From contig NZ_JACA01000001.1 of assembly GCF_000520995.1 (NCBI RefSeq), positions 124,001 through 188,000 on the forward strand: DNA of 64,000 nt, given 5' to 3'. Below, one piece after another: positions 1 to 64,000 of the stretch. The notes under the pieces are model-generated. The model saw nothing but the letters and a program-made list of their open reading frames with translations. It made no database searches and was not told the origin of the DNA. The position numbers and the translations under genes are program-made. Source of the DNA: Aquimarina macrocephali JAMB N27 (GTDB lineage Bacteria; Bacteroidota; Bacteroidia; Flavobacteriales; Flavobacteriaceae). The first letter of the stretch is position 1. Every line of letters begins with the position of its first letter.

Positions 1-896
1 TGAGATTTTTTATTCAATACGTCGGCAAATTGAAGTATCGTTTGTGCCGTTTTTTTGCGTACCGAACTATAGGCCATTTGTAATAGTTGCTCTTTAATTT
101 CAGAAAGATTATCTGTAAGTAGCTCCATTAATTCGAGAGAAATATTCTTACTTTTTTCTAGAATCTCTTTTAAATTGTTTTTTGATATTCCTGCTAATTC
201 AGAGTCTTCAACCGCTGTTGCTGATTCTAAATATGGTGTATTATCTATAAACGAAGTGAACCCCAGGAAATCATCGGTTTTGTATAAAGTAGTGATCAGT
301 TCTTTACCATTCTCATCCATTTTATGACTTTTAACAACTCCTTTTAGGATGAGATATATGTTATTAGAATGCTCTCCTTCTTCATAGATTACTTCTCCTT
401 TCTTAAATTCAGAAATCTCACCATTATCATCAAAAAAATTCTTAAGCTCATGTAAATTCCTAAGTCCGTTATCCTCAGAAGTGCTTTTAGTAGAGGATTG
501 TTGATCTCTAACAATTTTAGACAGTAATGCTGCTTTTGCAAGACGGCTCTCGATTGCATTCAATAGCTCCTCCTCTTCAAAAGGTTTGGTTAGGTAGTCA
601 TCTGCTCCCAAGTCCATTCCTTTTCTAATCTCTTTATGTTCTGTTTTTGCAGATAAAAATATAAAAGGAATATGGTTGGTTGTCGTATCAAAGGACAATG
701 CTTCTAGTACTCCATATCCATCAACTTCGGGCATCATAATATCACAAACAATGATATCTGGTTTTTCTTCCTTGGCCTTAACGATCCCAACTTTTCCATT
801 TGGAGAGGTGATTACTTTATAATCTGAAAGTTCTAACAGTTCTGCAGTGTTTTCTCTAAGTGCTGTGTCATCTTCGATTAAAAGAATAGTTTTCAT
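1..896 (-). CDS. Response regulator fused to a CRP/FNR-like cyclic-nucleotide-binding domain (3' end off the window)
   Basis: I read this directly from the reverse strand: an open frame from the ATG at 896-894 to the window edge, 298 codons without a stop. Residues 1-120 are a CheY-type receiver, with acidic pair Glu8-Asp9-Asp10, phospho-acceptor Asp52 in 'CDIMMPEVDG', and the 'GADDYLTKPF' segment. After a linker comes a cNMP-binding beta-roll ('KKGEVIYEEGEHSNNIYLI'), then the start of a Crp-type helix-turn-helix ('VRKKTAQTILQFADVL'), which is cut off. The start overlaps the kinase stop by 4 nt (ATGA), so the two are translationally coupled. It should be the output regulator of the kinase; ligand and targets are unknown. 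The fusion order receiver-cNMP-HTH is what I see; binding of a nucleotide is not shown. Confidence 0.9.
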   Translation of the reverse strand, partial: MKTILLIEDDTALRENTAELLELSDYKVITSPNGKVGIVKAKEEKPDIIVCDIMMPEVDGYGVLEALSFDTTTNHIPFIFLSAKTEHKEIRKGMDLGADDYLTKPFEEEELLNAIESRLAKAALLSKIVRDQQSSTKSTSEDNGLRNLHELKNFFDDNGEISEFKKGEVIYEEGEHSNNIYLILKGVVKSHKMDENGKELITTLYKTDDFLGFTSFIDNTPYLESATAVEDSELAGISKNNLKEILEKSKNISLELMELLTDNLSEIKEQLLQMAYSSVRKKTAQTILQFADVLNKKS

Positions 897-2128
897 GATT
901 CACGAGTATTGGTTGTAGGTACAGTAACAGTAAATGTAGAACCTTTATTTTCCTTACTCGTAAAAGTAATACTCCCTCCTAGGTTTTCCAAATGACTTTT
1001 CACAATATTTAGCCCAATACCGGTTCCTTGATCTAACAAGGCATTTTCTGCCCTAAAATATCGCTTAAAAATAAAATCTTGTTCTTTTTTAGGAATACCA
1101 ATACCTTGATCGATAATCTTAAATGTAAGGATATCATCTTCAAAACATACCTGTAAATCTATAGTGGTATGTTCTCCAGAATACTTGATGGCGTTATTAA
1201 TTAAATTAGTGAGTGCAAGCTCCAAAATCTTTTCATCAAACTCTATAACATAGTCATCAATATCCTTAGGGTAATTTATTCTTTGCCCGTCTTTAAGTAA
1301 CATATTAGCATCATAGACCACTTCATTAACAACTTTACTTAGTGGAAACTGACTGTATTTATAGGTTACTTTACCTGTTTCTAATCGTTCGATAGATAAA
1401 AAATCATTAAGGATATTGTCCAAGTACTTTACTTTGTTTTTTATGGTATCGAGATGCTTTTCTCTCTTTTCCTGTTGTTCTGTTTTAGTGTATTTTCCTG
1501 CAAGTGTGGCAGAAGTAAGAATACCACTTAATGGTGTTTTAAATTCATGTGAAACAAGCGAAAGAAATTTTGTTTTCAACTCACTTAAGTCTCGTTCTTT
1601 TTTTAAAGATTCTTTGGTTTGAGCTTCGGCCTCCATACGAAGTTTTACTTCTTCTTTTAATTCTTGTATGGTATGATGCAGTTCTTCTGTACGTTCTTCT
1701 ATTTTATGCTCTAGCTTAGCATTTAGATCTTGTATTTGCTGTTCTTGTTGTTTCCGAAGTGTAATATCGATAACAAGGGCCATTACATAATTGTTACCAT
1801 AAATTGTAAATGGATTTAATCCTGCTTCTACCGGAAATACAGAACCGTCTTTTCGTATCCCAAAAAGATCTCGCCCTGCTCCCATATGTCGTTTTTCACT
1901 GTGGTCTACAAAACCTTCAAAGTGTTTTTTGTGACCGTGATGGTATTTTCTTGGTATCAAAGTATTAAGGTGTTTTCCCACTAACTCATCTTTGTCATAA
2001 CCAAAAATAGTATTCGCAGAACCATTAGTTGCCACTATTGTTTGCTCCTCGTTCACCACAATGATCCCTTCTGAAATGGCCTCAGAAAGTAATTTGAAAA
2101 TATTATTATCCTTTTCGAAAACTTTCAT
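893..2128 (-). CDS. PAS-domain sensor histidine kinase, apparently soluble
   Basis: 411 residues with no membrane segment. Residues about 10-125 form a PAS domain ending in the PAC-type 'ALVIDITLRKQ'. A coiled coil (about 125-185) leads to the HisKA dimerisation helix, with phospho-acceptor His194 in 'SHEFKTPLSGI'. The HATPase domain has an N box 'NLINNAIKYS', G1 box 'DQGIGIP' and G2 box 'GTGIGLNIVKSHL'. All catalytic motifs look intact. It is the first gene of a two-gene operon and overlaps the downstream regulator/CRP fusion by 4 nt. With no transmembrane part it probably senses a cytoplasmic cue through PAS (redox, ligand or cofactor); which one cannot be told. Confidence 0.92.
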   Translation of the reverse strand: MKVFEKDNNIFKLLSEAISEGIIVVNEEQTIVATNGSANTIFGYDKDELVGKHLNTLIPRKYHHGHKKHFEGFVDHSEKRHMGAGRDLFGIRKDGSVFPVEAGLNPFTIYGNNYVMALVIDITLRKQQEQQIQDLNAKLEHKIEERTEELHHTIQELKEEVKLRMEAEAQTKESLKKERDLSELKTKFLSLVSHEFKTPLSGILTSATLAGKYTKTEQQEKREKHLDTIKNKVKYLDNILNDFLSIERLETGKVTYKYSQFPLSKVVNEVVYDANMLLKDGQRINYPKDIDDYVIEFDEKILELALTNLINNAIKYSGEHTTIDLQVCFEDDILTFKIIDQGIGIPKKEQDFIFKRYFRAENALLDQGTGIGLNIVKSHLENLGGSITFTSKENKGSTFTVTVPTTNTRES

Positions 2129-2235
2129 GCTTCAAAAGTAATGATTTTGATTTATTACCAGAACTGATTTATGTCATAAAAAATATGATCAGATCTGATT
2201 AAATTTATATTCATTAACCGATAATTTTTTATGAT

Positions 2236-2643
2236 ATGAATACTGCTCAAAATATAGGGATTATATTTTATCAAAACCTAGGCAAGCTATTTTATGCAAT
2301 TGCTGCATCGGATAAAGTAGTCCGCAAATCAGAATACGATTCCTTACGAAAAATTGTAAAGACAGAATGGTTAAAAGTAGATGACATTGAAGATGAGTTT
2401 GGTGTCGATGCTTCTTTTCAAATCGAGATTGTTTTTGACTGGCTTGATCATGAAGAGTTGAGTGCAGAAGATTGCTTTACTCAATTCGAAACATTTTTTA
2501 AAGAACACCAATCTCTTTTTACAGATAGACTAAAACAATTGATTTGGACTACATCTAATGCCATTGCAGGTGCGTTTTCTGGCAAAAACAAATCTGAATT
2601 AATGATGCTTGGTCGATTAAAATTAATTTTTGAAAAACAATAA
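2236..2643 (+). CDS. TerB-like small helical protein
   Basis: 135 residues, cytoplasmic, mostly helical. The segment 'LFYAIAASDKVVRKSEYDSL' resembles the conserved start of TerB/DjlA-type domains, which bind metal or mediate protein contacts and are often found beside or fused to J-domain proteins. It lies 19 bp upstream of the J-domain gene on the same strand, which supports the assignment. Family membership rests on this short motif and the context; a role in tellurite resistance should not be assumed. Confidence 0.6.
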   Translation: MNTAQNIGIIFYQNLGKLFYAIAASDKVVRKSEYDSLRKIVKTEWLKVDDIEDEFGVDASFQIEIVFDWLDHEELSAEDCFTQFETFFKEHQSLFTDRLKQLIWTTSNAIAGAFSGKNKSELMMLGRLKLIFEKQ

Positions 2644-2662
2644 CTAATTTTCAAGTTAGCAT

Positions 2663-3550
2663 ATGGAGTTTATTGATTACTATAAAATATTAGATGTTTC
2701 AAAAAATGCTTCAGAAGGAGATATTAAAAAGGCGTATAGAAAACAAGCTCGAAAATATCACCCAGACCTAAATCCAAATGATAAAGAAGCAGAAAGAAAA
2801 TTTAAAGAAGTTAATGAAGCAAATGAAGTATTAAGTAATCCCGAAAACCGAAAAAAATACGATCAATACGGTAAAGATTGGAAACATGCAGAAGAGTTTG
2901 AAAAAGCCAAGCAATCTCAGCAACAATACAATCGATCTGGACAACAGCAATACTATAAAAATTACTCAGAAAGTGATTTTTCAGATTTTTTCGAGTCTAT
3001 GTTTGGAGGTTCAAGGAGAAGTTCTCCACAAGGTAGAACTCGATATAGAGGAGAAGATTATAATGCAGAATTACATCTTGATCTAATGGATGTCTATAAG
3101 ACACATAAGAGAACACTAACTGTTAACAAAAAAAATATTCGTATTACAATTCCTGCAGGAGTTGAAAACGGGCAAACTATAAAGATCAAAAATCATGGAG
3201 GTCCAGGAATCGGAGGAGGTCCAAATGGAGATTTATACATTACTTTTCGTATTGAAAACAAAACCTTGTTTAAACGGATCAAAAGTGATCTCTATCTACA
3301 AGTAGATATTGATTTGTATACTGCAGTTTTGGGTGATGAAATTACAATCGAAACCCTTGACGGAAAAGTAAAACTAAATGTAAAACCCGAAACTCAAAAT
3401 GGAACCAAAGCCAAACTAAAAGGAAAAGGATTTCCGGTATATAAAAAAGAAGGACAATTTGGAGATCTTTTTATCACATATGCTATCAAAATCCCAAATA
3501 ACCTGTCGAAACAACAAAAAGAATTATTTAGAACATTATCCAAGCTTTAA
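2663..3550 (+). CDS. cbpA: J-domain co-chaperone of the CbpA type
   Basis: 295 residues. Residues 4-68 are a J domain with the Hsp70-stimulating tripeptide His33-Pro34-Asp35. Then comes a Gln/Ser/Gly-rich linker (about 75-130), followed by the two-lobed DnaJ C-terminal substrate-binding region ('[20 protein letters not shown]' and later segments). The cysteine-rich zinc finger of true DnaJ is absent, so it is a class B protein like CbpA. It should recruit DnaK to unfolded clients. The next gene encodes a CbpM-like modulator, which is the diagnostic CbpA partner. Length is normal for the family. Confidence 0.92.
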
Positions 3551-3560
3551 ATGTATTATA

Positions 3561-3854
3561 ATGACTAAAGGACATCTTATACCAGCAATAGAATTCTGTT
3601 CACGTCACGAGATAGAATTCTCCTTCATAAACTCATTACATGAGTTTGGATTAATTGAAATTATTACTATTCGTCAAACCGTATTTTTAAACTCTGACGA
3701 ATTACCCAGAATCGAACAAATTATACTATTCAATAAAGAATTAGAAATTAACCTCGAAGGAGTCGAAGTCATCATGCGTCTACTAGAACGAGTTCATCAA
3801 ATTCAAAATGAAATGAACATACTTAAAAACAGATTAGGACTATATGAAAATTAA
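3561..3854 (+). CDS. cbpM: CbpM-like chaperone modulator
   Basis: 97 residues from ATG 3561. A longer frame opens at 3459 inside cbpA, but the 3561 start sits just past the cbpA stop and gives the family-like N-terminus 'MTKGHLIPAIEFCSRHEIE'. CbpM proteins are small MerR-like helix-turn-helix proteins that bind the J domain of CbpA and inhibit it. The protein has an N-terminal helix-turn-helix-like part and a C-terminal amphipathic helix ('MRLLERVHQIQNEMNILKNR') likely to form a coiled coil. It is 10 bp after cbpA and surely co-transcribed. Function is inferred from family and context. Confidence 0.85.
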   Translation: MTKGHLIPAIEFCSRHEIEFSFINSLHEFGLIEIITIRQTVFLNSDELPRIEQIILFNKELEINLEGVEVIMRLLERVHQIQNEMNILKNRLGLYEN

Positions 3855-3970
3855 CACCGGTAACGGTTCAAAGATTATCTGTATTCATCAAGCTTTCTTA
3901 TGATTAGTTTGATTACATATTTGTAAAAACAAATAGAAAACAGATTTTTTTAATTACACACTACATAGTA

Positions 3971-4001
3971 AGAGGCGGGTTTCTAACGAAATCCGTCTTT
4001 T
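3971..4001 (+). terminator. Intrinsic terminator after cbpA-cbpM
   Basis: An 11-bp stem (3973-3983 with 3988-3998, two G-T wobbles), a TAAC loop and a following T-run. It lies about 120 bp after cbpM and before the next plus-strand gene. Confidence 0.7.
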
Positions 4002-4080
4002 CATTTGTTAAACAAGATGATCATTATCATATTTTTTGATGATTTGCTGCCCTATTTTTATATGAATTAAAAACAAACCT

Positions 4081-4965
4081 ATGAAAACTCTTATCGCTTG
4101 CCTCATTTTTTTAAGCCTTATTGCATGTAAAAAAGAGGTCTCTCCGCAAAAATCATCAGAGCAACAAGAAACCGAACAACATACAGAACAAAAAGCAGAA
4201 GATACGATATTGGTTTTTTCTGAAGAAAATCTTGAGCTCAACAAAGAGAAAACAAAAGCTATTAAAAAAGAACGATTAATTACCGCCAAAGATGATAAAA
4301 CCAAATTACAAGAATTAGTAATTTCTAAGAGCTTTTTAAAAGAAGAAGATCTTTATGTTCTGGATTACAAATATCCATACCTAAATGAGAAAATGGATCC
4401 TTTATACTCGGTATTTAATAATTTTATTTCAGAAAATTATCTGAATATTGAAAAAACAGAAAATCAAATTCTTGAAGACAAAGAGTTACTTTGTGACACC
4501 TTAAAAATCGATAGGTTTAGAGATAAAAGAATTATTGATTATAAAATCTATAGTGTAAAAAGTGATCGTATTAGTGTTGTCCTTTACAAGGAGAATTATT
4601 ATTCTGGAATGCTATATTCTACATACCTCTTTGATTGTGTGAACTTTGATCTTAAAAAACATGATTTCATTTATTTTGATGATTTCTTTGAAACTGGCAC
4701 AGAAGAAGAAGTGTTTACTACTATAAATACAATTATAAAGGACGGTATTAGTTCTGGAGAATTGTATTATGACTGTTGGGAGCTTTCAAAAGGGGATTTT
4801 AAAGCTTATAAAAATAATTTTGTGGTAAATGATGATACTGTAGAATTTTATTTTGATGATTGTGTAATTTGTCCTTCGTATACGGGAACGTATTCTATAG
4901 AAATCCCAATAAAAGTTATAATGCATCTTATCAAAAAATATAATGACCGCCCGATAGTAAGTTAA
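4081..4965 (+). CDS. Lipoprotein with a DUF3298-like C-terminal domain
   Basis: 294 residues. The N-terminus is a lipoprotein signal with lipobox 'LIAC' (Cys16), so it should be lipid-anchored in the cell envelope. A Gln/Glu-rich spacer follows. The C-terminal half ('FDCVNFDLKKHDFIYFDDFF' through 'SYTGTYSIEIPIKVIMHLI') has the pattern of DUF3298/RsiV-type extracytoplasmic domains: a paired beta segment about a large-scale charged loop and the terminal IPI/V strand. Several cysteines in the domain could form disulfides. It stands alone between two terminated units. Function unknown; in RsiV the related domain binds lysozyme, which cannot be assumed here. Confidence 0.65.
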   Translation: MKTLIACLIFLSLIACKKEVSPQKSSEQQETEQHTEQKAEDTILVFSEENLELNKEKTKAIKKERLITAKDDKTKLQELVISKSFLKEEDLYVLDYKYPYLNEKMDPLYSVFNNFISENYLNIEKTENQILEDKELLCDTLKIDRFRDKRIIDYKIYSVKSDRISVVLYKENYYSGMLYSTYLFDCVNFDLKKHDFIYFDDFFETGTEEEVFTTINTIIKDGISSGELYYDCWELSKGDFKAYKNNFVVNDDTVEFYFDDCVICPSYTGTYSIEIPIKVIMHLIKKYNDRPIVS

Positions 4966-5028
4966 TTTCTTTAATTAAAAACTTTCTCGGTTCATTATTA
5001 TAACTTAGCAATTAAGAGATTTGGCAGT

Positions 5029-5358
5029 ATGAATAGCCATAATGATAAAAAAAAACAGATGAAAAGTAGTTTTAGCAATATCATTGAATCAAAAACACCA
5101 GTATTGGTAGATTTTTTTGCAGATTGGTGTGGCCCATGTAAAATGCTTGCGCCTATTCTTAAAGAGGTTAAAGATGAACTGGGAGATACGATCAAGATTG
5201 TTAAGATTGATGTAGATAAAAATCAACCTTTAGCATCAAAATATCAGGTTCGCGGTGTACCCACAATGATATTATTTAAAGAAGGCAAACAACTCTGGAG
5301 GCAATCTGGAGTATTGCAAAAAAATGATCTGCTTGGAGTAATAAATTCACACCAATAA
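5029..5358 (+). CDS. Thioredoxin
   Basis: 109 residues, with the active site 'WCGPCK' in a thioredoxin fold and the cis-proline segment 'GVPTMILFKEG'. No signal peptide, so it is a cytosolic dithiol-disulfide reductase. The first ATG gives a polar 10-residue extension (rich in Lys/Asn); translation could also start at ATG 5059 ('MKSSFSNII'). It is the first gene of a tight operon with deoC (2 bp) and deoD (6 bp). This link with nucleoside catabolism is unusual and may reflect only shared expression. Confidence 0.93.
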   Translation: MNSHNDKKKQMKSSFSNIIESKTPVLVDFFADWCGPCKMLAPILKEVKDELGDTIKIVKIDVDKNQPLASKYQVRGVPTMILFKEGKQLWRQSGVLQKNDLLGVINSHQ

Positions 5359-5360
5359 CC

Positions 5361-6005
5361 ATGACACTCAATACATATATAGATCACACATTATTAAAAG
5401 CAGATGCTACAGTTGATGATATTAAAAAACTCTGTGCAGAAGCAAAAGAATATCATTTTTATGCAGTTTGTGTAAATAGTTATTATGTTGGTCTGGCAGA
5501 AAGTGAATTAATGCATACAGATGTTAATATAGCAGCTGTAATAGGTTTTCCTTTGGGTGCTACAATTACCAAAGTAAAGATATATGAAGCTCAACAATGT
5601 ATTGATGAAGGTGCAAATGAAATTGATATGGTACTTAATATCGGACTCTTAAAATCCGGGTACTATACTATTGTAGAAGAGGAAATAAGAGTAATAAAGA
5701 AAGTAATTGGAGAACGTGTCCTGAAAGTAATTTTTGAAAATTGCTATCTCACCGATGCCGAAAAGAAAATTGCTTGTCAATTATCCTTAAATGCGGGAGC
5801 AGATTTTATAAAAACATCTACAGGTTTTGGCACCAGCGGTGCTACTTTGGATGATGTAAAACTCATGAAAAATGAAGTGCAGGATAACATCCAGATAAAA
5901 GCTTCTGGAGGAATCAGAGACTTGAAAACAGCAAAGCAATACATTGATTTAGGTGTATCCAGAATTGGTACCTCATCTGGGGTCACTATAGTAACTTCAA
6001 AATAA
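5361..6005 (+). CDS. deoC: Deoxyribose-phosphate aldolase
   Basis: 214 residues, the usual length for the short DeoC form. It cleaves 2-deoxyribose 5-phosphate to glyceraldehyde 3-phosphate and acetaldehyde. Visible family motifs: the N-terminal 'YIDHTLLKADAT', 'NEIDMVLNIG', and 'FIKTSTGFGTSGAT', which carries the Schiff-base lysine, then 'KASGGIRDLKTA' with the second conserved lysine. Together with the adjacent deoD it forms a deoxynucleoside salvage/catabolism pathway feeding glycolysis. Confidence 0.96.
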   Translation: MTLNTYIDHTLLKADATVDDIKKLCAEAKEYHFYAVCVNSYYVGLAESELMHTDVNIAAVIGFPLGATITKVKIYEAQQCIDEGANEIDMVLNIGLLKSGYYTIVEEEIRVIKKVIGERVLKVIFENCYLTDAEKKIACQLSLNAGADFIKTSTGFGTSGATLDDVKLMKNEVQDNIQIKASGGIRDLKTAKQYIDLGVSRIGTSSGVTIVTSK

Positions 6006-6011
6006 AATAAG

Positions 6012-6710
6012 ATGAGTCTACACATCGCAGCACAACCGGGAGAAATAGCAGAAACAGTTTTATTACCAGGAGACCCTATGCGTGCCAAATGGATTGCGCA
6101 AACTTTTCTTGACAATCCTATCTGTTACAATGAAATTAGAGGAATGCTTGGCTATACCGGAACCTATAAAGGAAAACCTGTCTCTGTACAGGGTACTGGA
6201 ATGGGAATTCCCTCTGCTTTAATTTACAGTCATGAACTTATTAGTGATTATGGAGTCAAAAATTTAATTCGAGTGGGTTCTGCAGGTTCATATCAAAAAG
6301 ATATTAAGCTCAAAGATATTGTTATTGCCATGGCTGCCTCTTCTACTTCGAATATCAATACTGCACGATTTATAAATTCGGACTATTCTCCTACTGCAGA
6401 TTTCGAATTATTTATGAAAGCAATACAGTATGCAAAAGATAATAACATTCCTATTAAAGCGGGAAATGTATTATCTTCTGATGAGTTCTATGAAGACAAT
6501 CCTAATTCATATCAGCGTTGGGCAGAATTTGGAGTACTTTGTGTTGAGATGGAAACTGCCGGGTTGTATACTATTGCAGCAAAACATAAGGTTAAAGCTT
6601 TGGCTATTTTAACGATATCTGATTCATTAGTCACGGGAGAAAAAACATCTTCAAAAGAAAGAGAAACGACTTTTAGCAAAATGATTGATATTGCTTTAGG
6701 AACCTTATAA
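6012..6710 (+). CDS. deoD: Purine-nucleoside phosphorylase, DeoD (hexameric) type
   Basis: 232 residues. It phosphorolyses purine (deoxy)nucleosides to base plus (deoxy)ribose 1-phosphate. Motifs: 'LPGDPMRAKWIA' (phosphate site), 'GMGIPSALIYSHELI', 'IRVGSAGSYQ', 'VEMETAGLYTIA' and 'ILTISDSLVTGE', which holds the catalytic Asp and is followed by the typical DeoD tail. It is the last gene of the trx-deoC-deoD operon, followed at once by a strong hairpin terminator. Confidence 0.96.
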   Translation: MSLHIAAQPGEIAETVLLPGDPMRAKWIAQTFLDNPICYNEIRGMLGYTGTYKGKPVSVQGTGMGIPSALIYSHELISDYGVKNLIRVGSAGSYQKDIKLKDIVIAMAASSTSNINTARFINSDYSPTADFELFMKAIQYAKDNNIPIKAGNVLSSDEFYEDNPNSYQRWAEFGVLCVEMETAGLYTIAAKHKVKALAILTISDSLVTGEKTSSKERETTFSKMIDIALGTL

Positions 6711-6732
6711 AAACACCTCACGATTATAATAC

Positions 6733-6769
6733 AAACCTCGCAGATTTTAGAAACCTGCGAGGTTTTTTT
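6733..6769 (+). terminator. Intrinsic terminator after deoD
   Basis: Perfect 11-bp stem (6733-6743 with 6755-6765) running into a T-run. It sits between convergent deoD and the universal stress gene and mainly serves the plus strand. Confidence 0.88.
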
Positions 6770-6772
6770 GAT

Positions 6773-7612
6773 TTATATTTTAAACGTGATCACAGGCTTG
6801 TTTGCATGATTTGCAATATCCTCACCGATACTACCATTAAAGAAATGCGCCAAACCACGACGACCATGAGTAGGAATCGCAATAATATCTGCATTGATCT
6901 TTTTACTATAATTAAAGACTCCGCTTTCTACACTATAATCGTTAAAGTAAGCTACCTTATTATACATATCAAGATTACCAGAATCTGCTTTAAAAAGGAA
7001 TTCTTTTACTCTTTCTTCTATTTGGTCCGAACTTCTAAATTGTTCTCCCGGTAAATTAACATATAGTAAATGTATATTAACGCCTAGGGAGTTAAATAGT
7101 GTCATTGCATTATGATATGCTTTAATATTTTCTACCTTAAAATCACAGGCAAATACAACTTCTTTTAAAACAAAGTTATCTACAGGGTTCTTTATGACCA
7201 ATACTGGGATATCTGATGTGCGTACTACTTTTTCTGTGTTTGATCCTATAAACACTTCTTCTCGTAAACCGCTAATACCATGGGATCCCATAACGATAAG
7301 ATCTGCTTCCTTTTCATGAGCGACTTCGTTAATTTCACTAAAAATCTTATAATTTTGTACAGTCTCTGTAACTTCAATACCTTTAAGATATTCTTTATCT
7401 AGAAAGGTACTAAACCTTTTTTCGGCAAGCTTCATATAATACATCGCTTCATTTGCCTCCTGAGCTTCATTTTTAATCAATACGGCTTCAGACAATCCCA
7501 GCATATGCAATACTATGATTTCAGCATTTTGCTGTTTAGCCAATAGTGCTGCAACCTGCAATGCATATTCTGAATATTCTGAAAAGTCTATGGGTACAAG
7601 AATTTTTTTCAT
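6773..7612 (-). CDS. Tandem universal stress protein (UspA family)
   Basis: 279 residues made of two Usp domains. Domain 1 (about 1-145) begins 'MKKILVPIDFSEYSEYAL' and ends with the nucleotide-binding pattern 'IVMGSHGISGLREEVFIGSN' (G-2x-G-9x-G[S/T]). Domain 2 (about 147-279) ends with 'IAIPTHGRRGLAHFFNGSIG', a similar pattern. Tandem Usp proteins are common in Flavobacteriia, where they are cytosolic stress and survival factors. It is a single gene, convergent with deoD. Confidence 0.9.
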   Translation of the reverse strand: MKKILVPIDFSEYSEYALQVAALLAKQQNAEIIVLHMLGLSEAVLIKNEAQEANEAMYYMKLAEKRFSTFLDKEYLKGIEVTETVQNYKIFSEINEVAHEKEADLIVMGSHGISGLREEVFIGSNTEKVVRTSDIPVLVIKNPVDNFVLKEVVFACDFKVENIKAYHNAMTLFNSLGVNIHLLYVNLPGEQFRSSDQIEERVKEFLFKADSGNLDMYNKVAYFNDYSVESGVFNYSKKINADIIAIPTHGRRGLAHFFNGSIGEDIANHANKPVITFKI

Positions 7613-7737
7613 GATTATCTGTTTTTATACTATCAAAATTAAAAGATGTTATCGCCAATTAATATGATAATTATCATATCATTACACTACGCTAAAAAAC
7701 AGTTTATTTGTAATACCTTTAAATACTACTACAGACA

Positions 7738-8010
7738 ATGCAAAAACATTATAACATCACAGTCGAAGGAAAAGTCCAGGGAGTTTGGTATCGCAAAAGC
7801 ACCCAATAAAAAGCCAAAACACTCAAAATTAAAGGACATGTAAAAAACCTACCTAACGGAAACGTCTACATAGAAGCCGAAGGAGATAAAAATCAACTTA
7901 GTCAATTATTAGAATGGTGTGCTATAGGTCCCGAATTTGCAAAAGTGGATACTGTTTCTTTTGAAGAAGGTGATTTACAGTTTTTTAAAAGCTTCGATAT
8001 TTTGCGTTAG
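7738..8010 (+). pseudogene. Acylphosphatase interrupted by an in-frame TAA
   Basis: Reading from ATG 7738 gives an acylphosphatase-like N-terminus with the phosphate loop 'GKVQGVWYRKSTQ' and catalytic Arg19. Codon 24 (7807-7809) is TAA. The same frame then continues without a gap as 'KAKTLKIKGHVKNLPNGN' (with the catalytic Asn37) and on to the natural end at TAG 8008, giving 90 codons, the normal family length. There is no ATG/GTG start shortly after the stop that would rescue the C-terminal part. A single base change (for example GAA or CAA to TAA) explains it. It is either a recent nonsense mutation, a sequencing error, or a case of readthrough. Acylphosphatases hydrolyse acyl phosphates; loss is usually tolerated. 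Confidence 0.85.
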
Positions 8011-8221
8011 ATGACCTTTATTAATTAAATCATAAATTAATTTAAGATCTTGTTAAGTATGACATTTCTCATTTTTAATCCTTTCAACGGATGGTATTTT
8101 TAAGCTATAAACTTAAATACACTAGCAATGAAAAATGCGCTTATGTATATGTTTAGCAACCTCCCTTTTGTGAGGATCATATCATAAGCTTTTCTTTTAC
8201 TTAAATTAAAACATTAAAATT

Positions 8222-8887
8222 ATGGAACCAACAGAAATAGAAATGAACAGTATGCCTAGAATAGGTGACGATGCACCAGATTTTGATGCGATAACCACGC
8301 ACGGCGCTTTGAAGTTATCTGAATACGCAGACGGAAAATGGGTAGTTTTATTTTCGCATCCCGCAGATTTTACACCTGTTTGCACAACAGAACTAAGTGG
8401 TTTTGCAAAAAGAAAACAAGAATTTGAAGATTTAAACACTAAACTTATTGGGTTAAGCATAGATAGTATTCATTCTCATCTTGCCTGGGTAAATAATGTA
8501 AAAGAAAAGACTGGAGTATATCTTGATTTTCCGATCATAGCAGATCTGGATATGAAAGTTGCTAAACTATACGGTATGTTACAACCTAATGAAAGTAAAA
8601 CCGCAGCTGTACGGGCTGTATTTTTTATTGATCCATATCAAAAAATAAGACTTATCATGTACTATCCTCTCAATGTTGGACGTAATATGGATGAAATCCT
8701 TAGAGTGTTGCATGGTTTACAAGTGTCTGATGAATACAAAGTAGCTTTACCGTTAAATTGGAAAAAAGGAGATAAAGTAATCGTTCCTCCTCCTAAGACG
8801 TTGAAGCAAATGGAAGAGAGAATACAGGATACTTCTTGTGAAAAAGTAGATTTTTACCTTGCCAGAAAAGAATTAAATCTCAACTAA
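8222..8887 (+). CDS. Peroxiredoxin of the 1-Cys (Prx6-like) type
   Basis: 221 residues, with the peroxidatic motif 'HPADFTPVCTTE' and catalytic Cys in 'PVCTTE'. The long C-terminal arm ('ALPLNWKKGDKVIVPPP') is typical of the Prx6 subfamily. A further cysteine near the end ('DTSCEKVDFYLARKEL') could act as a resolving residue. It reduces hydrogen peroxide and organic peroxides in the cytoplasm. Single-gene unit ending in a terminator. The 210 bp in front include a 19-codon open frame (8128-8187) that I do not regard as established. Confidence 0.93.
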   Translation: MEPTEIEMNSMPRIGDDAPDFDAITTHGALKLSEYADGKWVVLFSHPADFTPVCTTELSGFAKRKQEFEDLNTKLIGLSIDSIHSHLAWVNNVKEKTGVYLDFPIIADLDMKVAKLYGMLQPNESKTAAVRAVFFIDPYQKIRLIMYYPLNVGRNMDEILRVLHGLQVSDEYKVALPLNWKKGDKVIVPPPKTLKQMEERIQDTSCEKVDFYLARKELNLN

Positions 8888-8908
8888 TACATAGTTAAGA
8901 GTATAACC

Positions 8909-8944
8909 AAACCTCCTACATTTTATATGCTTAGGAGGTTTTTG
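8909..8944 (+). terminator. Intrinsic terminator after the peroxiredoxin gene
   Basis: Perfect 10-bp stem (8909-8918 with 8932-8941), a 13-nt loop and a run of Ts. Confidence 0.85.
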
Positions 8945-8972
8945 ATTACTAACAAACAGAGGTCATAACTGT

Positions 8973-9019
8973 TTAAAAAACAACAAAGCCTACTAGAACC
9001 TATTTCTAGCAGGCTTTGT
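8973..9019 (-). terminator. Intrinsic terminator for the minus-strand YHS gene
   Basis: Long stem (8983-8998 with 9004-9019, one mismatch). Read on the minus strand it is followed by a T-rich tract (complement of 8973-8982). It lies about 60 bp past the YHS gene stop. Confidence 0.75.
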
Positions 9020-9078
9020 CAACTAACCAATCAATTATTGAAAAAACTTAGCATTATATGCAGCTCAATAAGACTGCA

Positions 9079-9528
9079 TTACTTTTTTATTTTTATTTTT
9101 TGCCAATTCGTATCAGCTTTCTTTTGCAACTTTGGAGCATCTTCTTTTATCCATTTATCCAGTGTATTAATCCCCCACGAATTATAAAACAAGTATAACT
9201 TACCATCTCTTACTTCAAAGGTTTTAGGATTTATATCTACTTTTTCACTATTCACCGCTACAGCATAGGCACAATACCCTCCATATTGTGGAACATATTT
9301 ATCAGGATTACTTTTAAATTTCTCTAAATTTTCCTGACTTGCAAATTTGTAGTTTACTTTATCATGAGTTGCTATAAACTTACCATCTCCCTTAACTGCC
9401 TTATTGCCAAAGTATTCTGTAACATCATATCCTTCTGCCACAAAATCTTTATTAGTATTATAATCTACTTGCTGAGCACTTACTACTGCTACAAAGGCAA
9501 AGAATAGTATAGTTATATATTGTTTCAT
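9079..9528 (-). CDS. Secreted YHS-domain protein
   Basis: 149 residues. Cleavable signal peptide at 1-18 ('FFAFVAVVSAQ'). The YHS domain covers about 30-100: 'EGYDVTEYFGNKAVKGDGKF' with 'YKFASQENLEKFKSNPDKY' and the cysteine-containing 'PQYGGYCAYAV'. YHS domains are small metal-binding modules found in metal ATPases and in stand-alone envelope proteins of Bacteroidota. The C-terminal 50 residues ('LYLFYNSWGINTLDKWIK') are typical of this secreted subfamily. It is probably its own unit, 87 bp after the DUF350 gene with a terminator behind it. Confidence 0.88.
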   Translation of the reverse strand: MKQYITILFFAFVAVVSAQQVDYNTNKDFVAEGYDVTEYFGNKAVKGDGKFIATHDKVNYKFASQENLEKFKSNPDKYVPQYGGYCAYAVAVNSEKVDINPKTFEVRDGKLYLFYNSWGINTLDKWIKEDAPKLQKKADTNWQKIKIKK

Positions 9529-9615
9529 GTATTAGTTTTATTACGCTCTTATCCATTAAGTCGTAAAAAAACCTAATCATTACACTTTTAACATAATTAT
9601 AAGGTGTTTAAGCTA

Positions 9616-10134
9616 TTATAGCAGAAAATTAGTAGTTTCCGGATACGGTATCAAAGCACTAATCAATAGACTAATGCTATCTTTTGCTATTAAGGTAATC
9701 GATAACAATGTAGCAGTAACTACTACAGCAGAAGCCAAATTATTTTGTTGAATATCTTTAAATTCATTTACACCTTTGGTAAGAGCAGAAAAAAGTAAAA
9801 AAACCGAAGTATTAATAAGCAAGGCAAATATAAATCCAATACATAGATACAATCCAGAATATTGAATAATCTCTCCAAATGTAATTTCATTTTCTCCAGA
9901 CATCGACAGTCGTATCATATTGGTTATAGATGGGATAATTTCTCCCAGGATCATACCAATCGATAAAATAATTCCTGCTGCAAAAACAGAAAAAGCCATA
10001 TTATCTTCTCTAAAAGAAACATTCTTAAAAAATACGCTTTGCAGAATTTTAAAAGAAATAAACAGTATGAGTACAGAAACGACAATAGCGAGTACTATTT
10101 CTATAAAAGCAAGGGTTAATAGTTTCGTTTGCAT
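9616..10134 (-). CDS. DUF350-type membrane protein
   Basis: 172 residues with four strongly hydrophobic segments (about 10-32, 46-68, 92-115, 135-160). The segment 'DNMAFSVFAAGIILSIGMIL' matches the DUF350 pattern of a polar start to a small-residue-rich helix, and a second copy-like segment ('NLASAVVVTATLLS') fits the two-repeat architecture. The family is of unknown function. It is the last gene of an operon behind a LuxE-like and a transglutaminase-like gene (gap 5 bp), so it may be the membrane component of their system. Confidence 0.7.
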   Translation of the reverse strand: MQTKLLTLAFIEIVLAIVVSVLILFISFKILQSVFFKNVSFREDNMAFSVFAAGIILSIGMILGEIIPSITNMIRLSMSGENEITFGEIIQYSGLYLCIGFIFALLINTSVFLLFSALTKGVNEFKDIQQNNLASAVVVTATLLSITLIAKDSISLLISALIPYPETTNFLL

Positions 10135-10139
10135 GAGTT

Positions 10140-11159
10140 TTAGGTGTTAGTTAGTACAATATGCCAATGATTTATGTTATCAAAATTTTTGGGTAATGTG
10201 CCAATAGTAAAATGTTTATTTGTGGTCTCCCATATATAATATCGTTTTCCATTCTGCACTTTATATATTCCTTTTGCCGGAATATGCAGCCCAAGAACAG
10301 AGTGCTTATAATAATCACTATTAAGAATAGCCACATCATACCCAAAATGGCTAAGAATAGCATAAATAATTACAGTTCTGGTATCGCAATCTCCTTTTAA
10401 ATTTCCCATAAAACCTACAGGGTTTTGGATTCCGAAAGGAATATTACCTATACAGCAATCAGAACATTCTTCTAATATCACCCGAATAGATTCTTCATAT
10501 TTTTCTGGAGACTCACAGTCATTTTCAAAAACAAAAGAGTAAGGAATATCCTGTATAAAAGTCACTACCATTTCTGCAAACTCAAATTGGTTTAGTTTAT
10601 TTGTGTTTTTAATAGTAGTAAGTTCTTCGAGAATTAAGTCCAGCCTAGGCGTATCAGAAGTTACAAGATATTGATACAACTTACCCCAAGAGCCTTTTTT
10701 ATGTTTTTGTACGGTATTAAGATATTCCTTTTTAGAGGAAAAGTAATCCTTTTCCCGAATCGAAAACTTTCCTTTAAAAGTATTACCATAATTATCAGTC
10801 CATTGTCTGTCCTGTCGTAATAACATTATAGAATCTCCTTCTTCAAGGGTTTTCTCACGATAAATATATTCTGAAACATCAGATTTCTGGTTTTCTATAG
10901 ATACAGGAATAGCATCCAATACATGTCGTAATCCTAATAAAGATGCTAAAACAAATGTACTATACAGCATATATCGCCATTGAAAGCTTTTTTGATGACT
11001 ATCTAATTTACCTAATAACCACGAAAGCAGTAATAGTAGTAATGCAAAGGCCCAGAATAAAGAAATAGGGAAAAAACCTTGTACAACACTACTACCAACC
11101 AAAGAGATTAATATAATCGCCGGAAACGAAAAACAACCTAATTTCTTTTTAATTGCCAT
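10140..11159 (-). CDS. Membrane-anchored transglutaminase-like (cysteine protease fold) protein
   Basis: 339 residues. Three hydrophobic segments lie near the N-terminus (about 10-28, 30-50, 63-82). The C-terminal domain has the transglutaminase-like triad pattern: Cys in 'GDCDTRTVIIYAILSHFGYD', His in 'YYKHSVLGLHI', and an acidic residue in 'YYIWETTNKHF' (Glu rather than the more usual Asp before Thr, as in some bacterial relatives). An extracytoplasmic domain with peptidase, transamidase or ligase activity is likely. It starts 2 bp after the LuxE-like gene and ends 5 bp before the DUF350 gene. Substrate unknown. Confidence 0.72.
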   Translation of the reverse strand: MAIKKKLGCFSFPAIILISLVGSSVVQGFFPISLFWAFALLLLLLSWLLGKLDSHQKSFQWRYMLYSTFVLASLLGLRHVLDAIPVSIENQKSDVSEYIYREKTLEEGDSIMLLRQDRQWTDNYGNTFKGKFSIREKDYFSSKKEYLNTVQKHKKGSWGKLYQYLVTSDTPRLDLILEELTTIKNTNKLNQFEFAEMVVTFIQDIPYSFVFENDCESPEKYEESIRVILEECSDCCIGNIPFGIQNPVGFMGNLKGDCDTRTVIIYAILSHFGYDVAILNSDYYKHSVLGLHIPAKGIYKVQNGKRYYIWETTNKHFTIGTLPKNFDNINHWHIVLTNT

Positions 11160-11161
11160 AT

Positions 11162-12142
11162 TTATAGCGTCATTAAATTACAGCCTCTGATATCACTATG
11201 GTCAAATCTACCAATAATTTCAAAACTCCCATTAGTATAAATTTTACCTAGGTCTTGAGTAGCGATAAAAGAACATGAATTTATATTAGCCAGATCCATA
11301 ATATTTATCCCCCCTGTTTTATTTACCTCTAATTGAGTTAAAGCATCTTCAGGGTTCCTGACAGAAACTTTCATCCAGGGTGGGCAGTAAAAAAGTCCAT
11401 CATTTTTAGAATACGCCTGCGATAATAACTCGGTCATCCCGTATTCACTATGAATTTGAGAAACCCCAAAACCATTTTTAAGAACTTCATGTAATTCTTC
11501 CCGAATCATTTCTTTTCTTCTCCCCTTCATCCCACCAGTTTCCATAATTATAGATGTATCGTTTAGCTGTACATTATAATTTTCAACAAGATCCAATAAA
11601 GCAAATGAAACACCCAGAAGAAGAATTTTTTTGTCTTCTGCAATAAGTTGTTGAAGGGTATCTACCAGTTTCTTAGTGTCATGTAGATAAAATCCACTCT
11701 GGGGATGATTACTATCGTTAATTAATTTTTCTGCCATATACACTAGAGAAGACCCGTCCCTTTCTAAATAAGAAGGTAGTAATGCCAATACTATATAATC
11801 GGTGATATCTCCATAGAAATGTTGAAATCCTTTTCTAAAACTTCTTTCATATACCGTAAGGTCACTAACATAATGTTTACTAGTTACATTACCTGTTGTA
11901 CCGCTACTTGTAAAAATTTTATGTATCGAAGCTGTAGTACTAACAATTTTCTCTTGTTTAAAAAATTGAATGGGCAAATACGGGATATCATTAACGCATT
12001 TTACAGAAGTTTTGGCAATTCCTAAAAGATTACAAAATCTCTGATACGTTAAATTGTTGTTATATTGATAGTTAAAGATGCGTAGTGCTGATCTCTCAAA
12101 ATCTGTGTCGTTCTGAATAGAAAAAATAGTATCAGCATGCAT
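11162..12142 (-). CDS. LuxE-like acyl-protein synthetase/acyl-activating protein
   Basis: 326 residues, cytosolic. The motif 'IFTSSGTTGNVTSKHYVS' is the adenylate-forming SSGTTG signature seen in LuxE-family proteins. Further LuxE-like features are 'IPYLPIQFFKQEKI' ahead of it and 'SQIHSEYGMTELLSQAYS' in the middle. LuxE activates fatty acids as acyl-AMP and takes up the acyl group on a cysteine. There is no luxA-D here, so this is one of the non-luminescent relatives often seen in Bacteroidota. First gene of a LuxE-like/transglutaminase-like/DUF350 operon, suggesting a shared acyl- or peptide-modification role (inference). Confidence 0.8.
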   Translation of the reverse strand: MHADTIFSIQNDTDFERSALRIFNYQYNNNLTYQRFCNLLGIAKTSVKCVNDIPYLPIQFFKQEKIVSTTASIHKIFTSSGTTGNVTSKHYVSDLTVYERSFRKGFQHFYGDITDYIVLALLPSYLERDGSSLVYMAEKLINDSNHPQSGFYLHDTKKLVDTLQQLIAEDKKILLLGVSFALLDLVENYNVQLNDTSIIMETGGMKGRRKEMIREELHEVLKNGFGVSQIHSEYGMTELLSQAYSKNDGLFYCPPWMKVSVRNPEDALTQLEVNKTGGINIMDLANINSCSFIATQDLGKIYTNGSFEIIGRFDHSDIRGCNLMTL

Positions 12143-12260
12143 AAGGTTTGTTCAACAAATTTTGTAGAACAAAGGTATAAAAAAGACTCCCTTGTTTAGC
12201 AGTGTTTTTTATAAGATAATTTAAAGTATAATTAGTGAAAAACGATTATAGTTTAAAAAA

Positions 12261-12608
12261 TTATTTAATGATAAGTTTCTTAGTAGCTTTTAATTCTCCT
12301 TCGGTAACCTTAATTACATATACACCAGGATTTAAATGGCTAATATCTAACTCTCTACCAATTAAAACTTTAAAAAGTACTTTTTCTCCTAAAACTGTGA
12401 AAATTGAAACTGTTTTGGTAAGGTCTTTAGTAGAGGTAATAGATAACATACTTCCAGCAGGTGCTGGATTAGGGTACAAACGCAATCCTTCGATTTTTAT
12501 GCTCTTCGAATCTTGTGTTTTGGCCGTATCAGACTGTGCTTGAATTCCTGGAGCAAAAGAAAAGCAAATAAGACTAATACATGTAAGCAGCAAGTAGATT
12601 TTTTTCAT
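12261..12608 (-). CDS. Very small secreted protein consisting almost only of a type IX secretion sorting domain
   Basis: 115 residues from ATG 12608 ('MKKIYLLLTCISLICFS'); a longer frame from 12644 adds 12 unlikely residues ahead of the signal peptide. After the signal and a short 25-residue stretch comes a T9SS type A sorting domain: 'LRLYPNPAPAGSMLSI', 'VSIFTVLGEKVL', 'DISHLNPGVYVIKV' and the terminal 'KKLIIK'. There is almost no cargo between signal and sorting domain. The domain should route the protein through the outer membrane and be cleaved. The product may be the sorting domain alone, a tiny cargo peptide, or a remnant of a larger gene. Confidence 0.85.
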   Translation of the reverse strand: MKKIYLLLTCISLICFSFAPGIQAQSDTAKTQDSKSIKIEGLRLYPNPAPAGSMLSITSTKDLTKTVSIFTVLGEKVLFKVLIGRELDISHLNPGVYVIKVTEGELKATKKLIIK

Positions 12609-12977
12609 ACAAAAATTTATTTTGGGGCAATAAATATACAACATTATAATTAAAAATATTACAAATTATTAGCATACTTGTGTATAAACCACAGATTACA
12701 TGGTAGTTCAGTACATAAGTTACGGTTTTCACTTACTATGCATCTTGATTTTTATTCCTAGTCTACAAATTTAGAACTCTTACGAAGAGAAAAAAATCAA
12801 GATGAGTTACTATTTAAATTTTGTAAATCAAAAATAATGCCTGATATTTGTTTCATCATGAAGTTATAAAAGAATTATGTACATAATTGTGCACATAGAG
12901 ACCCCTCGATTTAGAAGCTAAGAATTCCTTCTTCAGTACTTCTTATTTATTTTTTTAATTCATAATTCTTTATTATC
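12609..12977. other. Intergenic region with a 13-bp inverted repeat ahead of the MATE gene
   Basis: No gene seen in these 369 bp. They hold a perfect 13-bp inverted repeat (12741-12753 with 12792-12804) spaced by 38 nt, inside which lies a smaller 5-bp hairpin (about 12777-12789). The larger hairpin has A/T tracts at the stem base but no clear following T-run. It could be a leader structure or an operator for the MATE gene. I do not recognise a known riboswitch. Confidence 0.4.
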
Positions 12978-14384
12978 ATGACTCAAAAAAAACTCACACT
13001 TACCCGTATATTTTCATATTTCAAGATTGCACTTACTGGCAAAGAACAAGAATTCACTTCAGGAAGTATTCGCAGAGCAGTTTTCATGCTTTCTGTGCCT
13101 ATGGTTCTCGAAATGATGATGGAATCTATATTTTTTCTTGTAGATGCTTACTATGTTTCTAGTCTTGGAGCTAATGCTATAGCCACAGTAGGATTAACAG
13201 AATCTGTACTTACTCTGGTATATGCAATTGCTATTGGGCTTAGTATGGGAGTCACTGCAATTGTTGCCCGTAGAGTGGGTGAAAAAGATATTAGTGGTGC
13301 CTCACAAACAGCAATACAATCTATACTTTTAGGAATCGTAATTGCTATAATAATTAGCGCTATTGGTATTATTTTTCCGAAAGAAATACTTGGACTCGTG
13401 GGAGCCGAACCCGATCTTATTGCAGATGGATATGGCTATACCCAAGTATTATTAGGCGGAAACGTGACCATAATGCTGCTGTTTTTAATCAATGCTGTAT
13501 TTAGAGGTGCAGGTGATGCCTCTGTAGCAATGCGAGTATTGATCTTTTCTAATATATTAAACATCATTCTGGATCCAATTTTTATTTTCGGATTTGGTCC
13601 TGTGCCTGCTTTTGGTGTACAGGGAGCAGCAATTGCTACAACTATAGGTAGAGGTAGTGCTGTGATATTTCAACTATTAATTCTTTTTTATGGCTGGAGT
13701 AAGATCAAGGTTGCTTTTAAAGATATTGTTTTTAGAGCCGAAATTATGGGTAATCTTATCAAAGTCTCTATAGGAGGGATTGGACAATTTATTATCGGAA
13801 CATCTAGCTGGGTATTTTTGATGCGGATTATGGCAGAATTTGGTAGTGAAGTACTGGCAGGGTATACTATAGCTATTAGAGTATTAATGTTTACTCTAAT
13901 GCCTTCCTGGGGAATGAGTAATGCTGCGGCTACATTGGTAGGTCAAAACCTAGGTGCTGCAAAGCCAGAACGTGCCGAGCAATCTGTTTGGAAAACAGGA
14001 AAATACAATGCATATTTCATGGCTATTGTATCTATATTTTACCTCTTATTTGCAGAAGCAATTATAAAAATCTTTAGTGATCAAGCATTAGTCATAGAGT
14101 ATGGAGCCTTAAGTTTACGTGTAATTGCTGCGGGATATGTATTCTATGCGTATGGAATGGTGATCATACAATCTTTTAACGGGGCAGGTGATACCAAGAC
14201 TCCTACTATCATCAATTTCTTTTGTTTCTGGGTATTTCAACTACCATTTGCATACCTCGCTGCTTTAGTTCTGGATTGGGGTGCAATGGGGGTATTTCTT
14301 GCAATTACCTTTGCCGAAGTTTTAATCGCAGTAATTGGGATTATTTGGTTTAAAAAAGGAAAATGGAAAGAAGTAAAAGTGTAG
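12978..14384 (+). CDS. MATE-family multidrug/Na+ efflux transporter
   Basis: 468 residues with about 12 membrane helices in two homologous halves. Visible MatE features: 'RAVFMLSVPMVLEMMMESIF' near the start, 'NAVFRGAGDASVAMRVLIFSN' in half one and 'QSFNGAGDTKTPTIINFFCFW' in half two. It exports cationic drugs or metabolites in exchange for Na+ or H+ across the inner membrane. Single gene with its own leader and terminator. The substrate cannot be read from sequence. Confidence 0.93.
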   Translation: MTQKKLTLTRIFSYFKIALTGKEQEFTSGSIRRAVFMLSVPMVLEMMMESIFFLVDAYYVSSLGANAIATVGLTESVLTLVYAIAIGLSMGVTAIVARRVGEKDISGASQTAIQSILLGIVIAIIISAIGIIFPKEILGLVGAEPDLIADGYGYTQVLLGGNVTIMLLFLINAVFRGAGDASVAMRVLIFSNILNIILDPIFIFGFGPVPAFGVQGAAIATTIGRGSAVIFQLLILFYGWSKIKVAFKDIVFRAEIMGNLIKVSIGGIGQFIIGTSSWVFLMRIMAEFGSEVLAGYTIAIRVLMFTLMPSWGMSNAAATLVGQNLGAAKPERAEQSVWKTGKYNAYFMAIVSIFYLLFAEAIIKIFSDQALVIEYGALSLRVIAAGYVFYAYGMVIIQSFNGAGDTKTPTIINFFCFWVFQLPFAYLAALVLDWGAMGVFLAITFAEVLIAVIGIIWFKKGKWKEVKV

Positions 14385-14420
14385 TATAGTAATTCCTAAT
14401 TATCACAAGAATACATAAAA

Positions 14421-14448
14421 AAACACCCTCAAAAACATGAGGGTGTTT
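14421..14448. terminator. Bidirectional intrinsic terminator between MATE and the lipoprotein gene
   Basis: Perfect 10-bp stem (14421-14430 with 14439-14448), an 8-nt loop, an A-run before and a T-containing tail after. It separates convergent genes. Confidence 0.8.
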
Positions 14449-14474
14449 CTATAATTTGGCTAATTCTAAATTTC

Positions 14475-16445
14475 TTATAGACCAGCGGTTCTCCAAGTCC
14501 ATGTAGAAATGTCTACTTGAGTACCTGTATTATAAGGATCCGTCGTAGTAGCATCTGCTCCGTCAATTTGTACATTAGATAAAGCTCCACCATCTTTCAT
14601 ATCAACATTGGTTGCGTATCCACTCAAGAAGATATTAGTGATAGTTGCCCCAGATTGTTTTTTAAATTGTAGTGCAGTACCATTTTGCGTAGAGATAGCA
14701 GTAAAGTTTATTAATTTAGGGTTTTCATTAGCTCCATCGGCTTCTAATGCAGTAGAGAATCCAGCAATGGTATGAGAAACATATGTATTTGTTACTGTAC
14801 CGTTCCATCCTTCTGTCCAGTCTACAGCATCATCAGAATTGTTTTCTAAGTAAAGATTTGTAGCAGATACTGTTCCTCCAAAGAATTCAACTCCATCATC
14901 TGCTCCATCAACAACGGCTATATTTTCTACAACTGTTCCTGATCCTACAGCGTAAAAAGAAACGCCATTATACTGAGAGTCAGGATTGATCTGAGCACCT
15001 GTTCCCTTGATTACCAAGTATTTTACAGATCCCGAATTATCAGTATCACTTGTACCTCCATAAATAAATCCACCTACTTCTGCAACTGCATCTACACCAG
15101 CTGTTGTAGTAGCTTTACCACATATAGTAAGACCACCCCAATCACCAGGATTACCATCTTTAGAAGACATTACTACTGGATTAGCAGCAGTACCTTGAAT
15201 GTCTATTTTACCTCCTTTTAGCACTGCGATATATACACTTACTCCTCCGGCTCTAGCAGTAATTTTTGTCCCTGCAGGAATTGTTAGTGTAACTCCATCC
15301 TGAACTAATAAAAATGATTCTAGCTCATAAGCTACAGATGCATCTAAAGTTAGATCACTAGTTAAAGTCCCTCCTAATTTACCCGAAAGGCTTAATTGTG
15401 CTCCAATCCAAGTCCATCCTGTAATATCTACAGTAGCAGCAAGGTTATAAGCATTTGCAGGATCCGCAGTAGCACCATTTATGTTCACATTAGTTAAAGC
15501 TCCACCATCTTTCATATCTACAGAAGTTTTGTATCCTGCAAGCGAAAGACCTGTGATAGTAGCTCCTGATTGTTTTTTAAATTGTAATGCAGTCCCACTA
15601 CCTTCAACTGCTTGAAAAGTATTTACTGCAGTAAGGTTATTGATCTTAGGACTTTTGTTTTCTCCATCGGCTTCAACTACAGTAGAGAAACCATCATTTG
15701 TATGAGCAACATAAGCATCATCTATAGTACCATTCCAACCTTCTGTCCAATCAATAGCATCATCATTGTTATTTTCTAGATAAAGATTTTTAGCAGATAC
15801 TGTACCTCCAAAAAATTCAACTCCATCATCTGCTCCATTAATTACAGCAATATTTTCTACAACAGTTCCTGATCCAACAGCATAAAAAGAGACTCCATTA
15901 TATTGAGCATCTGGATTAATTTGAGCACCAGTTCCTCGAATCACTAAATATTTAACAGATCCAGAGTTATCAGTATCATTTGTACCTCCATAAATAAATC
16001 CTCCTACTTCTGCAACTGCATCTACACCTGCTGTAGTAGTAGCTTTACCACATATAGTAAGACCACCCCAATCACCAGGGTTCCCTTTTTCAGAAGACAT
16101 AACTACCGGATTAGCAGCAGTACCCTGAATATCTATTTGTGCTCCTTTTAATACTGCAATAAATGATTCTGTACCACTAGCTTTAACCAAGATATTAGTC
16201 CCGGCAGGAATTGTTAGTTTAGTACCTTCTTTAACTATAAAGCTACCTGTTAGTTCATAAGTTGTACTTGCATCTAATATAAAATTTTCTTCTAATTCTC
16301 CATTCATTTCTCCTTTTTTAAGCTTATCTGCCGTAGTTTCTACAGAAGGAGGAGTAGGAGCATCATCATCACTACTACAAGACGAAAACACAAATGCACT
16401 TAAAGCAAGAGTAATCGTGCTGATTTTTAAGACTAACTTTTTCAT
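14475..16445 (-). CDS. Surface lipoprotein of two tandem beta-helix-like modules, partner of the adjacent TonB receptor
   Basis: 656 residues. Lipoprotein signal with Cys23 in 'VFSSCSSDDD'; the acidic run after the Cys resembles the Bacteroidota lipoprotein surface-export signal. The mature part is two homologous modules of about 300 residues (roughly 45-345 and 350-656). Each has 'LTIPAGT', 'IDIQGTAANPVVMSS', 'GNPGDWGGLTICGKAT', 'YNGVSFYAVGSGTVVENIAV', 'DDGVEFFGGTVSA' and 'DWTEGWNGT', with the short repeating turns expected of a right-handed beta-helix. It is 39 bp after the TonB receptor gene 16485-19304, mirroring the other receptor/lipoprotein pair. Probably a substrate-binding or processing partner; substrate unknown. 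Confidence 0.8.
   Translation of the reverse strand: MKKLVLKISTITLALSAFVFSSCSSDDDAPTPPSVETTADKLKKGEMNGELEENFILDASTTYELTGSFIVKEGTKLTIPAGTNILVKASGTESFIAVLKGAQIDIQGTAANPVVMSSEKGNPGDWGGLTICGKATTTAGVDAVAEVGGFIYGGTNDTDNSGSVKYLVIRGTGAQINPDAQYNGVSFYAVGSGTVVENIAVINGADDGVEFFGGTVSAKNLYLENNNDDAIDWTEGWNGTIDDAYVAHTNDGFSTVVEADGENKSPKINNLTAVNTFQAVEGSGTALQFKKQSGATITGLSLAGYKTSVDMKDGGALTNVNINGATADPANAYNLAATVDITGWTWIGAQLSLSGKLGGTLTSDLTLDASVAYELESFLLVQDGVTLTIPAGTKITARAGGVSVYIAVLKGGKIDIQGTAANPVVMSSKDGNPGDWGGLTICGKATTTAGVDAVAEVGGFIYGGTSDTDNSGSVKYLVIKGTGAQINPDSQYNGVSFYAVGSGTVVENIAVVDGADDGVEFFGGTVSATNLYLENNSDDAVDWTEGWNGTVTNTYVSHTIAGFSTALEADGANENPKLINFTAISTQNGTALQFKKQSGATITNIFLSGYATNVDMKDGGALSNVQIDGADATTTDPYNTGTQVDISTWTWRTAGL
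14478..16315 (-). repeat. Intragenic tandem duplication of about 0.92 kb
   Basis: The two halves of the lipoprotein gene are recognisable copies at DNA level. For example the stretch around 15100-15160 and that around 16020-16080 are nearly identical over tens of bases, offset by about 920 bp. The boundary falls near 15400. The single-module paralogue at 19818-21146 suggests a one-module ancestor. Exact limits were not computed. Confidence 0.75.
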
Positions 16446-16484
16446 TTTGTTTTAATTTTTGTTCGTATTTAATTTTTGAGTATT

Positions 16485-19304
16485 CTAAAATGTATAATTA
16501 AGGCTTAGACTTATCGTACTTCCTTTTTTATAAGAAAGTATTGTTTCTTCTACCTCGTTAACTGGGTTGTTATTAGAATCAAATCTGATTCCGGCTTGAT
16601 CCTCTTGGGCTATTAGTTGGGTTTGTTTAATTTTAGGATTTAACAGGTTTCTAGCTGTTAATTTGACTTTGAGTTTGTCATTGATTTGTTTACTAAGGAT
16701 AAGATCCATTGTTACAAATCCATTTTCAATGATTTCTTCGTTGTATAAAGTTTCTTTATTCGCCACATCATCTGGAGAACCTAATGCAAATATTCTATCT
16801 GAAGCATAGTTACCTGTTAGGGTAGCGATGAATTCCTTTTCTTTTTGATTAGAATAACTTAGAGATCCATTTACGATCCAATCTGATGCGCCTTGTAATC
16901 CAGATTCGGTTTTATTTTTATATCTAAACTCTTCAAACTGACCGGCATCTCTATCTTCTCCTTTAAGATCTTGTGAATGCCACATACGAGTAACATTAAC
17001 ATTTAAGTTCAGGTTTGCTTTATCTTCAATTTCAATAAGATTAACTCGTCCTTCAAGTTCAATACCATATATATCTGCTTTTTCTGCTGTATTGAAGTAA
17101 GAGAACACTCCTGCAGCTCCCCTGGTTTGTGCCAAGTTAATTGGATCTTCTATTTTTTTATAGAAACCTGTTAGTGATATTAACTCCTTAGATGTTGGAA
17201 AAAATTCCCATTTCAAATCATAATTATAATTAGTCGAAGGCTTTAGATTAGGATTCCCTCGTGTTACCCTACCTGTAGGAGAAACATATTCGAAAGGTGC
17301 TATTTCTTTAAATTCCGGTAATGTAAAAGTTTGACTGGCGGCTAAGCGAATATTGTGTTTCTCATTAACTTCATACTTAAGACTCATACTAGGTAATAGA
17401 TTAGTATACTCGTTAAAAATGAAATTATCACTACCAGAAAAGTTGGCTACATCAAAGAAAGGTACATCTAATTGATCCTCTTCATATCGAATACCAAGAT
17501 TAGCAACTAATTTTTTAATCCGAATATCAAAATTAAGGAAAGCCGCTTGTTCTTCTAATAAAGCTTCATATGTATCATTCTGATCTCTCGGAATAAAAGT
17601 CCCATTATCTACATTTTGAAAATTTAAACCTTCGTCTAGGTTATCCAAAGAGCTAATTGATAATCCTATATTACTTCTAGAAATAGCTAAGCCATTAAAT
17701 CTGGATTCAAAATCTCTCTCTTTTTTTCTATAATTAACTCCAATATCAAATTTTGCAGAATAGAACTCACTATCAGTTATTGTTCTATTATATTTAAGGA
17801 ATCCATTTATTTCTTTATCTTTAATTTCTTGAGATGATTTTCGTTGTTGAAACCCTCCTGTATTACCAAACCTAATATCATTTTCTCCATAAATGTTAAG
17901 TTCATTTCTAATACGATTAGGCTCATCTGCATTTACAACATTATAACCAATACCCCAATCCAGCTCGTCCTTCTCTGTAATACTATGACTACCAAATAAT
18001 TGATTAATAAAAAGAGTGGTTTGTCTAAACAATTGATCTCTTACAAATTGAGATGCATTATCCGCAACTGGTGTTTCTTCAAAAATACCGGCTTTGCCTC
18101 CTCTACCAAATTCATTAAGTTGATCTTCTCCTTTATTAATGAATAGAGAATTGAATTTCAGTTTAGTGTTACTGCCTATCCGATATGCTAAATTTAGAAG
18201 TCCTGTTGTATTCGTAGTACTTGTAAAACGTTCGGCATCCGGAATAGTATCGTTAACAAAGTTTGCTCTGTATTCTTTAAACTCTCCAATCCTTTGTTGA
18301 TTGGATTTTGAATATGATCCTGTAAAAAACACAGATAAATTATTTCCAAATAACTCTATTTTTTCTCCTGCTGTAACAGAAATACCAAAATTAGCCGGAG
18401 TATTTGATGTCTCTGGATTCCAGCTCTCTTGTGTTAGAGCTGTTTCTGTATTTAGGTTACTAGAATAAAATCCTAAGGTTGTATTATTAGTGTTTTGTGT
18501 ACTTCTAAAATTGCTCCATGTATCACCATCAATAACATTCGTATTCACACCTCCGCTTATACCTATAGTTAGCTCTCCATTTCCAGAATATTCTTTGGAT
18601 ACTATATCAACATTTCCAGAGGCCTGATCCCCATAAAACAATGAAGAATATGTTTTACTTACTCCAATATTTTGAATGATATTTGCGGAGAATAAGCCTA
18701 AATCGATATTTTTTCTTTCAACATCTTCAGAAGGAACAGGCAATCCATTCATTGTTGTAGAAAGGTAACGATCTCCAAGACCTCTAATAAAGATATCTCC
18801 AGATCCTTCTACTTTATTAACCCCAGATATTTTTGCTGTAGCGGCAGCGGCATCAGATATTCCTTGTTTTGATAACTGTTCTGCTCCAATACTTTCTTTA
18901 ATTTGTACTGCTTGTTTCTGTTCTAAAAGCAGGGCTTCTTCGCGTTCACGATTGGTAACTACTTTTATCACAACTTCTTCTAGTGCTGCTGCTGTAGCTC
19001 CCATAGTAGCATCTACCACCGCTACTTTATCTGCTTCTACTACTACATTAGGTATTTCTACCGTTTGATATCCTGTAAAACTAAACAATAGCGTATATGT
19101 CCCTACAGGAACTCCTGTAATTTCATATAACCCATCAAAATCTGTAGACGCTCCTTTGGCAGTACCTCCTACAATTACATTAGCAAAAGGAAGAGGTTGA
19201 TTGTTTGATTCTTTATCTAATAATTTTCCGGCAATAGTCCCGGTTTCTTGTGCAAAAATAGCTCCTACAAAAAATAGCGCTAGTACTGTAAATGTTTGTC
19301 TCAT
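16485..19304 (-). CDS. TonB-dependent outer-membrane receptor (second paralogous copy)
   Basis: 939 residues. Signal peptide at 1-18 ('LALFFVGAIFAQ'). Residues about 20-105 are a carboxypeptidase-regulatory-like domain ('GKLLDKESNNQPLPFANVIV'), then 'LEEVVIK' and a plug domain with 'VEGSGDIFIRGLGDRYL'. The C-terminal 700 residues are the 22-strand barrel ending 'KKGSTISLSLNYTF' (terminal aromatic residue). It lacks a SusD partner; instead a beta-helix lipoprotein gene follows at 39 bp. Closely related to the receptor at 21188-23998: the first 60 residues are nearly the same. Energised import of a large or scarce nutrient; a phosphorus source is suggested by the neighbours only. Confidence 0.9.
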   Translation of the reverse strand: MRQTFTVLALFFVGAIFAQETGTIAGKLLDKESNNQPLPFANVIVGGTAKGASTDFDGLYEITGVPVGTYTLLFSFTGYQTVEIPNVVVEADKVAVVDATMGATAAALEEVVIKVVTNREREEALLLEQKQAVQIKESIGAEQLSKQGISDAAAATAKISGVNKVEGSGDIFIRGLGDRYLSTTMNGLPVPSEDVERKNIDLGLFSANIIQNIGVSKTYSSLFYGDQASGNVDIVSKEYSGNGELTIGISGGVNTNVIDGDTWSNFRSTQNTNNTTLGFYSSNLNTETALTQESWNPETSNTPANFGISVTAGEKIELFGNNLSVFFTGSYSKSNQQRIGEFKEYRANFVNDTIPDAERFTSTTNTTGLLNLAYRIGSNTKLKFNSLFINKGEDQLNEFGRGGKAGIFEETPVADNASQFVRDQLFRQTTLFINQLFGSHSITEKDELDWGIGYNVVNADEPNRIRNELNIYGENDIRFGNTGGFQQRKSSQEIKDKEINGFLKYNRTITDSEFYSAKFDIGVNYRKKERDFESRFNGLAISRSNIGLSISSLDNLDEGLNFQNVDNGTFIPRDQNDTYEALLEEQAAFLNFDIRIKKLVANLGIRYEEDQLDVPFFDVANFSGSDNFIFNEYTNLLPSMSLKYEVNEKHNIRLAASQTFTLPEFKEIAPFEYVSPTGRVTRGNPNLKPSTNYNYDLKWEFFPTSKELISLTGFYKKIEDPINLAQTRGAAGVFSYFNTAEKADIYGIELEGRVNLIEIEDKANLNLNVNVTRMWHSQDLKGEDRDAGQFEEFRYKNKTESGLQGASDWIVNGSLSYSNQKEKEFIATLTGNYASDRIFALGSPDDVANKETLYNEEIIENGFVTMDLILSKQINDKLKVKLTARNLLNPKIKQTQLIAQEDQAGIRFDSNNNPVNEVEETILSYKKGSTISLSLNYTF

Positions 19305-19755
19305 TATATGTTTTCAAAATCTAATACAAATAAATACGGTTTTACAGTAATTGATTTTACCCCACTATTATGGTTAGTTTAAGGGAATGTGACGTAGGAA
19401 AAATGAAAAAAAGGTGAAGCCTGTAGGATTCTTGAGGGAATTTGCCCCTAGGATTTACACTATTAAATTGCCAATAAACTACTGAATCATAAGGTATACT
19501 CGAATCAAATAAGGCATACTGATCTATATCATATTTTGAGCCTCAAATATTAACGGCGATACAAAATCTATTTTTTATAAATTATTAGAGAATTGTTATG
19601 AAGGTGTTAAACCGAGTAAATTTATAGAATCTGCCTTAACACTAAGATAAAACACCATAGCGAAATATGAGATTCTAAGATTAGTTTTCTTTACGTTTTT
19701 AATCTTTCAAATCGATTATTAACTATTTGTATATTGTTTATTCTGAAATATACTA
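19305..19755. other. Intergenic region upstream of the second receptor gene, with a weak Pho-like repeat
   Basis: No gene seen. On the plus strand, units resembling AATGTTA occur at 19581, 19592 and 19603, an exact 11-bp spacing, but only the middle one fits well and they lie about 280 bp from the start codon. The promoter for the receptor pair should be here, since a terminator closes the upstream unit at 19756-19786. Confidence 0.35.
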
Positions 19756-19786
19756 AAAAAGAAGCCTGGCGATTAGCCAAGCTTCT
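19756..19786 (-). terminator. Intrinsic terminator of the first receptor/lipoprotein operon
   Basis: Stem of 10 bp with one mismatch (19761-19770 with 19777-19786), followed on the minus strand by six Ts (complement of 19755-19760). Confidence 0.85.
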
Positions 19787-19817
19787 ATAATTCAAATATT
19801 TAATATGGGGTATTATA

Positions 19818-21146
19818 TTATAAACGAGTCCAATCTGATGTCCAGGTATCGCCCTCTTGTAATGCTCCGGCATAGTTAGCAGCATCAAAGAATGCTCCTA
19901 ATGTAGAAGGGTCAAAATTATCTACACCATCTACCGCAGCAGTATACGTATAGGTTCCTCTAACACCAGTAATTTCAAAACCAGTTGGTATAGCAGTACC
20001 AGCACTATTAAATGGGGCACCAGAACCATCTATCGTGAAATTATTAAAAGTTGCAAAATCTGCCAAATCCACAGTTGCACCACCATGATCCAAATCGAAT
20101 GATTTTGCATTATCAATGATAGAATTTTTAACAATTACTTCATTATTATTAAGATTGATCAATGTTTGATCATCATCAACTTCAATTCCTTTTCCTGGGA
20201 ATGCTTTGATTATAGCATTGTACATTGTTACTTTGGTTCCTGCTCTAAATTCAATTCCTTTATTTTCGCCATCACCATCTTCTGCACCGATTAGCGTAAT
20301 ATTAGATAAAGTAGGGTTAGAGAATGGAGCAGCATCAGGAGTAGAAGACAAATTATCTGCTTCGATTCCTTTATCTCCTGCAGCAGAAGTTTGCTGTGCG
20401 ATCCAGAATTGCCCATTTCCTATCCATCCATCTGTCCAATCAAAAGAATCATCTCCCGCACCAGTTACAATAGCATATTTTAAATTTACGGTTCCGCCAA
20501 AAAATTCTACTCCATCATCATTTCCATTAAAAGCCTGGATATACTCTAAAGTAGTTCCATTACCAACACCATATAATGAAAGTCCGTTATATTCTGCATC
20601 ATCATTAATTTTTCCTCCTGTATATTCTAAACGCACATAACGCAATATCCCCGAGTTATCTGCCGGATCAGTTCCCCCGTAGGTAAGGTTTGCTACTTCT
20701 GTAGTTGCTGTAGTACCTCTATTGATAGGAGCTTTACCAGCCAATAATAATCCTCCCCAATCTCCAGGATTAGGAGTAGATTTATTAGAAGTAAATACGA
20801 TAGGTTGTGCTGCAGTACCTTCTGCAATGATTTTTGCTCCTTGCTCGATAGCTAAATATGAGAATACTCCTCCTACATCACCTGCGATAATTTTTGTTCC
20901 AGCTTCGATAGTTAATGTCACTCCATCTACCACTGATACACCTCCTCTTAACTCGTATACTTCGCTTGATTTTAACGTAGTATTTTGCGTAATCTGACCT
21001 TCTAATATTTCGGTTCCAGAAGTATCTCCTCCAGAACCTCCCTGGTTGATTGTGATATCTCCAATATTATCTTCCTGTATAGTACAAGCACTAAATAAAA
21101 CTGCTGTTCCTATTAATATTCCCGTAAATAATTTTTTAGTTTTCAT
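19818..21146 (-). CDS. Surface lipoprotein with one beta-helix-like module, partner of the adjacent TonB receptor
   Basis: 442 residues. Lipobox 'LFSAC' (Cys21) followed by 'TIQEDN', an acidic surface-export-like signal. One module shares the landmarks of the two-module protein at 14475-16445: 'GVTLTIEAGTKIIAG', 'NPGDWGGLLLAGKAPI', 'EYNGLSLYGVGNGTTLEYIQ', 'GNDDGVEFFGGTVNLK' and 'SFDWTDGWIG'. It follows its receptor by 41 bp and is closed by a terminator. Pho-box-like arrays lie ahead of the receptor. The DDG/DDQ-rich turns could bind Ca2+. I know of no demonstrated function for the family. Confidence 0.8.
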   Translation of the reverse strand: MKTKKLFTGILIGTAVLFSACTIQEDNIGDITINQGGSGGDTSGTEILEGQITQNTTLKSSEVYELRGGVSVVDGVTLTIEAGTKIIAGDVGGVFSYLAIEQGAKIIAEGTAAQPIVFTSNKSTPNPGDWGGLLLAGKAPINRGTTATTEVANLTYGGTDPADNSGILRYVRLEYTGGKINDDAEYNGLSLYGVGNGTTLEYIQAFNGNDDGVEFFGGTVNLKYAIVTGAGDDSFDWTDGWIGNGQFWIAQQTSAAGDKGIEADNLSSTPDAAPFSNPTLSNITLIGAEDGDGENKGIEFRAGTKVTMYNAIIKAFPGKGIEVDDDQTLINLNNNEVIVKNSIIDNAKSFDLDHGGATVDLADFATFNNFTIDGSGAPFNSAGTAIPTGFEITGVRGTYTYTAAVDGVDNFDPSTLGAFFDAANYAGALQEGDTWTSDWTRL

Positions 21147-21187
21147 TTTATATAATGATTAATTTTAGTTGTGTTTTCCGTTTATAA

Positions 21188-23998
21188 TTAAAGTTTAAAA
21201 GTAACTCCAAGGCTAAAGTTGATTCCATTATCAAATTTGTAGGTAGTAAACTCTTGACCTAAGTCTTCTTGATCCTGATATCGTTCTATAGATGGGTTTA
21301 ATAAATTTTTAGCTTTAAGGCTTATTTCGACATGCTTTCCTATCTCATCTTTAAAATTAAAGTTTAGCACTCCGAATCCTTTTTCAAAAATATCTCCTAC
21401 TCCATTTCCACCAGCAGAATACACTCGATCTCCAAAAATGTTAAAATCCAAAGCTGAAGTAATTTTGTGATTCCCAAATTCTTTGGCATACACTACATCT
21501 GCATTTACCAGAAAAGGAGAAGCACCTTGTAATTGTCTTTCTACATTAGTTGGAGCAATATTAGACCCATTAAACGTTGTAATTGTTGGGTCAATTTCTA
21601 CCTGTGTATACATTATTGTAGTATTAACACCAAAGTTTAAGCTGTTCCAGATTGTTTCTTCTACTTTAAAAAGATTACCCAGGTTCTTTCTATATTCTAA
21701 TTCTGCTCCAAAGATTACAGCATTATCAGAATTGATAAATGTGTTTACATTTGAAGCTGATGCTACATATACTTTTTCGATTGGGTTTTCGATATATTTA
21801 CCAAATAATGTGGCTGCTACCAATTCGCCAGTCTGCTCGGGAAAATGTTCCCATTTGATATCAACATTATAGTTATCAGAATTACTAAGAATAGTATTTC
21901 CCAGAGTAGCTTCGGTAACATCTTCATCTAAGAAAGGTGCTATTTCTGTAAATTTTGGCAGTGTAACTGTTTTACTAGCTGCAAAACGAAGGTTTGATGT
22001 TGAGTTTAATTCATATTTTAAACTTATACTAGGCAGGATAAACGTTTCATCAATCTTTTGTGTTTTAAAAGGAGACGTTTCTAAATCCTGTTGTTCTCTA
22101 TAAAATATATTTTGCTCAAACAATTCTGCACGAACACCTCCATTGAAGGTTAATTTCTCTGTGAATGCATATTGTAAATTTGCATACCCTGCAATGGTTA
22201 ATAAATCTGCTTCGTAAATTCTTGTTGGATTAAGATTTTCTAAAACAATGTACTCTCCGTTAAGGAAATTAGTTTCGTTTAGTACTGCATCCGGATTATT
22301 AAAATCTACATTTTGATTTACAAGACTGTTAAGGTTGTAGTTTAACTGATTAGATTCAAAATCTCTATCTTTTGATCTTGCTGCTAATCCAACAGTAAGT
22401 GCATTTTTAAAATTATCATCTTCATCCTTTCCAAAATTAATATCAAAATCAATCTTACCAGAATAATCATTTTCATTTAATTCCTGATAAAAACGTTGAT
22501 TGTTTGCCAAATCCGGACTTGTACGATTTCCTAAAACAAGGTTTCCATTTTGCAACTCTGTAAATACCAATTGACGTCTGTCTGGTATTAGTCCCTTTGC
22601 TTTATTATAAGCAACTCCCCAATTTAGCTCATATTTCCCTTCGTTAAACCTATGTTCTCCCGTAAGTTGTTGTGTAAACAGGTTATTTTGTTCATAGGTT
22701 CCTCTTCTAAGGCGAATACCAACATCTGTATCTTCACTACTAACACCATCTGTAAATTCTCTAAGTTCATCTTCGGTATCATTAACAAATAAGGTAGTTG
22801 CAAGAATCTTATTGCTACTATTCCAGCGGTACCCTAAACTTCCTAATAGTGTAGTGTTGGTAAAATATTCATATCGATCTACATTTTTAAAATTTCCTAA
22901 TCCAGTAATACTTTCTCCCTGAGAGTTAAAAGCAGCTTGGTTACCTCCCAAAGCAGTTCTATGGTTTTGACTAAACGATCCAGTCACCAATACATCTAAT
23001 TTCTGATCTTCTGCAATTGTGAAGGTTTTACCCCCTGTAATACTCATACCCCCATCTGGAGCATTAAATTTTTTAACAGGATTAAAAGAAGTACTAAAAG
23101 GATAGTAATCTATTTCTGTACTATTGTAATTGTAGTTCGGGATGTCTAAGAAAACAGGAACTCTTCTTGATCCATCATCTAATCCCCATTCATCGTATTG
23201 CCCACCATTAAGTAAGAAAAAATCATTACTAACAGCATTAGAATTTACTCCCGAACTAAAACCAACTTCTAAAAAACCTTTTCCAGGACGGTCTTTGGTA
23301 TCGATATTTACACTTGCTCCAGCAAAATCACCATAGATATCTGGAGAATACGTTTTATAAATCCCTAAATTCTCAACTATATCGGTTGGAAATATCCCAA
23401 GGTCAATAAGTTTTAACTTTGGGTTTAATGACGGGATAGGTAATCCATTTAAATAGGCATTGTTATAACGATCTCCTAATCCACGAACATATAATTTATC
23501 ACTCTGCCTAGAAATACCTGTCGCTTTAGTTAAGCCTGTAGCAACATCACTTACTCCTTTTTTAGAAAGTTCTTGCGCTCCTATCTTTTGTTGAATAGTC
23601 ACCGCATTTTTTTGTTCTAATAAAATAGCTGCTTCAGATTCTTTTTTGGTCGTAGTTTTAATTACAACTTCATCTAATGCAGCTGCACTTGCTGCTATAG
23701 AAGTATTGACTGTAGTGGTTTCATTTGATTTTACGATTACATCTTTAATGTCTAAAGTTTCATACCCTACAAAACTAAACTCTAGTACATATGTTCCTGG
23801 CTCCAGGTTTTCAATAGTATATAAACCATCAAAATCTGTAGTCGTTCCTTTGGTTGTTCCTTTAATTAATACATTAGCAAAAGGTAAAGGTTGATTATTA
23901 GATTCCTTGTCTAACAATGTTCCGGTAATCGAACCGGTTTCTTGCGCGAAGAGTATTCCTACAAAAAATAACGCAAAAAGTGTAACAATTTTTCTCAT
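21188..23998 (-). CDS. TonB-dependent outer-membrane receptor (Pho-box-linked copy)
   Basis: 936 residues with the same architecture as the receptor at 16485-19304: signal peptide 1-18, carboxypeptidase-regulatory-like domain ('GTLLDKESNNQPLPFANVLI'), plug with 'DKLYVRGLGDRYNNAYLNGL' and a barrel ending 'GINFSLGVTFKL'. First gene of a two-gene operon with the lipoprotein at 19818. The 150 bp ahead carry about ten Pho-like units spaced by 11 bp, the most elaborate array in the window. I infer strong induction under phosphate starvation and import of a phosphorus compound. Not a SusC protein: the SusD partner is absent. Confidence 0.92.
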   Translation of the reverse strand: MRKIVTLFALFFVGILFAQETGSITGTLLDKESNNQPLPFANVLIKGTTKGTTTDFDGLYTIENLEPGTYVLEFSFVGYETLDIKDVIVKSNETTTVNTSIAASAAALDEVVIKTTTKKESEAAILLEQKNAVTIQQKIGAQELSKKGVSDVATGLTKATGISRQSDKLYVRGLGDRYNNAYLNGLPIPSLNPKLKLIDLGIFPTDIVENLGIYKTYSPDIYGDFAGASVNIDTKDRPGKGFLEVGFSSGVNSNAVSNDFFLLNGGQYDEWGLDDGSRRVPVFLDIPNYNYNSTEIDYYPFSTSFNPVKKFNAPDGGMSITGGKTFTIAEDQKLDVLVTGSFSQNHRTALGGNQAAFNSQGESITGLGNFKNVDRYEYFTNTTLLGSLGYRWNSSNKILATTLFVNDTEDELREFTDGVSSEDTDVGIRLRRGTYEQNNLFTQQLTGEHRFNEGKYELNWGVAYNKAKGLIPDRRQLVFTELQNGNLVLGNRTSPDLANNQRFYQELNENDYSGKIDFDINFGKDEDDNFKNALTVGLAARSKDRDFESNQLNYNLNSLVNQNVDFNNPDAVLNETNFLNGEYIVLENLNPTRIYEADLLTIAGYANLQYAFTEKLTFNGGVRAELFEQNIFYREQQDLETSPFKTQKIDETFILPSISLKYELNSTSNLRFAASKTVTLPKFTEIAPFLDEDVTEATLGNTILSNSDNYNVDIKWEHFPEQTGELVAATLFGKYIENPIEKVYVASASNVNTFINSDNAVIFGAELEYRKNLGNLFKVEETIWNSLNFGVNTTIMYTQVEIDPTITTFNGSNIAPTNVERQLQGASPFLVNADVVYAKEFGNHKITSALDFNIFGDRVYSAGGNGVGDIFEKGFGVLNFNFKDEIGKHVEISLKAKNLLNPSIERYQDQEDLGQEFTTYKFDNGINFSLGVTFKL

Positions 23999-24036
23999 TT
24001 AACTTGTTCTGAAATTCCCGGCAAAGAACGACAGGC

Positions 24037-24144
24037 AGTGTTAAATCTGTGTTATTCAAAAATTAATTATGTGTCATATTAATGTTAGAAAATTGTTATC
24101 TCGCATTGTTTATTGAATGTTTTCTCAGTGTTAATTCTATGTTA
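24037..24144 (-). promoter_or_regulatory. Extended Pho-box-like array upstream of the TonB receptor operon
   Basis: On the plus strand, units resembling AATGTTA start at 24037, 24048, (24059 poor), 24070, 24081 and 24092, all 11 bp apart. A second phase runs at 24105, 24116, 24127 and 24138, again 11 bp apart. On the strand of the receptor gene they read as TAACATT-like. E. coli PhoB sites are 7-bp units repeated every 11 bp in the same way. The first unit is about 40 bp from the receptor start codon. Confidence 0.7.
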
Positions 24145-24321
24145 GAATCGCATACAAACCACTGTAAATAAGAAATTAACACTAATAAAACTCTTCCTGA
24201 AAAAGATTCATTTTATTGTTAAGAAAACATATAACGAATAAGCAATGTAAAAAAAATTATAACCTTTCTGAGATAGAAAAATCAAATCAAAGAAGTAACA
24301 CTATTCTTTTTTGAAAGTTTT
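24145..24321. other. AT-rich stretch without recognised features
   Basis: Between the Pho-like array and the terminator of the MORN-type gene I see no gene or clear signal. Confidence 0.6.
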
Positions 24322-24356
24322 AAAAACAAAAAAGACCTCCGATTAAGGAAGTCTTT
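24322..24356 (-). terminator. Intrinsic terminator for the MORN-type gene
   Basis: 11-bp stem with one mismatch (about 24330-24340 with 24347-24356); on the minus strand it runs into a T-rich tail. Confidence 0.75.
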
Positions 24357-24381
24357 TCTGTTTATTTTTTTGTGGTAAAAT

Positions 24382-24741
24382 CTAATTTTTATAATTCACA
24401 ACTACATTGTCTTTACCCGACCAAGTTGTTACATCAGCGATTTGATTTTTATTATAATTTACTTCAGATAATTTATCTGCATTCCAAAAAAACCATTTCC
24501 CTGTTTTTACTCCATTATTATATTGCCCCATGGCAATTTTCTTCCCTGTAGCATCATACGATTTCCATTCTCCATGAAGTTTCCCTTCTTTATTATAGAA
24601 ACCCTGTTGTCTTACTGTTCCGTCTTCAAAATAAAATGTACCTTTAATTTGATCTCCTTGCTTTTCAAAAGTCGGCTTTACATCCTGAGCCATTGCGGTT
24701 GCAGAAAACAAAATGGCCATTGCTACTATTATCTTTTTCAT
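24382..24741 (-). CDS. Small secreted protein with MORN-type repeats
   Basis: 119 residues. Signal peptide at 1-18 ('ILFSATAMAQ'). The rest is short repeats of the MORN_2/YwqK type: 'YFEDGTVRQQGFYNKEGKLH', 'GEWKSYDATGKKIAMGQY' and 'NNGVKTGKWFFWN'. Such repeats form beta-hairpin ladders on the cell surface or periplasmic side; YwqK in Bacillus is an antitoxin-like relative, but no partner toxin is seen. A four-unit Pho-like array lies 60-103 bp upstream, though in the opposite orientation. Function unknown, possibly phosphate-responsive. Confidence 0.75.
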   Translation of the reverse strand: MKKIIVAMAILFSATAMAQDVKPTFEKQGDQIKGTFYFEDGTVRQQGFYNKEGKLHGEWKSYDATGKKIAMGQYNNGVKTGKWFFWNADKLSEVNYNKNQIADVTTWSGKDNVVVNYKN

Positions 24742-24800
24742 GATTTTAAATATTTTAGATTATTTGGGATGTCGACTTATATTATAAAAGTAGTGCTTAT

Positions 24801-24844
24801 TTTACATTTAAACAACATTTACGTAACATTAAATTAACATTAAT
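24801..24844 (+). promoter_or_regulatory. Four-unit Pho-box-like array between the MORN-type and CHR genes
   Basis: ACATT cores start at 24804, 24815, 24826 and 24837, exactly 11 bp apart, within TTAACAT-like units. It stands between divergent genes and could act on either. Its orientation matches the porin and PiT sites relative to the plus-strand gene chrA, but it is much nearer to the minus-strand MORN-type gene. Confidence 0.7.
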
Positions 24845-25035
24845 CTTGTAAGATAATGACTATCAATCATTTAATCAATGTTAAATTTATAGTTCACAAT
24901 ATTTAAGATTTCTAATCTAGCTATCTATTCAGCTTTGTTTTTGTAAAGTTAAGACTCGTACTAATCTAGATAACAGCGTAGAATCAACAACAATGATTGG
25001 TAACATATTTTAGTTTAATTTAGTGCCTTATTTCA

Positions 25036-25043
25036 TAGTTTTG
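25036..25043 (+). promoter_or_regulatory. Bacteroidota-type -7 element (TAnnTTTG) ahead of the CHR transporter gene
   Basis: TAGTTTTG is a full match to the TAnnTTTG consensus and lies 41 bp before the start codon. Confidence 0.5.
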
Positions 25044-25084
25044 ACTGGCTTAGTTCTATGTATAATTCTAGAATCATACTATAA

Positions 25085-26215
25085 ATGAATAAAAAGAAAA
25101 AGCTTATTGAGGTCGCTATTGTTTTCTTTAAATTAGGTTGTTTTGCTTTTGGTGGTCCTGCAGCGCATATTGCTATGATGGAGAACGAAGTAGTTGATAA
25201 AAGAAAATGGATGGATAAGCAACATTTTCTGGATCTTATCGGAGCCACAAACCTGATTCCTGGCCCTAATTCTACCGAAATGACGATGCATTGCGGTCAT
25301 GAGCGTGCCGGAATTGCCGGTTTATTTGTCGCCGGAGTCTGTTTTGTTTTTCCTGCCGTAGTTATTACAGGAGTTTTGGCTTGGTTCTATACTTCTTATG
25401 GGCAGTTACCAGAAGTAACTCCTTTTATTTCAGGAATTAAGCCAGCTGTATTAGCCATTATTTTATCGGCAATTCTAAAATTAGGAAAGAAAGCATTAAA
25501 AAACTGGGAATTAGGTACTATCGGAGTTTTAGTGCTAATTTTTAGTTTATTGGGAGTAAATGAGGTTATTGCACTGTTAAGTGCAGGTCTTTTTGGAATA
25601 TTATATTTTTATTCTAAATCGAAATTAAATACCTCCTCTAAATCTGTTGCTCCGTTTTTTATATTTAAAATTTCTACACTTACGTTTATTAAACTTTCTT
25701 CTATAAAAGTTCTTTGGACATTTTTTAAAGTTGGTGCCATATTATATGGTAGTGGTTATGTTCTGTTTGCATATCTGGATGCAGAATTAGTGACAAAAGG
25801 GTGGTTGACCAGACCAGAATTGATAGATGCTATTGCGGTAGGTCAATTTACACCTGGCCCTGTTTTATCTACTGCGACCTTTATTGGGTATCAATTAGCG
25901 GGATTTTGGGGAGCCATAGCTGCTACTTTAGGAATTTTTCTTCCTTCTTTCCTTTTCGTATTACTTCTTAATCCATTAGTTCCCAAAATGAGGAAATCAA
26001 TACTGCTTAGCTATTTTCTCGATACTGTAAATATTGCAGCCGTAGCCATCATGTTATCGGTATTATTTGTAATGTCTTTGGATACTTTAATCGATTGGAA
26101 AGCAATAAGTATTGCCATAATAAGTACTATCATCATTTTTGGAATTAAAAAAGTAAATCCTATGTGGATTATACTCGGCGGATCACTTCTCGGTTACATG
26201 TTAAGTCTTATATAG
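25085..26215 (+). CDS. chrA: CHR-family (chromate) transporter, fused two-domain form
   Basis: 376 residues with 10-12 hydrophobic segments. Both CHR domains are visible. Domain 1 has 'FKLGCFAFGGPAAHIAMME' and 'GATNLIPGPNSTEMTMHCG'. Domain 2 has 'FFKVGAILYGSGYVLFAYL' and 'IAVGQFTPGPVLSTATFIG'. The family exports chromate in proven cases, but many members probably handle other oxyanions. Its setting inside a phosphate-related region next to a Pho-like array hints at a different anion here; this is inference. Confidence 0.85.
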   Translation: MNKKKKLIEVAIVFFKLGCFAFGGPAAHIAMMENEVVDKRKWMDKQHFLDLIGATNLIPGPNSTEMTMHCGHERAGIAGLFVAGVCFVFPAVVITGVLAWFYTSYGQLPEVTPFISGIKPAVLAIILSAILKLGKKALKNWELGTIGVLVLIFSLLGVNEVIALLSAGLFGILYFYSKSKLNTSSKSVAPFFIFKISTLTFIKLSSIKVLWTFFKVGAILYGSGYVLFAYLDAELVTKGWLTRPELIDAIAVGQFTPGPVLSTATFIGYQLAGFWGAIAATLGIFLPSFLFVLLLNPLVPKMRKSILLSYFLDTVNIAAVAIMLSVLFVMSLDTLIDWKAISIAIISTIIIFGIKKVNPMWIILGGSLLGYMLSLI

Positions 26216-26256
26216 AATCACTTTTAATGATAGCTTAAAGTTTTGGTAACATAAAA

Positions 26257-26285
26257 ACTCGCCAAATAAAATATTTTTGGCGAGT
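26257..26285. terminator. Hairpin after the CHR gene
   Basis: Perfect 10-bp stem (26257-26266 with 26276-26285). It lacks a T-run on the plus strand; a T-run follows on the minus strand. May be an RNA 3' stabiliser. Confidence 0.45.
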
Positions 26286-26351
26286 CGTAAGACAACATGT
26301 AGTTTCAAAAAATCATATTAGTTTTTGTCGACTTAGATTTTTGAAATACAG

Positions 26352-26379
26352 GGCTAACCGAAATAGGTTAGCCTTTTTT
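26352..26379 (+). terminator. Intrinsic terminator after the CHR gene
   Basis: 8-bp perfect stem (26352-26359 with 26366-26373) followed by six Ts. Confidence 0.8.
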
Positions 26380-26426
26380 GATTTTACATAAATACTCAAA
26401 AAAAACATTCTAATATAATCATTATA

Positions 26427-26457
26427 AAACATTAAGTTAACATTAACTTAACATTGA
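26427..26457 (+). promoter_or_regulatory. Three-unit Pho-box-like array upstream of the phosphate-porin-like gene
   Basis: ACATT cores at 26429, 26440 and 26451 give three near-perfect 11-bp units (TTAACATTAAC type). The last unit lies about 11 bp before a TTTG at 26467-26470 that could be the -7 element, the spacing expected if an activator replaces the upstream promoter element. The start codon is at 26495. The cleanest example in the window. Confidence 0.78.
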
Positions 26458-26494
26458 TACAGGTTCTTTGCAGCGACAAAAACTAGTATTGATT

Positions 26495-27694
26495 ATGAAA
26501 TTAAAAAACACACTAACAGCGTTAGTCTTTTTTACGCTTTGTTTTGTGAATGCTCAGGAAACTACTGAGACTAAATTTGGAAAAGGAATCCTAAATGTAG
26601 TTGCTAAAGATAGCTCTTGGAGTATGAAATTTGCAACCAGATTTCAATTACTTTCTACCACTGGTTGGGATATTAATGATGGTGACTACAGTAAACCCGA
26701 GACTAATTTTTTAGTAAGAAGAGCACGTTTAAAGTTTAGTGGTTTTGCTTATAGTCCAAAACTTCAATATAAAATAGAGTTGGGATTATCCAATAGAGAT
26801 ATTTCTGGAGCTTCAGAATTCACTAGTAATGCTCCTCGTTATATTCTTGATGCTGTTATAAAATGGAATTTCTACAAAAACTTTACCCTTTGGGCAGGGC
26901 AAACAAAACTACCCGGTAATGTAGAACGTGTTATTTCTTCAGCAAACTTACAATTAGTAGATCGTTCCAGATTAAATAGTCGATTTAACATAGATCGTGA
27001 TTTGGGAGTACAATTAAGACATCACTTTAAATTATCTGATAAATTTATAGTTAGAGAAGCTTTTGCAGTTTCTCAGGGAGAAGGAAGAAATATTACCAGT
27101 GGGAATTTAGGTGGTCATCAATATACAGGAAGACTTGAATTATTACCTTTTGGTAAATTTAAAGGTAAAGGAGATTATAAAGGAGGGGATCTTAAGAGAG
27201 AACAAACTCCTAAATTAATGCTGGCGGCAACTTATGATTTTAATGCAGATGCTGTAAAAAACAGAAGTAATCAGGGTTCTTATATGCAAACCAATACTGG
27301 TTTTTATGAAACTAACATCTCTACAATATTTGTAGATGCTGTGTTTAAGTATAAAGGTTTCTCTTTTATGGGAGAGTTTGCTGATAGAGATGCTGATGAA
27401 GCTATTGCGGTAGAAGAAGATGGGACACCAACAGGAGATATCGTTCAGGTTGGTAATGCATTAAATTTTCAAGCCGGATATTTATTTAAAAGCAATTGGG
27501 AAGTAGCAGGACGTTATACCAATCTTAATTACGATGCAATTGTTGGTAAAAATCTTGAAGAACAATATACCCTTGGTGTATCAAAATATATAGCTGGTCA
27601 TAACTTAAAAGTTCAATCTGATATAAGTTATACCACTGAAGACGGGGATAGTAGTGGATTAATGTATAGATTACAATTTGATATACATTTCTAA
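26495..27694 (+). CDS. Phosphate-selective porin O/P-like outer-membrane protein
   Basis: 399 residues from ATG 26495. A TTG nine codons upstream extends the frame, but the ATG gives a clean signal peptide ('LTALVFFTLCFVNAQ'). The body shows the OprO/OprP pattern: 'NFLVRRARLKFSGFAYSPKL' near the start, 'WAGQTKLPGNVERVISS', 'NSRFNIDRDLGVQLRHHF', and 'VDAVFKYKGFSFMGEFADRD' among alternating beta strands of a 16-strand barrel, ending in Phe. It should let phosphate or polyphosphate cross the outer membrane. Preceded by the best Pho-like array and followed by the PiT gene 77 bp on. Confidence 0.88.
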   Translation: MKLKNTLTALVFFTLCFVNAQETTETKFGKGILNVVAKDSSWSMKFATRFQLLSTTGWDINDGDYSKPETNFLVRRARLKFSGFAYSPKLQYKIELGLSNRDISGASEFTSNAPRYILDAVIKWNFYKNFTLWAGQTKLPGNVERVISSANLQLVDRSRLNSRFNIDRDLGVQLRHHFKLSDKFIVREAFAVSQGEGRNITSGNLGGHQYTGRLELLPFGKFKGKGDYKGGDLKREQTPKLMLAATYDFNADAVKNRSNQGSYMQTNTGFYETNISTIFVDAVFKYKGFSFMGEFADRDADEAIAVEEDGTPTGDIVQVGNALNFQAGYLFKSNWEVAGRYTNLNYDAIVGKNLEEQYTLGVSKYIAGHNLKVQSDISYTTEDGDSSGLMYRLQFDIHF

Positions 27695-27710
27695 ATCACA
27701 AGCTAATACA

Positions 27711-27741
27711 TAACAGTTTGGTAACATTAAGCTGAGAATTG
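27711..27741 (+). promoter_or_regulatory. Pho-box-like array upstream of the PiT transporter gene
   Basis: Units at 27713 (ACAGT core), 27724 (ACATT) and 27735 (AGAAT), spaced by 11 bp; only the middle one is perfect. A TATTTG-containing -7-like element follows at about 27747-27754, before the start codon at 27772. Confidence 0.55.
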
Positions 27742-27771
27742 ATTATAATATTTGCACCTTAAACAAAAAGT

Positions 27772-30159
27772 ATGGATAATATTTATTTATTAATGGTAGT
27801 CGCGCTAGCGATATTAGCGATTGCCGATCTTATTGTGGGAGTTAGTAATGATGCGGTTAACTTCCTGAATTCTGCTATTGGTTCTAAAGCAGTGTCTTTT
27901 AGAACAATTATGATTGTTGCCAGTATTGGTATTGCAGCTGGAGCTGTTTTCTCTAGTGGATTAATGGAAGTAGCTCGTAAGGGTATATTTAACCCTGGCG
28001 AATTCTATTTTGATGAGATCATGATCATCTTTATGGCAGTTATGATTACAGACATACTCCTACTCGATTTTTTTAATACGCTGGGGATGCCTACTTCGAC
28101 AACGGTATCTATTGTATTTAACCTTTTAGGAGCAGCAGTATCTATTGCTCTAATTAAAATTGGAGCAGATCAAGGATTAACTTTCTCTGATATAGGAAAT
28201 TATATTAATACTAAGACAGCAACAAAAATTATTAGTGGTATTCTGCTCTCGGTCGTGATAGCATTCTCTGTGGGTGCTATTGTACAATTTATAACCCGTT
28301 TATTACTATCCTATAATTTTGAAAAGAAAGCCAAATGGGTTGGTGCTTTATTTGGAGGGATTGCATTAACTGCATTACTGTATTTCATTTTCATGAAAGG
28401 AATTAAAGGTACTAATTATGCTAAAGCCATAATTGATGTTGTTTATAATGGTGGTCCAGAGGGACTATTGGACTGGGCTAATAATTATTTTGGTAGTGCA
28501 TACGAAAGTGTAAAAGAATTGGCTAAAGCTCAAAAAAATCTATTTAAAATTGATGGAGATGCAGGGACAATTAAAATGACATTGAGAGGTTTTTTAGAAA
28601 CCTATGTATTTCAGATCGTAGCTGCTGGTTTTGTACTGTGGTCAATATTGTCATATATTCTTATTAATTTCTTTAAAATAAATATTTATAAGCTTATTAT
28701 CATTGTAGGTACATTTGGATTAGCGTTGGCTTTTTCTGGTAATGATCTGGTAAACTTTATTGGTGTCCCAATTGCAGGCTGGCAATCTTATGAGGCCTGG
28801 GTAGTTTCTGGTGTTCCTGCAGCAGAATTTTCTATGGATGTTTTAGCTAAAAAAAGTGAAACGCCAGTGTTATTATTATTCTTGGCAGGAGGAATTATGG
28901 TTCTTACATTATGGTTTTCGAAAAAAGCACGTTATGTTGCCGATACCGAAATTAATCTTTCTAGAGAAGGGGAAGCTAAAGAACGTTTTAAACCAAATTT
29001 TTTATCAAGAGGTGTTGTTAGAAGTACTGTTTTGATATCTCAAGGACTTGCTGCTATTACACCAAGACCTGCTATGGAATTTATAGAAAAAAGATTCACT
29101 AAACCTGTAATAGATTTACCAAAGAACAAAACTTACCAAATGCCTGCATTTGATATGGTAAGAGCAGCAGTAAATCTTATGGTAGCTGGAGTTTTGATTT
29201 CTATTGCAACTTCTATGGGATTACCACTTTCTACAACCTATGTTACTTTTATGGTAGCAATGGGTACCTCATTAGCAGATAGAGCATGGGGAACAGAAAG
29301 TGCTGTATATCGTGTAGCCGGAGTACTTAACGTGATTGGCGGATGGTTCTTTACAGCTATAAGTGCATTTATTGCAGCAGCAGCAGTAGCATTTTTGATT
29401 AATCTTGGCGGCCCTATAATGATTGCAGTACTATTACTTGTAGCAGTATTGCTTTTAGCAAGAAATACTATTAATTATAGAAAAAGAGTCAAAGCAGAGA
29501 AAGCTGAAGACAGTCTTAAAAATTCTGAAAGTAGCTCTGTTCAAGGAGTGATCGAAGAAAGTGCAGATAATATCAAATCCTTTGTAAATAGAGGAAATAA
29601 GATTTACACAAGTACAATCGAAAGCCTTGTAAAATATGATTTGGTAGCCTTAAAGAAAAGTAAAAAAGGAATTGCCAAACTAGATGAAGAAGTTGAAGAG
29701 CTAAGAGATAATATTTTCTACTTTATCAAGAATCTCGACGAGTCTAGTGTAGGTGCCAGTAACTTCTATATTAATATTTTAGGATATCTGCAAGATATGT
29801 CTCAATCTTTGGAATATATTACCAAGGCAAGTCATAAACATGTAAATAACAATCATAAAAAACTTCGATTCAATCAGATCAAAGACTTAAAAGAGATCGA
29901 AGAGCAATTAAATGAGTTGTTTAAACAAATCAAAAAAGCATTTAACGATAGAGATTTTGATCATATAGATAATATTATTAATGAAAAACAAGAGCTCTTC
30001 AATAAAGTAAATCAAAAAATTGATAAACAAGTTGCTAGAACAAGAACTGAAGAAAGTAGCCCAAAAAATACAACTCTGTATTTTGGATTACTATTAGAAA
30101 CCAAAGATCTTATTACTGCAACAATGAACTTGTTAGAGACTTATAGAGAACACAAATAG
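27772..30159 (+). CDS. PiT-family inorganic phosphate transporter fused to a PhoU/DUF47-like domain
   Basis: 795 residues. Residues about 1-570 are the PHO4 transporter with two copies of the family signature region: 'ADLIVGVSNDAVNFLNSAIG' near the N-terminus and 'FSGNDLVNFIGVPIAGWQSY' in the middle, each with the conserved G-x-N-D-x-x-N. Pairs such as 'LGMPTSTTVSIVFNLLGAAV' and 'MGLPLSTTYVTFMVAMGTS' are also typical. Residues about 590-795 are a charged helical domain of the PhoU/DUF47 type ('LAKLDEEVEELRDNIFYF' and similar). In many bacteria that regulator is a separate gene pitA-pit; here it is covalently attached. Low-affinity symport of phosphate (often as metal phosphate) across the inner membrane. 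Confidence 0.9.
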   Translation: MDNIYLLMVVALAILAIADLIVGVSNDAVNFLNSAIGSKAVSFRTIMIVASIGIAAGAVFSSGLMEVARKGIFNPGEFYFDEIMIIFMAVMITDILLLDFFNTLGMPTSTTVSIVFNLLGAAVSIALIKIGADQGLTFSDIGNYINTKTATKIISGILLSVVIAFSVGAIVQFITRLLLSYNFEKKAKWVGALFGGIALTALLYFIFMKGIKGTNYAKAIIDVVYNGGPEGLLDWANNYFGSAYESVKELAKAQKNLFKIDGDAGTIKMTLRGFLETYVFQIVAAGFVLWSILSYILINFFKINIYKLIIIVGTFGLALAFSGNDLVNFIGVPIAGWQSYEAWVVSGVPAAEFSMDVLAKKSETPVLLLFLAGGIMVLTLWFSKKARYVADTEINLSREGEAKERFKPNFLSRGVVRSTVLISQGLAAITPRPAMEFIEKRFTKPVIDLPKNKTYQMPAFDMVRAAVNLMVAGVLISIATSMGLPLSTTYVTFMVAMGTSLADRAWGTESAVYRVAGVLNVIGGWFFTAISAFIAAAAVAFLINLGGPIMIAVLLLVAVLLLARNTINYRKRVKAEKAEDSLKNSESSSVQGVIEESADNIKSFVNRGNKIYTSTIESLVKYDLVALKKSKKGIAKLDEEVEELRDNIFYFIKNLDESSVGASNFYINILGYLQDMSQSLEYITKASHKHVNNNHKKLRFNQIKDLKEIEEQLNELFKQIKKAFNDRDFDHIDNIINEKQELFNKVNQKIDKQVARTRTEESSPKNTTLYFGLLLETKDLITATMNLLETYREHK

Positions 30160-30185
30160 TAAATCTCATCTTTAAGTACATTATA

Positions 30186-30221
30186 AAAAAAGGCTAAACA
30201 TTTATTGATTTAGCCTTTTTC
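30186..30221 (+). terminator. Intrinsic terminator after the PiT gene
   Basis: 8-bp stem (30191-30198 with 30209-30216) extended by flanking A and T runs. Confidence 0.85.
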
Positions 30222-30251
30222 ATTTTCACAAAAACAATTCAAAAAAATAAC

Positions 30252-30306
30252 TACGTTAAGTAAATGTTACCTACTCATCCCTTGAATGTTAGCTTATCGT
30301 TACCAA
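30252..30306 (-). promoter_or_regulatory. Pho-box-like array upstream of the PhoB/PhoR-type operon
   Basis: AATGTTA-like units at 30252, 30263, 30285 and 30296, all in one 11-bp register with a non-matching unit at 30274. The orientation is opposite to the porin site relative to the gene. Fits autoregulation of the two-component genes, as in other phoBR operons. Confidence 0.6.
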
Positions 30307-30332
30307 GTCTATATAAATATGTATACTTGGTA
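30301..30332. promoter_or_regulatory. 8-bp inverted repeat ahead of the response regulator gene
   Basis: TACCAAGT (30301-30308) and ACTTGGTA (30325-30332), spaced by 16 AT-rich bp, between the Pho-like array and the start codon at 30376. Possible second operator. A TATATTTA at 30341-30348 could be the -7 element. Confidence 0.4.
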
Positions 30333-30375
30333 TTAAGTAGTATATTTATCCAATGTTATGTAATGCTAAACAATA

Positions 30376-31059
30376 ATGAATAAAAAAGATATTACGATAC
30401 TATTAGTTGATGATGAACCTGATATTTTAGAAATTGTTGGGTACAATCTTACTGCAGAAGGATATACAGTATTAACCGCAGAAAATGGAGTTGAAGCTGT
30501 AAAAGCAGCAAAAAAGAAAAAGCCACATTTAATCATTCTTGATGTAATGATGCCAGAGATGGATGGTATAGAAGCTTGTGAACATATACGAAAGCTACCA
30601 GATTTACAAAATACAATCATTACTTTTCTTACAGCACGTGGTGAAGATTATTCTCAAGTTGCTGGTTTTGATGCAGGTGCAGATGATTACATCACAAAAC
30701 CTATTCGTCCTAAAGTTTTGGTAAGTAAAGTAAAAGCCCTGTTAAGAAGACTTAAAGAAGAGGAATCCTCAGATAATGTTGTTAAGATAGGAAACCTGGT
30801 TATCAACAGAGACGAATATAAAATTGTCAAAGATAAAAAGGAGATTGTATTACCTAGAAAAGAGTTCGAATTATTATCTTTATTGGCCTCTAAGCCCGGT
30901 AAGGTTTTTAAGCGAGAAGATATCCTTGATAAGGTTTGGGGCAATGAAGTTATTGTAGGAGGCCGTACTATTGATGTTCATATTAGAAAACTAAGAGAAA
31001 AAATCGGCGATAACAGTTTCAAAACTATTAAAGGAGTAGGATATAAGTTTGTAGTTTAA
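30376..31059 (+). CDS. phoB: PhoB-like response regulator (OmpR family)
   Basis: 227 residues. Receiver domain 1-125 with acidic pair Asp12-Asp13, phospho-acceptor Asp56 in 'LIILDVMMPEMDG', Thr86 and Lys108 in 'GADDYITKPI'. The winged-helix Trans_reg_C domain (about 133-225) contains 'LPRKEFELLSLLASKPGKVF' and 'VGGRTIDVHIRKLREKIGD'. It overlaps the kinase gene by 1 nt (TAATG). The PhoB name rests on general similarity, the adjacent PiT and porin genes, and the 11-bp arrays nearby, which are the DNA pattern OmpR/PhoB dimers bind. Not proven. Confidence 0.85.
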   Translation: MNKKDITILLVDDEPDILEIVGYNLTAEGYTVLTAENGVEAVKAAKKKKPHLIILDVMMPEMDGIEACEHIRKLPDLQNTIITFLTARGEDYSQVAGFDAGADDYITKPIRPKVLVSKVKALLRRLKEEESSDNVVKIGNLVINRDEYKIVKDKKEIVLPRKEFELLSLLASKPGKVFKREDILDKVWGNEVIVGGRTIDVHIRKLREKIGDNSFKTIKGVGYKFVV

Positions 31060-32138
31060 TGGCAGAAAATTTTAAAAAGTCGTACAGGTTCGCATACCTA
31101 TCGTCTTTATATATAACCATATTAATAACGCTCGCATTGAGCGTTTTTTTATATACTCAATCCCTGTTTAACCCATTTTTTATAATAGGTTTTACAGCAA
31201 TCTGTTATATGATTTGCTTTATAATCATACAGTACAGAGTAGAGAAATTTATTTATCGTAGAGTACGTAAAATCTATGATGATATAGAGATGTTAGAAGT
31301 AGACTCTATTGGAGAAGGCCCTGTTACAACAGATATGAGAACTCTTATCAAAGAAGTTGAGAAGTTTGCTCAACAAAGAAAAACAGAGATCGAAACTCTA
31401 AAAATCAGAGAAGCTTATCGTAAAGAATTTATGGGTAACGTTTCTCATGAATTAAAAACACCTTTGTTTACTGTTCAGGGATATGTTCTTACCCTTCTTG
31501 ATGGCGCAATGAATGATCCCGAGATTCTTGACAAATACTTAAATCGAGCCAATAAAGGAGTCGAACGTTTAATCTACATTGTAAATGATCTGGACATGAT
31601 TACCAAGTTAGAAACTGGTGATCTCAATCTCAACTATACCAACTTTGATATTGTAGAATTAGTACAAAGCGTATTTGATTTATATGAGATGAAAGCGTCA
31701 AAAAAGAATATCGCCCTTACTTTTGATATGAACTATGAAGAACCTATACTTGTGCATGCGGATAAAGAACGTATACAACAAGTACTTTCTAATTTGATTG
31801 TAAATTCAATAAAATACGGAAAAGAAGACGGTACTACAGAAATAAGCATCGAAGACTTGATTCGTAATAAAACCATTATTAGAATTACTGATAATGGTGA
31901 AGGGATTGCACAAGCTCATATTCCTCGATTATTCGAGCGTTTTTATCGTGTAGATAAAAGTGGATCGCGTAAAGAAGGTGGATCTGGTCTTGGACTAGCT
32001 ATTGTAAAACATATTATCGAAGCGCATCATGAACGTATTTATGTAGAAAGTGATTATCGAGTTGGAAGTGAATTTTCATTTACTTTGGAAAAAGTGAAAA
32101 AGTTCCCTGTAGTCAATATCAGTACTAAAACTACTTAG
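31059..32138 (+). CDS. phoR: PhoR-like membrane sensor histidine kinase
   Basis: 359 residues. Two membrane helices (about 12-34 and 38-58) with almost no periplasmic loop, as in PhoR, which is thought to sense transport state through partners rather than bind phosphate itself. The HisKA helix carries His130 in 'NVSHELKTPLFTV'. ATPase boxes: 'NLIVNSIKYG', 'DNGEGIA', and 'GGSGLGLAIVKHIIEAH'. No PAS domain is evident. The last 63 bp overlap the end of the convergent glycosyltransferase gene. Confidence 0.88.
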   Translation: MAENFKKSYRFAYLSSLYITILITLALSVFLYTQSLFNPFFIIGFTAICYMICFIIIQYRVEKFIYRRVRKIYDDIEMLEVDSIGEGPVTTDMRTLIKEVEKFAQQRKTEIETLKIREAYRKEFMGNVSHELKTPLFTVQGYVLTLLDGAMNDPEILDKYLNRANKGVERLIYIVNDLDMITKLETGDLNLNYTNFDIVELVQSVFDLYEMKASKKNIALTFDMNYEEPILVHADKERIQQVLSNLIVNSIKYGKEDGTTEISIEDLIRNKTIIRITDNGEGIAQAHIPRLFERFYRVDKSGSRKEGGSGLGLAIVKHIIEAHHERIYVESDYRVGSEFSFTLEKVKKFPVVNISTKTT

Positions 32139-33131
32139 CCCTCTATACGCATTTAAATCCCTTAGTTTTGTTAATGTAAATTCGTTCTGATTACAACTAG
32201 GAACCAATTTATTAATAGTTAAACGTTCAGCCAAATATTCTTGTTCAAACTGCCCGGGAGTTGGAATAAAAAAAGCCTTTTTCTTCAGTTTTGCAAGATC
32301 CATTACTGTTGTATATCCAGACCTCGAAATAATCAAATTACTACTATTAATAGTATCTTCCAAATCTTTTCCTGTTAGATAATTATGAATAGTGATATTA
32401 TTTTTCACAAACGTCTGCTGGGTTTCCTCAATACGTCCACGTACAAATACAATCCTCTTATCGCTTTGTTCAAATTCGTAAAACAGTTTTTGCTCTAACA
32501 ATGTGCGTTGTGGTTCTGGTCCAGAAAGCAATACCATAATATCATACTTTTTAGGTACAATATGATATTCAAATCTACTTAATGGTCCAAGATAAGTCAC
32601 AGGAATATTGTTTTTCCTGGGATGGCCTAATTCACCACTTAGATTAGGGTCGTCTGCCATATCAGGAACCCAACACACATCAAATTTTTTAATATACTTG
32701 TTATGTAACTTAGTACTTATAGAAGTAGTTTTTCCGCTCAATACAGTAAGTTGATGTGTAATAAATACCGAAGGAATACTCTTATGTCGTACTCCCATTC
32801 TATTATCAGAGATAATCCCACAAAATTTTTCCTCTTCAATGATTTTTTTTATTGCTTTTTTTTCAGCATTAATTGCATGAGCAATTTTAGGGCTGTTTAA
32901 CAACATCTTTAATTTGAAGTTACTTCCTTTTTTAGAATACTCTATATTATAAGAAGGGAGTTCTTTGGTAAGTAACATAGGAAACTCCTTTTTTAATAAC
33001 GATAAAGCAACTCCATCAGAAGCAATAACAGGCTCCAGACCTTCTGCTAATAATGCATTGATAATAGGAATACATCGGGTTGCATGACCTAGCCCCCAAT
33101 TAAGAGGAGCAACAAGTACTTTTTTCTTCAA
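32076..33131 (-). CDS. Glycosyltransferase of the MurG-like (GT-B, GT28-type) fold
   Basis: 351 residues starting with TTG at 33131. The N-terminus 'VLVAPLNWGLGHATRCIPI' is the GT-B glycine-rich acceptor loop. The C-terminal donor half has 'ILLSGPEPQRTLLEQKL'-like and 'NLIISRSGYTTVMDLAKLKK' followed by 'IPTPGQFEQEYLAERL', the sugar-nucleotide site pattern. Acts in the cytoplasm or at the inner membrane on a lipid or small-molecule acceptor that cannot be named. Its 3' end overlaps phoR by 63 bp on the other strand, without a terminator between them. Confidence 0.82.
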   Translation of the reverse strand: MKKKVLVAPLNWGLGHATRCIPIINALLAEGLEPVIASDGVALSLLKKEFPMLLTKELPSYNIEYSKKGSNFKLKMLLNSPKIAHAINAEKKAIKKIIEEEKFCGIISDNRMGVRHKSIPSVFITHQLTVLSGKTTSISTKLHNKYIKKFDVCWVPDMADDPNLSGELGHPRKNNIPVTYLGPLSRFEYHIVPKKYDIMVLLSGPEPQRTLLEQKLFYEFEQSDKRIVFVRGRIEETQQTFVKNNITIHNYLTGKDLEDTINSSNLIISRSGYTTVMDLAKLKKKAFFIPTPGQFEQEYLAERLTINKLVPSCNQNEFTLTKLRDLNAYRGLSSFSTDIDYRELFHFFQSK

Positions 33132-33458
33132 ACGTTCTAGTATTTAAGTTGTTATAGTAACTATCAATTTGATTCTTAATAATAAAAGTAATCCTATTTT
33201 CTTATGCATATATTTCCTTAATTTTACCAAAAAATTATCTTTAGTGAAACTTCATATTCAAAAACAAGAATGTATTGATTATTTAATTGAAGCTGAAGGG
33301 TAGGAAAAACAAGTATATCTCATAGCAAAATGAGATACACTTCTGGTATTCGACGTAAAAAAATACGTCAATCATAATAAAAAGGATAGTATCGACAAGT
33401 GTTAGTGTAACACAAATCGAATTTAAAAGACAAGTAAGTAAAGAAATTAAGAGGATCA
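33132..33458. other. Intergenic region with three small hairpins and a possible decayed reading frame
   Basis: Three successive perfect hairpins: 33316-33337 (8-bp stem), 33352-33369 (6 bp) and 33399-33413 (6 bp). A frame from GTG 33244 reads 'VKLHIQKQECIDYLIEAEG', then TAG, and continues in the same frame as 'EKQVYLIAK', TGA, 'DTLLVFDVKKYVNHNKKDSI'. This looks protein-like and may be a gene remnant, but I cannot assign it. The promoters of the flanking genes should also be here. Confidence 0.35.
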
Positions 33459-34133
33459 GTGGGAAGTAAGAATAAATTAAAACGATTTAACGAAAACAAA
33501 ACCTTTCATAATGTAGTAGAACCTACTCGAGAGGATGTGCTTAATAATACTTTGGGGTATAAAGGAAAATGGAATGATGAATTCTTCAAAAACCAAAACC
33601 CCATTGTTCTCGAATTAGGTTGTGGTAAAGGAGAATATACTGTAGGGTTAGCAGAACAATACCCCGATAAGAATTTTATTGGTATCGATATCAAAGGAGC
33701 TCGTTTTTGGCGAGGAGCAAAAACCGCAATCGAAGATGAGATCCGTAATGTGGGATTTATAAGAACTCAAATAGAATTAATCGATCATATTTTTGAAGAA
33801 GAAGAAATTGATGAAATATGGATTACCTTCCCAGATCCGCAAATCAAATATAAACGTACAAAACATCGATTAACCAATCATGATTTTTTACAGCGTTATA
33901 AAAAAATCCTAAAACCAGATGGTATTGTACATCTTAAAACAGATAGCGAATTTATGCATGGATACACATTAGGGTTATTGCATGGTGAAGGACATGAAAT
34001 ACTCTATTCTAACCATAATGTTTATCATAATGAAGGGTCTCCAGAGGTTGTAACTTCGATTCAAACTTTTTATGAAAAACAATATTTAGAACAAAATAAA
34101 CCTATAACTTACATCCAGTTTAGGATCACGTAA
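33459..34133 (+). CDS. trmB: tRNA (guanine-N7-)-methyltransferase
   Basis: 224 residues from a GTG start. Methylates G46 of tRNA with S-adenosylmethionine. Motifs: SAM loop 'VLELGCGKGEYTVGLAEQYP', 'FIGIDIKGARFWRGAKTA', and the TrmB signature 'IWITFPDPQIKYKRTKHRLT'. Ends with the conserved 'PITYIQFRI'. Same strand as the LysE-like gene, 14 bp ahead of it. Confidence 0.95.
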   Translation: MGSKNKLKRFNENKTFHNVVEPTREDVLNNTLGYKGKWNDEFFKNQNPIVLELGCGKGEYTVGLAEQYPDKNFIGIDIKGARFWRGAKTAIEDEIRNVGFIRTQIELIDHIFEEEEIDEIWITFPDPQIKYKRTKHRLTNHDFLQRYKKILKPDGIVHLKTDSEFMHGYTLGLLHGEGHEILYSNHNVYHNEGSPEVVTSIQTFYEKQYLEQNKPITYIQFRIT

Positions 34134-34147
34134 TTACCTTAGTAATT

Positions 34148-34777
34148 TTGGAAACTACCAAACTATTTTTAGTCACATTTTTTGCATCACTGGTTGGAGT
34201 GATTCCACCTGGATTGGTAAATATGACCGTAGCCAGAACCTGCCTTGAGAGAGGTAAAAATAACGGAATCTTAGTTGCAGTTGGTGCATCAATAGTTGTG
34301 ATATTTCAGGCACTGATAGCAATTCTTCTAGCCAAGTATATTTTCTTCAATCCATATGTTAGAAATATATTACTTCGTACAGGAGCAGTAATCTTTTTTT
34401 TCATGGCCATCTATTTTTTTGCAAAAGCAAAGCAAAAAAGCACAAAAATAAAGGTCTATCGAAATAATGACACCAGAAGCTTTTTTAAAGGTGTTATGAT
34501 GTCTGCAATTAATGTATTACCCATACCCTATTTCTGTGCTATTGCTGCAGGAATGAGTGTTAGTGGAAAAATAGAATATGACACCTTGCGAATTACTGCT
34601 TTTATCATAGCAGCAGGAGCAGGAACCTTTGTAACGCTCTATTTTTATGTGTTTTCTTTCCTTAAAATCGAAAAGAAAACTGCATCTATTGCCAAATACT
34701 CTAATTACTTTATGGGGATATTAATGTTGGTTCTAGTAGTTATAACCTTAGCAAGAATTATATATACATGGGAGTAA
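34148..34777 (+). CDS. LysE-family exporter
   Basis: 209 residues starting with TTG 34148, 14 bp after trmB. Six hydrophobic segments; the N-terminal 'VGVIPPGLVNMTVARTCLERG' is the LysE/RhtB signature around the Pro-Gly pair. Family members export amino acids or related small molecules. The start is chosen because no ATG fits before the first helix. It overlaps the next gene by 10 bp. Confidence 0.82.
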   Translation: METTKLFLVTFFASLVGVIPPGLVNMTVARTCLERGKNNGILVAVGASIVVIFQALIAILLAKYIFFNPYVRNILLRTGAVIFFFMAIYFFAKAKQKSTKIKVYRNNDTRSFFKGVMMSAINVLPIPYFCAIAAGMSVSGKIEYDTLRITAFIIAAGAGTFVTLYFYVFSFLKIEKKTASIAKYSNYFMGILMLVLVVITLARIIYTWE

Positions 34778-35130
34778 AGAAAAATGATATAGATACCGGA
34801 TCAGAGTCTGGCTCAAATTTTTTTGAAAGAGTATATGAAGTCGCCAAACTTATTCCATATGGCAGAGTTACTTCTTATGGAGCTATCGCAAAATGTTTGG
34901 GTGCCGCACGTAGTGCTCGAATGGTAGGCTGGGCTATGAATGCTTGTGGAGGTCGTGAAGATGTTCCTGCCCACCGTGTTGTAAATAGAAAAGGAATTCT
35001 TAGCGGAAAACATCACTTTCAAGGCACAAATCTAATGCAACAGTTGTTAGAGAATGAAGGTATTGAAGTGATCGATAATCAAATCATCGATTTCGAAAAG
35101 TTGTTCTGGGACCCTATGAAAGAGCTATGA
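34768..35130 (+). CDS. Alkyltransferase-like (ATL) protein, MGMT family without the catalytic cysteine
   Basis: 120 residues of the MGMT DNA-binding domain: 'VYEVAKLIPYGRVTSYGAIA', the recognition helix with 'ARSARMVGWAMNACG' and 'VPAHRVVNRKG'. In true O6-alkylguanine transferases the active site is PCHR; here it is PAHR, so the acceptor Cys is replaced by Ala. ATL proteins still bind and flip O6-alkylguanine and hand the lesion to nucleotide excision repair. It overlaps the LysE-like gene by 10 bp and the convergent Fic gene by 6 bp. Confidence 0.9.
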   Translation: MGVKKNDIDTGSESGSNFFERVYEVAKLIPYGRVTSYGAIAKCLGAARSARMVGWAMNACGGREDVPAHRVVNRKGILSGKHHFQGTNLMQQLLENEGIEVIDNQIIDFEKLFWDPMKEL

Positions 35131-36441
35131 GAATTTTTCATCAAAATCGTCACCTTTCCAATAATTTGCGGTCTTTTTATTGATCTTGATTTTTTTTAGA
35201 ATATTTCGATCTACCAAACTTTCCAGATCAGTTCTTGCAGTCTGATTAGTGATTGAAAAAGTAGTTTGAATTTCTTTTACTGAAAAATAACGATTTTCAT
35301 TTTTCTTTATCCAAAATAATAGCTGTGCCTGTCTTTCATTAATATTAGGTTCCTTATAAAATATCGATAGTTTAACTTCTTCTTTTTTCTTTTTGGCAAC
35401 ATATTTTTTTAAGTCTTCAAAAGCTTGTGTTAGTACTTTTACTTGGTAGTAAATAAAATAAGTAACATCCATATCATCTATTTCAGTATAAATATATGCT
35501 TTTTCATACTGCGTTTTCGTTTTCATAATTACTCTTGAAATAGAGAGATATTCTGCCAGCCAATATCCATCTTTTAGCAAATACCAATAGAAAATCGCAC
35601 GAGCTGTTCTTCCATTTCCATCCACAAATGGGTGAATATATCCAATCAAAAAATGCAAAATACTTGCTTTAACAATAGGGTGAATAAAATTATCTTTTGG
35701 ATTAGTATTAAAAAAATCACAGAACGATTGCATAAGTGTATCAAGCACCTCAAAATCAGGAGGTGTATGAATAATCTCTCCTGTAATTTCGTTCATTACA
35801 TGTGTTTCATTATTCTTTCTAAAAACCCCTACTTTTTCTTCTTCTAATGTGTTTTTGGTAACCAGTCTATGAATCTCATAAAGTTTCTCGATTGAAATAT
35901 CTTCAGTTTTATGATCACTTATAAATCGAATAGTTTCATAATTATTCAGAATCATCTGCTCCGATTTATTTTTCGGGTTTTTATTTTTCCTAAGCATATC
36001 TTTAGCTTTCACTCTTGTAGTGGTAGCCCCTTCTATCATAGATGAAAAGATTGATTCTTCCATCAATGCATTATTAAGATATTGTTGTTTATCTAATTCT
36101 GAAAGTAATTGTTCTTTTTGTAATCCTGCTCCAAAATTATGATCTAGATAATGGAGTTTTTGCTGTAGAAATTCATTTATGTTATAATTAAACCACAGGG
36201 TTCTGTTTTTCCCTTCAAGATATAAAGCTACCTGATTCAAAAACCTTTTTGTCTTTATGTGTCTCCAAGCTGCATTGGCATTTAGATTTTTAAATTTCAA
36301 ATACTTTATTTTGTCCCAAAACAAATAATTCGAATTTATTTTTGCGAACGCATCTTTGTCTAGACTATTTTCTATATTTAATGCTCCCATTTGAAAATAA
36401 GTATCATTATCTGGTTCAAAACCTGGAGCTTTTTCAATCAT
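35125..36441 (-). CDS. Fic-family protein (likely AMP transferase) with N-terminal self-inhibition and a C-terminal winged helix
   Basis: 438 residues. The inhibitory motif (S/T)xxxE(G/N) is present as Ser133-...-Glu137-Gly138 ('FSSMIEGATTT'), placing it among Fic proteins inhibited by their own N-terminal helix. The catalytic loop is 'HPFVDGNGRTAR' with His270. Ahead of it is the flap 'HVMNEITGEIIHTPP'. The C-terminal 70 residues ('NERQAQLLFWIKKNENRYF' and 'FSITNQTARTDLESLVDRNI') look like a winged helix that could bind DNA. The gene stands alone and starts 4 bp from a duplicated 30-bp repeat, a candidate autoregulatory operator. Target protein unknown. Confidence 0.92.
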   Translation of the reverse strand: MIEKAPGFEPDNDTYFQMGALNIENSLDKDAFAKINSNYLFWDKIKYLKFKNLNANAAWRHIKTKRFLNQVALYLEGKNRTLWFNYNINEFLQQKLHYLDHNFGAGLQKEQLLSELDKQQYLNNALMEESIFSSMIEGATTTRVKAKDMLRKNKNPKNKSEQMILNNYETIRFISDHKTEDISIEKLYEIHRLVTKNTLEEEKVGVFRKNNETHVMNEITGEIIHTPPDFEVLDTLMQSFCDFFNTNPKDNFIHPIVKASILHFLIGYIHPFVDGNGRTARAIFYWYLLKDGYWLAEYLSISRVIMKTKTQYEKAYIYTEIDDMDVTYFIYYQVKVLTQAFEDLKKYVAKKKKEEVKLSIFYKEPNINERQAQLLFWIKKNENRYFSVKEIQTTFSITNQTARTDLESLVDRNILKKIKINKKTANYWKGDDFDEKFS

Positions 36442-36444
36442 ATT

Positions 36445-36530
36445 TCCTAATTTTTCAAAAATTTACAAATATTATCAAATATACGATTTATCCTAATATC
36501 TCCTAATTTTTCAAAAATTTACAAATATTA
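36445..36530. repeat. Two copies of a 30-bp direct repeat with an internal palindrome, upstream of the Fic gene
   Basis: 36445-36474 and 36501-36530 are identical over 30 bp, offset by 56 bp. Each contains a palindrome of 7-bp arms around one central base (36449-36463 and 36505-36519; AATTTTT C AAAAATT). The first copy begins 4 bp before the Fic start codon, so a protein bound there would block expression. Sits between the Fic and Mrp promoters. Confidence 0.85.
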
Positions 36531-36601
36531 AGATATAATCAATAGCGATACAGCTATAAATCATTTCAATTTATAGGCTTTATAATCTTAACTTTTCAAC
36601 C

Positions 36602-36609
36602 TATCTTTG
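36602..36609 (+). promoter_or_regulatory. Bacteroidota -7 element for the mrp-nifU operon
   Basis: TATCTTTG, a full match to TAnnTTTG, 53 bp before the start codon at 36663. Confidence 0.6.
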
Positions 36610-36662
36610 CGTTTAGGATTCATCTGGATTGATAAAATTAGTTAGAAAAAGAAATAATACTC

Positions 36663-37802
36663 ATGAAGTTAGAGAAATCGGATATTTTAAAAGCATTAGA
36701 AACTATCACCGTGGCTGGAGAAGGCAAGAATATGGTAGAAAGTGGTGCTGTAAAAAATGTAATTACTTTTGGCGATGAAGTCATTGTAGATTTAGTCTTG
36801 ACCACTCCGGCATTACATATTCGTAAACGTGCCGAAGTAGATGTAATGAAAGTTATTCATGAGAAAGTATATGAAAAAGCAAAAGTAAAAGTTAATATTA
36901 AGGTTGAAGCTCCCACAGCTCAACCTCAAAACAACGAAATCAAAGGAAAATCTATCCCAGGAATTACTAATATTATTGCGGTAGCTTCTGGTAAAGGAGG
37001 TGTAGGAAAATCTACTGTAACTTCTAATATTGCAGTAACTTTGGCTAAAATGGGATTCAAAGTTGGGGTATTGGATGCAGACATTTACGGCCCTTCTGTC
37101 CCTATAATGTTTGATGTAGAACGAGAACGACCTCTTTCTGTAAAAGAGGATGGGAAATCCAAAATGAAACCCATAGAAAATTATGGTGTTAAGATCCTAT
37201 CTATTGGGTTTTTCACGCAACCAAATCAGGCAGTAGTTTGGAGAGGGCCAATGGCAGCAAAAGCACTAAATCAAATGATTTTTGATGCAGCATGGGGAGA
37301 GCTCGATTTTATGTTAATCGATTTACCACCGGGTACAGGAGATATACACCTTTCTATTATGCAATCTCTACCAATAACTGGAGCCGTGGTGGTTAGTACC
37401 CCACAAAATGTAGCATTAGCAGATGCCAGAAAAGGGGTAGCTATGTTTCAGCAAGACAGTATTAATGTACCTGTCTTGGGGATTATAGAAAATATGGCAT
37501 ATTTTACACCAGAGGAGCTTCCTAACAATAAATATTATATCTTTGGTAAAGAAGGAGCTAAATATCTTGCAGAAGATCTTGATGTTCCATTTTTAGGAGA
37601 GATTCCATTAGTGCAAAGTATACGTGAAGCTGGAGATGCAGGTAGACCCGCAGCATTACAAACAGCAACACCAACAGAAAAGGCCTTTGAGGAATTGACA
37701 AAGAATGCAGTTCAGGAAGTAGTGAACAGAAATGATAATCTACCTCCTACCGAAGCAATTAAAATAACAACAATGGCAGGCTGTTCTGCTGTAAAAAAAT
37801 AG
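36663..37802 (+). CDS. apbC: Mrp/NBP35-type Fe-S cluster carrier ATPase with an N-terminal MIP18 (DUF59) domain
   Basis: 379 residues. Residues 1-90 are a MIP18/DUF59 domain. The ATPase has the deviant Walker A 'GKGGVGKS' (110-117), 'VLDADIYGPSVP' and 'LIDLPPGTGDIHLS'. It carries and delivers Fe-S clusters to client apoproteins in the cytosol. The usual CxxC cluster motif after the 'ENMAYF' segment is absent: the chain reads 'TPEELPNNKYYIFG' instead, a form I believe is usual in Bacteroidota. Next gene (3 bp gap) is a NifU-type scaffold, consistent with cluster delivery. Confidence 0.92.
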   Translation: MKLEKSDILKALETITVAGEGKNMVESGAVKNVITFGDEVIVDLVLTTPALHIRKRAEVDVMKVIHEKVYEKAKVKVNIKVEAPTAQPQNNEIKGKSIPGITNIIAVASGKGGVGKSTVTSNIAVTLAKMGFKVGVLDADIYGPSVPIMFDVERERPLSVKEDGKSKMKPIENYGVKILSIGFFTQPNQAVVWRGPMAAKALNQMIFDAAWGELDFMLIDLPPGTGDIHLSIMQSLPITGAVVVSTPQNVALADARKGVAMFQQDSINVPVLGIIENMAYFTPEELPNNKYYIFGKEGAKYLAEDLDVPFLGEIPLVQSIREAGDAGRPAALQTATPTEKAFEELTKNAVQEVVNRNDNLPPTEAIKITTMAGCSAVKK

Positions 37803-37805
37803 AAA

Positions 37806-38045
37806 ATGACTTCTGAAGAATTAAAAATTAATGTAGAAAAGGCCTTAGATGAAATAAGACCTTTTTTGGAAAGTGATGGAGGAAACATTTCTTTAATTTC
37901 TATTGAAGATGGTAAGATCGTTAAAGTTCAGTTAGAAGGTGCATGTGTAGGGTGTAGTGTAAACCAAATGACCCTTAAATCTGGAGTAGAAATGACTATT
38001 AAAAAATATGCTCCTCAGATCGAAGCTGTACTTAATATAGAATAA
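37806..38045 (+). CDS. NifU C-terminal-domain Fe-S scaffold protein
   Basis: 79 residues, a stand-alone Nfu domain with the cluster-binding CxxC in 'LEGACVGCSVNQMTLKSGVE'. Presumably binds a [4Fe-4S] cluster as a dimer and passes it on, in step with the Mrp protein encoded 3 bp upstream. No extra domains. Confidence 0.94.
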   Translation: MTSEELKINVEKALDEIRPFLESDGGNISLISIEDGKIVKVQLEGACVGCSVNQMTLKSGVEMTIKKYAPQIEAVLNIE

Positions 38046-38065
38046 GCACAATACTTAAATAATAC

Positions 38066-38113
38066 AAAACCCTATGTTTAAGGAGTTTCACTCCTTAAAC
38101 ATAGGGTTTTTTT
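38066..38113. terminator. Strong intrinsic terminator between nifU-type gene and acyltransferase
   Basis: A perfect 21-bp stem (38066-38086 with 38090-38110), 3-nt loop, then Ts. The stop codon of the convergent acyltransferase (38095-38097) lies inside the stem, so that gene ends within the terminator. Confidence 0.93.
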
Positions 38114-39222
38114 AGTCCAAAAAATGGATGTAAAACGGGTATTCTTAAAATGATCAAATGATAGATCATCCAACTACCTAAAAATGTACCTAAAATTAAT
38201 ATTGTGAACTTAGGTATAAATCCCCAATCCAGATTCATTACATAATACCCTATTGCAATCATAATCGTTTGATGTAAAATATAAAAGGGGTACACTGCTC
38301 GGTTACAATATGCTAATTTTTCACTCTTCTTATTTAAGAATTTTGCTCCATACCCAAATATTACCAAAATCCAGGACCACAAATTAATTACTTTAACTAA
38401 AGCTTCAGAGAAATGCACAAATGTGCTATCTTCTAATTGCAACCATATCCATATTTGGGTACTGAATGTAATAATCCCTATGATCAGTGCTTTAGATTTT
38501 ATTTGATCTATACTATTCCAGAATTCTTTTCCAGATGCAATAAGAATGAATCCAAAGAAAAATAAAATAAAACAATTTATAAAATTGAACCAATCATCGA
38601 TTAATGCATGAGTGACAGGAAAAAAAGGTTCTAAAAAAGCCTCAGTGAGATATAATGGTATAATAAAAAGATATAATCCATACTTTTTTTGCACTTTTCC
38701 TTTGACCCAGACAACTAGTTTTGTCGGATTTTTTTTAATCCAGATAAATACTGGTGAAAGCACTAAAGAGAATATCAATAGATAGGGCAAAAACCAGAGA
38801 TGATGCCAACTAAAATTACCTTCCGGATATATCCCGGCATATGCTATGGTAGTAAAATATTCTATTAGCGAACCAGAGAATTGATGGTTTGACATGCGTT
38901 CAAAATATACCTGTGGAGGGACAATAAACAGCATCCCAAAGAGTAATGGAATTGCCAACCTCTTAATACGTTCCAGATTAAATTGCCATAAATTTCTGGA
39001 AGAAAGTGCATAGTAGGTACCCATACCTGATATCACAAATAAAATAGGCAAACGCCATTGATTTAAAAAGAGCATAGGCCAACGAAGCCAATCATAAATT
39101 ATGTTGTTTTTAATATGAAACCCCCAAGGCACAAAAAACATTCCTACATGATAAAAAATCAATAACCCAAATACAATAACCCGTAACCAGTCGAGATCAT
39201 ATCGACGAATTTGTTTCTCCAT
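38095..39222 (-). CDS. Acyltransferase-3 family membrane protein
   Basis: 375 residues from ATG 39222 ('MEKQIRRYDLDWLRVI'); the frame opens 22 codons earlier, but the family N-terminus fits this start. About ten membrane helices, beginning with the acyltransferase-3 hallmark 'RYDLDWLRVIVFGLLIFYHV' containing Arg and His of the active region. Proteins of this type acylate sugars of glycans or lipids at the inner membrane, for example the glucan-modifying OpgC-like group. Substrate unknown. Adjacent to an AraC gene on the same strand. Confidence 0.85.
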   Translation of the reverse strand: MEKQIRRYDLDWLRVIVFGLLIFYHVGMFFVPWGFHIKNNIIYDWLRWPMLFLNQWRLPILFVISGMGTYYALSSRNLWQFNLERIKRLAIPLLFGMLFIVPPQVYFERMSNHQFSGSLIEYFTTIAYAGIYPEGNFSWHHLWFLPYLLIFSLVLSPVFIWIKKNPTKLVVWVKGKVQKKYGLYLFIIPLYLTEAFLEPFFPVTHALIDDWFNFINCFILFFFGFILIASGKEFWNSIDQIKSKALIIGIITFSTQIWIWLQLEDSTFVHFSEALVKVINLWSWILVIFGYGAKFLNKKSEKLAYCNRAVYPFYILHQTIMIAIGYYVMNLDWGFIPKFTILILGTFLGSWMIYHLIILRIPVLHPFFGLKKPYV

Positions 39223-39346
39223 AATATGTATACTATTAAAAATTTGTTTCGCCAAAAGTGAAGTATTTTGCTTATAATCAACTAACAAAAAAATAGTATT
39301 ACGTCTAGAATTATAATTTTAGACATTTTTTGACCGGTGTTTAATC

Positions 39347-40525
39347 CTAAGAAACAGGTTTTTGAAATTTTATAAATGCTTTTGGAGACATTTCTACATG
39401 TTTTTTAAAAGCGTTATAAAATGTAGCTTTTGATTTAAAACCAACAGAATTACCTATAGCTTCAATAGTGAGATGACTATAATTTTCATCTAGCAACCTT
39501 TTTTTAGATTCTTCAATTCGATATTGATTTATGAAATCATTAAAATTTAAATTGGTATTTGCATTTATAATTTGAGAAATATAATTAGAATTAGATCCTA
39601 AGGTTTTTGCCAAATCTTTTAATGAAGCCGAAGGCAATAAATAGTATGTTTCGTCTTCTATAAAAGCTTTTATTTCTTTTATAGAATTTTGATCATTTTT
39701 AATTTTTGAAGTTTCATACTTATCAGCTATCCATGAATTTTCAAAGAATCGTGATTCTGAAAGTAGAACAAAAGTTGTGATTAGAATAAGAGTTGTAAGA
39801 AAGATAAAAATATAATGATCACCTGCATCATCTTCAAAATTTAGAAATACTAAAAACACAAGGATAAATGTTGCCAGAAATCCAATGATCATGTTTCTAG
39901 AAAAATCATATTTAGTAACCTTTATATTATTTGCATTTTTTGTTTCACTAGTATAAAAATGCCTTAATATAAGCCTTATAGATAGCATAATGTAAATGAC
40001 AAAGCTGGATAAAACGAGCCATCTAAATTCATCTTTAATCCATAGGTAAGAATAATCGATATTATCTGGAACAGGAATTCTTGGTATTTCTGAAAAATAC
40101 GCTCCTAAATATGCATTAATTTTAATAGAAACAGGCCCTATATAATATTTTATCTGAGACAAAAAATATACTGCAGACGGTAAAATGTGTATCCAATGTT
40201 TCTTAAAAGTAATTGAATTTCTTTCGAGCAGTGCATAAATAAACATATAAATCGATGGCCCTAAAAGTAATACCAGAGGTTCTGTACTGTCGTTTACATG
40301 TGGTACATATTTTAAGAGGCCTGTATAACATAAAAAAACATCAACTGCAATAATAGATTGCAGCAATAAAGACCATCCATATATTCTAAAAGCAGTATTT
40401 TTTGAGGTTCTAAAAAGAATTACTAAACTCAGTAATATTCCTAAAAATATACCCAAAAACATAAAATATGATACCAGGTTATGACGTATCGGGATCTTAT
40501 CGATTATATATTGAACATTTTCCAT
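39347..40525 (-). CDS. AraC-family regulator with an N-terminal multi-helix membrane domain
   Basis: 392 residues. Seven hydrophobic segments cover about 1-255. The cytoplasmic C-terminus (about 285-390) has two helix-turn-helix motifs of the AraC type: 'SLKDLAKTLGSNSNYISQII' and 'IEAIGNSVGFKSKATFYNAF', followed by 'VEMSPKAFIKFQ'. Such membrane-bound AraC regulators are common in Flavobacteriia; signal and targets are unknown. Neighbours are an acyltransferase and a metallophosphoesterase on the same strand. Confidence 0.88.
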   Translation of the reverse strand: MENVQYIIDKIPIRHNLVSYFMFLGIFLGILLSLVILFRTSKNTAFRIYGWSLLLQSIIAVDVFLCYTGLLKYVPHVNDSTEPLVLLLGPSIYMFIYALLERNSITFKKHWIHILPSAVYFLSQIKYYIGPVSIKINAYLGAYFSEIPRIPVPDNIDYSYLWIKDEFRWLVLSSFVIYIMLSIRLILRHFYTSETKNANNIKVTKYDFSRNMIIGFLATFILVFLVFLNFEDDAGDHYIFIFLTTLILITTFVLLSESRFFENSWIADKYETSKIKNDQNSIKEIKAFIEDETYYLLPSASLKDLAKTLGSNSNYISQIINANTNLNFNDFINQYRIEESKKRLLDENYSHLTIEAIGNSVGFKSKATFYNAFKKHVEMSPKAFIKFQKPVS

Positions 40526-40537
40526 TAATAGAATGGT

Positions 40538-41440
40538 CTATTCTGTAATAAATTCGGTTAACTTTTGAGGCCCTTCCAAGGGAACTCTAATGATTTTTAA
40601 CGTTCCGTCCTCAGTAGTAGAAATTTGCCATTTAATCAAGGTGATATTACCATTTTCAATTTCTATTCCTGTAATAGATCTGGGATGCACACAACTTCCA
40701 TCATTAAACAAAGCTAGTTCTCCAGCTTCTGGAAATCTAGGTCTGTGAGTATGACCAATAATAGTTAACAAGTTCTCATTATTGGCTATCCATTTTTTGA
40801 TTCTGCGCTCTATTCGTATGGTTTCTTTGTAGTTTTTTGCAGGACTGGTTGGATCTGCTATCCCCACTACCTGAAGAGGTTTCCATAAAATCCGCACAAG
40901 AAACCTATTTATTCTCCAACCTATATAATTCATAAAATCTGCTTGATGACCATGAATCAAGAAAACTTCCTGCTCTGTATTCTTATGTTTCAATACAATA
41001 GCTTCATGGTATTTTATATCAGGGAACAAAGGAACTTCTTTATCTGTATCTGTTTTTTGATCAAAATAAGAACTAAGATGTTTTTTTACATATTTTGGAT
41101 CCCGGTATACCATATCATGATTACCCCAAATCAAATTTAATCTATAGTCCGCATGAAATAATTGTAATAACTCGTATATATCTTTATGTGCTCTAAATAT
41201 GGTTTCAAAACTTAAATTCTCCCACAGTTCGTCCCCATCACCTAATTCACAATAGGTAAACCCTTCGGTATAATAATGTTTCAGGGCATGAAAATAAATA
41301 TTTCTGTTATTAGCAAACTCATCTGCAAAACTATTATCTCCCCGGTGACAATCACTAAAAAAGATAAACTTAGAAGTATCATCAAACTGAATTACTTTGG
41401 CATTTTTATAAGCACGATCCAAACGGGATTGAGAAGACAT
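40538..41440 (-). CDS. Calcineurin-like metallophosphoesterase
   Basis: 300 residues with the full set of metal ligands: 'FFSDCHRGD' (DxH), 'CELGDGDELWE' (GDxxD), 'IWGNHD' (GNHD), 'LIHGHQADF' (GH) and 'TIIGHTHRPRF' (GHTH). Overall layout resembles LpxH-type enzymes that cut UDP-diacylglucosamine, but it is longer and the substrate is not certain. It lies 12 bp upstream of the AraC gene on the minus strand. Confidence 0.85.
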   Translation of the reverse strand: MSSQSRLDRAYKNAKVIQFDDTSKFIFFSDCHRGDNSFADEFANNRNIYFHALKHYYTEGFTYCELGDGDELWENLSFETIFRAHKDIYELLQLFHADYRLNLIWGNHDMVYRDPKYVKKHLSSYFDQKTDTDKEVPLFPDIKYHEAIVLKHKNTEQEVFLIHGHQADFMNYIGWRINRFLVRILWKPLQVVGIADPTSPAKNYKETIRIERRIKKWIANNENLLTIIGHTHRPRFPEAGELALFNDGSCVHPRSITGIEIENGNITLIKWQISTTEDGTLKIIRVPLEGPQKLTEFITE

Positions 41441-41695
41441 ACATTACGTTTTTGTAAATATAAAATATTCCTGTTTAAATAACTTCAATTTCGAATGATG
41501 GATGATACAAGTATTTTAAATAATTAATATAGTTAGTATTCTTTTTATCTGAATAAGATTATATTAAATAGAGTTGATACAAATTGACATAAGAATGATA
41601 ATCAAAATTTTAACTTGTAATAAACTTATTCTGCTTCAATAAAGGAGTATTATAAACAGTTAGCCGGATTTAAACACAAAATTTGATTTTAAACG

Positions 41696-41739
41696 AGAAA
41701 AAATGATTAATTAAAAATTAATTTAATCATTTTTTTTTA
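41696..41739. terminator. AT-rich hairpin followed by a long T-run, with no gene before it
   Basis: ATGATTAA at 41703-41710 pairs with TTAATCAT at 41723-41730, extended by flanking A and T runs; nine Ts follow. It resembles a terminator for the plus strand, but there is no plus-strand gene between 41441 and here. Could end an unannotated short transcript or serve as an attenuator. Confidence 0.45.
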
Positions 41740-41833
41740 TCTAATTTAGCAATTGTTGGTATCTAAAAAAGGAGGTACATAATTCGCATTAATATAGGGA
41801 AATGCAATTAACACTAACTATCAATTTTAACTT

Positions 41834-41985
41834 ATGAAAAGAGTAATACTATATTTATTAGTATACATAGGTATATTTAGTACCTACAGTCAAGAAAAGC
41901 TTACAGAATTCACACTCAAGATAGTACAAATTCCTTAAAAATTTAATAATCATAACATTACATAAAAACAATTACCAAAACAGGT
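41834..41985 (+). pseudogene. Decayed duplicate of the start of the gene at 42172
   Basis: The frame from ATG 41834 reads 'MKRVILYLLVYIGIFSTYSQ', close to the signal peptide of the downstream gene ('MKKVILCLLVAVSTFNIYSQ'), then stops after 34 codons. Past the stop, DNA resembling downstream positions about 42345-42400 follows ('aaatttaataatcataacat'), with about 100 bp missing and a 1-bp deletion. The 5' leader is similar too. This is a degraded partial tandem copy. Confidence 0.75.
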
Positions 41986-42171
41986 TTAGTCAATATATTT
42001 CCCCAAAAATAAAACACTCCACATAATCTTAACGTAACCCAAAAGAAACCCCTGATTTCAGGGTGTATTGTTGTAAGTTACACTAATAACTTTACAGTCA
42101 ACCTGTAATAAATTAGATGTTGCAAAATGAAATTAAACACTAACTAATCAATTTTTAATCTAGTTTAATCT
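41986..42171. other. Leader region of the four-gene secreted cluster
   Basis: Contains a 6-bp GC-rich hairpin (about 42052-42065) and an imperfect stem (about 42071-42096). No gene. The promoter was not pinned down. Confidence 0.35.
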
Positions 42172-43383
42172 ATGAAAAAAGTAATTTTATGTTTACTAGT
42201 AGCTGTAAGTACATTTAATATTTACAGTCAAGAAAAACCCACCGATGTTGTTTACAGAAGAAGCTCTTTGTTTACACTTATGGTAACCGATCAAGAAAGA
42301 CAATACGCAGATGTTATTGAAGAGGCATTTACATCGGCTGAGCTTCCAGAAAAATTTAATAATCATAACATTGACTTAAGAACAATTGCCAAGGTTTATG
42401 ATGAGTCGTTATCAAAAGAAGAGATAAAAGAGGCTCAAAAAGTTGCTATTGCAGAGTATTTTTCTGCTAATAAGATTGCAAAAGCTGTAGTTGCAAAATG
42501 GTTTAACAGAAGTGAACAAGGAGGTTTTAATATGGATCTCATCTCTGAAAGAGGATCATACAACGCTACAGAATTAGATGTAAAAATTGCTAAAAACAGT
42601 GAAAGAGGACTAGCTTTATTAGCTGATGCCGGAGAAGAACTTATTAAAAATACATTTATTGTTGTTAATGATTTTAAGTATATCAGTAAAGAGGAGGTAG
42701 CTCAGACCGCCAAAAAAGGATTAGGATTTGCAGCAAGTCTTACAGGAAAAACTGGTCTAGGTTCAAAATTAGCAGGAAAAGCTCTTGATGTTGCAGGAAA
42801 AGGGTATGTGATAAAAACAACTTCAAACTTATACAAATTGATATGGAATGAAGAAACCGCTGCTATTTTTTATAATGATTATTGGACAGATGATGCTAAT
42901 TTTGATGAAGCCAAAAAGAAGGCTTTTGATGATTCTGATATTTTTAAAGTAGAATTGGTAGGTACAGAAATAGCCTGGGCCGATCTGCAAAGTAGTTCAT
43001 TTACTAGAAAAAGCGAAGAACAATTAGTTGCAGTTGCCACTGTAAAAGCAGTTGATGCTGTAATCGCAAAATTGCAAAGAAAATACGAAGTATTTAGAAC
43101 CAAGACGCCTCTAATAAGCGGAGATCCTTTATCTGCAAAAATTGGGCTAAAAGAAGGATTAGAAGGAGGAGATAAATACGAAGTATTAGAGCAAACAATC
43201 GATAAAAACGGAAAAACATTTTATAAGCGACAAGGAGTTATAAAAGTAGACAAGAAACAGATTTGGGATAACCTCTTTATGGCTGGTGAAGAACGAGAAT
43301 CTACAGAAAAAATTAAGGAATACACCTTATTCAAAGGGGGGAAAAAATATTACTCAGGAATGTTGATCAGACAAATTAATTAA
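42172..43383 (+). CDS. Secreted protein of unknown function, first of a four-gene cluster
   Basis: 403 residues. Signal peptide 1-20 ending 'NIYSQ'. No family recognised. The central part includes 'ATELDVKIAKNSERGLALLA', a Gly/Ala/Leu-rich patch at about 180-225 ('KKGLGFAASLTGKTGLGSKL') that could contact a membrane, and a C-terminal 'RKYEVFRTKTPLI' segment. A long domain of alternating charged helices and short strands. No cysteine apart from the signal region. The decayed copy upstream shows that this 5' end was once duplicated. Gaps to the next three genes are 12-20 bp, so all four are likely one operon. Confidence 0.75.
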   Translation: MKKVILCLLVAVSTFNIYSQEKPTDVVYRRSSLFTLMVTDQERQYADVIEEAFTSAELPEKFNNHNIDLRTIAKVYDESLSKEEIKEAQKVAIAEYFSANKIAKAVVAKWFNRSEQGGFNMDLISERGSYNATELDVKIAKNSERGLALLADAGEELIKNTFIVVNDFKYISKEEVAQTAKKGLGFAASLTGKTGLGSKLAGKALDVAGKGYVIKTTSNLYKLIWNEETAAIFYNDYWTDDANFDEAKKKAFDDSDIFKVELVGTEIAWADLQSSSFTRKSEEQLVAVATVKAVDAVIAKLQRKYEVFRTKTPLISGDPLSAKIGLKEGLEGGDKYEVLEQTIDKNGKTFYKRQGVIKVDKKQIWDNLFMAGEERESTEKIKEYTLFKGGKKYYSGMLIRQIN

Positions 43384-43402
43384 GAAATTCAAACTTTATA
43401 TT

Positions 43403-43933
43403 ATGAATAAATCCATCATGAAAATAAGCTTGGTATTAATACTACTATTAAGTTTTAGTTTTAATGCCAATGCACAGAGAAAAAAGAAAATAGCAAATAA
43501 AGACACAAAAGCATGGAGGTATGATATTGAATGTGAAGGCATTGCTAAACAAGGCTCCAAGCTTGTAAAAGTTTGGTCATATTCAAAAAAACCAAAGTTC
43601 GCTATCGGTCAAGCTATGAAAAATGCTGTACATGGTATAGTTTTTAAAGGATATGCAGGAGGAGGAAATGGATGTACTTCTTTTAAACCTCTTGTAAGTA
43701 AACCCGGAGCAGAAAATGAACATGCAGCATTTTTTGATACTTTTTTTAGCGATGGCGGTGAATTTATGAAATACGTTACCGCTGCAACCGATGGTAATAT
43801 AGCACCCGGTGATCGTTTAAAAGTGAGTAAAAGGGAATATAAAATAGGAGTTGTTATAAATGTTGCCACTGACCAATTAAGAAAAAAATTAGAAGCAGAA
43901 GGAATAATTAGAGCATTAAACGCTGGATTTTAA
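43403..43933 (+). CDS. Small secreted protein of unknown function, second of the cluster
   Basis: 176 residues. Signal peptide ending about 'FNANAQ' (residue 25). The mature part has 'WRYDIECEGIAKQGSKLVKV', 'AIGQAMKNAVHGIVFKGYAG' and 'NEHAAFFDTFFSDGGEFMKY'. Two cysteines, one in each of the first two strands, may form a disulfide. The helix followed by strand pattern recalls the small domains of LpoB/CsgG/FlgT-like envelope proteins, but this is only an impression. 19 bp after the preceding gene. Confidence 0.72.
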   Translation: MNKSIMKISLVLILLLSFSFNANAQRKKKIANKDTKAWRYDIECEGIAKQGSKLVKVWSYSKKPKFAIGQAMKNAVHGIVFKGYAGGGNGCTSFKPLVSKPGAENEHAAFFDTFFSDGGEFMKYVTAATDGNIAPGDRLKVSKREYKIGVVINVATDQLRKKLEAEGIIRALNAGF

Positions 43934-43951
43934 ATTTAAAACAAAAGATTA

Positions 43952-44911
43952 ATGAAAAAAAATATTATCGTACTCGTTGGGGTTTTAATGCTGACTATAT
44001 CATTTGGTTTTGGTCAGGCAAAAAAACCTACTATTATGGTTGTGCCTAGTGATGTTTGGTGCAATCAAAATGGATATATGTTAGGTTTTAACAATCAAGG
44101 AACAATCGTAAAAGTTCCTGATTATAAAAGAGCATTTCAAGAAAATGCAGAGGTGCTTCAGGTAATCAGTCAAATAAATGGAATGATGGCCGAAAGAGGT
44201 TTTCCTCTTAAGAATATGGAGTCTGCTATAAAGACTTTAGAGTCTAATGCTGCAGAGGACAATATGCGTTCTTCAAAAGACACGGGAAGTGGTGTAAGTG
44301 AAAGTCCGATTGATGCCCTTAAGAAAATCACTAAAGCAGATATTATAATGCAATTAACCTGGACAATTAATAAAACCGGACCTAAAAAATCAGTTAATTT
44401 TAACCTTCAAGGGTTAGACGCATATACAGACAAGCAAATCGCAACAGCAACAGGTACAGGAGCCCCTTCATTTTCTGCAGAAGTACCAGTATTGCTTTCT
44501 GAAGCTGTATTATCACATATGGATAATTTTACCGGTTCTCTACAAACTCATTTTGATGATATGTTTGAAAACGGACGTGAAATTATTGTAAGAATCCAGA
44601 AATGGGATGATTGGGATGGTGACCTAGAAGCAGAATATGGAGATGATGACGAAGAGTTAGGAGTTATTATTGAAGACTGGTTAGCTGATAATGCTGTTAA
44701 AGGTAGATTTAACACAACAGACATGACGGCAGATATGGCTCTTTTTGAGCAAGTTAGAATTCCTCTTTTTAACGAAAAAGGCAGAGCAATGGATGCCCGA
44801 AGATTTGTAAGAAAACTAAGTAAAAAACTTAAGGCTGAACCTTATGCAATTCCTAACAAACTTGTTATGAAAGGCCTAGGAAGAGCAACCATCATATTAG
44901 GAGGCAAATAA
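43952..44911 (+). CDS. Secreted protein, possibly of the DUF6175 type, third of the cluster
   Basis: 319 residues. Signal peptide ending 'FGFGQ' (about residue 22). Begins 'KKPTIMVVPSDVWCNQNGYM', a strand-helix start like those of periplasmic CsgG/LpoB-type domains. An acidic stretch near the middle ('DDWDGDLEAEYGDDDEE') may bind Ca2+ or a basic partner. I tentatively associate it with DUF6175, from memory. 18 bp after its neighbour. Confidence 0.65.
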   Translation: MKKNIIVLVGVLMLTISFGFGQAKKPTIMVVPSDVWCNQNGYMLGFNNQGTIVKVPDYKRAFQENAEVLQVISQINGMMAERGFPLKNMESAIKTLESNAAEDNMRSSKDTGSGVSESPIDALKKITKADIIMQLTWTINKTGPKKSVNFNLQGLDAYTDKQIATATGTGAPSFSAEVPVLLSEAVLSHMDNFTGSLQTHFDDMFENGREIIVRIQKWDDWDGDLEAEYGDDDEELGVIIEDWLADNAVKGRFNTTDMTADMALFEQVRIPLFNEKGRAMDARRFVRKLSKKLKAEPYAIPNKLVMKGLGRATIILGGK

Positions 44912-44923
44912 AATTATAAAACG

Positions 44924-45862
44924 ATGAAAAAAATATTATATATAATGCTGTTTTTTGTAGCAACCTCAATGGTAGCACAAGAAAAAAAGAATAACGATGG
45001 GATCTCATTAGCAGCATATGTACCTAGTCAAGTAGAAGGGATACCTGCTTCTGCAAAAAAAATGTTATTAAATAGGTTAGCACAAATTATTACTAAAAAT
45101 GGAATTAGTAAAAATGCGTATAACTCAAGGTTTATACTAGCACCAAACGTTAGTGTGTTAAGTAAGGACATTACTGCTACAGCTCCACCAAAGACAGCAT
45201 TAAATTTAAATGTTACTTTATATATCGGAGATGGTGTATCCGGGACTTTATTTGCAAGTCAATCAATCGAATTGAAAGGAGTAGGTAATAATGAAACTAA
45301 AGCATATATTTCTGCTATTAAAAGGTTATCACCTAAAAATCCTGAAATCTTAGAATTTGTTGAAAAAGGAAAAGAAAAAATCATAGAGTATTATAATGCA
45401 AACTGTTCTAACATTCTTAAAAAAGCGGCAGCATTAGAAGCTCAGAATGAATTTGATGAAGCTTTGGTTGTATTGACTAACGTTCCTGAAGCAAGTACAT
45501 GTTTTAATAAGGTAAAATCAAAAATCAAGGTTCTTTATCAAAAGAGTATTGATAGAGACTGTAAACAAAAGCTTACTGAAGCATCAGCAATCTGGGCAGC
45601 AAACCAGGATATAAATGCAGCAAATGAAGCTGGAGCTATTTTGTCAACCGTAGAACCTCAAGGAGCTTGTTACGGTCAGGTAAAATCTTTATATGCAAAA
45701 ATTGCCGCTAGAGTAAAGGATCTAAGTGATAGAGACTGGAACTATCAGTTAAAAGTATTAGATCTTAAGAAAACATATATTAAAGCTGCTAGAGATGTAG
45801 GAGTAGCTTATGGTAAAAATCAGCCCCAAAACGTTAAGTATAATGTAAGAGGTTGGTATTAA
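44924..45862 (+). CDS. Secreted protein with an envelope-type N-domain and cysteine-containing helical repeats, last of the cluster
   Basis: 312 residues. Signal peptide ending 'TSMVAQ' (about 19). Residues 25-150 alternate strands and helices ('ISLAAYVPSQVEGIPASAKK', 'LNVTLYIGDGVSGTLFASQS'). Residues 155-270 hold two to three TPR-like helical hairpins, each with a cysteine: 'NANCSNILKKAAALEAQNEF', 'STCFNKVKSKIKVLYQKSID' and 'RDCKQKLTEASAIWAANQD', then 'GACYGQVKSLYAKI'. The cysteine spacing suggests disulfides that lock the repeats. A terminator follows. Function unknown. Confidence 0.68.
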   Translation: MKKILYIMLFFVATSMVAQEKKNNDGISLAAYVPSQVEGIPASAKKMLLNRLAQIITKNGISKNAYNSRFILAPNVSVLSKDITATAPPKTALNLNVTLYIGDGVSGTLFASQSIELKGVGNNETKAYISAIKRLSPKNPEILEFVEKGKEKIIEYYNANCSNILKKAAALEAQNEFDEALVVLTNVPEASTCFNKVKSKIKVLYQKSIDRDCKQKLTEASAIWAANQDINAANEAGAILSTVEPQGACYGQVKSLYAKIAARVKDLSDRDWNYQLKVLDLKKTYIKAARDVGVAYGKNQPQNVKYNVRGWY

Positions 45863-45883
45863 GATTATACATCATATACATAT

Positions 45884-45915
45884 AAAAAAGGCTGCCTCTA
45901 GAGACAGCCTTTTTT
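45884..45915 (+). terminator. Intrinsic terminator closing the four-gene cluster
   Basis: Stem of about 14 bp with one mismatch (45884-45898 with 45901-45915), ending in six Ts. Confidence 0.88.
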
Positions 45916-46039
45916 ATGTTTCAAAAACCGCTTCATAGGATAAAACTTAATACCATCTTACCATAATTATACTATACAGTATTACTATCTATTATCTGAA
46001 CACCTGATTTATATCATTTTTATTAGCAAATCCTACTTC

Positions 46040-46047
46040 TATCTTTG
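46040..46047 (+). promoter_or_regulatory. Bacteroidota -7 element for the Mla-like operon
   Basis: TATCTTTG, a perfect match to TAnnTTTG, 23 bp before the first start codon. Confidence 0.6.
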
Positions 46048-46070
46048 AATAACCTTGTAGTTAATCATTT

Positions 46071-46853
46071 ATGACACAATCACTTCGCATAGTAGAAAGG
46101 ACCAAAGCTTTTTTTACAGAGATAGGCGATTTGTCATATTTCTCAGGACGTTTTTTTAAAGAAGTATTTACTCGACCGTTCGAGTTTCAGGAACTATTAC
46201 GACAGTGCTATAATATGGGTAATCGTTCTTTACTTTTAGTTGGAGTAACCGGGTTTATTTTAGGATTGGTTTTTACGCTTCAGTCTCGACCTACTTTGAT
46301 GGAATTTGGCGCAGAGTCCTGGATGCCTTCTATGGTTGGGATTTCTATTGTGAGAGAAATCGGACCCGTAATTACTGCTCTTATTTGTGCAGGACGCATT
46401 GGTTCTGGAATTGGTGCAGAACTGGGTTCTATGCGAGTAACAGAGCAAATCGATGCTATGGAAGTATCAGGAACCAACCCTTTTAAGTATCTTGTTGTTA
46501 CACGTATTACAGCAACAACCTTAATGCTTCCTATATTGATTATCTTTGGAGATGCAATTGCTCTATTTGGTTCAGCCATTATCGAAAATCTAAAAGGAGC
46601 TGTCTCCTATCAATTATATTTTAATCAGGTATTTGATGCTATAAAGTATAGTGATATCATTCCTGCTACAGTAAAATCATTCTTTTTTGGATATGCGATA
46701 GGATTAGTAGGATGTTACAAAGGATATTACTGCAAAAAAGGAACGGCAGGTGTTGGTGAGGCATCAAACTCTGCAGTAGTATATACTTCAATGTTATTGT
46801 TTGTCATTGACTTCGTAGCAGTATTTCTGGCAGATATATTTTTTGAAATTTAA
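46071..46853 (+). CDS. mlaE: MlaE-like permease of a lipid-transport ABC system
   Basis: 260 residues, 5-6 membrane helices. Family signatures: 'FILGLVFTLQSRPTLMEFGA', 'SIVREIGPVITALICAGRIG', 'GAELGSMRVTEQIDAMEVSG' and 'GCYKGYYCKKGTAGVGEAS'. It is the inner-membrane channel of the Mla pathway, which moves phospholipids between outer and inner membrane. First of four co-directed genes; its stop overlaps the ATPase start by 1 nt (TAATG). Confidence 0.93.
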   Translation: MTQSLRIVERTKAFFTEIGDLSYFSGRFFKEVFTRPFEFQELLRQCYNMGNRSLLLVGVTGFILGLVFTLQSRPTLMEFGAESWMPSMVGISIVREIGPVITALICAGRIGSGIGAELGSMRVTEQIDAMEVSGTNPFKYLVVTRITATTLMLPILIIFGDAIALFGSAIIENLKGAVSYQLYFNQVFDAIKYSDIIPATVKSFFFGYAIGLVGCYKGYYCKKGTAGVGEASNSAVVYTSMLLFVIDFVAVFLADIFFEI

Positions 46854-47605
46854 TGAAACCTAAAAAAAACATAACCTCTGTTCTGGAGATCAAAGATCTA
46901 AGAAAAAACTTTGGCGATAATCACGTGCTCAACGGATTTAATCTACAATTATTTGAAGGAGAAAATCTGGTTGTGATGGGCAAATCGGGTTCTGGTAAAT
47001 CGGTAATGATTAAATGTCTGGTGGGGTTAATGCAAGCAGATAGTGGTAGTATACAAATAAAAGGGCAGGACATTACTATTTTGGGACAGATAGAACTGGA
47101 TCTACTTCGAACCGAGATTGGCTTTTTGTTTCAAGGTAGTGCTCTATATGATTCTATGACCGTTCGAGAAAATCTGGAATTTCCTTTACGTAGACATAAA
47201 GATAAATTGAATATGACAGGGCATACTGAAGCTTTAGTTATAGAAGCACTAGAAAATGTAGGTTTGGCACATGCAATTGACCTAATGCCATCAGAACTCT
47301 CAGGAGGAATGCAACGCCGAGTAGCACTGGCAAGAGCCTTAATCCTAAAGCCTAAAATTATTCTTTATGATGAACCTACGACCGGATTAGATCCAATAAC
47401 CTCTAAAGAAATTATCGAATTAATGCGCAGTATCCAAAAGAAATATGGAACCTCATCATTAATCATCACACATGATGTGGATTGTGCAAGAGTGATTTCT
47501 AATAGAATTATTTTGCTCGTAGACGGAATTAATTATGCAGAGGGAACATATCAGGAATTATCTCAATCAAATGACCCCCAGGTAAAAGCTTTTTTTAAGC
47601 ATTAG
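46853..47605 (+). CDS. mlaF: MlaF-like ABC ATPase
   Basis: 250 residues. Walker A 'GKSGSGKS', signature 'LSGGMQRRVALARAL' and Walker B 'IILYDEPTTGLD' followed by 'ITHDVDCARVISNRI'. The 'LSGGMQ' variant is typical of the Mla/Ttg2A branch. Energises the MlaE permease. Neighbour order permease-ATPase-MCE protein confirms the assignment. Confidence 0.95.
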   Translation: MKPKKNITSVLEIKDLRKNFGDNHVLNGFNLQLFEGENLVVMGKSGSGKSVMIKCLVGLMQADSGSIQIKGQDITILGQIELDLLRTEIGFLFQGSALYDSMTVRENLEFPLRRHKDKLNMTGHTEALVIEALENVGLAHAIDLMPSELSGGMQRRVALARALILKPKIILYDEPTTGLDPITSKEIIELMRSIQKKYGTSSLIITHDVDCARVISNRIILLVDGINYAEGTYQELSQSNDPQVKAFFKH

Positions 47606-47633
47606 AGGATAGATAAAACTAAAGTGAAACGTT

Positions 47634-48635
47634 ATGAAAAAAACAGCATCTCAAAAGTTGAAACTTGGTGTCTTTGTCTTGATTGGCACAGTATTACTTA
47701 TCGCCGCATTATACTCTATCGGAAATCGAAAAAATCTCTTTGGTAGCAATATCAGAATCATGACTCAATTTACTAATGTCAACGGTCTCGAATTAGGAAA
47801 TAATGTTCGGTATTCTGGTATCAATGTAGGAACAGTAAGCAAGATTAAGATGATAGACGATACTCAAATTATAGTCGAAATGCTTATTCGAGAAAATATA
47901 GGAAAACATATTAAAAAAGACGCCGTAGCAACTATAGGATCAGACGGCTTGGTAGGCAATATGATTGTAAATATTATCCCTAGGGAAAGCAAAAAATTAC
48001 CTGTGATATCAGGTGACACCATCCAATCTTACAGTAAGGTAAGAACCGATGATATGCTCAGTACTCTTAATGTCACCAATGAAAATGCCGCCTTACTTAC
48101 AGCAGACTTGTTAAAAATAACTACAGAAATCATTGAAGGTAATGGAACCATAGGGTTATTGATCAATGATTCTATAATGGCAAAAGACCTGAAACAAACT
48201 ATATTTCAATTAAAAAATGCCAGCACAGGTGCATCACAAGCTATTACAGAACTTAGAAATATCATCTATTCTATCAATCAAGGTAAAGGTGTGGCTGGTG
48301 TTTTGTTACAGGATAGCCTATCTGGTCAGAAAATGAAAACTATTGTTGATAATCTGGAGCAGTCAAGTGCTGATATTAATCAAGTGACCAAAAATCTTAC
48401 AGTAGTTCTAAAAGAGGTAAAAGAAGGAAAAGGAGCGTTACACTATCTAACAACAGATCTAAACCTGGTTAAAAATATTGACTCTACAATGAATAGCATT
48501 AAAGAAGGAACATATCGTTTTAACGAGAATATGGAAGCTCTAAAACATAATTTTTTGTTTAGAGGGTACTTTAAAAAGCTAGAGAAAGAAAAGAAAAAAG
48601 AAGAATCTTTTAAGAATAATAGCCATGAAAATTGA
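47634..48635 (+). CDS. mlaD: MCE-domain (MlaD-like) lipid-binding protein
   Basis: 333 residues. One N-terminal membrane helix (about 8-28), then an MCE domain: 'RIMTQFTNVNGLELGNNVRY', 'GINVGTVSKIKM', and 'ATIGSDGLVGNMIVNIIP'. The C-terminal 180 residues are long helices ('LTADLLKITTEIIEGNGTIG' and further GKG-containing repeats), longer than E. coli MlaD, as in other Bacteroidota MCE proteins; these may form a tube toward the outer membrane. Periplasmic. Overlaps the next gene by 11 bp. Confidence 0.9.
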   Translation: MKKTASQKLKLGVFVLIGTVLLIAALYSIGNRKNLFGSNIRIMTQFTNVNGLELGNNVRYSGINVGTVSKIKMIDDTQIIVEMLIRENIGKHIKKDAVATIGSDGLVGNMIVNIIPRESKKLPVISGDTIQSYSKVRTDDMLSTLNVTNENAALLTADLLKITTEIIEGNGTIGLLINDSIMAKDLKQTIFQLKNASTGASQAITELRNIIYSINQGKGVAGVLLQDSLSGQKMKTIVDNLEQSSADINQVTKNLTVVLKEVKEGKGALHYLTTDLNLVKNIDSTMNSIKEGTYRFNENMEALKHNFLFRGYFKKLEKEKKKEESFKNNSHEN

Positions 48636-49113
48636 ACATCTTGAAGAACGGGTTAATGATTATAGGAATTCTATAAAAACGGTTGTAGATAAAAGAATGC
48701 TTTGGAAAAACAAAACCAAAGATATTCTACTTAAAACCTTACAGGGAATTGTACAACAATATGATATTGGTTGGAAAGTTCAGGAATTGAGCTGGATTCA
48801 TAATAACGAAGCTATAAATATTACTTTTGATTCCTTTCCTCAAGAACTAATAGATTGCACAAACCTAATACCTGCATATCAATTTTTGCCAGGAGGAGCC
48901 TTAATTTTTTCACAATCCTACAATGGTGACATTTATGTTTTTATGTTATTCCCCGAGATCGAAAATAAACCTCAAGAAAATAACATGATAGAATTAGGAG
49001 TATATACTCCAGAATCGATAACTCAAAAACTTATAGTTGAGAAAGTAGATGAATTTTTAAAAGAAATTATTAAATGGGAAGTCCCTTCTCTAAAGAATAA
49101 AGTAGGGTATTGA
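48625..49113 (+). CDS. Conserved-looking hypothetical protein at the end of the Mla-like operon
   Basis: 162 residues, no signal peptide or membrane segment. N-terminal amphipathic helix ('EERVNDYRNSIKTVVDKRML'), then a mixed strand-helix domain with 'GWKVQELSWIHNNEAINITF' and 'FLPGGALIFSQSYNGDIYVF'. I do not recognise a family. Overlap with mlaD means co-translation, so a cytoplasmic accessory or regulatory role in the lipid system is the simplest guess. Confidence 0.7.
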   Translation: MKIEHLEERVNDYRNSIKTVVDKRMLWKNKTKDILLKTLQGIVQQYDIGWKVQELSWIHNNEAINITFDSFPQELIDCTNLIPAYQFLPGGALIFSQSYNGDIYVFMLFPEIENKPQENNMIELGVYTPESITQKLIVEKVDEFLKEIIKWEVPSLKNKVGY

Positions 49114-49147
49114 TCCAATTCTGGATAGTTTGTTTTGATATGTATTG

Positions 49148-49945
49148 TTAGCTCATTAATTTGTAATCAAGAATATTAGCTTTAAAATACTTCTGCTTCC
49201 CTTTTTTAAGATCCCAGATCGCAGTCATCGTATTCGGAATCAACAATCCATTATAATCTTTATATTCTCCTACTTCTCCAATAAAATCTTCTAGTTCTGT
49301 ATCTCGATATCTTTTGGTTTTAAAATGATCTATCATTCCATTTTGGTTAAATATAAAAAAGCCTTCAAGAGTATGATTATCGTTTACGATAGTAGCTTTT
49401 ATCGTTCTATAATCTATAGCTTCCCACGAGATATCAGAGTTTAGGAAACCTATCGGAAACCAGATAAGTTCTCCCAGATATCGCCCTAATGAACTTTGAT
49501 CTACTTTTTGACCTGTAAACAGAACTATATTTTTTAACCCCAGTACACTCACTCTTACTTCACCTTTACCATTAGTATATTTATCCCTGATTAGCATAGG
49601 TAATGCTTTGGCTTTCCAAATAAATCCAAAATTGTTAGAAGACATGTATTGTGTAGCAGAAAATGGTAACCACTTTTTTTCTGGACTCGTTCTGATCTCT
49701 CCTTTTTGGGTAAAAATAGCATTGCAGTATTTTGGTTTCCCCACAATATTCACTTTGTTAAGGTAATTTTTCATCAGATCAGGAAGGTCATCCAAGTCTT
49801 TCTGGGTGACTTTTCTATCTATTTCTCTACCTGTATTAAATAATAGTGCTCTTTCTTGTTCTACAAAAGCATTAAACAATACTATCCCTACTATGGATAT
49901 CACAACGAATAGTATTAGTATACTTCCAATTATAACCAATATCAT
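49148..49945 (-). CDS. DUF6544/DUF6920-like membrane-anchored protein
   Basis: 265 residues. One N-terminal hydrophobic helix (about 3-27), then an extracytoplasmic domain with 'LPDLMKNYLNKVNIVGKPKY', 'IRTSPEKKWLPFSATQYM', 'FIWKAKALPMLIRDKYTNGK' and 'YNGLLIPNTMTAIWDLKKG'. This matches my recollection of a widespread DUF of unknown function, with a lipoprotein-carrier-like shape. It follows the ABC-transporter genes at 31 bp on the same strand, so it may be in their operon. Confidence 0.65.
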   Translation of the reverse strand: MILVIIGSILILFVVISIVGIVLFNAFVEQERALLFNTGREIDRKVTQKDLDDLPDLMKNYLNKVNIVGKPKYCNAIFTQKGEIRTSPEKKWLPFSATQYMSSNNFGFIWKAKALPMLIRDKYTNGKGEVRVSVLGLKNIVLFTGQKVDQSSLGRYLGELIWFPIGFLNSDISWEAIDYRTIKATIVNDNHTLEGFFIFNQNGMIDHFKTKRYRDTELEDFIGEVGEYKDYNGLLIPNTMTAIWDLKKGKQKYFKANILDYKLMS

Positions 49946-49976
49946 TTTTAGAATTATTTTTTATTAAAAATTATAA

Positions 49977-50651
49977 TTAACCTATAATTCTACCATCTCC
50001 CATTTCTATAATTCGATCGGTTTTATTCGCAAAATCTATATCATGGGTAACAACCAGAAGTGACAGCCCTTCTTCATCACTTAATTGCTTAAAAACATTG
50101 AATACATTTTCAGAATTATAGCTATCCAGGTTTCCTGTGGGTTCGTCCCCCATAATGATAGCAGGATCATTTATTAAAGCCCTAGCTATGGCAACTCGTT
50201 GTTTTTCTCCACCAGAGATACGTGAGGCTCTTTTTTTGGCAAGGTGATCAATTTTAAGGATACGAAGCTTCTTCATCGCATCATACTCAATTTCTTCAAT
50301 AGATTTTTCAGCTAATTTTTTGGCAGGAAGCATTACATTTTCTAATACCGAAAATTCAGATAACAAATAATGAAACTGAAATACAAAACCTATATGTTTG
50401 TTTCGTATATAAGAGAGTTTTTCTCTTTCTTGTCCCGTTATGAGTTCGTTATTCAAGTATAACCCTCCTTCATAATCTGTATCCATAGTTGATAAGATAT
50501 ACAACAAAGTAGATTTACCACACCCCGATTTTCCCATAATAGAGGCAAATTCTCCCTTGCTTACCTTAAAAGAAATATCTTTTAACACATGAAAAAGTAC
50601 TGGTTTTCTAAAATACTTATTGATGTCTTTGGCTTCAAGAACTGTTTTCAT
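49977..50651 (-). CDS. LolD/MacB-type ABC ATPase
   Basis: 224 residues. Walker A 'GKSGCGKSTL', signature 'ISGGEKQRVAIARAL', Walker B 'IIMGDEPTGNLD' and 'VVTHDIDFANKTDRIIEMGD'. Such ATPases drive extraction or export by FtsX-like permeases, here encoded 7 bp upstream. Third gene of a minus-strand operon with the adaptor and the permease. Confidence 0.92.
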   Translation of the reverse strand: MKTVLEAKDINKYFRKPVLFHVLKDISFKVSKGEFASIMGKSGCGKSTLLYILSTMDTDYEGGLYLNNELITGQEREKLSYIRNKHIGFVFQFHYLLSEFSVLENVMLPAKKLAEKSIEEIEYDAMKKLRILKIDHLAKKRASRISGGEKQRVAIARALINDPAIIMGDEPTGNLDSYNSENVFNVFKQLSDEEGLSLLVVTHDIDFANKTDRIIEMGDGRIIG

Positions 50652-50658
50652 AGCATTG

Positions 50659-51921
50659 TTATTGTCCCCTGATGATACGCACAGGGTCTATTTTTTTTGC
50701 TTTCCGAGAAGGTAAGTAACCTGCCAAAAAAGTTGAAATCATAGCGAATGTGATACCAATGCTATAAAACCAGGGATTGTGATTGATAGGATAAGTAGTA
50801 ATTGTTGGCAATGCCTCTGTCTCAAAAGGTAACTGATCAATAAGATGAGATAGACCAAATCCAATTAACAGTCCTAAAACTCCACCAACAACACCTATGA
50901 TCATGGCTTGGCTCATAAAAATCAATTGCACATCTTTTCCCGAAAAACCAGTTGCCTTTAGAATAGCGATATCATTCATTTTTTCATAAATGAACATATT
51001 TAGAATATTGTAAATACCAAAACCTGCTACAATCAATAGTGTTATAGAGACGGCATAGGTAATTAGGTTTCTAATCGTAGTCCCTGTTTCAAATTGTGCA
51101 TTAGCAGTATTAATATCAATTGCTTTGAGTTTAAACTGTTGCTCTACTTTTTCTGCTAATGCGATGGATTGTTCAATATTGTGAAGTTTTACATTGATAT
51201 CTGTAATATAATTTTCTGCTTCTCCCAAAATACGCTGTATAGTTTTAATAGTAGCAAAACTTTGAATGTTATCAATATCAGCAATCCCACTTTGGTATAT
51301 TCCTACAATTTTTAACGGAAAAACATCTCCTTTTATAGTACTGATCTGTACTCTATCGCCAATATCAAGAGACATTTTTTTTGCAACACCCGCACCTAGT
51401 AAAATTCCATTATCATTATGTTTCAAAGCCTGGGGAGTTCCTTTAACAATGTAATCTTTGAAATTAAAAAATTCCACTTCTTTCATAATATCAACACCGG
51501 TTAGATTACCTCCTAATTCAATAGACCCTGCGATATAAAATATTTGTGACTTAATCTGTGGTATTGCCCCCCTAACCTGAGGATCTTTATTAAGATAGTT
51601 AATGATAGGAAGTGCATTATGAATTCTTTTCTGGCTTTGTTTTGGTTTAATCGAATGCACTACATTAAATGTATTTTGAAATTCACTATATAAGTCTACA
51701 GGTTGTTTTTTTGAAGGTTCAATTTCATTAAAAATATGAATGTGTGGTGTCTGATTAAGAATCAAATCATCTAGCATCTTATTCAGTCCGGTCATAAAAC
51801 AAACCAAAGTAATATATGCGCCAATGCCAAAAGTTACACCCAAAGCTGCTGTCGCAGTTTGTTTGATTTTGGTAACCAGATGTGTTCTGGCAATGTTTAA
51901 TATGACTTTCCAATTGGTCAT
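50659..51921 (-). CDS. FtsX-like ABC permease (MacB/LolC type)
   Basis: 420 residues. One N-terminal helix, a large periplasmic (MacB core) domain (about 45-280), then three helices. The helices carry the FtsX domain pattern 'IYNILNMFIYEKMNDIAILK' + 'ATGFSGKDVQLIFMSQAMII', and the protein ends 'GYLPSRKAKKIDPVRIIRG'. Start overlaps the adaptor stop by 1 nt (TAATG). With the adaptor and ATPase it should form a tripartite-type pump or lipoprotein extractor. Confidence 0.92.
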   Translation of the reverse strand: MTNWKVILNIARTHLVTKIKQTATAALGVTFGIGAYITLVCFMTGLNKMLDDLILNQTPHIHIFNEIEPSKKQPVDLYSEFQNTFNVVHSIKPKQSQKRIHNALPIINYLNKDPQVRGAIPQIKSQIFYIAGSIELGGNLTGVDIMKEVEFFNFKDYIVKGTPQALKHNDNGILLGAGVAKKMSLDIGDRVQISTIKGDVFPLKIVGIYQSGIADIDNIQSFATIKTIQRILGEAENYITDINVKLHNIEQSIALAEKVEQQFKLKAIDINTANAQFETGTTIRNLITYAVSITLLIVAGFGIYNILNMFIYEKMNDIAILKATGFSGKDVQLIFMSQAMIIGVVGGVLGLLIGFGLSHLIDQLPFETEALPTITTYPINHNPWFYSIGITFAMISTFLAGYLPSRKAKKIDPVRIIRGQ

Positions 51922-53003
51922 TATTCGGGTTTATAGATCCAGGTGTTTTTGGTAATTCCTGATAAGATTTCTACAGTATCCATACTCTGAAGCCCAATAG
52001 CAATTTCTACTGTTCCTTTTTCAGTTTTTACTTTAGTATCATCAATCAGGTATTCTTTTGGTATCGTTAGTACTTCTTTTCTTTGAGCTATGATAACATT
52101 TGCCTCTCCAGACAATCCCGGATATAATACCTCTGGGCTTTTGTCAAAAAGAGCTTCAACCATAAAAGTCTGATTACGCTCATCCTTTTTAGGGTATATT
52201 TTACTCACTTTTGCAGTAAATACCTCTCCATTATATGCGTCCAGGGTTATTATAGCTTTTTGGTGTTTTTTAATTTTTACAATATCCACTTCATCAACTA
52301 GCATTTCGACAACAAAGACAGTAGCACTACCAACTGCTGCAATAGGTTCTATAGTATTTACAATCTCTCCGGGATTTTTATATAAGCCATATACCTTGCC
52401 ATTAATTTTGCTATTAATAGTAAAGTCTTTGGTGGTTATTACCGAGGTTTTATAATTGTTTTTTGCCTGTTGTAACCGAGTCTTGAGTTCTTCTCGAGTT
52501 CTATCATACTTATTTTTCAACAGGTTCAAAGAATTTGCAGAAAGTTCGTAGGTGAGTTTTTTAGTATCATGCTCTATTTTAGAACCTATCTGTTGACTCC
52601 ATAGATTTTTCTGACGACAATAATTTATAGAATCATTAGTCATTTTAAGAGTTGCTGATTTAATTTCTTCTTCTATACTACTAAGAATTGCTGCATTGCC
52701 ATTATAGTTTTTTTGGGCAAGCTCAAACGATAACCTAGCATTTTCTGCATTTAACTTAGGGTTACTGTTTATGATCTGAAGCAATGGGGTTTCTTTTTTG
52801 ACACTATCTCCTTCTTCTACAAGGTTTTTATCCAAAATACCATGTACCGAAGCATATACTTGATACAAGCTGTCTGGCTGGATAGTAACCGATGAATATA
52901 CCAATTCTGTAATGTCTCTTACTGCAGGACGTATTTTTTCCTCTTTATCTCCACAGGATATAAGAACAGCAGTAAAAAACATCCATAATACATATTTAGA
53001 CAT
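51921..53003 (-). CDS. Periplasmic adaptor (HlyD/MacA-like) lipoprotein
   Basis: 360 residues. Lipobox 'VLISC' (Cys17). Barrel-lipoyl-hairpin-lipoyl layout: 'GILDKNLVEEGDSVKKETPL', a long coiled-coil hairpin (about 75-180), then 'NSKINGKVYGLYKNPGEIVN' and a beta-barrel domain. First gene of the operon; links the permease to the outer membrane in MacAB-like systems. Substrate not identifiable. No TolC-like gene nearby. Confidence 0.88.
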   Translation of the reverse strand: MSKYVLWMFFTAVLISCGDKEEKIRPAVRDITELVYSSVTIQPDSLYQVYASVHGILDKNLVEEGDSVKKETPLLQIINSNPKLNAENARLSFELAQKNYNGNAAILSSIEEEIKSATLKMTNDSINYCRQKNLWSQQIGSKIEHDTKKLTYELSANSLNLLKNKYDRTREELKTRLQQAKNNYKTSVITTKDFTINSKINGKVYGLYKNPGEIVNTIEPIAAVGSATVFVVEMLVDEVDIVKIKKHQKAIITLDAYNGEVFTAKVSKIYPKKDERNQTFMVEALFDKSPEVLYPGLSGEANVIIAQRKEVLTIPKEYLIDDTKVKTEKGTVEIAIGLQSMDTVEILSGITKNTWIYKPE

Positions 53004-53205
53004 ACCTACATATTTTTATCGAATTTCGTTGAAAAGACTGATTTTCGGAATGATATTTGTCATATTTAAAAAAGATGATAGTCTTTATTTTAGCATAGAG
53101 ATTAGACCAAAATACCTGCTCTAATGAAGCTCAGAAAATATGTGAATTTTACACCAATACAGAGCAGTATAGATCTAACAATTAAAAACCATAAAATACG
53201 AACAA

Positions 53206-53508
53206 ATGCAAATCAATATTCAATTTGTACAAATGCCAACTAGTGAAACCATGGAAGGTTATGTACATGAAAAACTAAATAAATTATTCAAAAAATATGA
53301 TTGGATAATTAAATCGGATGTATTTTTCAAAAAAGAAAACGACCCAAAGGGAAAAGGTAAAATCTGTGATGTAGAGTTAAGTTTACCAGGACCAAAACTA
53401 TATGCTACATCTAATGAGAAAAATTTTGAATTTGCTTTTAAAGAAACACTTAGTGATTTAGAAAGACAGCTCAAAAAACGGAAACAAGAAATGAAACCAT
53501 ATATCTAG
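53206..53508 (+). CDS. hpf: Ribosome hibernation factor, HPF/RaiA family (short form)
   Basis: 100 residues with the beta-alpha-beta-beta-beta-alpha HPF pattern: 'MQINIQFVQMPTSETMEGYV', 'KICDVELSLPGPKLYATS', and a basic C-terminal helix 'ERQLKKRKQEMKPY' that contacts 16S rRNA. It binds idle 70S ribosomes between subunits in stationary phase. Short form without the dimerisation tail. Confidence 0.85.
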   Translation: MQINIQFVQMPTSETMEGYVHEKLNKLFKKYDWIIKSDVFFKKENDPKGKGKICDVELSLPGPKLYATSNEKNFEFAFKETLSDLERQLKKRKQEMKPYI

Positions 53509-54074
53509 GCACTACATTTCTGAAATGAGTCAAAAATTTAACATTCTAAAATTCAAAAACTGACATTTGTCATGTTTTATAAACACTAACAGAATTACTT
53601 TAGCTCATGGTTAACAAATGATTTCTTTAAATTTTTAGTTAAAAAGAAATGGGTTTTGTTGTAGAAATGTAACAAAGCCACAACAAAGAAATTAACTCTA
53701 TTTCTAGGTAAATAGTCCAAAACTTATATTTAGCAATAAATTGAACATTAAGGATTAATATACCAACTAATAAAATTAATTTCTTTGAAGAAAACAGGTA
53801 AGTATATACTTACCTGTTTTTGTTTTATATACACTTATCTTTAAAATTTATCGAAAATAAATAAATTTTTTATTGGTTATACCAAAATTGGGTAAGTGTC
53901 TGTTTTTAAATACAATTCAATTCTTCACTACAAGGTAACCATAGTTTTATTATGCTAAACCCTTGATTTACAGCATAAAAAGCAAATTTACAAATCAACT
54001 CAAATACAATATCAAGTATTCATTGATCGTTAATTCCCAATATACAAACACAAATTTAACTTAAAATTTACATT
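53509..54074. other. Intergenic region with a 30-bp perfect palindrome
   Basis: No gene recognised in 566 bp. 53791-53820 is a perfect palindrome of 15-bp arms (AAAACAGGTAAGTAT and its complement) with no spacer, followed by more Ts, so a terminator with a small TATA loop or an operator. Another 8-bp stem lies at 53655-53662 with 53680-53687. The astacin-type promoter should be near 54000. Confidence 0.55.
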
Positions 54075-54926
54075 ATGAAAACAAGTAAAATATTAAGCCT
54101 CTCGGCTTATGCATTATCTGTATTGATGTTTACCAATTGCCAAACAGAAGATGAGTCTGTAACTACAGAAATTAATCAGGAATCTCCTAAATCAGAAGCT
54201 TCTGCAGAAGTTTATCCTCTAAATGGGGCTGAAAAAACTATATCAAAAGACTTTTTTGATGTCAAAACAGAATTTAAAGAAGTAGATGGTAATCTTATCC
54301 TTGGAGATATGATATTATCTCCCGAACAGGTAGAAGAAACTAACACTTTACAAAAGGGAGTGATCCGAAGAAATAGGCACTGGCCTAAATCAGGAAATTA
54401 CTATTATATTCCTTATACTGTTGACAGTAATTTATCAAACAAAGGTCGTGTAACTAGTGCAATTAATCATTGGGAAAGTAAAACCAAAATTCGATTTATA
54501 AAAAGAACAAATCAAAGAGCTTATATTCGTTTTAGATCAGGATCAGGGTGTTCTTCTTCTGTAGGAAGAACAGGAGGTAGACAAAATATCACCTTAGCTT
54601 CTGGTTGTTCTACCGGAAACACTATTCATGAAATCGGACACGCGATTGGCATGTATCATGAGCAACAACATCCCAAACGAGATAATTATGTTACTGTTAA
54701 TTTTAACAACATCAAAAGTGGTAAAGCTTCTAATTTTAATAAAAGATCTTCTTCTTCGGTTAGAACCTCAACATTTGATATTGGATCTATTATGATGTAT
54801 GGCTCTTACTTTTTTAGTAAAAACGGAAAGCCTACAATCGTAAGAAAAAACGGAAGTACTTTTAATGTACAACGTCGTGCTTTAAGCAGCAGAGACCTTA
54901 GTGTTATAAAACGATACTATAAATAA
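54075..54926 (+). CDS. Astacin-type (M12A) zinc metalloprotease lipoprotein
   Basis: 283 residues. Lipobox 'MFTNC' (Cys22). A 75-residue propeptide-like part precedes the catalytic domain, which starts around 'RHWPKSGNYYYIPYTVD'. The zinc site is 'HEIGHAIGMYHEQ' (185-197: His185, His189, His195, Glu186), and the Met-turn is 'SIMMYGSYFF' (238-247). Extracellular or surface-anchored endopeptidase. Single-gene unit, terminator after. Only one catalytic domain; no T9SS tail, so the lipid anchor is the export route. Confidence 0.93.
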   Translation: MKTSKILSLSAYALSVLMFTNCQTEDESVTTEINQESPKSEASAEVYPLNGAEKTISKDFFDVKTEFKEVDGNLILGDMILSPEQVEETNTLQKGVIRRNRHWPKSGNYYYIPYTVDSNLSNKGRVTSAINHWESKTKIRFIKRTNQRAYIRFRSGSGCSSSVGRTGGRQNITLASGCSTGNTIHEIGHAIGMYHEQQHPKRDNYVTVNFNNIKSGKASNFNKRSSSSVRTSTFDIGSIMMYGSYFFSKNGKPTIVRKNGSTFNVQRRALSSRDLSVIKRYYK

Positions 54927-54946
54927 GAAGAAGGGTCGTTAATTAG

Positions 54947-54984
54947 AAAAAGGAGAGAAATATCAAATATTTCCCTCCTTTTTT
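54947..54984 (+). terminator. Intrinsic terminator after the astacin-type gene
   Basis: Stem 54947-54963 with 54967-54983, one mismatch, 3-nt loop, T-run. Confidence 0.88.
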
Positions 54985-55043
54985 ATATTTCTATTTTCAA
55001 ATAAACTTGATGTAGGTATTCTAAAAATTAGATTCTACGTGTT

Positions 55044-56339
55044 TTATACCACTCTGATCACAAAATAGTTTTTCTTACCACGTTGTAATAAAACGAATTG
55101 ACCATTGATCAAGTCATTATTTGATATCGAATAAGTATCGTTAACCTTTTCTTTGTTTACCGAAATAGAATTTTCTTTCAGTGCTCTTCTAGCTTCTCCA
55201 TTTGATTTAAGAAACCCTGTGTGTTCTGCCAGGGCACCAATAATATCAATACCATTAGCTATTGTATCCTTTGCAATCTCGGCTTGTGGTACACCATCAA
55301 AAACATCTAAAAAAGTAGCTTCATCCAAACCTTTTAGATCTTCAGATGTAGATTTCCCGAAAAGAATTGCAGATGCTTTAATCGCATTATCAAGATCTTC
55401 CTGAGAATGTACAATAACGGTCACCTCATCTGCCAGTTTTTTCTGCAAAATTCGCTGATGCGGAGCTTCTTTATGTTGCTCTATTAAAGTATTTATTTCA
55501 GATTCTGTTAAAAACGTAAAAATCTTAATGTATTTTTCGGCATCTTCATCACTGGTATTTAACCAATATTGGTAAAATTTATATGGTGATGTTCGCTTAG
55601 CATCCAACCATACATTTCCTCCTTCAGATTTACCAAATTTTGATCCATCAGATTTAGTAATTAACGGGCATGTTAATGCATATCCTTTTCCTCCTGCTAT
55701 TCTTCTGATCAGTTCGGTTCCTGTAGTGATATTACCCCACTGATCGCTTCCTCCCATTTGTAAAGTACACTTATGCGCCCTATACAGATGTAAAAAGTCA
55801 TATCCCTGCACCAGTTGGTATGTAAATTCTGTAAATGACATCCCTTCTGATGATTCTGACGAAATTCGATTCTTAACAGAATCTTTCGCCATCATATAAT
55901 TTACAGTAATATGTTTACCCACATCTCTAATAAATTCTAAGAATGAGAACTCTTTCATCCAGTCATAGTTATTGGCCAATACAGCTGCATTGGGAGCATC
56001 ACTTTCAAAATCCAGAAATCTGCTTAGTTGTGATTTTATAGCTTCTTGGTTATGACGAAGTGTTTTTTCATCCAGTAGATTACGCTCTGCCGATTTTCCT
56101 GAAGGATCACCGATCATACCTGTGGCACCACCTACCAATGCAAAAGGCTTATGCCCTGCTCTCTGATAATGTGCCAGTAACATGATAGGAACCAGGTTAC
56201 CGATATGTAATGAATCTGCTGTAGGGTCAAACCCCACATAGGCAGATCTCATTTGCTCCATTAAGTATTCTTCGGTCCCAGGCATCGCATCATGCAACAT
56301 TCCTCTCCAGCGTAATTCTTCTATAAAATTTGTAGTCAT
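55044..56339 (-). CDS. tyrS: Tyrosyl-tRNA synthetase
   Basis: 431 residues from ATG 56339 ('[17 protein letters not shown]'); an upstream ATG at 56354 would add five residues that family members lack. HIGH-type motif in '[13 protein letters not shown]', tyrosine pocket '[11 protein letters not shown]' to '[20 protein letters not shown]', and KMSKS-type '[14 protein letters not shown]'. The C-terminal S4-like RNA-binding domain includes '[20 protein letters not shown]'. Charges tRNA-Tyr. Single gene. Confidence 0.97.
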
Positions 56340-56364
56340 TGTACTATAATTCAATTAAGAGCGA

Positions 56365-56372
56365 CAAAGATA
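56365..56372 (-). promoter_or_regulatory. Bacteroidota -7 element for tyrS
   Basis: On the minus strand TATCTTTG, a full match to TAnnTTTG, 25 bp before the chosen start codon. Confidence 0.6.
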
Positions 56373-56618
56373 AAAATATGGATAATATCCAGCTATGATT
56401 ATGGTAGAAATTGGATGGTATTGATTTATCATCTTCACCAATTGTAAAACACCTGTTACACTAATAGCCATAGCACTAAAATATCCATTCCTCTTTTCTC
56501 TTAAAAAAATTACCGAGTAGTCTAAATACACGTTTCTGGATTTTCACTGAAAACAGGGGGTATGCAGTCTTCAAATAGTAATAATTTCCATTTCTATTAA
56601 TTAAAACCAATTTATATT

Positions 56619-56798
56619 ATGAAAAAACAAGCAAAAAATTCTAAAAAACTGAATCTTAAAAAATTAGAAATCGCAAAATTATATGGTCTAAATACTATTT
56701 ATGGAGGACAACCACACAATGGACAAACTGATAATGAAGCTCCAACCTCTGGTGATGAGCCTATAAAGTCATGTAGATGTAGTAATATTTGTGAGTAA
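56619..56798 (+). CDS. Candidate RiPP (class I lanthipeptide-like) precursor peptide
   Basis: 59 residues, below the usual length cut-off for gene finding. A lysine-rich leader with 'KKLNLKKLEIAKLYGL' resembles the LKLNKETIAKL-like leaders of Bacteroidota natural-product precursors. A Gly-Gly ('IYGGQ', residues 29-30) would be the cleavage site of a C39-type peptidase exporter. The core (about 29 residues) has Ser/Thr residues followed by three cysteines at the end ('SCRCSNICE'), suited to thioether or disulfide rings. Own terminator. No lanthionine synthetase, protease or transporter is next to it, so it is an orphan here; modification enzymes would have to be elsewhere. Confidence 0.75.
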   Translation: MKKQAKNSKKLNLKKLEIAKLYGLNTIYGGQPHNGQTDNEAPTSGDEPIKSCRCSNICE

Positions 56799-56822
56799 TT
56801 TTTTAGTTTAAAGAAAAATTCA

Positions 56823-56865
56823 AAAGACCTTAATACATATTCAAAATATTGAGGTCTTTATTATT
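56823..56865 (+). terminator. Intrinsic terminator after the RiPP-like gene
   Basis: 13-bp stem with one wobble (56823-56835 with 56847-56859), then an A/T-rich tail with Ts. Confidence 0.7.
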
Positions 56866-56917
56866 TAACCCAAAAATGTACATTAATTGTTTACTTTAGT
56901 ATCGTAGAATATATACT

Positions 56918-57931
56918 ATGATATTAGTTACAGGAGCAACAGGTTTAGTAGGAACGCATTTACTGGTTAGACTTATACAGGAAAAACAACAAGTACGTGC
57001 TTTATACAGAACCGAGACTAAAAAAGAACAGGCCAAAAAAGTGTTCTCCTCTTATTTCACAAGTGAAGAAAAACACTTGTTTGATACTATAGAGTGGGTG
57101 AATACTGATATCAATAATATCCCTGTTCTAACTGAAGCTTTTGAAGGAGTTACTCATGTATATCACTGTGCTGCCAAAATTAGTTTTAATCCATCTCACT
57201 ATAGAAAATTAAGAAAAGCCAATATCCATGGCACAGCAAATATTGTAAACCTTTGTTTAATCAAAAAAGTGGCCAAACTCTGCTATGTAAGTTCGATTGC
57301 AACACTTGGGGAAAATTTATTAAATGCTCATATTGATGAGAAGGCAGAATGGAATCCTGAAACTCCTAATTCTGTATATTCAATTACCAAATATGGTGCA
57401 GAGATGGAAGTCTGGAGAGGAATACATGAGGGTCTTACCGCTGTAATTGTAAACCCTGGTATCATTATCGGCCCTGGTTTTTTTGATAATGGTAGTGGAT
57501 ATCTCTTTAAAAGGATTTATGCCGGAATGAAATATTATACTACAGGAACTACCGGTTATGTAGCCATACAGGATGTTGTCGATATTATGTATAAACTCAC
57601 AACAGGTACCTATAGTAACCAACGCTACATTCTGGTTGGTGAGAATTTGAGTTACAAAAGTGCTTTTAGCATGATTGCCAAGGCACTGCACAAACCACTA
57701 CCTAAAAAGAAAATTTCTCCTTTCTTGATGAAAATTGCCTATTATGCGCAACGTGTTAGCCATATTTTGTTTAGAACGAATAGATCGATATTTAGATCAT
57801 CTATACGAAGCGCATTTTCTACAAAATACTATGAGAATGATAAAATAAAAAAGGAACTTATTTATAGTTTTACTCCAATTGAAAAAAGTATCAAAGAAAC
57901 CGCTACTGCTTTTTTGAAGGAGGAGCATTAG
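56918..57931 (+). CDS. NAD-dependent epimerase/dehydratase (extended SDR)
   Basis: 337 residues. Rossmann motif 'VTGATGLVGTHLLVRLI' at the N-terminus, catalytic Tyr-xxx-Lys in 'SVYSITKYGAEMEVWRG', and 'VNPGIIIGPGFFDNG' after it. Related to dihydroflavonol reductase/epimerase-type SDRs acting on nucleotide sugars or small ketones; substrate not known. Ends in a 29-bp overlap with the convergent DUF4296 gene. Confidence 0.9.
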   Translation: MILVTGATGLVGTHLLVRLIQEKQQVRALYRTETKKEQAKKVFSSYFTSEEKHLFDTIEWVNTDINNIPVLTEAFEGVTHVYHCAAKISFNPSHYRKLRKANIHGTANIVNLCLIKKVAKLCYVSSIATLGENLLNAHIDEKAEWNPETPNSVYSITKYGAEMEVWRGIHEGLTAVIVNPGIIIGPGFFDNGSGYLFKRIYAGMKYYTTGTTGYVAIQDVVDIMYKLTTGTYSNQRYILVGENLSYKSAFSMIAKALHKPLPKKKISPFLMKIAYYAQRVSHILFRTNRSIFRSSIRSAFSTKYYENDKIKKELIYSFTPIEKSIKETATAFLKEEH

Positions 57932-58406
57932 TCCTTTTCCCTTTAGCTTCTTCTATCTTTTCCTCGATTATATCTTCTGTAACAACAGGTAAATCTTTAA
58001 GCTTAAGTGTATCTTTATTTTTTGCAATAGAATCTTCAATTTTTTTAATAGAATCCTCTTCCTTTTTCAACTTCTCGTATTTTGCCGTTTCTTTATCCAG
58101 ATTGGCCTTTACGCGAACAAAAATTGCTTCATACTTTTCTATCTGACCAGAATACCAGGTATTATTTTCTACAAAAATAATGCTGTCTATACCATGTTTT
58201 TTCAGAATAAAAACCTCAGGGTTAATACTTTCTTCCTCTAAAGTTTTTCTATCAGAGCTTTTTGCGGCCCTTACAAAAGCAATATCAGTTAAAATTTCAA
58301 CCATACGGTCTTCTTCTATAAACGATTCTGGTTTAGGGGGTTTATTTATACTCTGACAAGAAATAAAGGTCAGAAAAGCTATAGTGTATATTATATTTCT
58401 AATCAT
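57903..58406 (-). CDS. DUF4296 lipoprotein
   Basis: 167 residues. Lipobox 'FISC' (Cys17) and a domain with '[20 protein letters not shown]' and '[20 protein letters not shown]', the DUF4296 pattern limited to Bacteroidota. A long charged helical region follows ('[20 protein letters not shown]') and a Lys/Pro-rich tail. Role unknown, envelope-located. Overlaps pyrC by 4 nt (ATGA) and the epimerase gene by 29 bp at the other end; third gene of a GT-pyrC-DUF4296 operon, a conserved order in the phylum as far as I know. Confidence 0.85.
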
Positions 58407-59749
58407 CTGTCAAAAGTTAGTCGTTGTGCGTGTCGCACATCATAGAATTTAAAGTTCTTATATACCAAACTTCCATTAATAAAAGTATGCGTAACTCTCG
58501 ATCTAAAGGTAGTCCCTTCAAAAGGTGACCATCCACATTTATATGCAATATTATCTTTATTTACTGTCCAGGGTGCATTTATATCGACTAAAACAGCATC
58601 TGCATAATATCCTTCTTTTATAAATCCTCTTTTCTCGATCTGAAATAATATTGCCGGATTATGACACATCTTCTCAACGATTTTTTCTAAGCTTATTTTA
58701 TCCTGGTGATAAAATTCTAACATAGCAGGAAGTGCATGCTGTACCAATGGTCCTCCAGAAGGTGCTTTGGTATACATATTATCTTTTTCTTCTTTAGTAT
58801 GCGGAGCATGATCTGTAGCAATTACATCTATTTTATCTTTTAGTAGTGCTTTAAACAGAGCATCCCTGTCTTTTGCTGTTTTTACAGCAGGATTCCATTT
58901 AATCAACGTTCCTTTTTCTTCATAATCTGTGTCAGAAAACCACAAATGGTGAATACATACTTCGGCTGTTATTTTCTTTTCCTTAAGCGGAATTTTATTT
59001 GTAAATAGCTTTAATTCCTTTGCTGTCGAAAGATGAAAAATATGTAATCGTGCTCCTGTCTTTTTAGCTAGTGCTACCGCTTGTGATGAAGACAAGTAAC
59101 AAGCTTCTTCACTTCTAATAATAGGATGAAATTTTACAGGAATATCATCACCGTACTCTGCCTTATATTTTGCGGTATTACGCTTAATCGTTTCTTCATC
59201 TTCACAATGCACCGCGATTAACAAATCTGTAGAAGAGAATATTTTTTCTAACACTTCTGGGTTATCGACCAGCATATTTCCTGTAGATGAGCCTAGAAAC
59301 AGTTTAAGTGCTGCTACTTTTTTAGGATCTACTTTAAGGATTTCTTCTAGATTATCGTTTGTACCACCAAACATAAAAGAGTAATTCGCATAGCTTGTTT
59401 TTGCAGCGATTTCAAATTTTTCTTCGAGTTTTTCTATTGTTGTTGTTTGCGGCACAGTATTAGGCATTTCTATAAAAGAAGTAATCCCACCTGCTATAGC
59501 TGCTCTGGACTCCGTTTCTATAGTTGCTTTATGTGTTAATCCAGGTTCTCTAAAATGTACCTGATCATCAATGACTCCCGGTAATAAGTATTTACCTTCT
59601 GCATCAAAAATGTGTACATCTGGCGACTTTGCACTTATCTGCGGTGCAATCTCTTTAAAAACACCATTTTCTATATATACATCTCCATTAAAAACCTGCC
59701 CTTCATTAACGATGTTAGCATTTTTAATAAGCACATTATCCATAATCAT
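58403..59749 (-). CDS. pyrC: Dihydroorotase
   Basis: 448 residues. Third step of pyrimidine synthesis: carbamoyl-aspartate to dihydroorotate. Motifs: '[18 protein letters not shown]', '[12 protein letters not shown]', '[12 protein letters not shown]' and '[13 protein letters not shown]'. The usual HxH of the first zinc ligand pair is QxH here (Gln in 'DDQVHF'); I recall the same form in other Bacteroidota dihydroorotases, so it is probably functional. The start is placed at the first Met of 'MIMDN', whose ATG overlaps the upstream stop (ATGA). Confidence 0.93.
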
Positions 59750-60477
59750 ATTTCGTAGCGATTAAATAAGCTGTTAAATTTCATTTTTATAACTCCAAAA
59801 ACAGCTTCAGAAATAATTCCTTTACTCATTTTTGATGTCCCCCTGGTTCTATCTGTAAAGATTACAGGAATTTCTTTTATTTTAAATTTTAATAAATGAG
59901 CCTTAAACTTCATCTCTATCTGAAAGGCATATCCTACAAATCGAATTTTTTTAAGATTTATTTTTTCTAATACCTCTCTTTTATAACAGACAAATCCTGC
60001 AGTTGTGTCATGAATATCCATTCCTGTTATAAATCGAACATATTTTGAAGCCCCCCAGGATAATAAAACTCTACTCATTGGCCAGTTCACTACATTTACT
60101 CCAGTCACATATCTAGACCCGATAGCAACTTGAGAAGATCCTTTGGCACAAGCATTATACAACCGTATAAGATCGTTAGGGTTATGAGAAAAATCTGCAT
60201 CCATTTCAAAAATGTACTCGTAAGATCGTTCTAATGCCCATTCGAAACCAGTAATATATGCTGTCCCTAAACCTAATTTCCCCGCTCGTTCTATCAAAAA
60301 AAGCGACTCCGGGTATTCTAACCGTAACTCCTTTATCTTATCTGCAGTTCCATCTTGAGAATTATCATCTACAATAAGAATATGGAAATCACGCTGAAGC
60401 GAAAGCACATTCTTAATGATACGCTCCACATTTTCAATTTCATTATAGGTAGGGATTATAACTAAGGCATCCACCAT
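59746..60477 (-). CDS. Polyprenol-phosphate mannosyltransferase-like glycosyltransferase (GT2)
   Basis: 243 residues. GT-A fold with '[18 protein letters not shown]', nucleotide-binding '[17 protein letters not shown]', and the metal-binding D-x-D in '[11 protein letters not shown]'. '[11 protein letters not shown]' is typical of the DPM1-like group. No membrane helices. It transfers a sugar from GDP- or UDP-sugar to a lipid phosphate. First gene of the pyrC operon, with a clear -7 element 18 bp ahead. Confidence 0.9.
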
Positions 60478-60494
60478 CTAGGCTATTTTTCAGG

Positions 60495-60502
60495 CAAATA
60501 TA
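60495..60502 (-). promoter_or_regulatory. Bacteroidota -7 element for the GT2-pyrC-DUF4296 operon
   Basis: On the minus strand TATATTTG, full match to TAnnTTTG, 17 bp before the start codon. Confidence 0.6.
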
Positions 60503-60550
60503 ACTAAATAATTACTAGTTATTTTCTTGTTTTTATGAGTTAATTGATCG

Positions 60551-60558
60551 TAATTTTG
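60551..60558 (+). promoter_or_regulatory. Bacteroidota -7 element for the DUF4271 gene
   Basis: TAATTTTG, full match to TAnnTTTG. It lies after the possible TTG start at 60544, so translation must begin at ATG 60574, which decides the start. Confidence 0.55.
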
Positions 60559-60573
60559 ATCCCAGAACAGAAT

Positions 60574-61227
60574 ATGGAATTTATTTTACGAGAAATAACA
60601 TCAACAAATTGGCTTACTATCATAATCACAGTATGCCTAATGCTACTAGCTGCGGCCAAAGGGGTGAATATGCTTCGCTTTACCGATTTCATGATGCTTT
60701 TTAGTAATAGCAAATATATTATATCATATCAAAAGCTAAATAAGCTTTCTTCTTTATTTAATGCAATTTTACTATTATTTCAGATCGTTTCGGTATCTCT
60801 GTTTCTATATCTATGTTTTGGTGTATTCGAATGGCAAGTTGTACCCAATCAAATCACATTGTATTTTAAGATTGCAATCATATATACTGTTATCGTTATT
60901 TGTAAATTACTTATAGAAAAAATAGTTGCAACTATTTTTTCTATTGATTCTATAATTGATGAATATTTATTTTACAAAGTGTCGTATCGTAATTTCATGG
61001 GAGTCATACTATTACCTATTAATATTGTATTTATTTATGCATTACAACCTTCTATAATTGCATTTATAATATTGCTGATTTTACTAATTATTCTTAATAC
61101 AATCATGCTTGTTTCTTTTTATAAGAAAAACGAAAATATTATTTTGAACCACTTGTTTTATTTTATTTTGTATCTTTGCGCACTTGAAATCGCACCCTAT
61201 TTTATACTGTATAAGCTTATTAGTTAA
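60574..61227 (+). CDS. DUF4271 membrane protein
   Basis: 217 residues from ATG 60574. Seven hydrophobic segments; family features 'NWLTIIITVCLMLLAAAKGV' near the start and 'FYKVSYRNFMGVILLPINIV' in the middle. DUF4271 is found in Bacteroidota directly before hemD, as here (34 bp), so a link with haem synthesis or membrane redox proteins is possible but unproved. Confidence 0.82.
   Translation: MEFILREITSTNWLTIIITVCLMLLAAAKGVNMLRFTDFMMLFSNSKYIISYQKLNKLSSLFNAILLLFQIVSVSLFLYLCFGVFEWQVVPNQITLYFKIAIIYTVIVICKLLIEKIVATIFSIDSIIDEYLFYKVSYRNFMGVILLPINIVFIYALQPSIIAFIILLILLIILNTIMLVSFYKKNENIILNHLFYFILYLCALEIAPYFILYKLIS
61171..61178 (+). promoter_or_regulatory. Possible internal promoter for hemD within the DUF4271 gene
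   Basis: TATCTTTG, full match to TAnnTTTG, 83 bp before the hemD start, with an upstream TTG about 15 bp earlier. May let hemD be expressed separately. Confidence 0.4.
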
Positions 61228-61261
61228 TTAGTAGGATCTTTACAAAAAAGAAAGAAAATAT

Positions 61262-62008
61262 ATGAAAGTGAAGACAATTTTGGTTTCACAGCCGGAGCCC
61301 AAAGTGGAAAATTCACCTTATTTTGATTTAGAAGAAAAGGAAAAAGTAAAAATTGACTTTATCCCCTTCATTCATGTAGAGGGAGTTGACTCAAAAGAAG
61401 TAAGGTTACAAAAAGTAGATTTATCACTATATACTGCTATTATCCTTACCAGCCGTAACTCTGTTGATCATTTCTTTAGAATAGCAGATGAGATGCGTTA
61501 TAAAGTACCTGATACCCTCAAGTATTTTTGTCAAAGTGAAGCCGTAGCATATTATCTACAGAAGTACGTTGTATATCGAAAAAGAAAGATATATGTAGGA
61601 AAACGTACTTTTCAGGAGTTATCTCCTTTGATCAAGAAGTATAAAAACGAGAAGTTCTTATTACCTTCTTCAGATAAGCTAAAGCCACTAATTCCTGAAA
61701 CATTAGATACTCTAAAAGTAGAATGGAAGCAAGCTGTTTTTTACAGAACTGTGGTAAGTGATCTTTCTGGTTTAAGAGATGTGTTTTATGATATTTTGGT
61801 GTTTTTCAGTCCATCTGGGATACAGTCTTTATTTGAGAATTTTCCTGATTTCAAACAAAACGATACCAGAATTGCTGTATTTGGAAACTCAACAGTTAAA
61901 GCAGCCGAGGAGCACAATCTGATTGTTAACATTCAGGCACCGACTCCAGAAACGCCATCAATGACAATGGCACTTCAAAAATACATTAAAGAAGTAAATA
62001 AGAAATAG
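61262..62008 (+). CDS. hemD: Uroporphyrinogen-III synthase
   Basis: 248 residues. Two alternating alpha/beta lobes typical of HemD: 'TAIILTSRNSVDHFFRIAD', 'YVGKRTFQELSPLIKKY', 'FLLPSSDKL', 'ILVFFSPSGIQSLFENFP' and 'IAVFGNSTVKAAEEHNLIVN', the latter three being the conserved segments of this otherwise variable family. Closes hydroxymethylbilane to uroporphyrinogen III in haem synthesis. Downstream of DUF4271; terminated. Confidence 0.9.
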   Translation: MKVKTILVSQPEPKVENSPYFDLEEKEKVKIDFIPFIHVEGVDSKEVRLQKVDLSLYTAIILTSRNSVDHFFRIADEMRYKVPDTLKYFCQSEAVAYYLQKYVVYRKRKIYVGKRTFQELSPLIKKYKNEKFLLPSSDKLKPLIPETLDTLKVEWKQAVFYRTVVSDLSGLRDVFYDILVFFSPSGIQSLFENFPDFKQNDTRIAVFGNSTVKAAEEHNLIVNIQAPTPETPSMTMALQKYIKEVNKK

Positions 62009-62033
62009 ATAGTTTTATTTATTCTCAATGCAT

Positions 62034-62066
62034 AAAAAAAGGGATCGAATATCGATCCCTTTTTTA
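62034..62066. terminator. Bidirectional intrinsic terminator between hemD and pckA
   Basis: 8-bp stem (62041-62048 with 62052-62059) flanked by an A-run and a T-run. Serves both convergent genes. Confidence 0.9.
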
Positions 62067-62084
62067 GTATTAAAGTAAAAAATC

Positions 62085-63641
62085 TTATTCAAATTGTTTA
62101 AAATTCTTTTTGAAAGAATTTACCAGTTCTCCAGCCTTAGTGTCATAAGCATCTTTATCTGCCCATGTATTTCTTGGATTCAGAATATCCGAAGGTACAT
62201 CAGGACAAGTTTCTGGCATGCTAAGGTCAAAATAATTATCAGTAATATAGGCTACATCATTAAGCTTACCTTCTAAGGCAGCATTAATCATTGCCCGGGT
62301 ATATTTCAGTTTCATTCGGCTTCCTGTACCATATGCTCCACCAGTCCATCCTGTATTTACCAACCATACATTAGCTCCGGTTTTTTCGATCTTACTCATT
62401 AGCATATCTCCATACTCTTTAGGATGTAATGGCATAAAAGGAGCTCCAAAGCAAGCAGAAAAGCTTGGTAATGGTTCATTAACTCCCGCTTCTGTTCCTG
62501 CAACCTTAGCAGTATACCCGCTAATAAAATGATAAGAAGCTTGCTCTTTGGTTAACTTAGAAATAGGAGGTAATACACCAAAAGCATCTGCAGTAAGGAA
62601 AAAGATATTAGTTACCGTTTTACCTCTACTAGGCACCTTGATATTTTCTATGTGATCAATCGGGTAACTTACTCTTGTGTTTTGAGTAATACTGGAGTCT
62701 GTATAATCTACAACTCCATTATCATCTATAATTATATTTTCTAATAATGCTCCTTTCTTAATAGCATTATAAATTTCCGGTTCTTTTTCTGAAGAAAGGT
62801 CTATTACTTTTGCATAGCATCCTCCTTCAAAGTTAAATACTGTATCTTCTTCTGTCCAGGCATGCTCATCATCTCCTATTAGTCTTCTTTTAGGATCTGT
62901 AGATAAAGTAGTTTTACCAGTTCCTGATAATCCAAAAAACAGAGCTGTTTTACCATCTTCTCCTTCATTAGCAGAGCAGTGCATAGGTAAACAATTACGT
63001 TCTACAGGAAGAATGAAATTTAAAGCAGAGAAAATCCCTTTCTTAATCTCACCTGTATATCCGGTTCCTCCTATTAAAGCTATCTTTTTAGAAAAATTAA
63101 GGATTGCAAAATTATGCTGTCGTGTACCATCTACTTCTGGATCTGCCATAAATCCAGGTGCATTAACGATCAACCAATCAGGATCAAAAGACTCTAATTC
63201 TTTCTTTTCCGGCCTTAAAAACATGTTATATGCAAACATATTTGACCATGGATATTCATTAAGTACCCGAATATTTAATTTATACTCTGGGTCGGCACAT
63301 GCATAGCTATCACGTACAAATACTTCTTTCCCTGAAAGATAATTTGTTACTTTATCATACAATGCATCAAATGCATTTTGATCAAAAGGAATATTAATAT
63401 CTCCCCACCACACTTTATCTTGTGTGATATGATCTTTAACAATAAAACGATCCATAGGGGATCGTCCAGTAAATTCTCCTGTGTTAATTGTTAATGCACC
63501 TGATTTGGTAATTTTCCCTTGACCTTTTTGCACTACTTCTTCTTGAAGATTTTCAGAAGATAACTGGTAGCGCATTGTAGCATTTTCAATACCGTAATTC
63601 TTTAACGAAAACGTTTTCGTAGTTGGATACAGTGGTTCCAT
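62085..63641 (-). CDS. pckA: Phosphoenolpyruvate carboxykinase (ATP)
   Basis: 518 residues from ATG 63641 ('MEPLYPTTKTFSLKNYG'). The frame extends 11 codons further, but a promoter element at 63672-63679 would place the transcript start close to or inside that extension. Motifs: P-loop 'FFGLSGTGKTTLSTDP', metal site 'LIGDDEHAWTEEDTVFNFEG', and 'WLVNTGWTGGAYGTGSRM'. Catalyses oxaloacetate + ATP to PEP + CO2, the first step of gluconeogenesis. Monocistronic. Confidence 0.97.
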   Translation of the reverse strand: MEPLYPTTKTFSLKNYGIENATMRYQLSSENLQEEVVQKGQGKITKSGALTINTGEFTGRSPMDRFIVKDHITQDKVWWGDINIPFDQNAFDALYDKVTNYLSGKEVFVRDSYACADPEYKLNIRVLNEYPWSNMFAYNMFLRPEKKELESFDPDWLIVNAPGFMADPEVDGTRQHNFAILNFSKKIALIGGTGYTGEIKKGIFSALNFILPVERNCLPMHCSANEGEDGKTALFFGLSGTGKTTLSTDPKRRLIGDDEHAWTEEDTVFNFEGGCYAKVIDLSSEKEPEIYNAIKKGALLENIIIDDNGVVDYTDSSITQNTRVSYPIDHIENIKVPSRGKTVTNIFFLTADAFGVLPPISKLTKEQASYHFISGYTAKVAGTEAGVNEPLPSFSACFGAPFMPLHPKEYGDMLMSKIEKTGANVWLVNTGWTGGAYGTGSRMKLKYTRAMINAALEGKLNDVAYITDNYFDLSMPETCPDVPSDILNPRNTWADKDAYDTKAGELVNSFKKNFKQFE

Positions 63642-63671
63642 ATATAATATGTTGTGTTTGTTATGTACGTG

Positions 63672-63679
63672 CAAAATTA
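63672..63679 (-). promoter_or_regulatory. Bacteroidota -7 element for pckA
   Basis: On the minus strand TAATTTTG, a full match to TAnnTTTG, 30 bp before the chosen start. Confidence 0.6.
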
Positions 63680-63710
63680 TAAATAAAAATTACACCAACC
63701 GACAAAAAAA

Positions 63711-64000
63711 TCACTTAATCTTTACCAGTGAAATTACTAAGAAAACCCACCCTAGTATCAATAGAAGGCCTCCCAAAGGGGTAATAAAACCAATACTTGA
63801 CAGGGAAATCCCTAAAACTTCATCGATCACCAAAAGGTATATTGACCCTGAAAAAAGGGTTATTCCCCCCATGAAAAAGTAAAAAATACGCTTTCTGGTA
63901 ACTTCTTGTAAAACAGACATATTCCCCAAAATAATACAAACGATAGCGTGATACATTTGATATCGTACTCCGGTGGTAAAAGAATTAATCTGTTCTGGAT
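63711..64000 (-). CDS. DUF423-family membrane protein (5' end off the window)
   Basis: The frame stays open past the ATG at 63956 to the window edge, and the extra residues 'PEQINSFTTGVRYQMYHA' match the centre of DUF423 proteins, so the real start lies beyond 64000. At least 96 residues are present, about three quarters of the usual 125. The visible part has three hydrophobic segments and the typical 'ITLFSGSIYLL' and 'GFITPLGGLLLILGW'. Inner membrane, function unknown. Ends 69 bp upstream of pckA. Confidence 0.88.
   Translation of the reverse strand, partial: PEQINSFTTGVRYQMYHAIVCIILGNMSVLQEVTRKRIFYFFMGGITLFSGSIYLLVIDEVLGISLSSIGFITPLGGLLLILGWVFLVISLVKIK

Follow-up and report, generated by a model that had tools for sequence, protein, structure and literature searches.

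Two tandem pairs of TonB-dependent receptor and beta-helix lipoprotein in a phosphate gene cluster of Aquimarina macrocephali

The stretch of DNA analysed here (the window; 64,000 nucleotides of Aquimarina macrocephali JAMB N27, contig NZ_JACA01000001.1, positions 124,001 to 188,000) carries at 14475-23998 two genes for TonB-dependent receptors (TBDTs), each followed by a gene for a repetitive lipoprotein, which raises the question of whether receptor and lipoprotein act together and, if so, on what kind of ligand. An earlier note made from the sequence had taken them for an undescribed uptake system linked to phosphate. The reading preferred here, to which a probability of about 0.62 is given, is that each pair constitutes one uptake machine for a phosphorus-bearing ligand under phosphate shortage, with the lipoprotein as its cognate capture or lid subunit.

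Composition of the two pairs

All four open reading frames proposed as two receptor-lipoprotein pairs were recovered, in tandem on the minus strand, with a gap of 513 bp between the lipoprotein 1 gene and TBDT2. TBDT1 (936 aa, 21188..23998, minus strand) consists of a signal peptide, a CarboxypepD_reg-like N-domain (residues 24-113), a plug and a barrel, and TBDT2 (939 aa, 16485..19304, minus strand) has the same architecture. In both receptors PF00593, PF07715 and PF13715 score above the Pfam cut-off and the best NCBIfam match, TIGR01782, stays far under its own (163.6 and 155.5 vs 310 bits). The Foldseek matches of the TBDT1 AlphaFold2 model (pLDDT 85.2) are TBDTs; the best 50 are of siderophore, heme, copper, PQQ, B12 and transferrin type together with XusA, with no SusC or RagA label among them, and the TBDT1 sequence alone (P0004) gave no match to solved structures at 1e-3. 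The absence of SusD was confirmed: a Pfam scan of 20 window genes turned up none, and none of the 10 places of the genome that match PF07980 falls inside the window, the nearest on the contig lying about 257 kb past the window end.

Lipoprotein 1 (442 aa, 19818..21146, minus strand) is a member of an FII/ElpS-like family with one beta-helix domain, whose core lies at about 20097-21017, and is 97% identical to its counterpart in Aquimarina sp. AU58, the nearest named record. Lipoprotein 2 (656 aa, 14475..16445, minus strand) contains two tandem copies of the domain, matched at residues 43-337 and 354-641 (15435..16319 and 14523..15386, minus strand, as computed from the residues), and its gene holds a 300 nt direct repeat at 81%; such doubling of the beta-helix domain recurs in the family. 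The predicted beta-helix, its invariant acidic cluster and the recurrent doubling are new observations. Neither Pfam nor NCBIfam gave the lipoproteins a family above cut-off, the Beta_helix match of lipoprotein 1 being below threshold (16.5 vs 25.9 bits), and their profile found only chance-level matches among solved structures (8 at E <=1, best 0.16), XusB not being one of the eight. The AlphaFold2 model of lipoprotein 1 is nevertheless a beta-helix, with pLDDT mostly >90 from residue 51 to about 290, in agreement with the fold that had been suggested.

The acidic surface-export signal ascribed to both lipoproteins is likewise present in the form of a signal peptide, a cysteine and acidic residues (CSSDDD; CTIQED). 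A permissive lipobox pattern was found in 98 of 100 family lipoproteins encoded after a TBDT, and in 90 of the 98 at least two of the six residues behind the cysteine are acidic, compared with 17% of 6-mers taken at random from these proteins. The family is present in 132 of 198 genomes sampled across the phylum (E 1e-10); the host genome holds, at E 1e-3, lipoproteins 1 and 2 and two paralogues on C33, and no further copy.

Phosphate genes and promoter repeats

Upstream of pair 1, on the plus strand, lie a chromate-transporter-like (chrA-like) gene (from 25085), a Porin_O_P family porin (26495..27694, PF07396 above cut-off), a PiT-type phosphate transporter (PHO4; 27772..30159) with a PhoU-like C-terminal part under cut-off, a PhoB-type response regulator (30376..31059, PF00072 and PF00486), named by architecture and neighbours, and a PhoR-type histidine kinase (31059..32138, PF00512 and PF02518), named by position and with no PF11808 match. 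A glycosyltransferase gene (32076..33131, minus strand) of PF04101, the family given for Fjoh_0541, follows. A MATE exporter gene is found to the left of pair 2. Of the claim that both pairs adjoin phosphate genes, the presence of porin O/P, PiT, PhoB and PhoR types nearby was upheld, but pair 2 adjoins them only by way of pair 1. In the flanks of 80 named loci of the family, PhoB was counted 25 times, PhoR 20, PiT 19 and the porin 12 times, at least one of PhoB, PiT and porin occurring at 40 of the 80 loci, a raw count with no random-locus baseline. PhoB and PhoR both occur in the pair flanks of 9 of the 10 Flavobacterium-titled loci, that is, all but the 4.6-kb locus L052; F. johnsoniae is outside the 80 loci.

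The large Pho-like array reported before one pair is real: three exact TAACA-N6-TAACA repeats precede TBDT1 (24039-24054, 24083-24098 and 24129-24144, minus strand) and one precedes TBDT2 (19594..19609, minus strand). Further copies stand before the chrA-like gene (24824..24839, plus strand), the porin (26438..26453, plus strand) and PiT (27711..27726, plus strand). Both receptor promoters thus have TAACA direct repeats with an 11-bp pitch, which we take to be the geometry of PhoB/OmpR-type sites, and many Aquimarina pair promoters have repeats at about the same places, around -100 and -56. The core of the PhoP motif in Riemerella is given as TTTAACA (PMC9603813). In the 6.06-Mb genome the exact repeat occurs 35 times and the reversed control pattern 29 times; seven of the 35 fall within 8.1 kb at this locus, for which an even spread predicts 0.05, and this cluster before both receptors, chrA, porin and PiT is a new observation. 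Since the 28 sites outside the locus do not exceed the reversed-pattern background of 29, the pattern in this form falls short of defining the regulon as a whole, and in 20 of these 28, inspected by ORF position and first residues, no phosphate gene was recognised.

Scanning of 350-bp upstream stretches with at most one mismatch gave 94 matches vs 36 for the reversed pattern in 44 Aquimarina pair promoters (exact, 47 vs 0) and 73 matches (3.5 per kb) vs 7 in 60 pair promoters from elsewhere (exact, 14 vs 0), counts that are not independent given that pair promoters are related by descent. As controls, 231 kb upstream of 662 ORFs in the other loci held 96 matches (0.42 per kb), and 76 kb upstream of 216 ORFs in Aquimarina held 70, 41 of them exact, as expected if the porin, PiT and chrA promoters also carry repeats. 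In F. johnsoniae, phosphate depletion raises glycosyltransferase Fjoh_0541, PhoB and the TBDTs and lipoproteins of the counterpart loci PUSIII and PUSIV, but not OprP and PhoR (Table 1 of PMC8115612), and three TBDTs, including those of PUSIII and PUSIV, are reported to be induced by phosphate depletion only and not by nitrogen or iron depletion (PMC8115612). With the neighbouring phosphate genes, the promoter repeats and this published starvation induction, the proposed link to phosphate gains support, and the pairs are very likely under Pho control in the Aquimarina host.

Adjacency, co-inheritance and exchange

Family ORFs were marked with a 15-row lipoprotein profile and the two window receptors in 100 loci, made up of the window, 80 named loci and 19 genus loci, among which L081/L117 and L084/L116 are the same records. 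In this survey of gene neighbourhoods, which the earlier note had suggested, a TBDT lies within 700 bp on the same strand for 105 of 121 lipoprotein ORFs, a few duplicate records included, the TBDT coming first in 100 cases and the lipoprotein in 5; adjacency on this scale and in both gene orders is new. Five of the 16 ORFs with no TBDT at that distance are explained by a receptor cut by the contig end (L052), a receptor at a distance of 1.9 kb (L056), the second copy of a tandem (L047, L112) and a fragmentary ORF (L134). Among the remaining 11, a same-strand TBDT lies 0.85-5.8 kb downstream of six (L066, L078, L089, L094, L097, L104), with ExbB and ExbD genes in between in L094 and L104, and also TonB in L094. 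For the other five (L073, L077, L093, L099, L111) no TBDT was present in the DNA examined, which extends less than 750 bases downstream in L073 and L099.

Three proteobacterial loci have the lipoprotein adjacent to a TBDT. In two of them, L100 and L114 from alphaproteobacteria, the lipoprotein gene comes first, followed by the TBDT and then by a type II secretion system (T2SS; GspD secretin confirmed by Pfam), and upstream in L114 lie a PBP_like_2 protein, two permeases (one of them DUF3708, described as a phosphate transporter), an ATPase and PhoU. In the gammaproteobacterial L101, PhoR and PhoB are divergent from the pair, so that phosphate genes (Pst-PhoU in L114, PhoR/PhoB in L101) adjoin two of the three.

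Co-inheritance was followed through pairwise identities of the plug/barrel (residue 231 on), the receptor N-domain (residues 21-110) and the lipoprotein in 95 TBDT-first pairs, with L081 and L084 dropped as duplicates and receptors <850 aa left out. Barrel and lipoprotein identities correlate with r=0.91 (partial 0.89 given the N-domain), and the partial correlation of N-domain and lipoprotein given the barrel is -0.07. The 41 genus loci, from 40 of 66 genus genomes plus L070, include 32 with two pairs, in which barrel against lipoprotein reaches r=0.99 for pair 1 and 0.98 for pair 2, N-domain against lipoprotein 0.23 and 0.43, and the cross-pair values are 0.10 and 0.12; comparisons between loci are not independent. 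Fourteen of 496 pair-2 comparisons appeared discordant at a cut of 0.6; these are borderline (barrel 0.46-0.51, lipoprotein 0.60-0.65). These identities show co-inheritance of plug/barrel and lipoprotein, with the receptor N-domain tracking the lipoprotein weakly, which is a new result. Because adjacency is conserved and the two are co-inherited, the view of receptor and lipoprotein as a functional pair gains support, and there is little doubt that they are cognate partners.

In close relatives, pair 2 differs as a unit at 14475..18650 (minus strand), from about codon 219 of TBDT2 to the end of lipoprotein 2, behind a constant N-terminal part of TBDT2 (18651..19304, minus strand). One form (TBDT 939/lipoprotein 656) is carried by the window, L119, L155 and L157; the other (921/405) by L116 (AU58), L117 (A. 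megaterium), L134 and L156, and L167 groups with it (0.84-0.89). Residues 21-110 of TBDT2 are 94-100% identical to those of L116, L117, L134 and L156 and 90% identical to those of L167, although all five carry the other form. Identities of TBDT2/lipoprotein 2 are 97/96% (window vs L119) and 99/99% (L084, the same record as L116, vs L117) within forms as against 45-47/41-45% between forms, and MATE, ChrA, porin and PiT are 91-99% identical across forms where both loci have them. DNA identities of unlike forms (72-77%) were disregarded as inflated by gappy alignment.

In close strains the two forms part at about receptor codon 180-219 and stay different through the lipoprotein: DNA homology extends over the first 532-649 nt of the TBDT2 gene, and the protein breakpoint of the window against L116, L117, L134 and L156 is codon 219. 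On the right, homology with these four loci resumes 11-91 nt past the lipoprotein 2 stop of the window, after 1.1-2.4 kb of extra DNA in L116, L134 and L156. L119 and L157 have no MATE and differ from the window beyond about 60 nt, in a manner common to both, and since this right-hand neighbour also differs, the right end of the block is undefined there.

Among 38 close-flank comparisons, with at least 93% identity in the flank genes used (one, two or three of PiT, porin and MATE), the form of pair 1 was kept in all 38 and that of pair 2 in 16, with a different form in 22. These 22 are pairs among few strains and not 22 events; the flank genes compared lie on both sides in 13, on the left only in 8 and on the right only in 1. 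On the DNA tree of TBDT1 and lipoprotein 1 from nine loci, parsimony counts at least three form changes, and the sisters L117 and L119 (support 1.0) carry different pair-2 forms. L157 and L119 have higher DNA identity in pair 2 (97.7/97.2%) than in pair 1 (89.6/85.0%), blocks having moved between lineages. In L134, of the 405 form, a decayed stretch just downstream is 72% identical to 57 residues of the window lipoprotein 2 and is a relic of the other form in that place; no such remnant was present in 16 other loci examined. Two forms of pair 1 likewise exist, in species that stand further apart (L125 vs L132, 45/48%, where pair 2 is at 87/85%). Site-specific inversion was dropped as a mechanism because the inverted repeats around pair 2 are only 18-24 nt at 79-90% and the genome has no further lipoprotein copy at E 1e-3. 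That the second site carries different plug/barrel and lipoprotein blocks in close strains, as these alignments show, is new; the literature matches listed contained nothing on form exchange in Aquimarina, which is no evidence of absence.

Role of the lipoprotein and known counterparts

Under the preferred reading, PhoR/PhoB would act on the TAACA-N6-TAACA repeats to switch on both pairs, and the lipoprotein would be placed at the cell surface, as suggested by its lipobox and acidic signal and as shown by others for ElpS of Caulobacter, a surface-exposed lipoprotein produced in phosphate starvation (PMC2996285). In view of the tight co-inheritance of barrel and lipoprotein, it may dock on the receptor of its own pair and serve there for capture or as a lid, in the manner of RagB on RagA. 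The weakest step is the next one, where the acidic face of the beta-helix, perhaps via Ca2+, would hold the phosphorus-bearing ligand: the family alignment contains an invariant acidic cluster in the beta-helix, and the only basic residue conserved at 85% or more is one Arg (R301, 86%), with no Lys and no His, so that direct phosphate binding would have to do without an obvious basic site. TBDTs as a family import ligands using TonB energy, and the receptor would take up the ligand in this way, plug/barrel and lipoprotein together setting specificity as one block, preceded by a promoter and an N-domain that stay constant. Import of a phosphorus-bearing ligand seems probable, and for the lipoprotein itself the role of lid is somewhat favoured over that of enzyme.

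The opposite assignment, by which the lipoprotein would be an enzyme of the cell surface (a hydrolase or lyase of beta-helix fold, or a phosphatase activator) and would release phosphorus-bearing fragments for import by the receptor, is unlikely. The predicted right-handed beta-helix is the fold of lyases and GH28 hydrolases, but NosD, tailspikes and adhesins have it in common with them and catalysis cannot be told from it; a free enzyme, moreover, need not match one barrel form, yet the correlation within the genus is 0.98-0.99. ElpS, refolded after purification or immunoprecipitated, is reported to have no phosphatase activity, and its authors propose an activator; deletion of elpS left phosphatase activity unchanged and overproduction raised it (PMC2996285).

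A one-to-one match of barrel and lipoprotein would also fit a translocon and its substrate, the receptor then being the dedicated outer-membrane exit channel of the lipoprotein and not the importer of its ligand. Against this, Bacteroidota lipoproteins that carry an acidic export signal are not known to need a TBDT of their own to reach the surface. A precedent exists in the TBDT Oar, needed for PopC secretion in Myxococcus (PMC6434023), and ElpS gets across the outer membrane without help from the T2SS, by a route that its report leaves unstated; deletion of cc0171, however, did not suppress ElpS production, the same report being silent on surface display in that mutant (PMC2996285), and such an exit channel is very improbable. 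Hardly more probable is the import of a non-phosphorus compound needed in phosphate starvation, for instance a metal chelate or a cofactor, with exchange as escape from phages or bacteriocins. The kinds of TBDT among the best 50 Foldseek matches of TBDT1 are in its favour, and phage escape would be expected to exchange surface-exposed parts. Against it stand the placement of the pairs with PhoB, PiT and porin, the Pst-PhoU or PhoBR genes in two proteobacterial loci and the response of the F. johnsoniae counterparts to phosphate depletion only (PMC8115612).

As to known systems, the claim that the pairs are undescribed did not hold, for their arrangement matches that of PUSIV in F. johnsoniae, named in 2020 along with PUSIII and the lipoprotein forms FI-FIII (PMC8115612), and is related to that of ElpS (CC0170), described in 2010 beside the TBDT CC0171 and a T2SS (PMC2996285). 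The F. johnsoniae PhoBR cluster comprises glycosyltransferase Fjoh_0541, OprP, PhoR, PhoB, TBDT 0545 and lipoprotein FII (0546), and FI (Fjoh_3856) with TBDT Fjoh_3857 is part of PUSIII (PMC8115612). Like these loci, the window has a TBDT followed by a predicted surface lipoprotein of beta-helix, pectin-lyase-like fold (IPR011050 is given for FII) and, like PUSIV, it has PhoB, PhoR, an OprP-type porin and a PF04101 glycosyltransferase clustered with the pair. It differs in having two pairs in tandem, of which the second has a doubled domain and varies in form between close strains. The available text on PUSIV assigns no function and reports no exchange (PMC8115612), deletion of Fjoh_3856 or Fjoh_0546 left colony spreading unaffected (PMC7807042), and no later functional assignment of PUSIII, PUSIV or ElpS-type lipoproteins was found in a search that had bioRxiv and most subscription journals outside it. 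In the papers found, a family present in 132 of 198 genomes of the phylum sample has no assigned function.

FI-FIII are 31-36% identical to ElpS at 50-54% coverage (PMC8115612), and ElpS, a surface lipoprotein of phosphate starvation that adjoins a TBDT, resembles what is predicted for the window lipoproteins. Its authors noted that homologues of ElpS and CC0171 co-occur, suggested an interaction and reported CC0171 as constitutive (PMC2996285). L100 and L114 hold related genes beside a TBDT and the GspD secretin, as in the ElpS locus, the likeness to CC0170/CC0171 being by description; they differ from the window in that the lipoprotein precedes the TBDT and has 955 aa and two domains, and the L114 TBDT, unlike the window receptors, has no CarboxypepD_reg match. 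XusA/XusB of Bacteroides thetaiotaomicron (PMC13142918, PDB 9gbc) is also a TBDT with a surface lipoprotein outside the SusCD type, whose lipoprotein recognises the ligand and hands it on, and XusA is the solved structure that the receptor profile matches best by sequence (positions 5-159 of 914); that system, however, handles iron-siderophores.

The RagA/RagB pair, of SusC/SusD type, is again a TBDT with a surface lipoprotein. Each genome combines a ragA type with the ragB type that goes with it, and RagA hardly varies from type to type over its first 150 aa, which include the CarboxypepD_reg domain (PMC11817032), so that matched receptor-lipoprotein types behind a near-constant receptor N-terminus are found in both systems; by analogy, this pattern of variation would favour a lid role. 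RagB is a SusD-type TPR lid, whereas the window lipoprotein is a beta-helix with no SusD family match. Tentatively, the Pho-controlled site of Aquimarina might be a cassette slot, in which a constant promoter and N-domain receive exchangeable blocks of plug-barrel and beta-helix lid, each for its own phosphorus-bearing ligand. If so, a form-swapping receptor-lid system of RagAB type would have been invented a second time on an unrelated structural basis, here in nutrient scavenging and with lids that repeatedly double their domain. Partners of beta-helix type would then join those already known for TBDTs, and the matched blocks that differ between close strains offer material with which specificity for partner and ligand can readily be tested by genetics.

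Beta-helix paralogues and domain variants

In the Aquimarina genome containing the window, beta-helix family paralogues were also found on another contig at locus L115 (G000:C33:4000-20000), at positions 6940-8679 and 9174-10940 of the locus, both with a signal peptide and no obvious lipobox. Each is followed by a gene for a small protein (145 aa and 165 aa), and no TonB-dependent receptor (TBDT) was found among the ORFs adjoining the two paralogues. Clusters of 2 or 3 family matches on another contig were likewise observed in several relatives within the genus.

One family member, encoded elsewhere in the phylum in genome G111 (C7:155496-160697), lies in a 1873-aa open frame and displays four tandem beta-helix domain matches. 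At locus L134, the strain's single-domain lipoprotein form is adjoined by a degraded relic of the form with two domains (5753-6178, minus strand), suggesting that the two-domain form was replaced in place.

Family lipoproteins with TonB-system genes

In deltaproteobacterial MAGs, at L104:12545-20142 and L094:12455-19343, a family lipoprotein gene is grouped with ExbB/ExbD genes and a TBDT, and in L094 also with TonB. Both gene groups could possibly represent a self-contained TonB system.

Other genes of the window

In a small protein of 127 aa (12261-12644, minus strand), a signal peptide is combined with a type IX secretion sorting domain (PF18962), and hardly anything else is present.

The chromate-transporter family (ChrA-like) gene (24824-26215, upstream repeat included) is preceded by the same TAACA-N6-TAACA repeat as the phosphate genes and, because this repeat is common to them, may be Pho-controlled.
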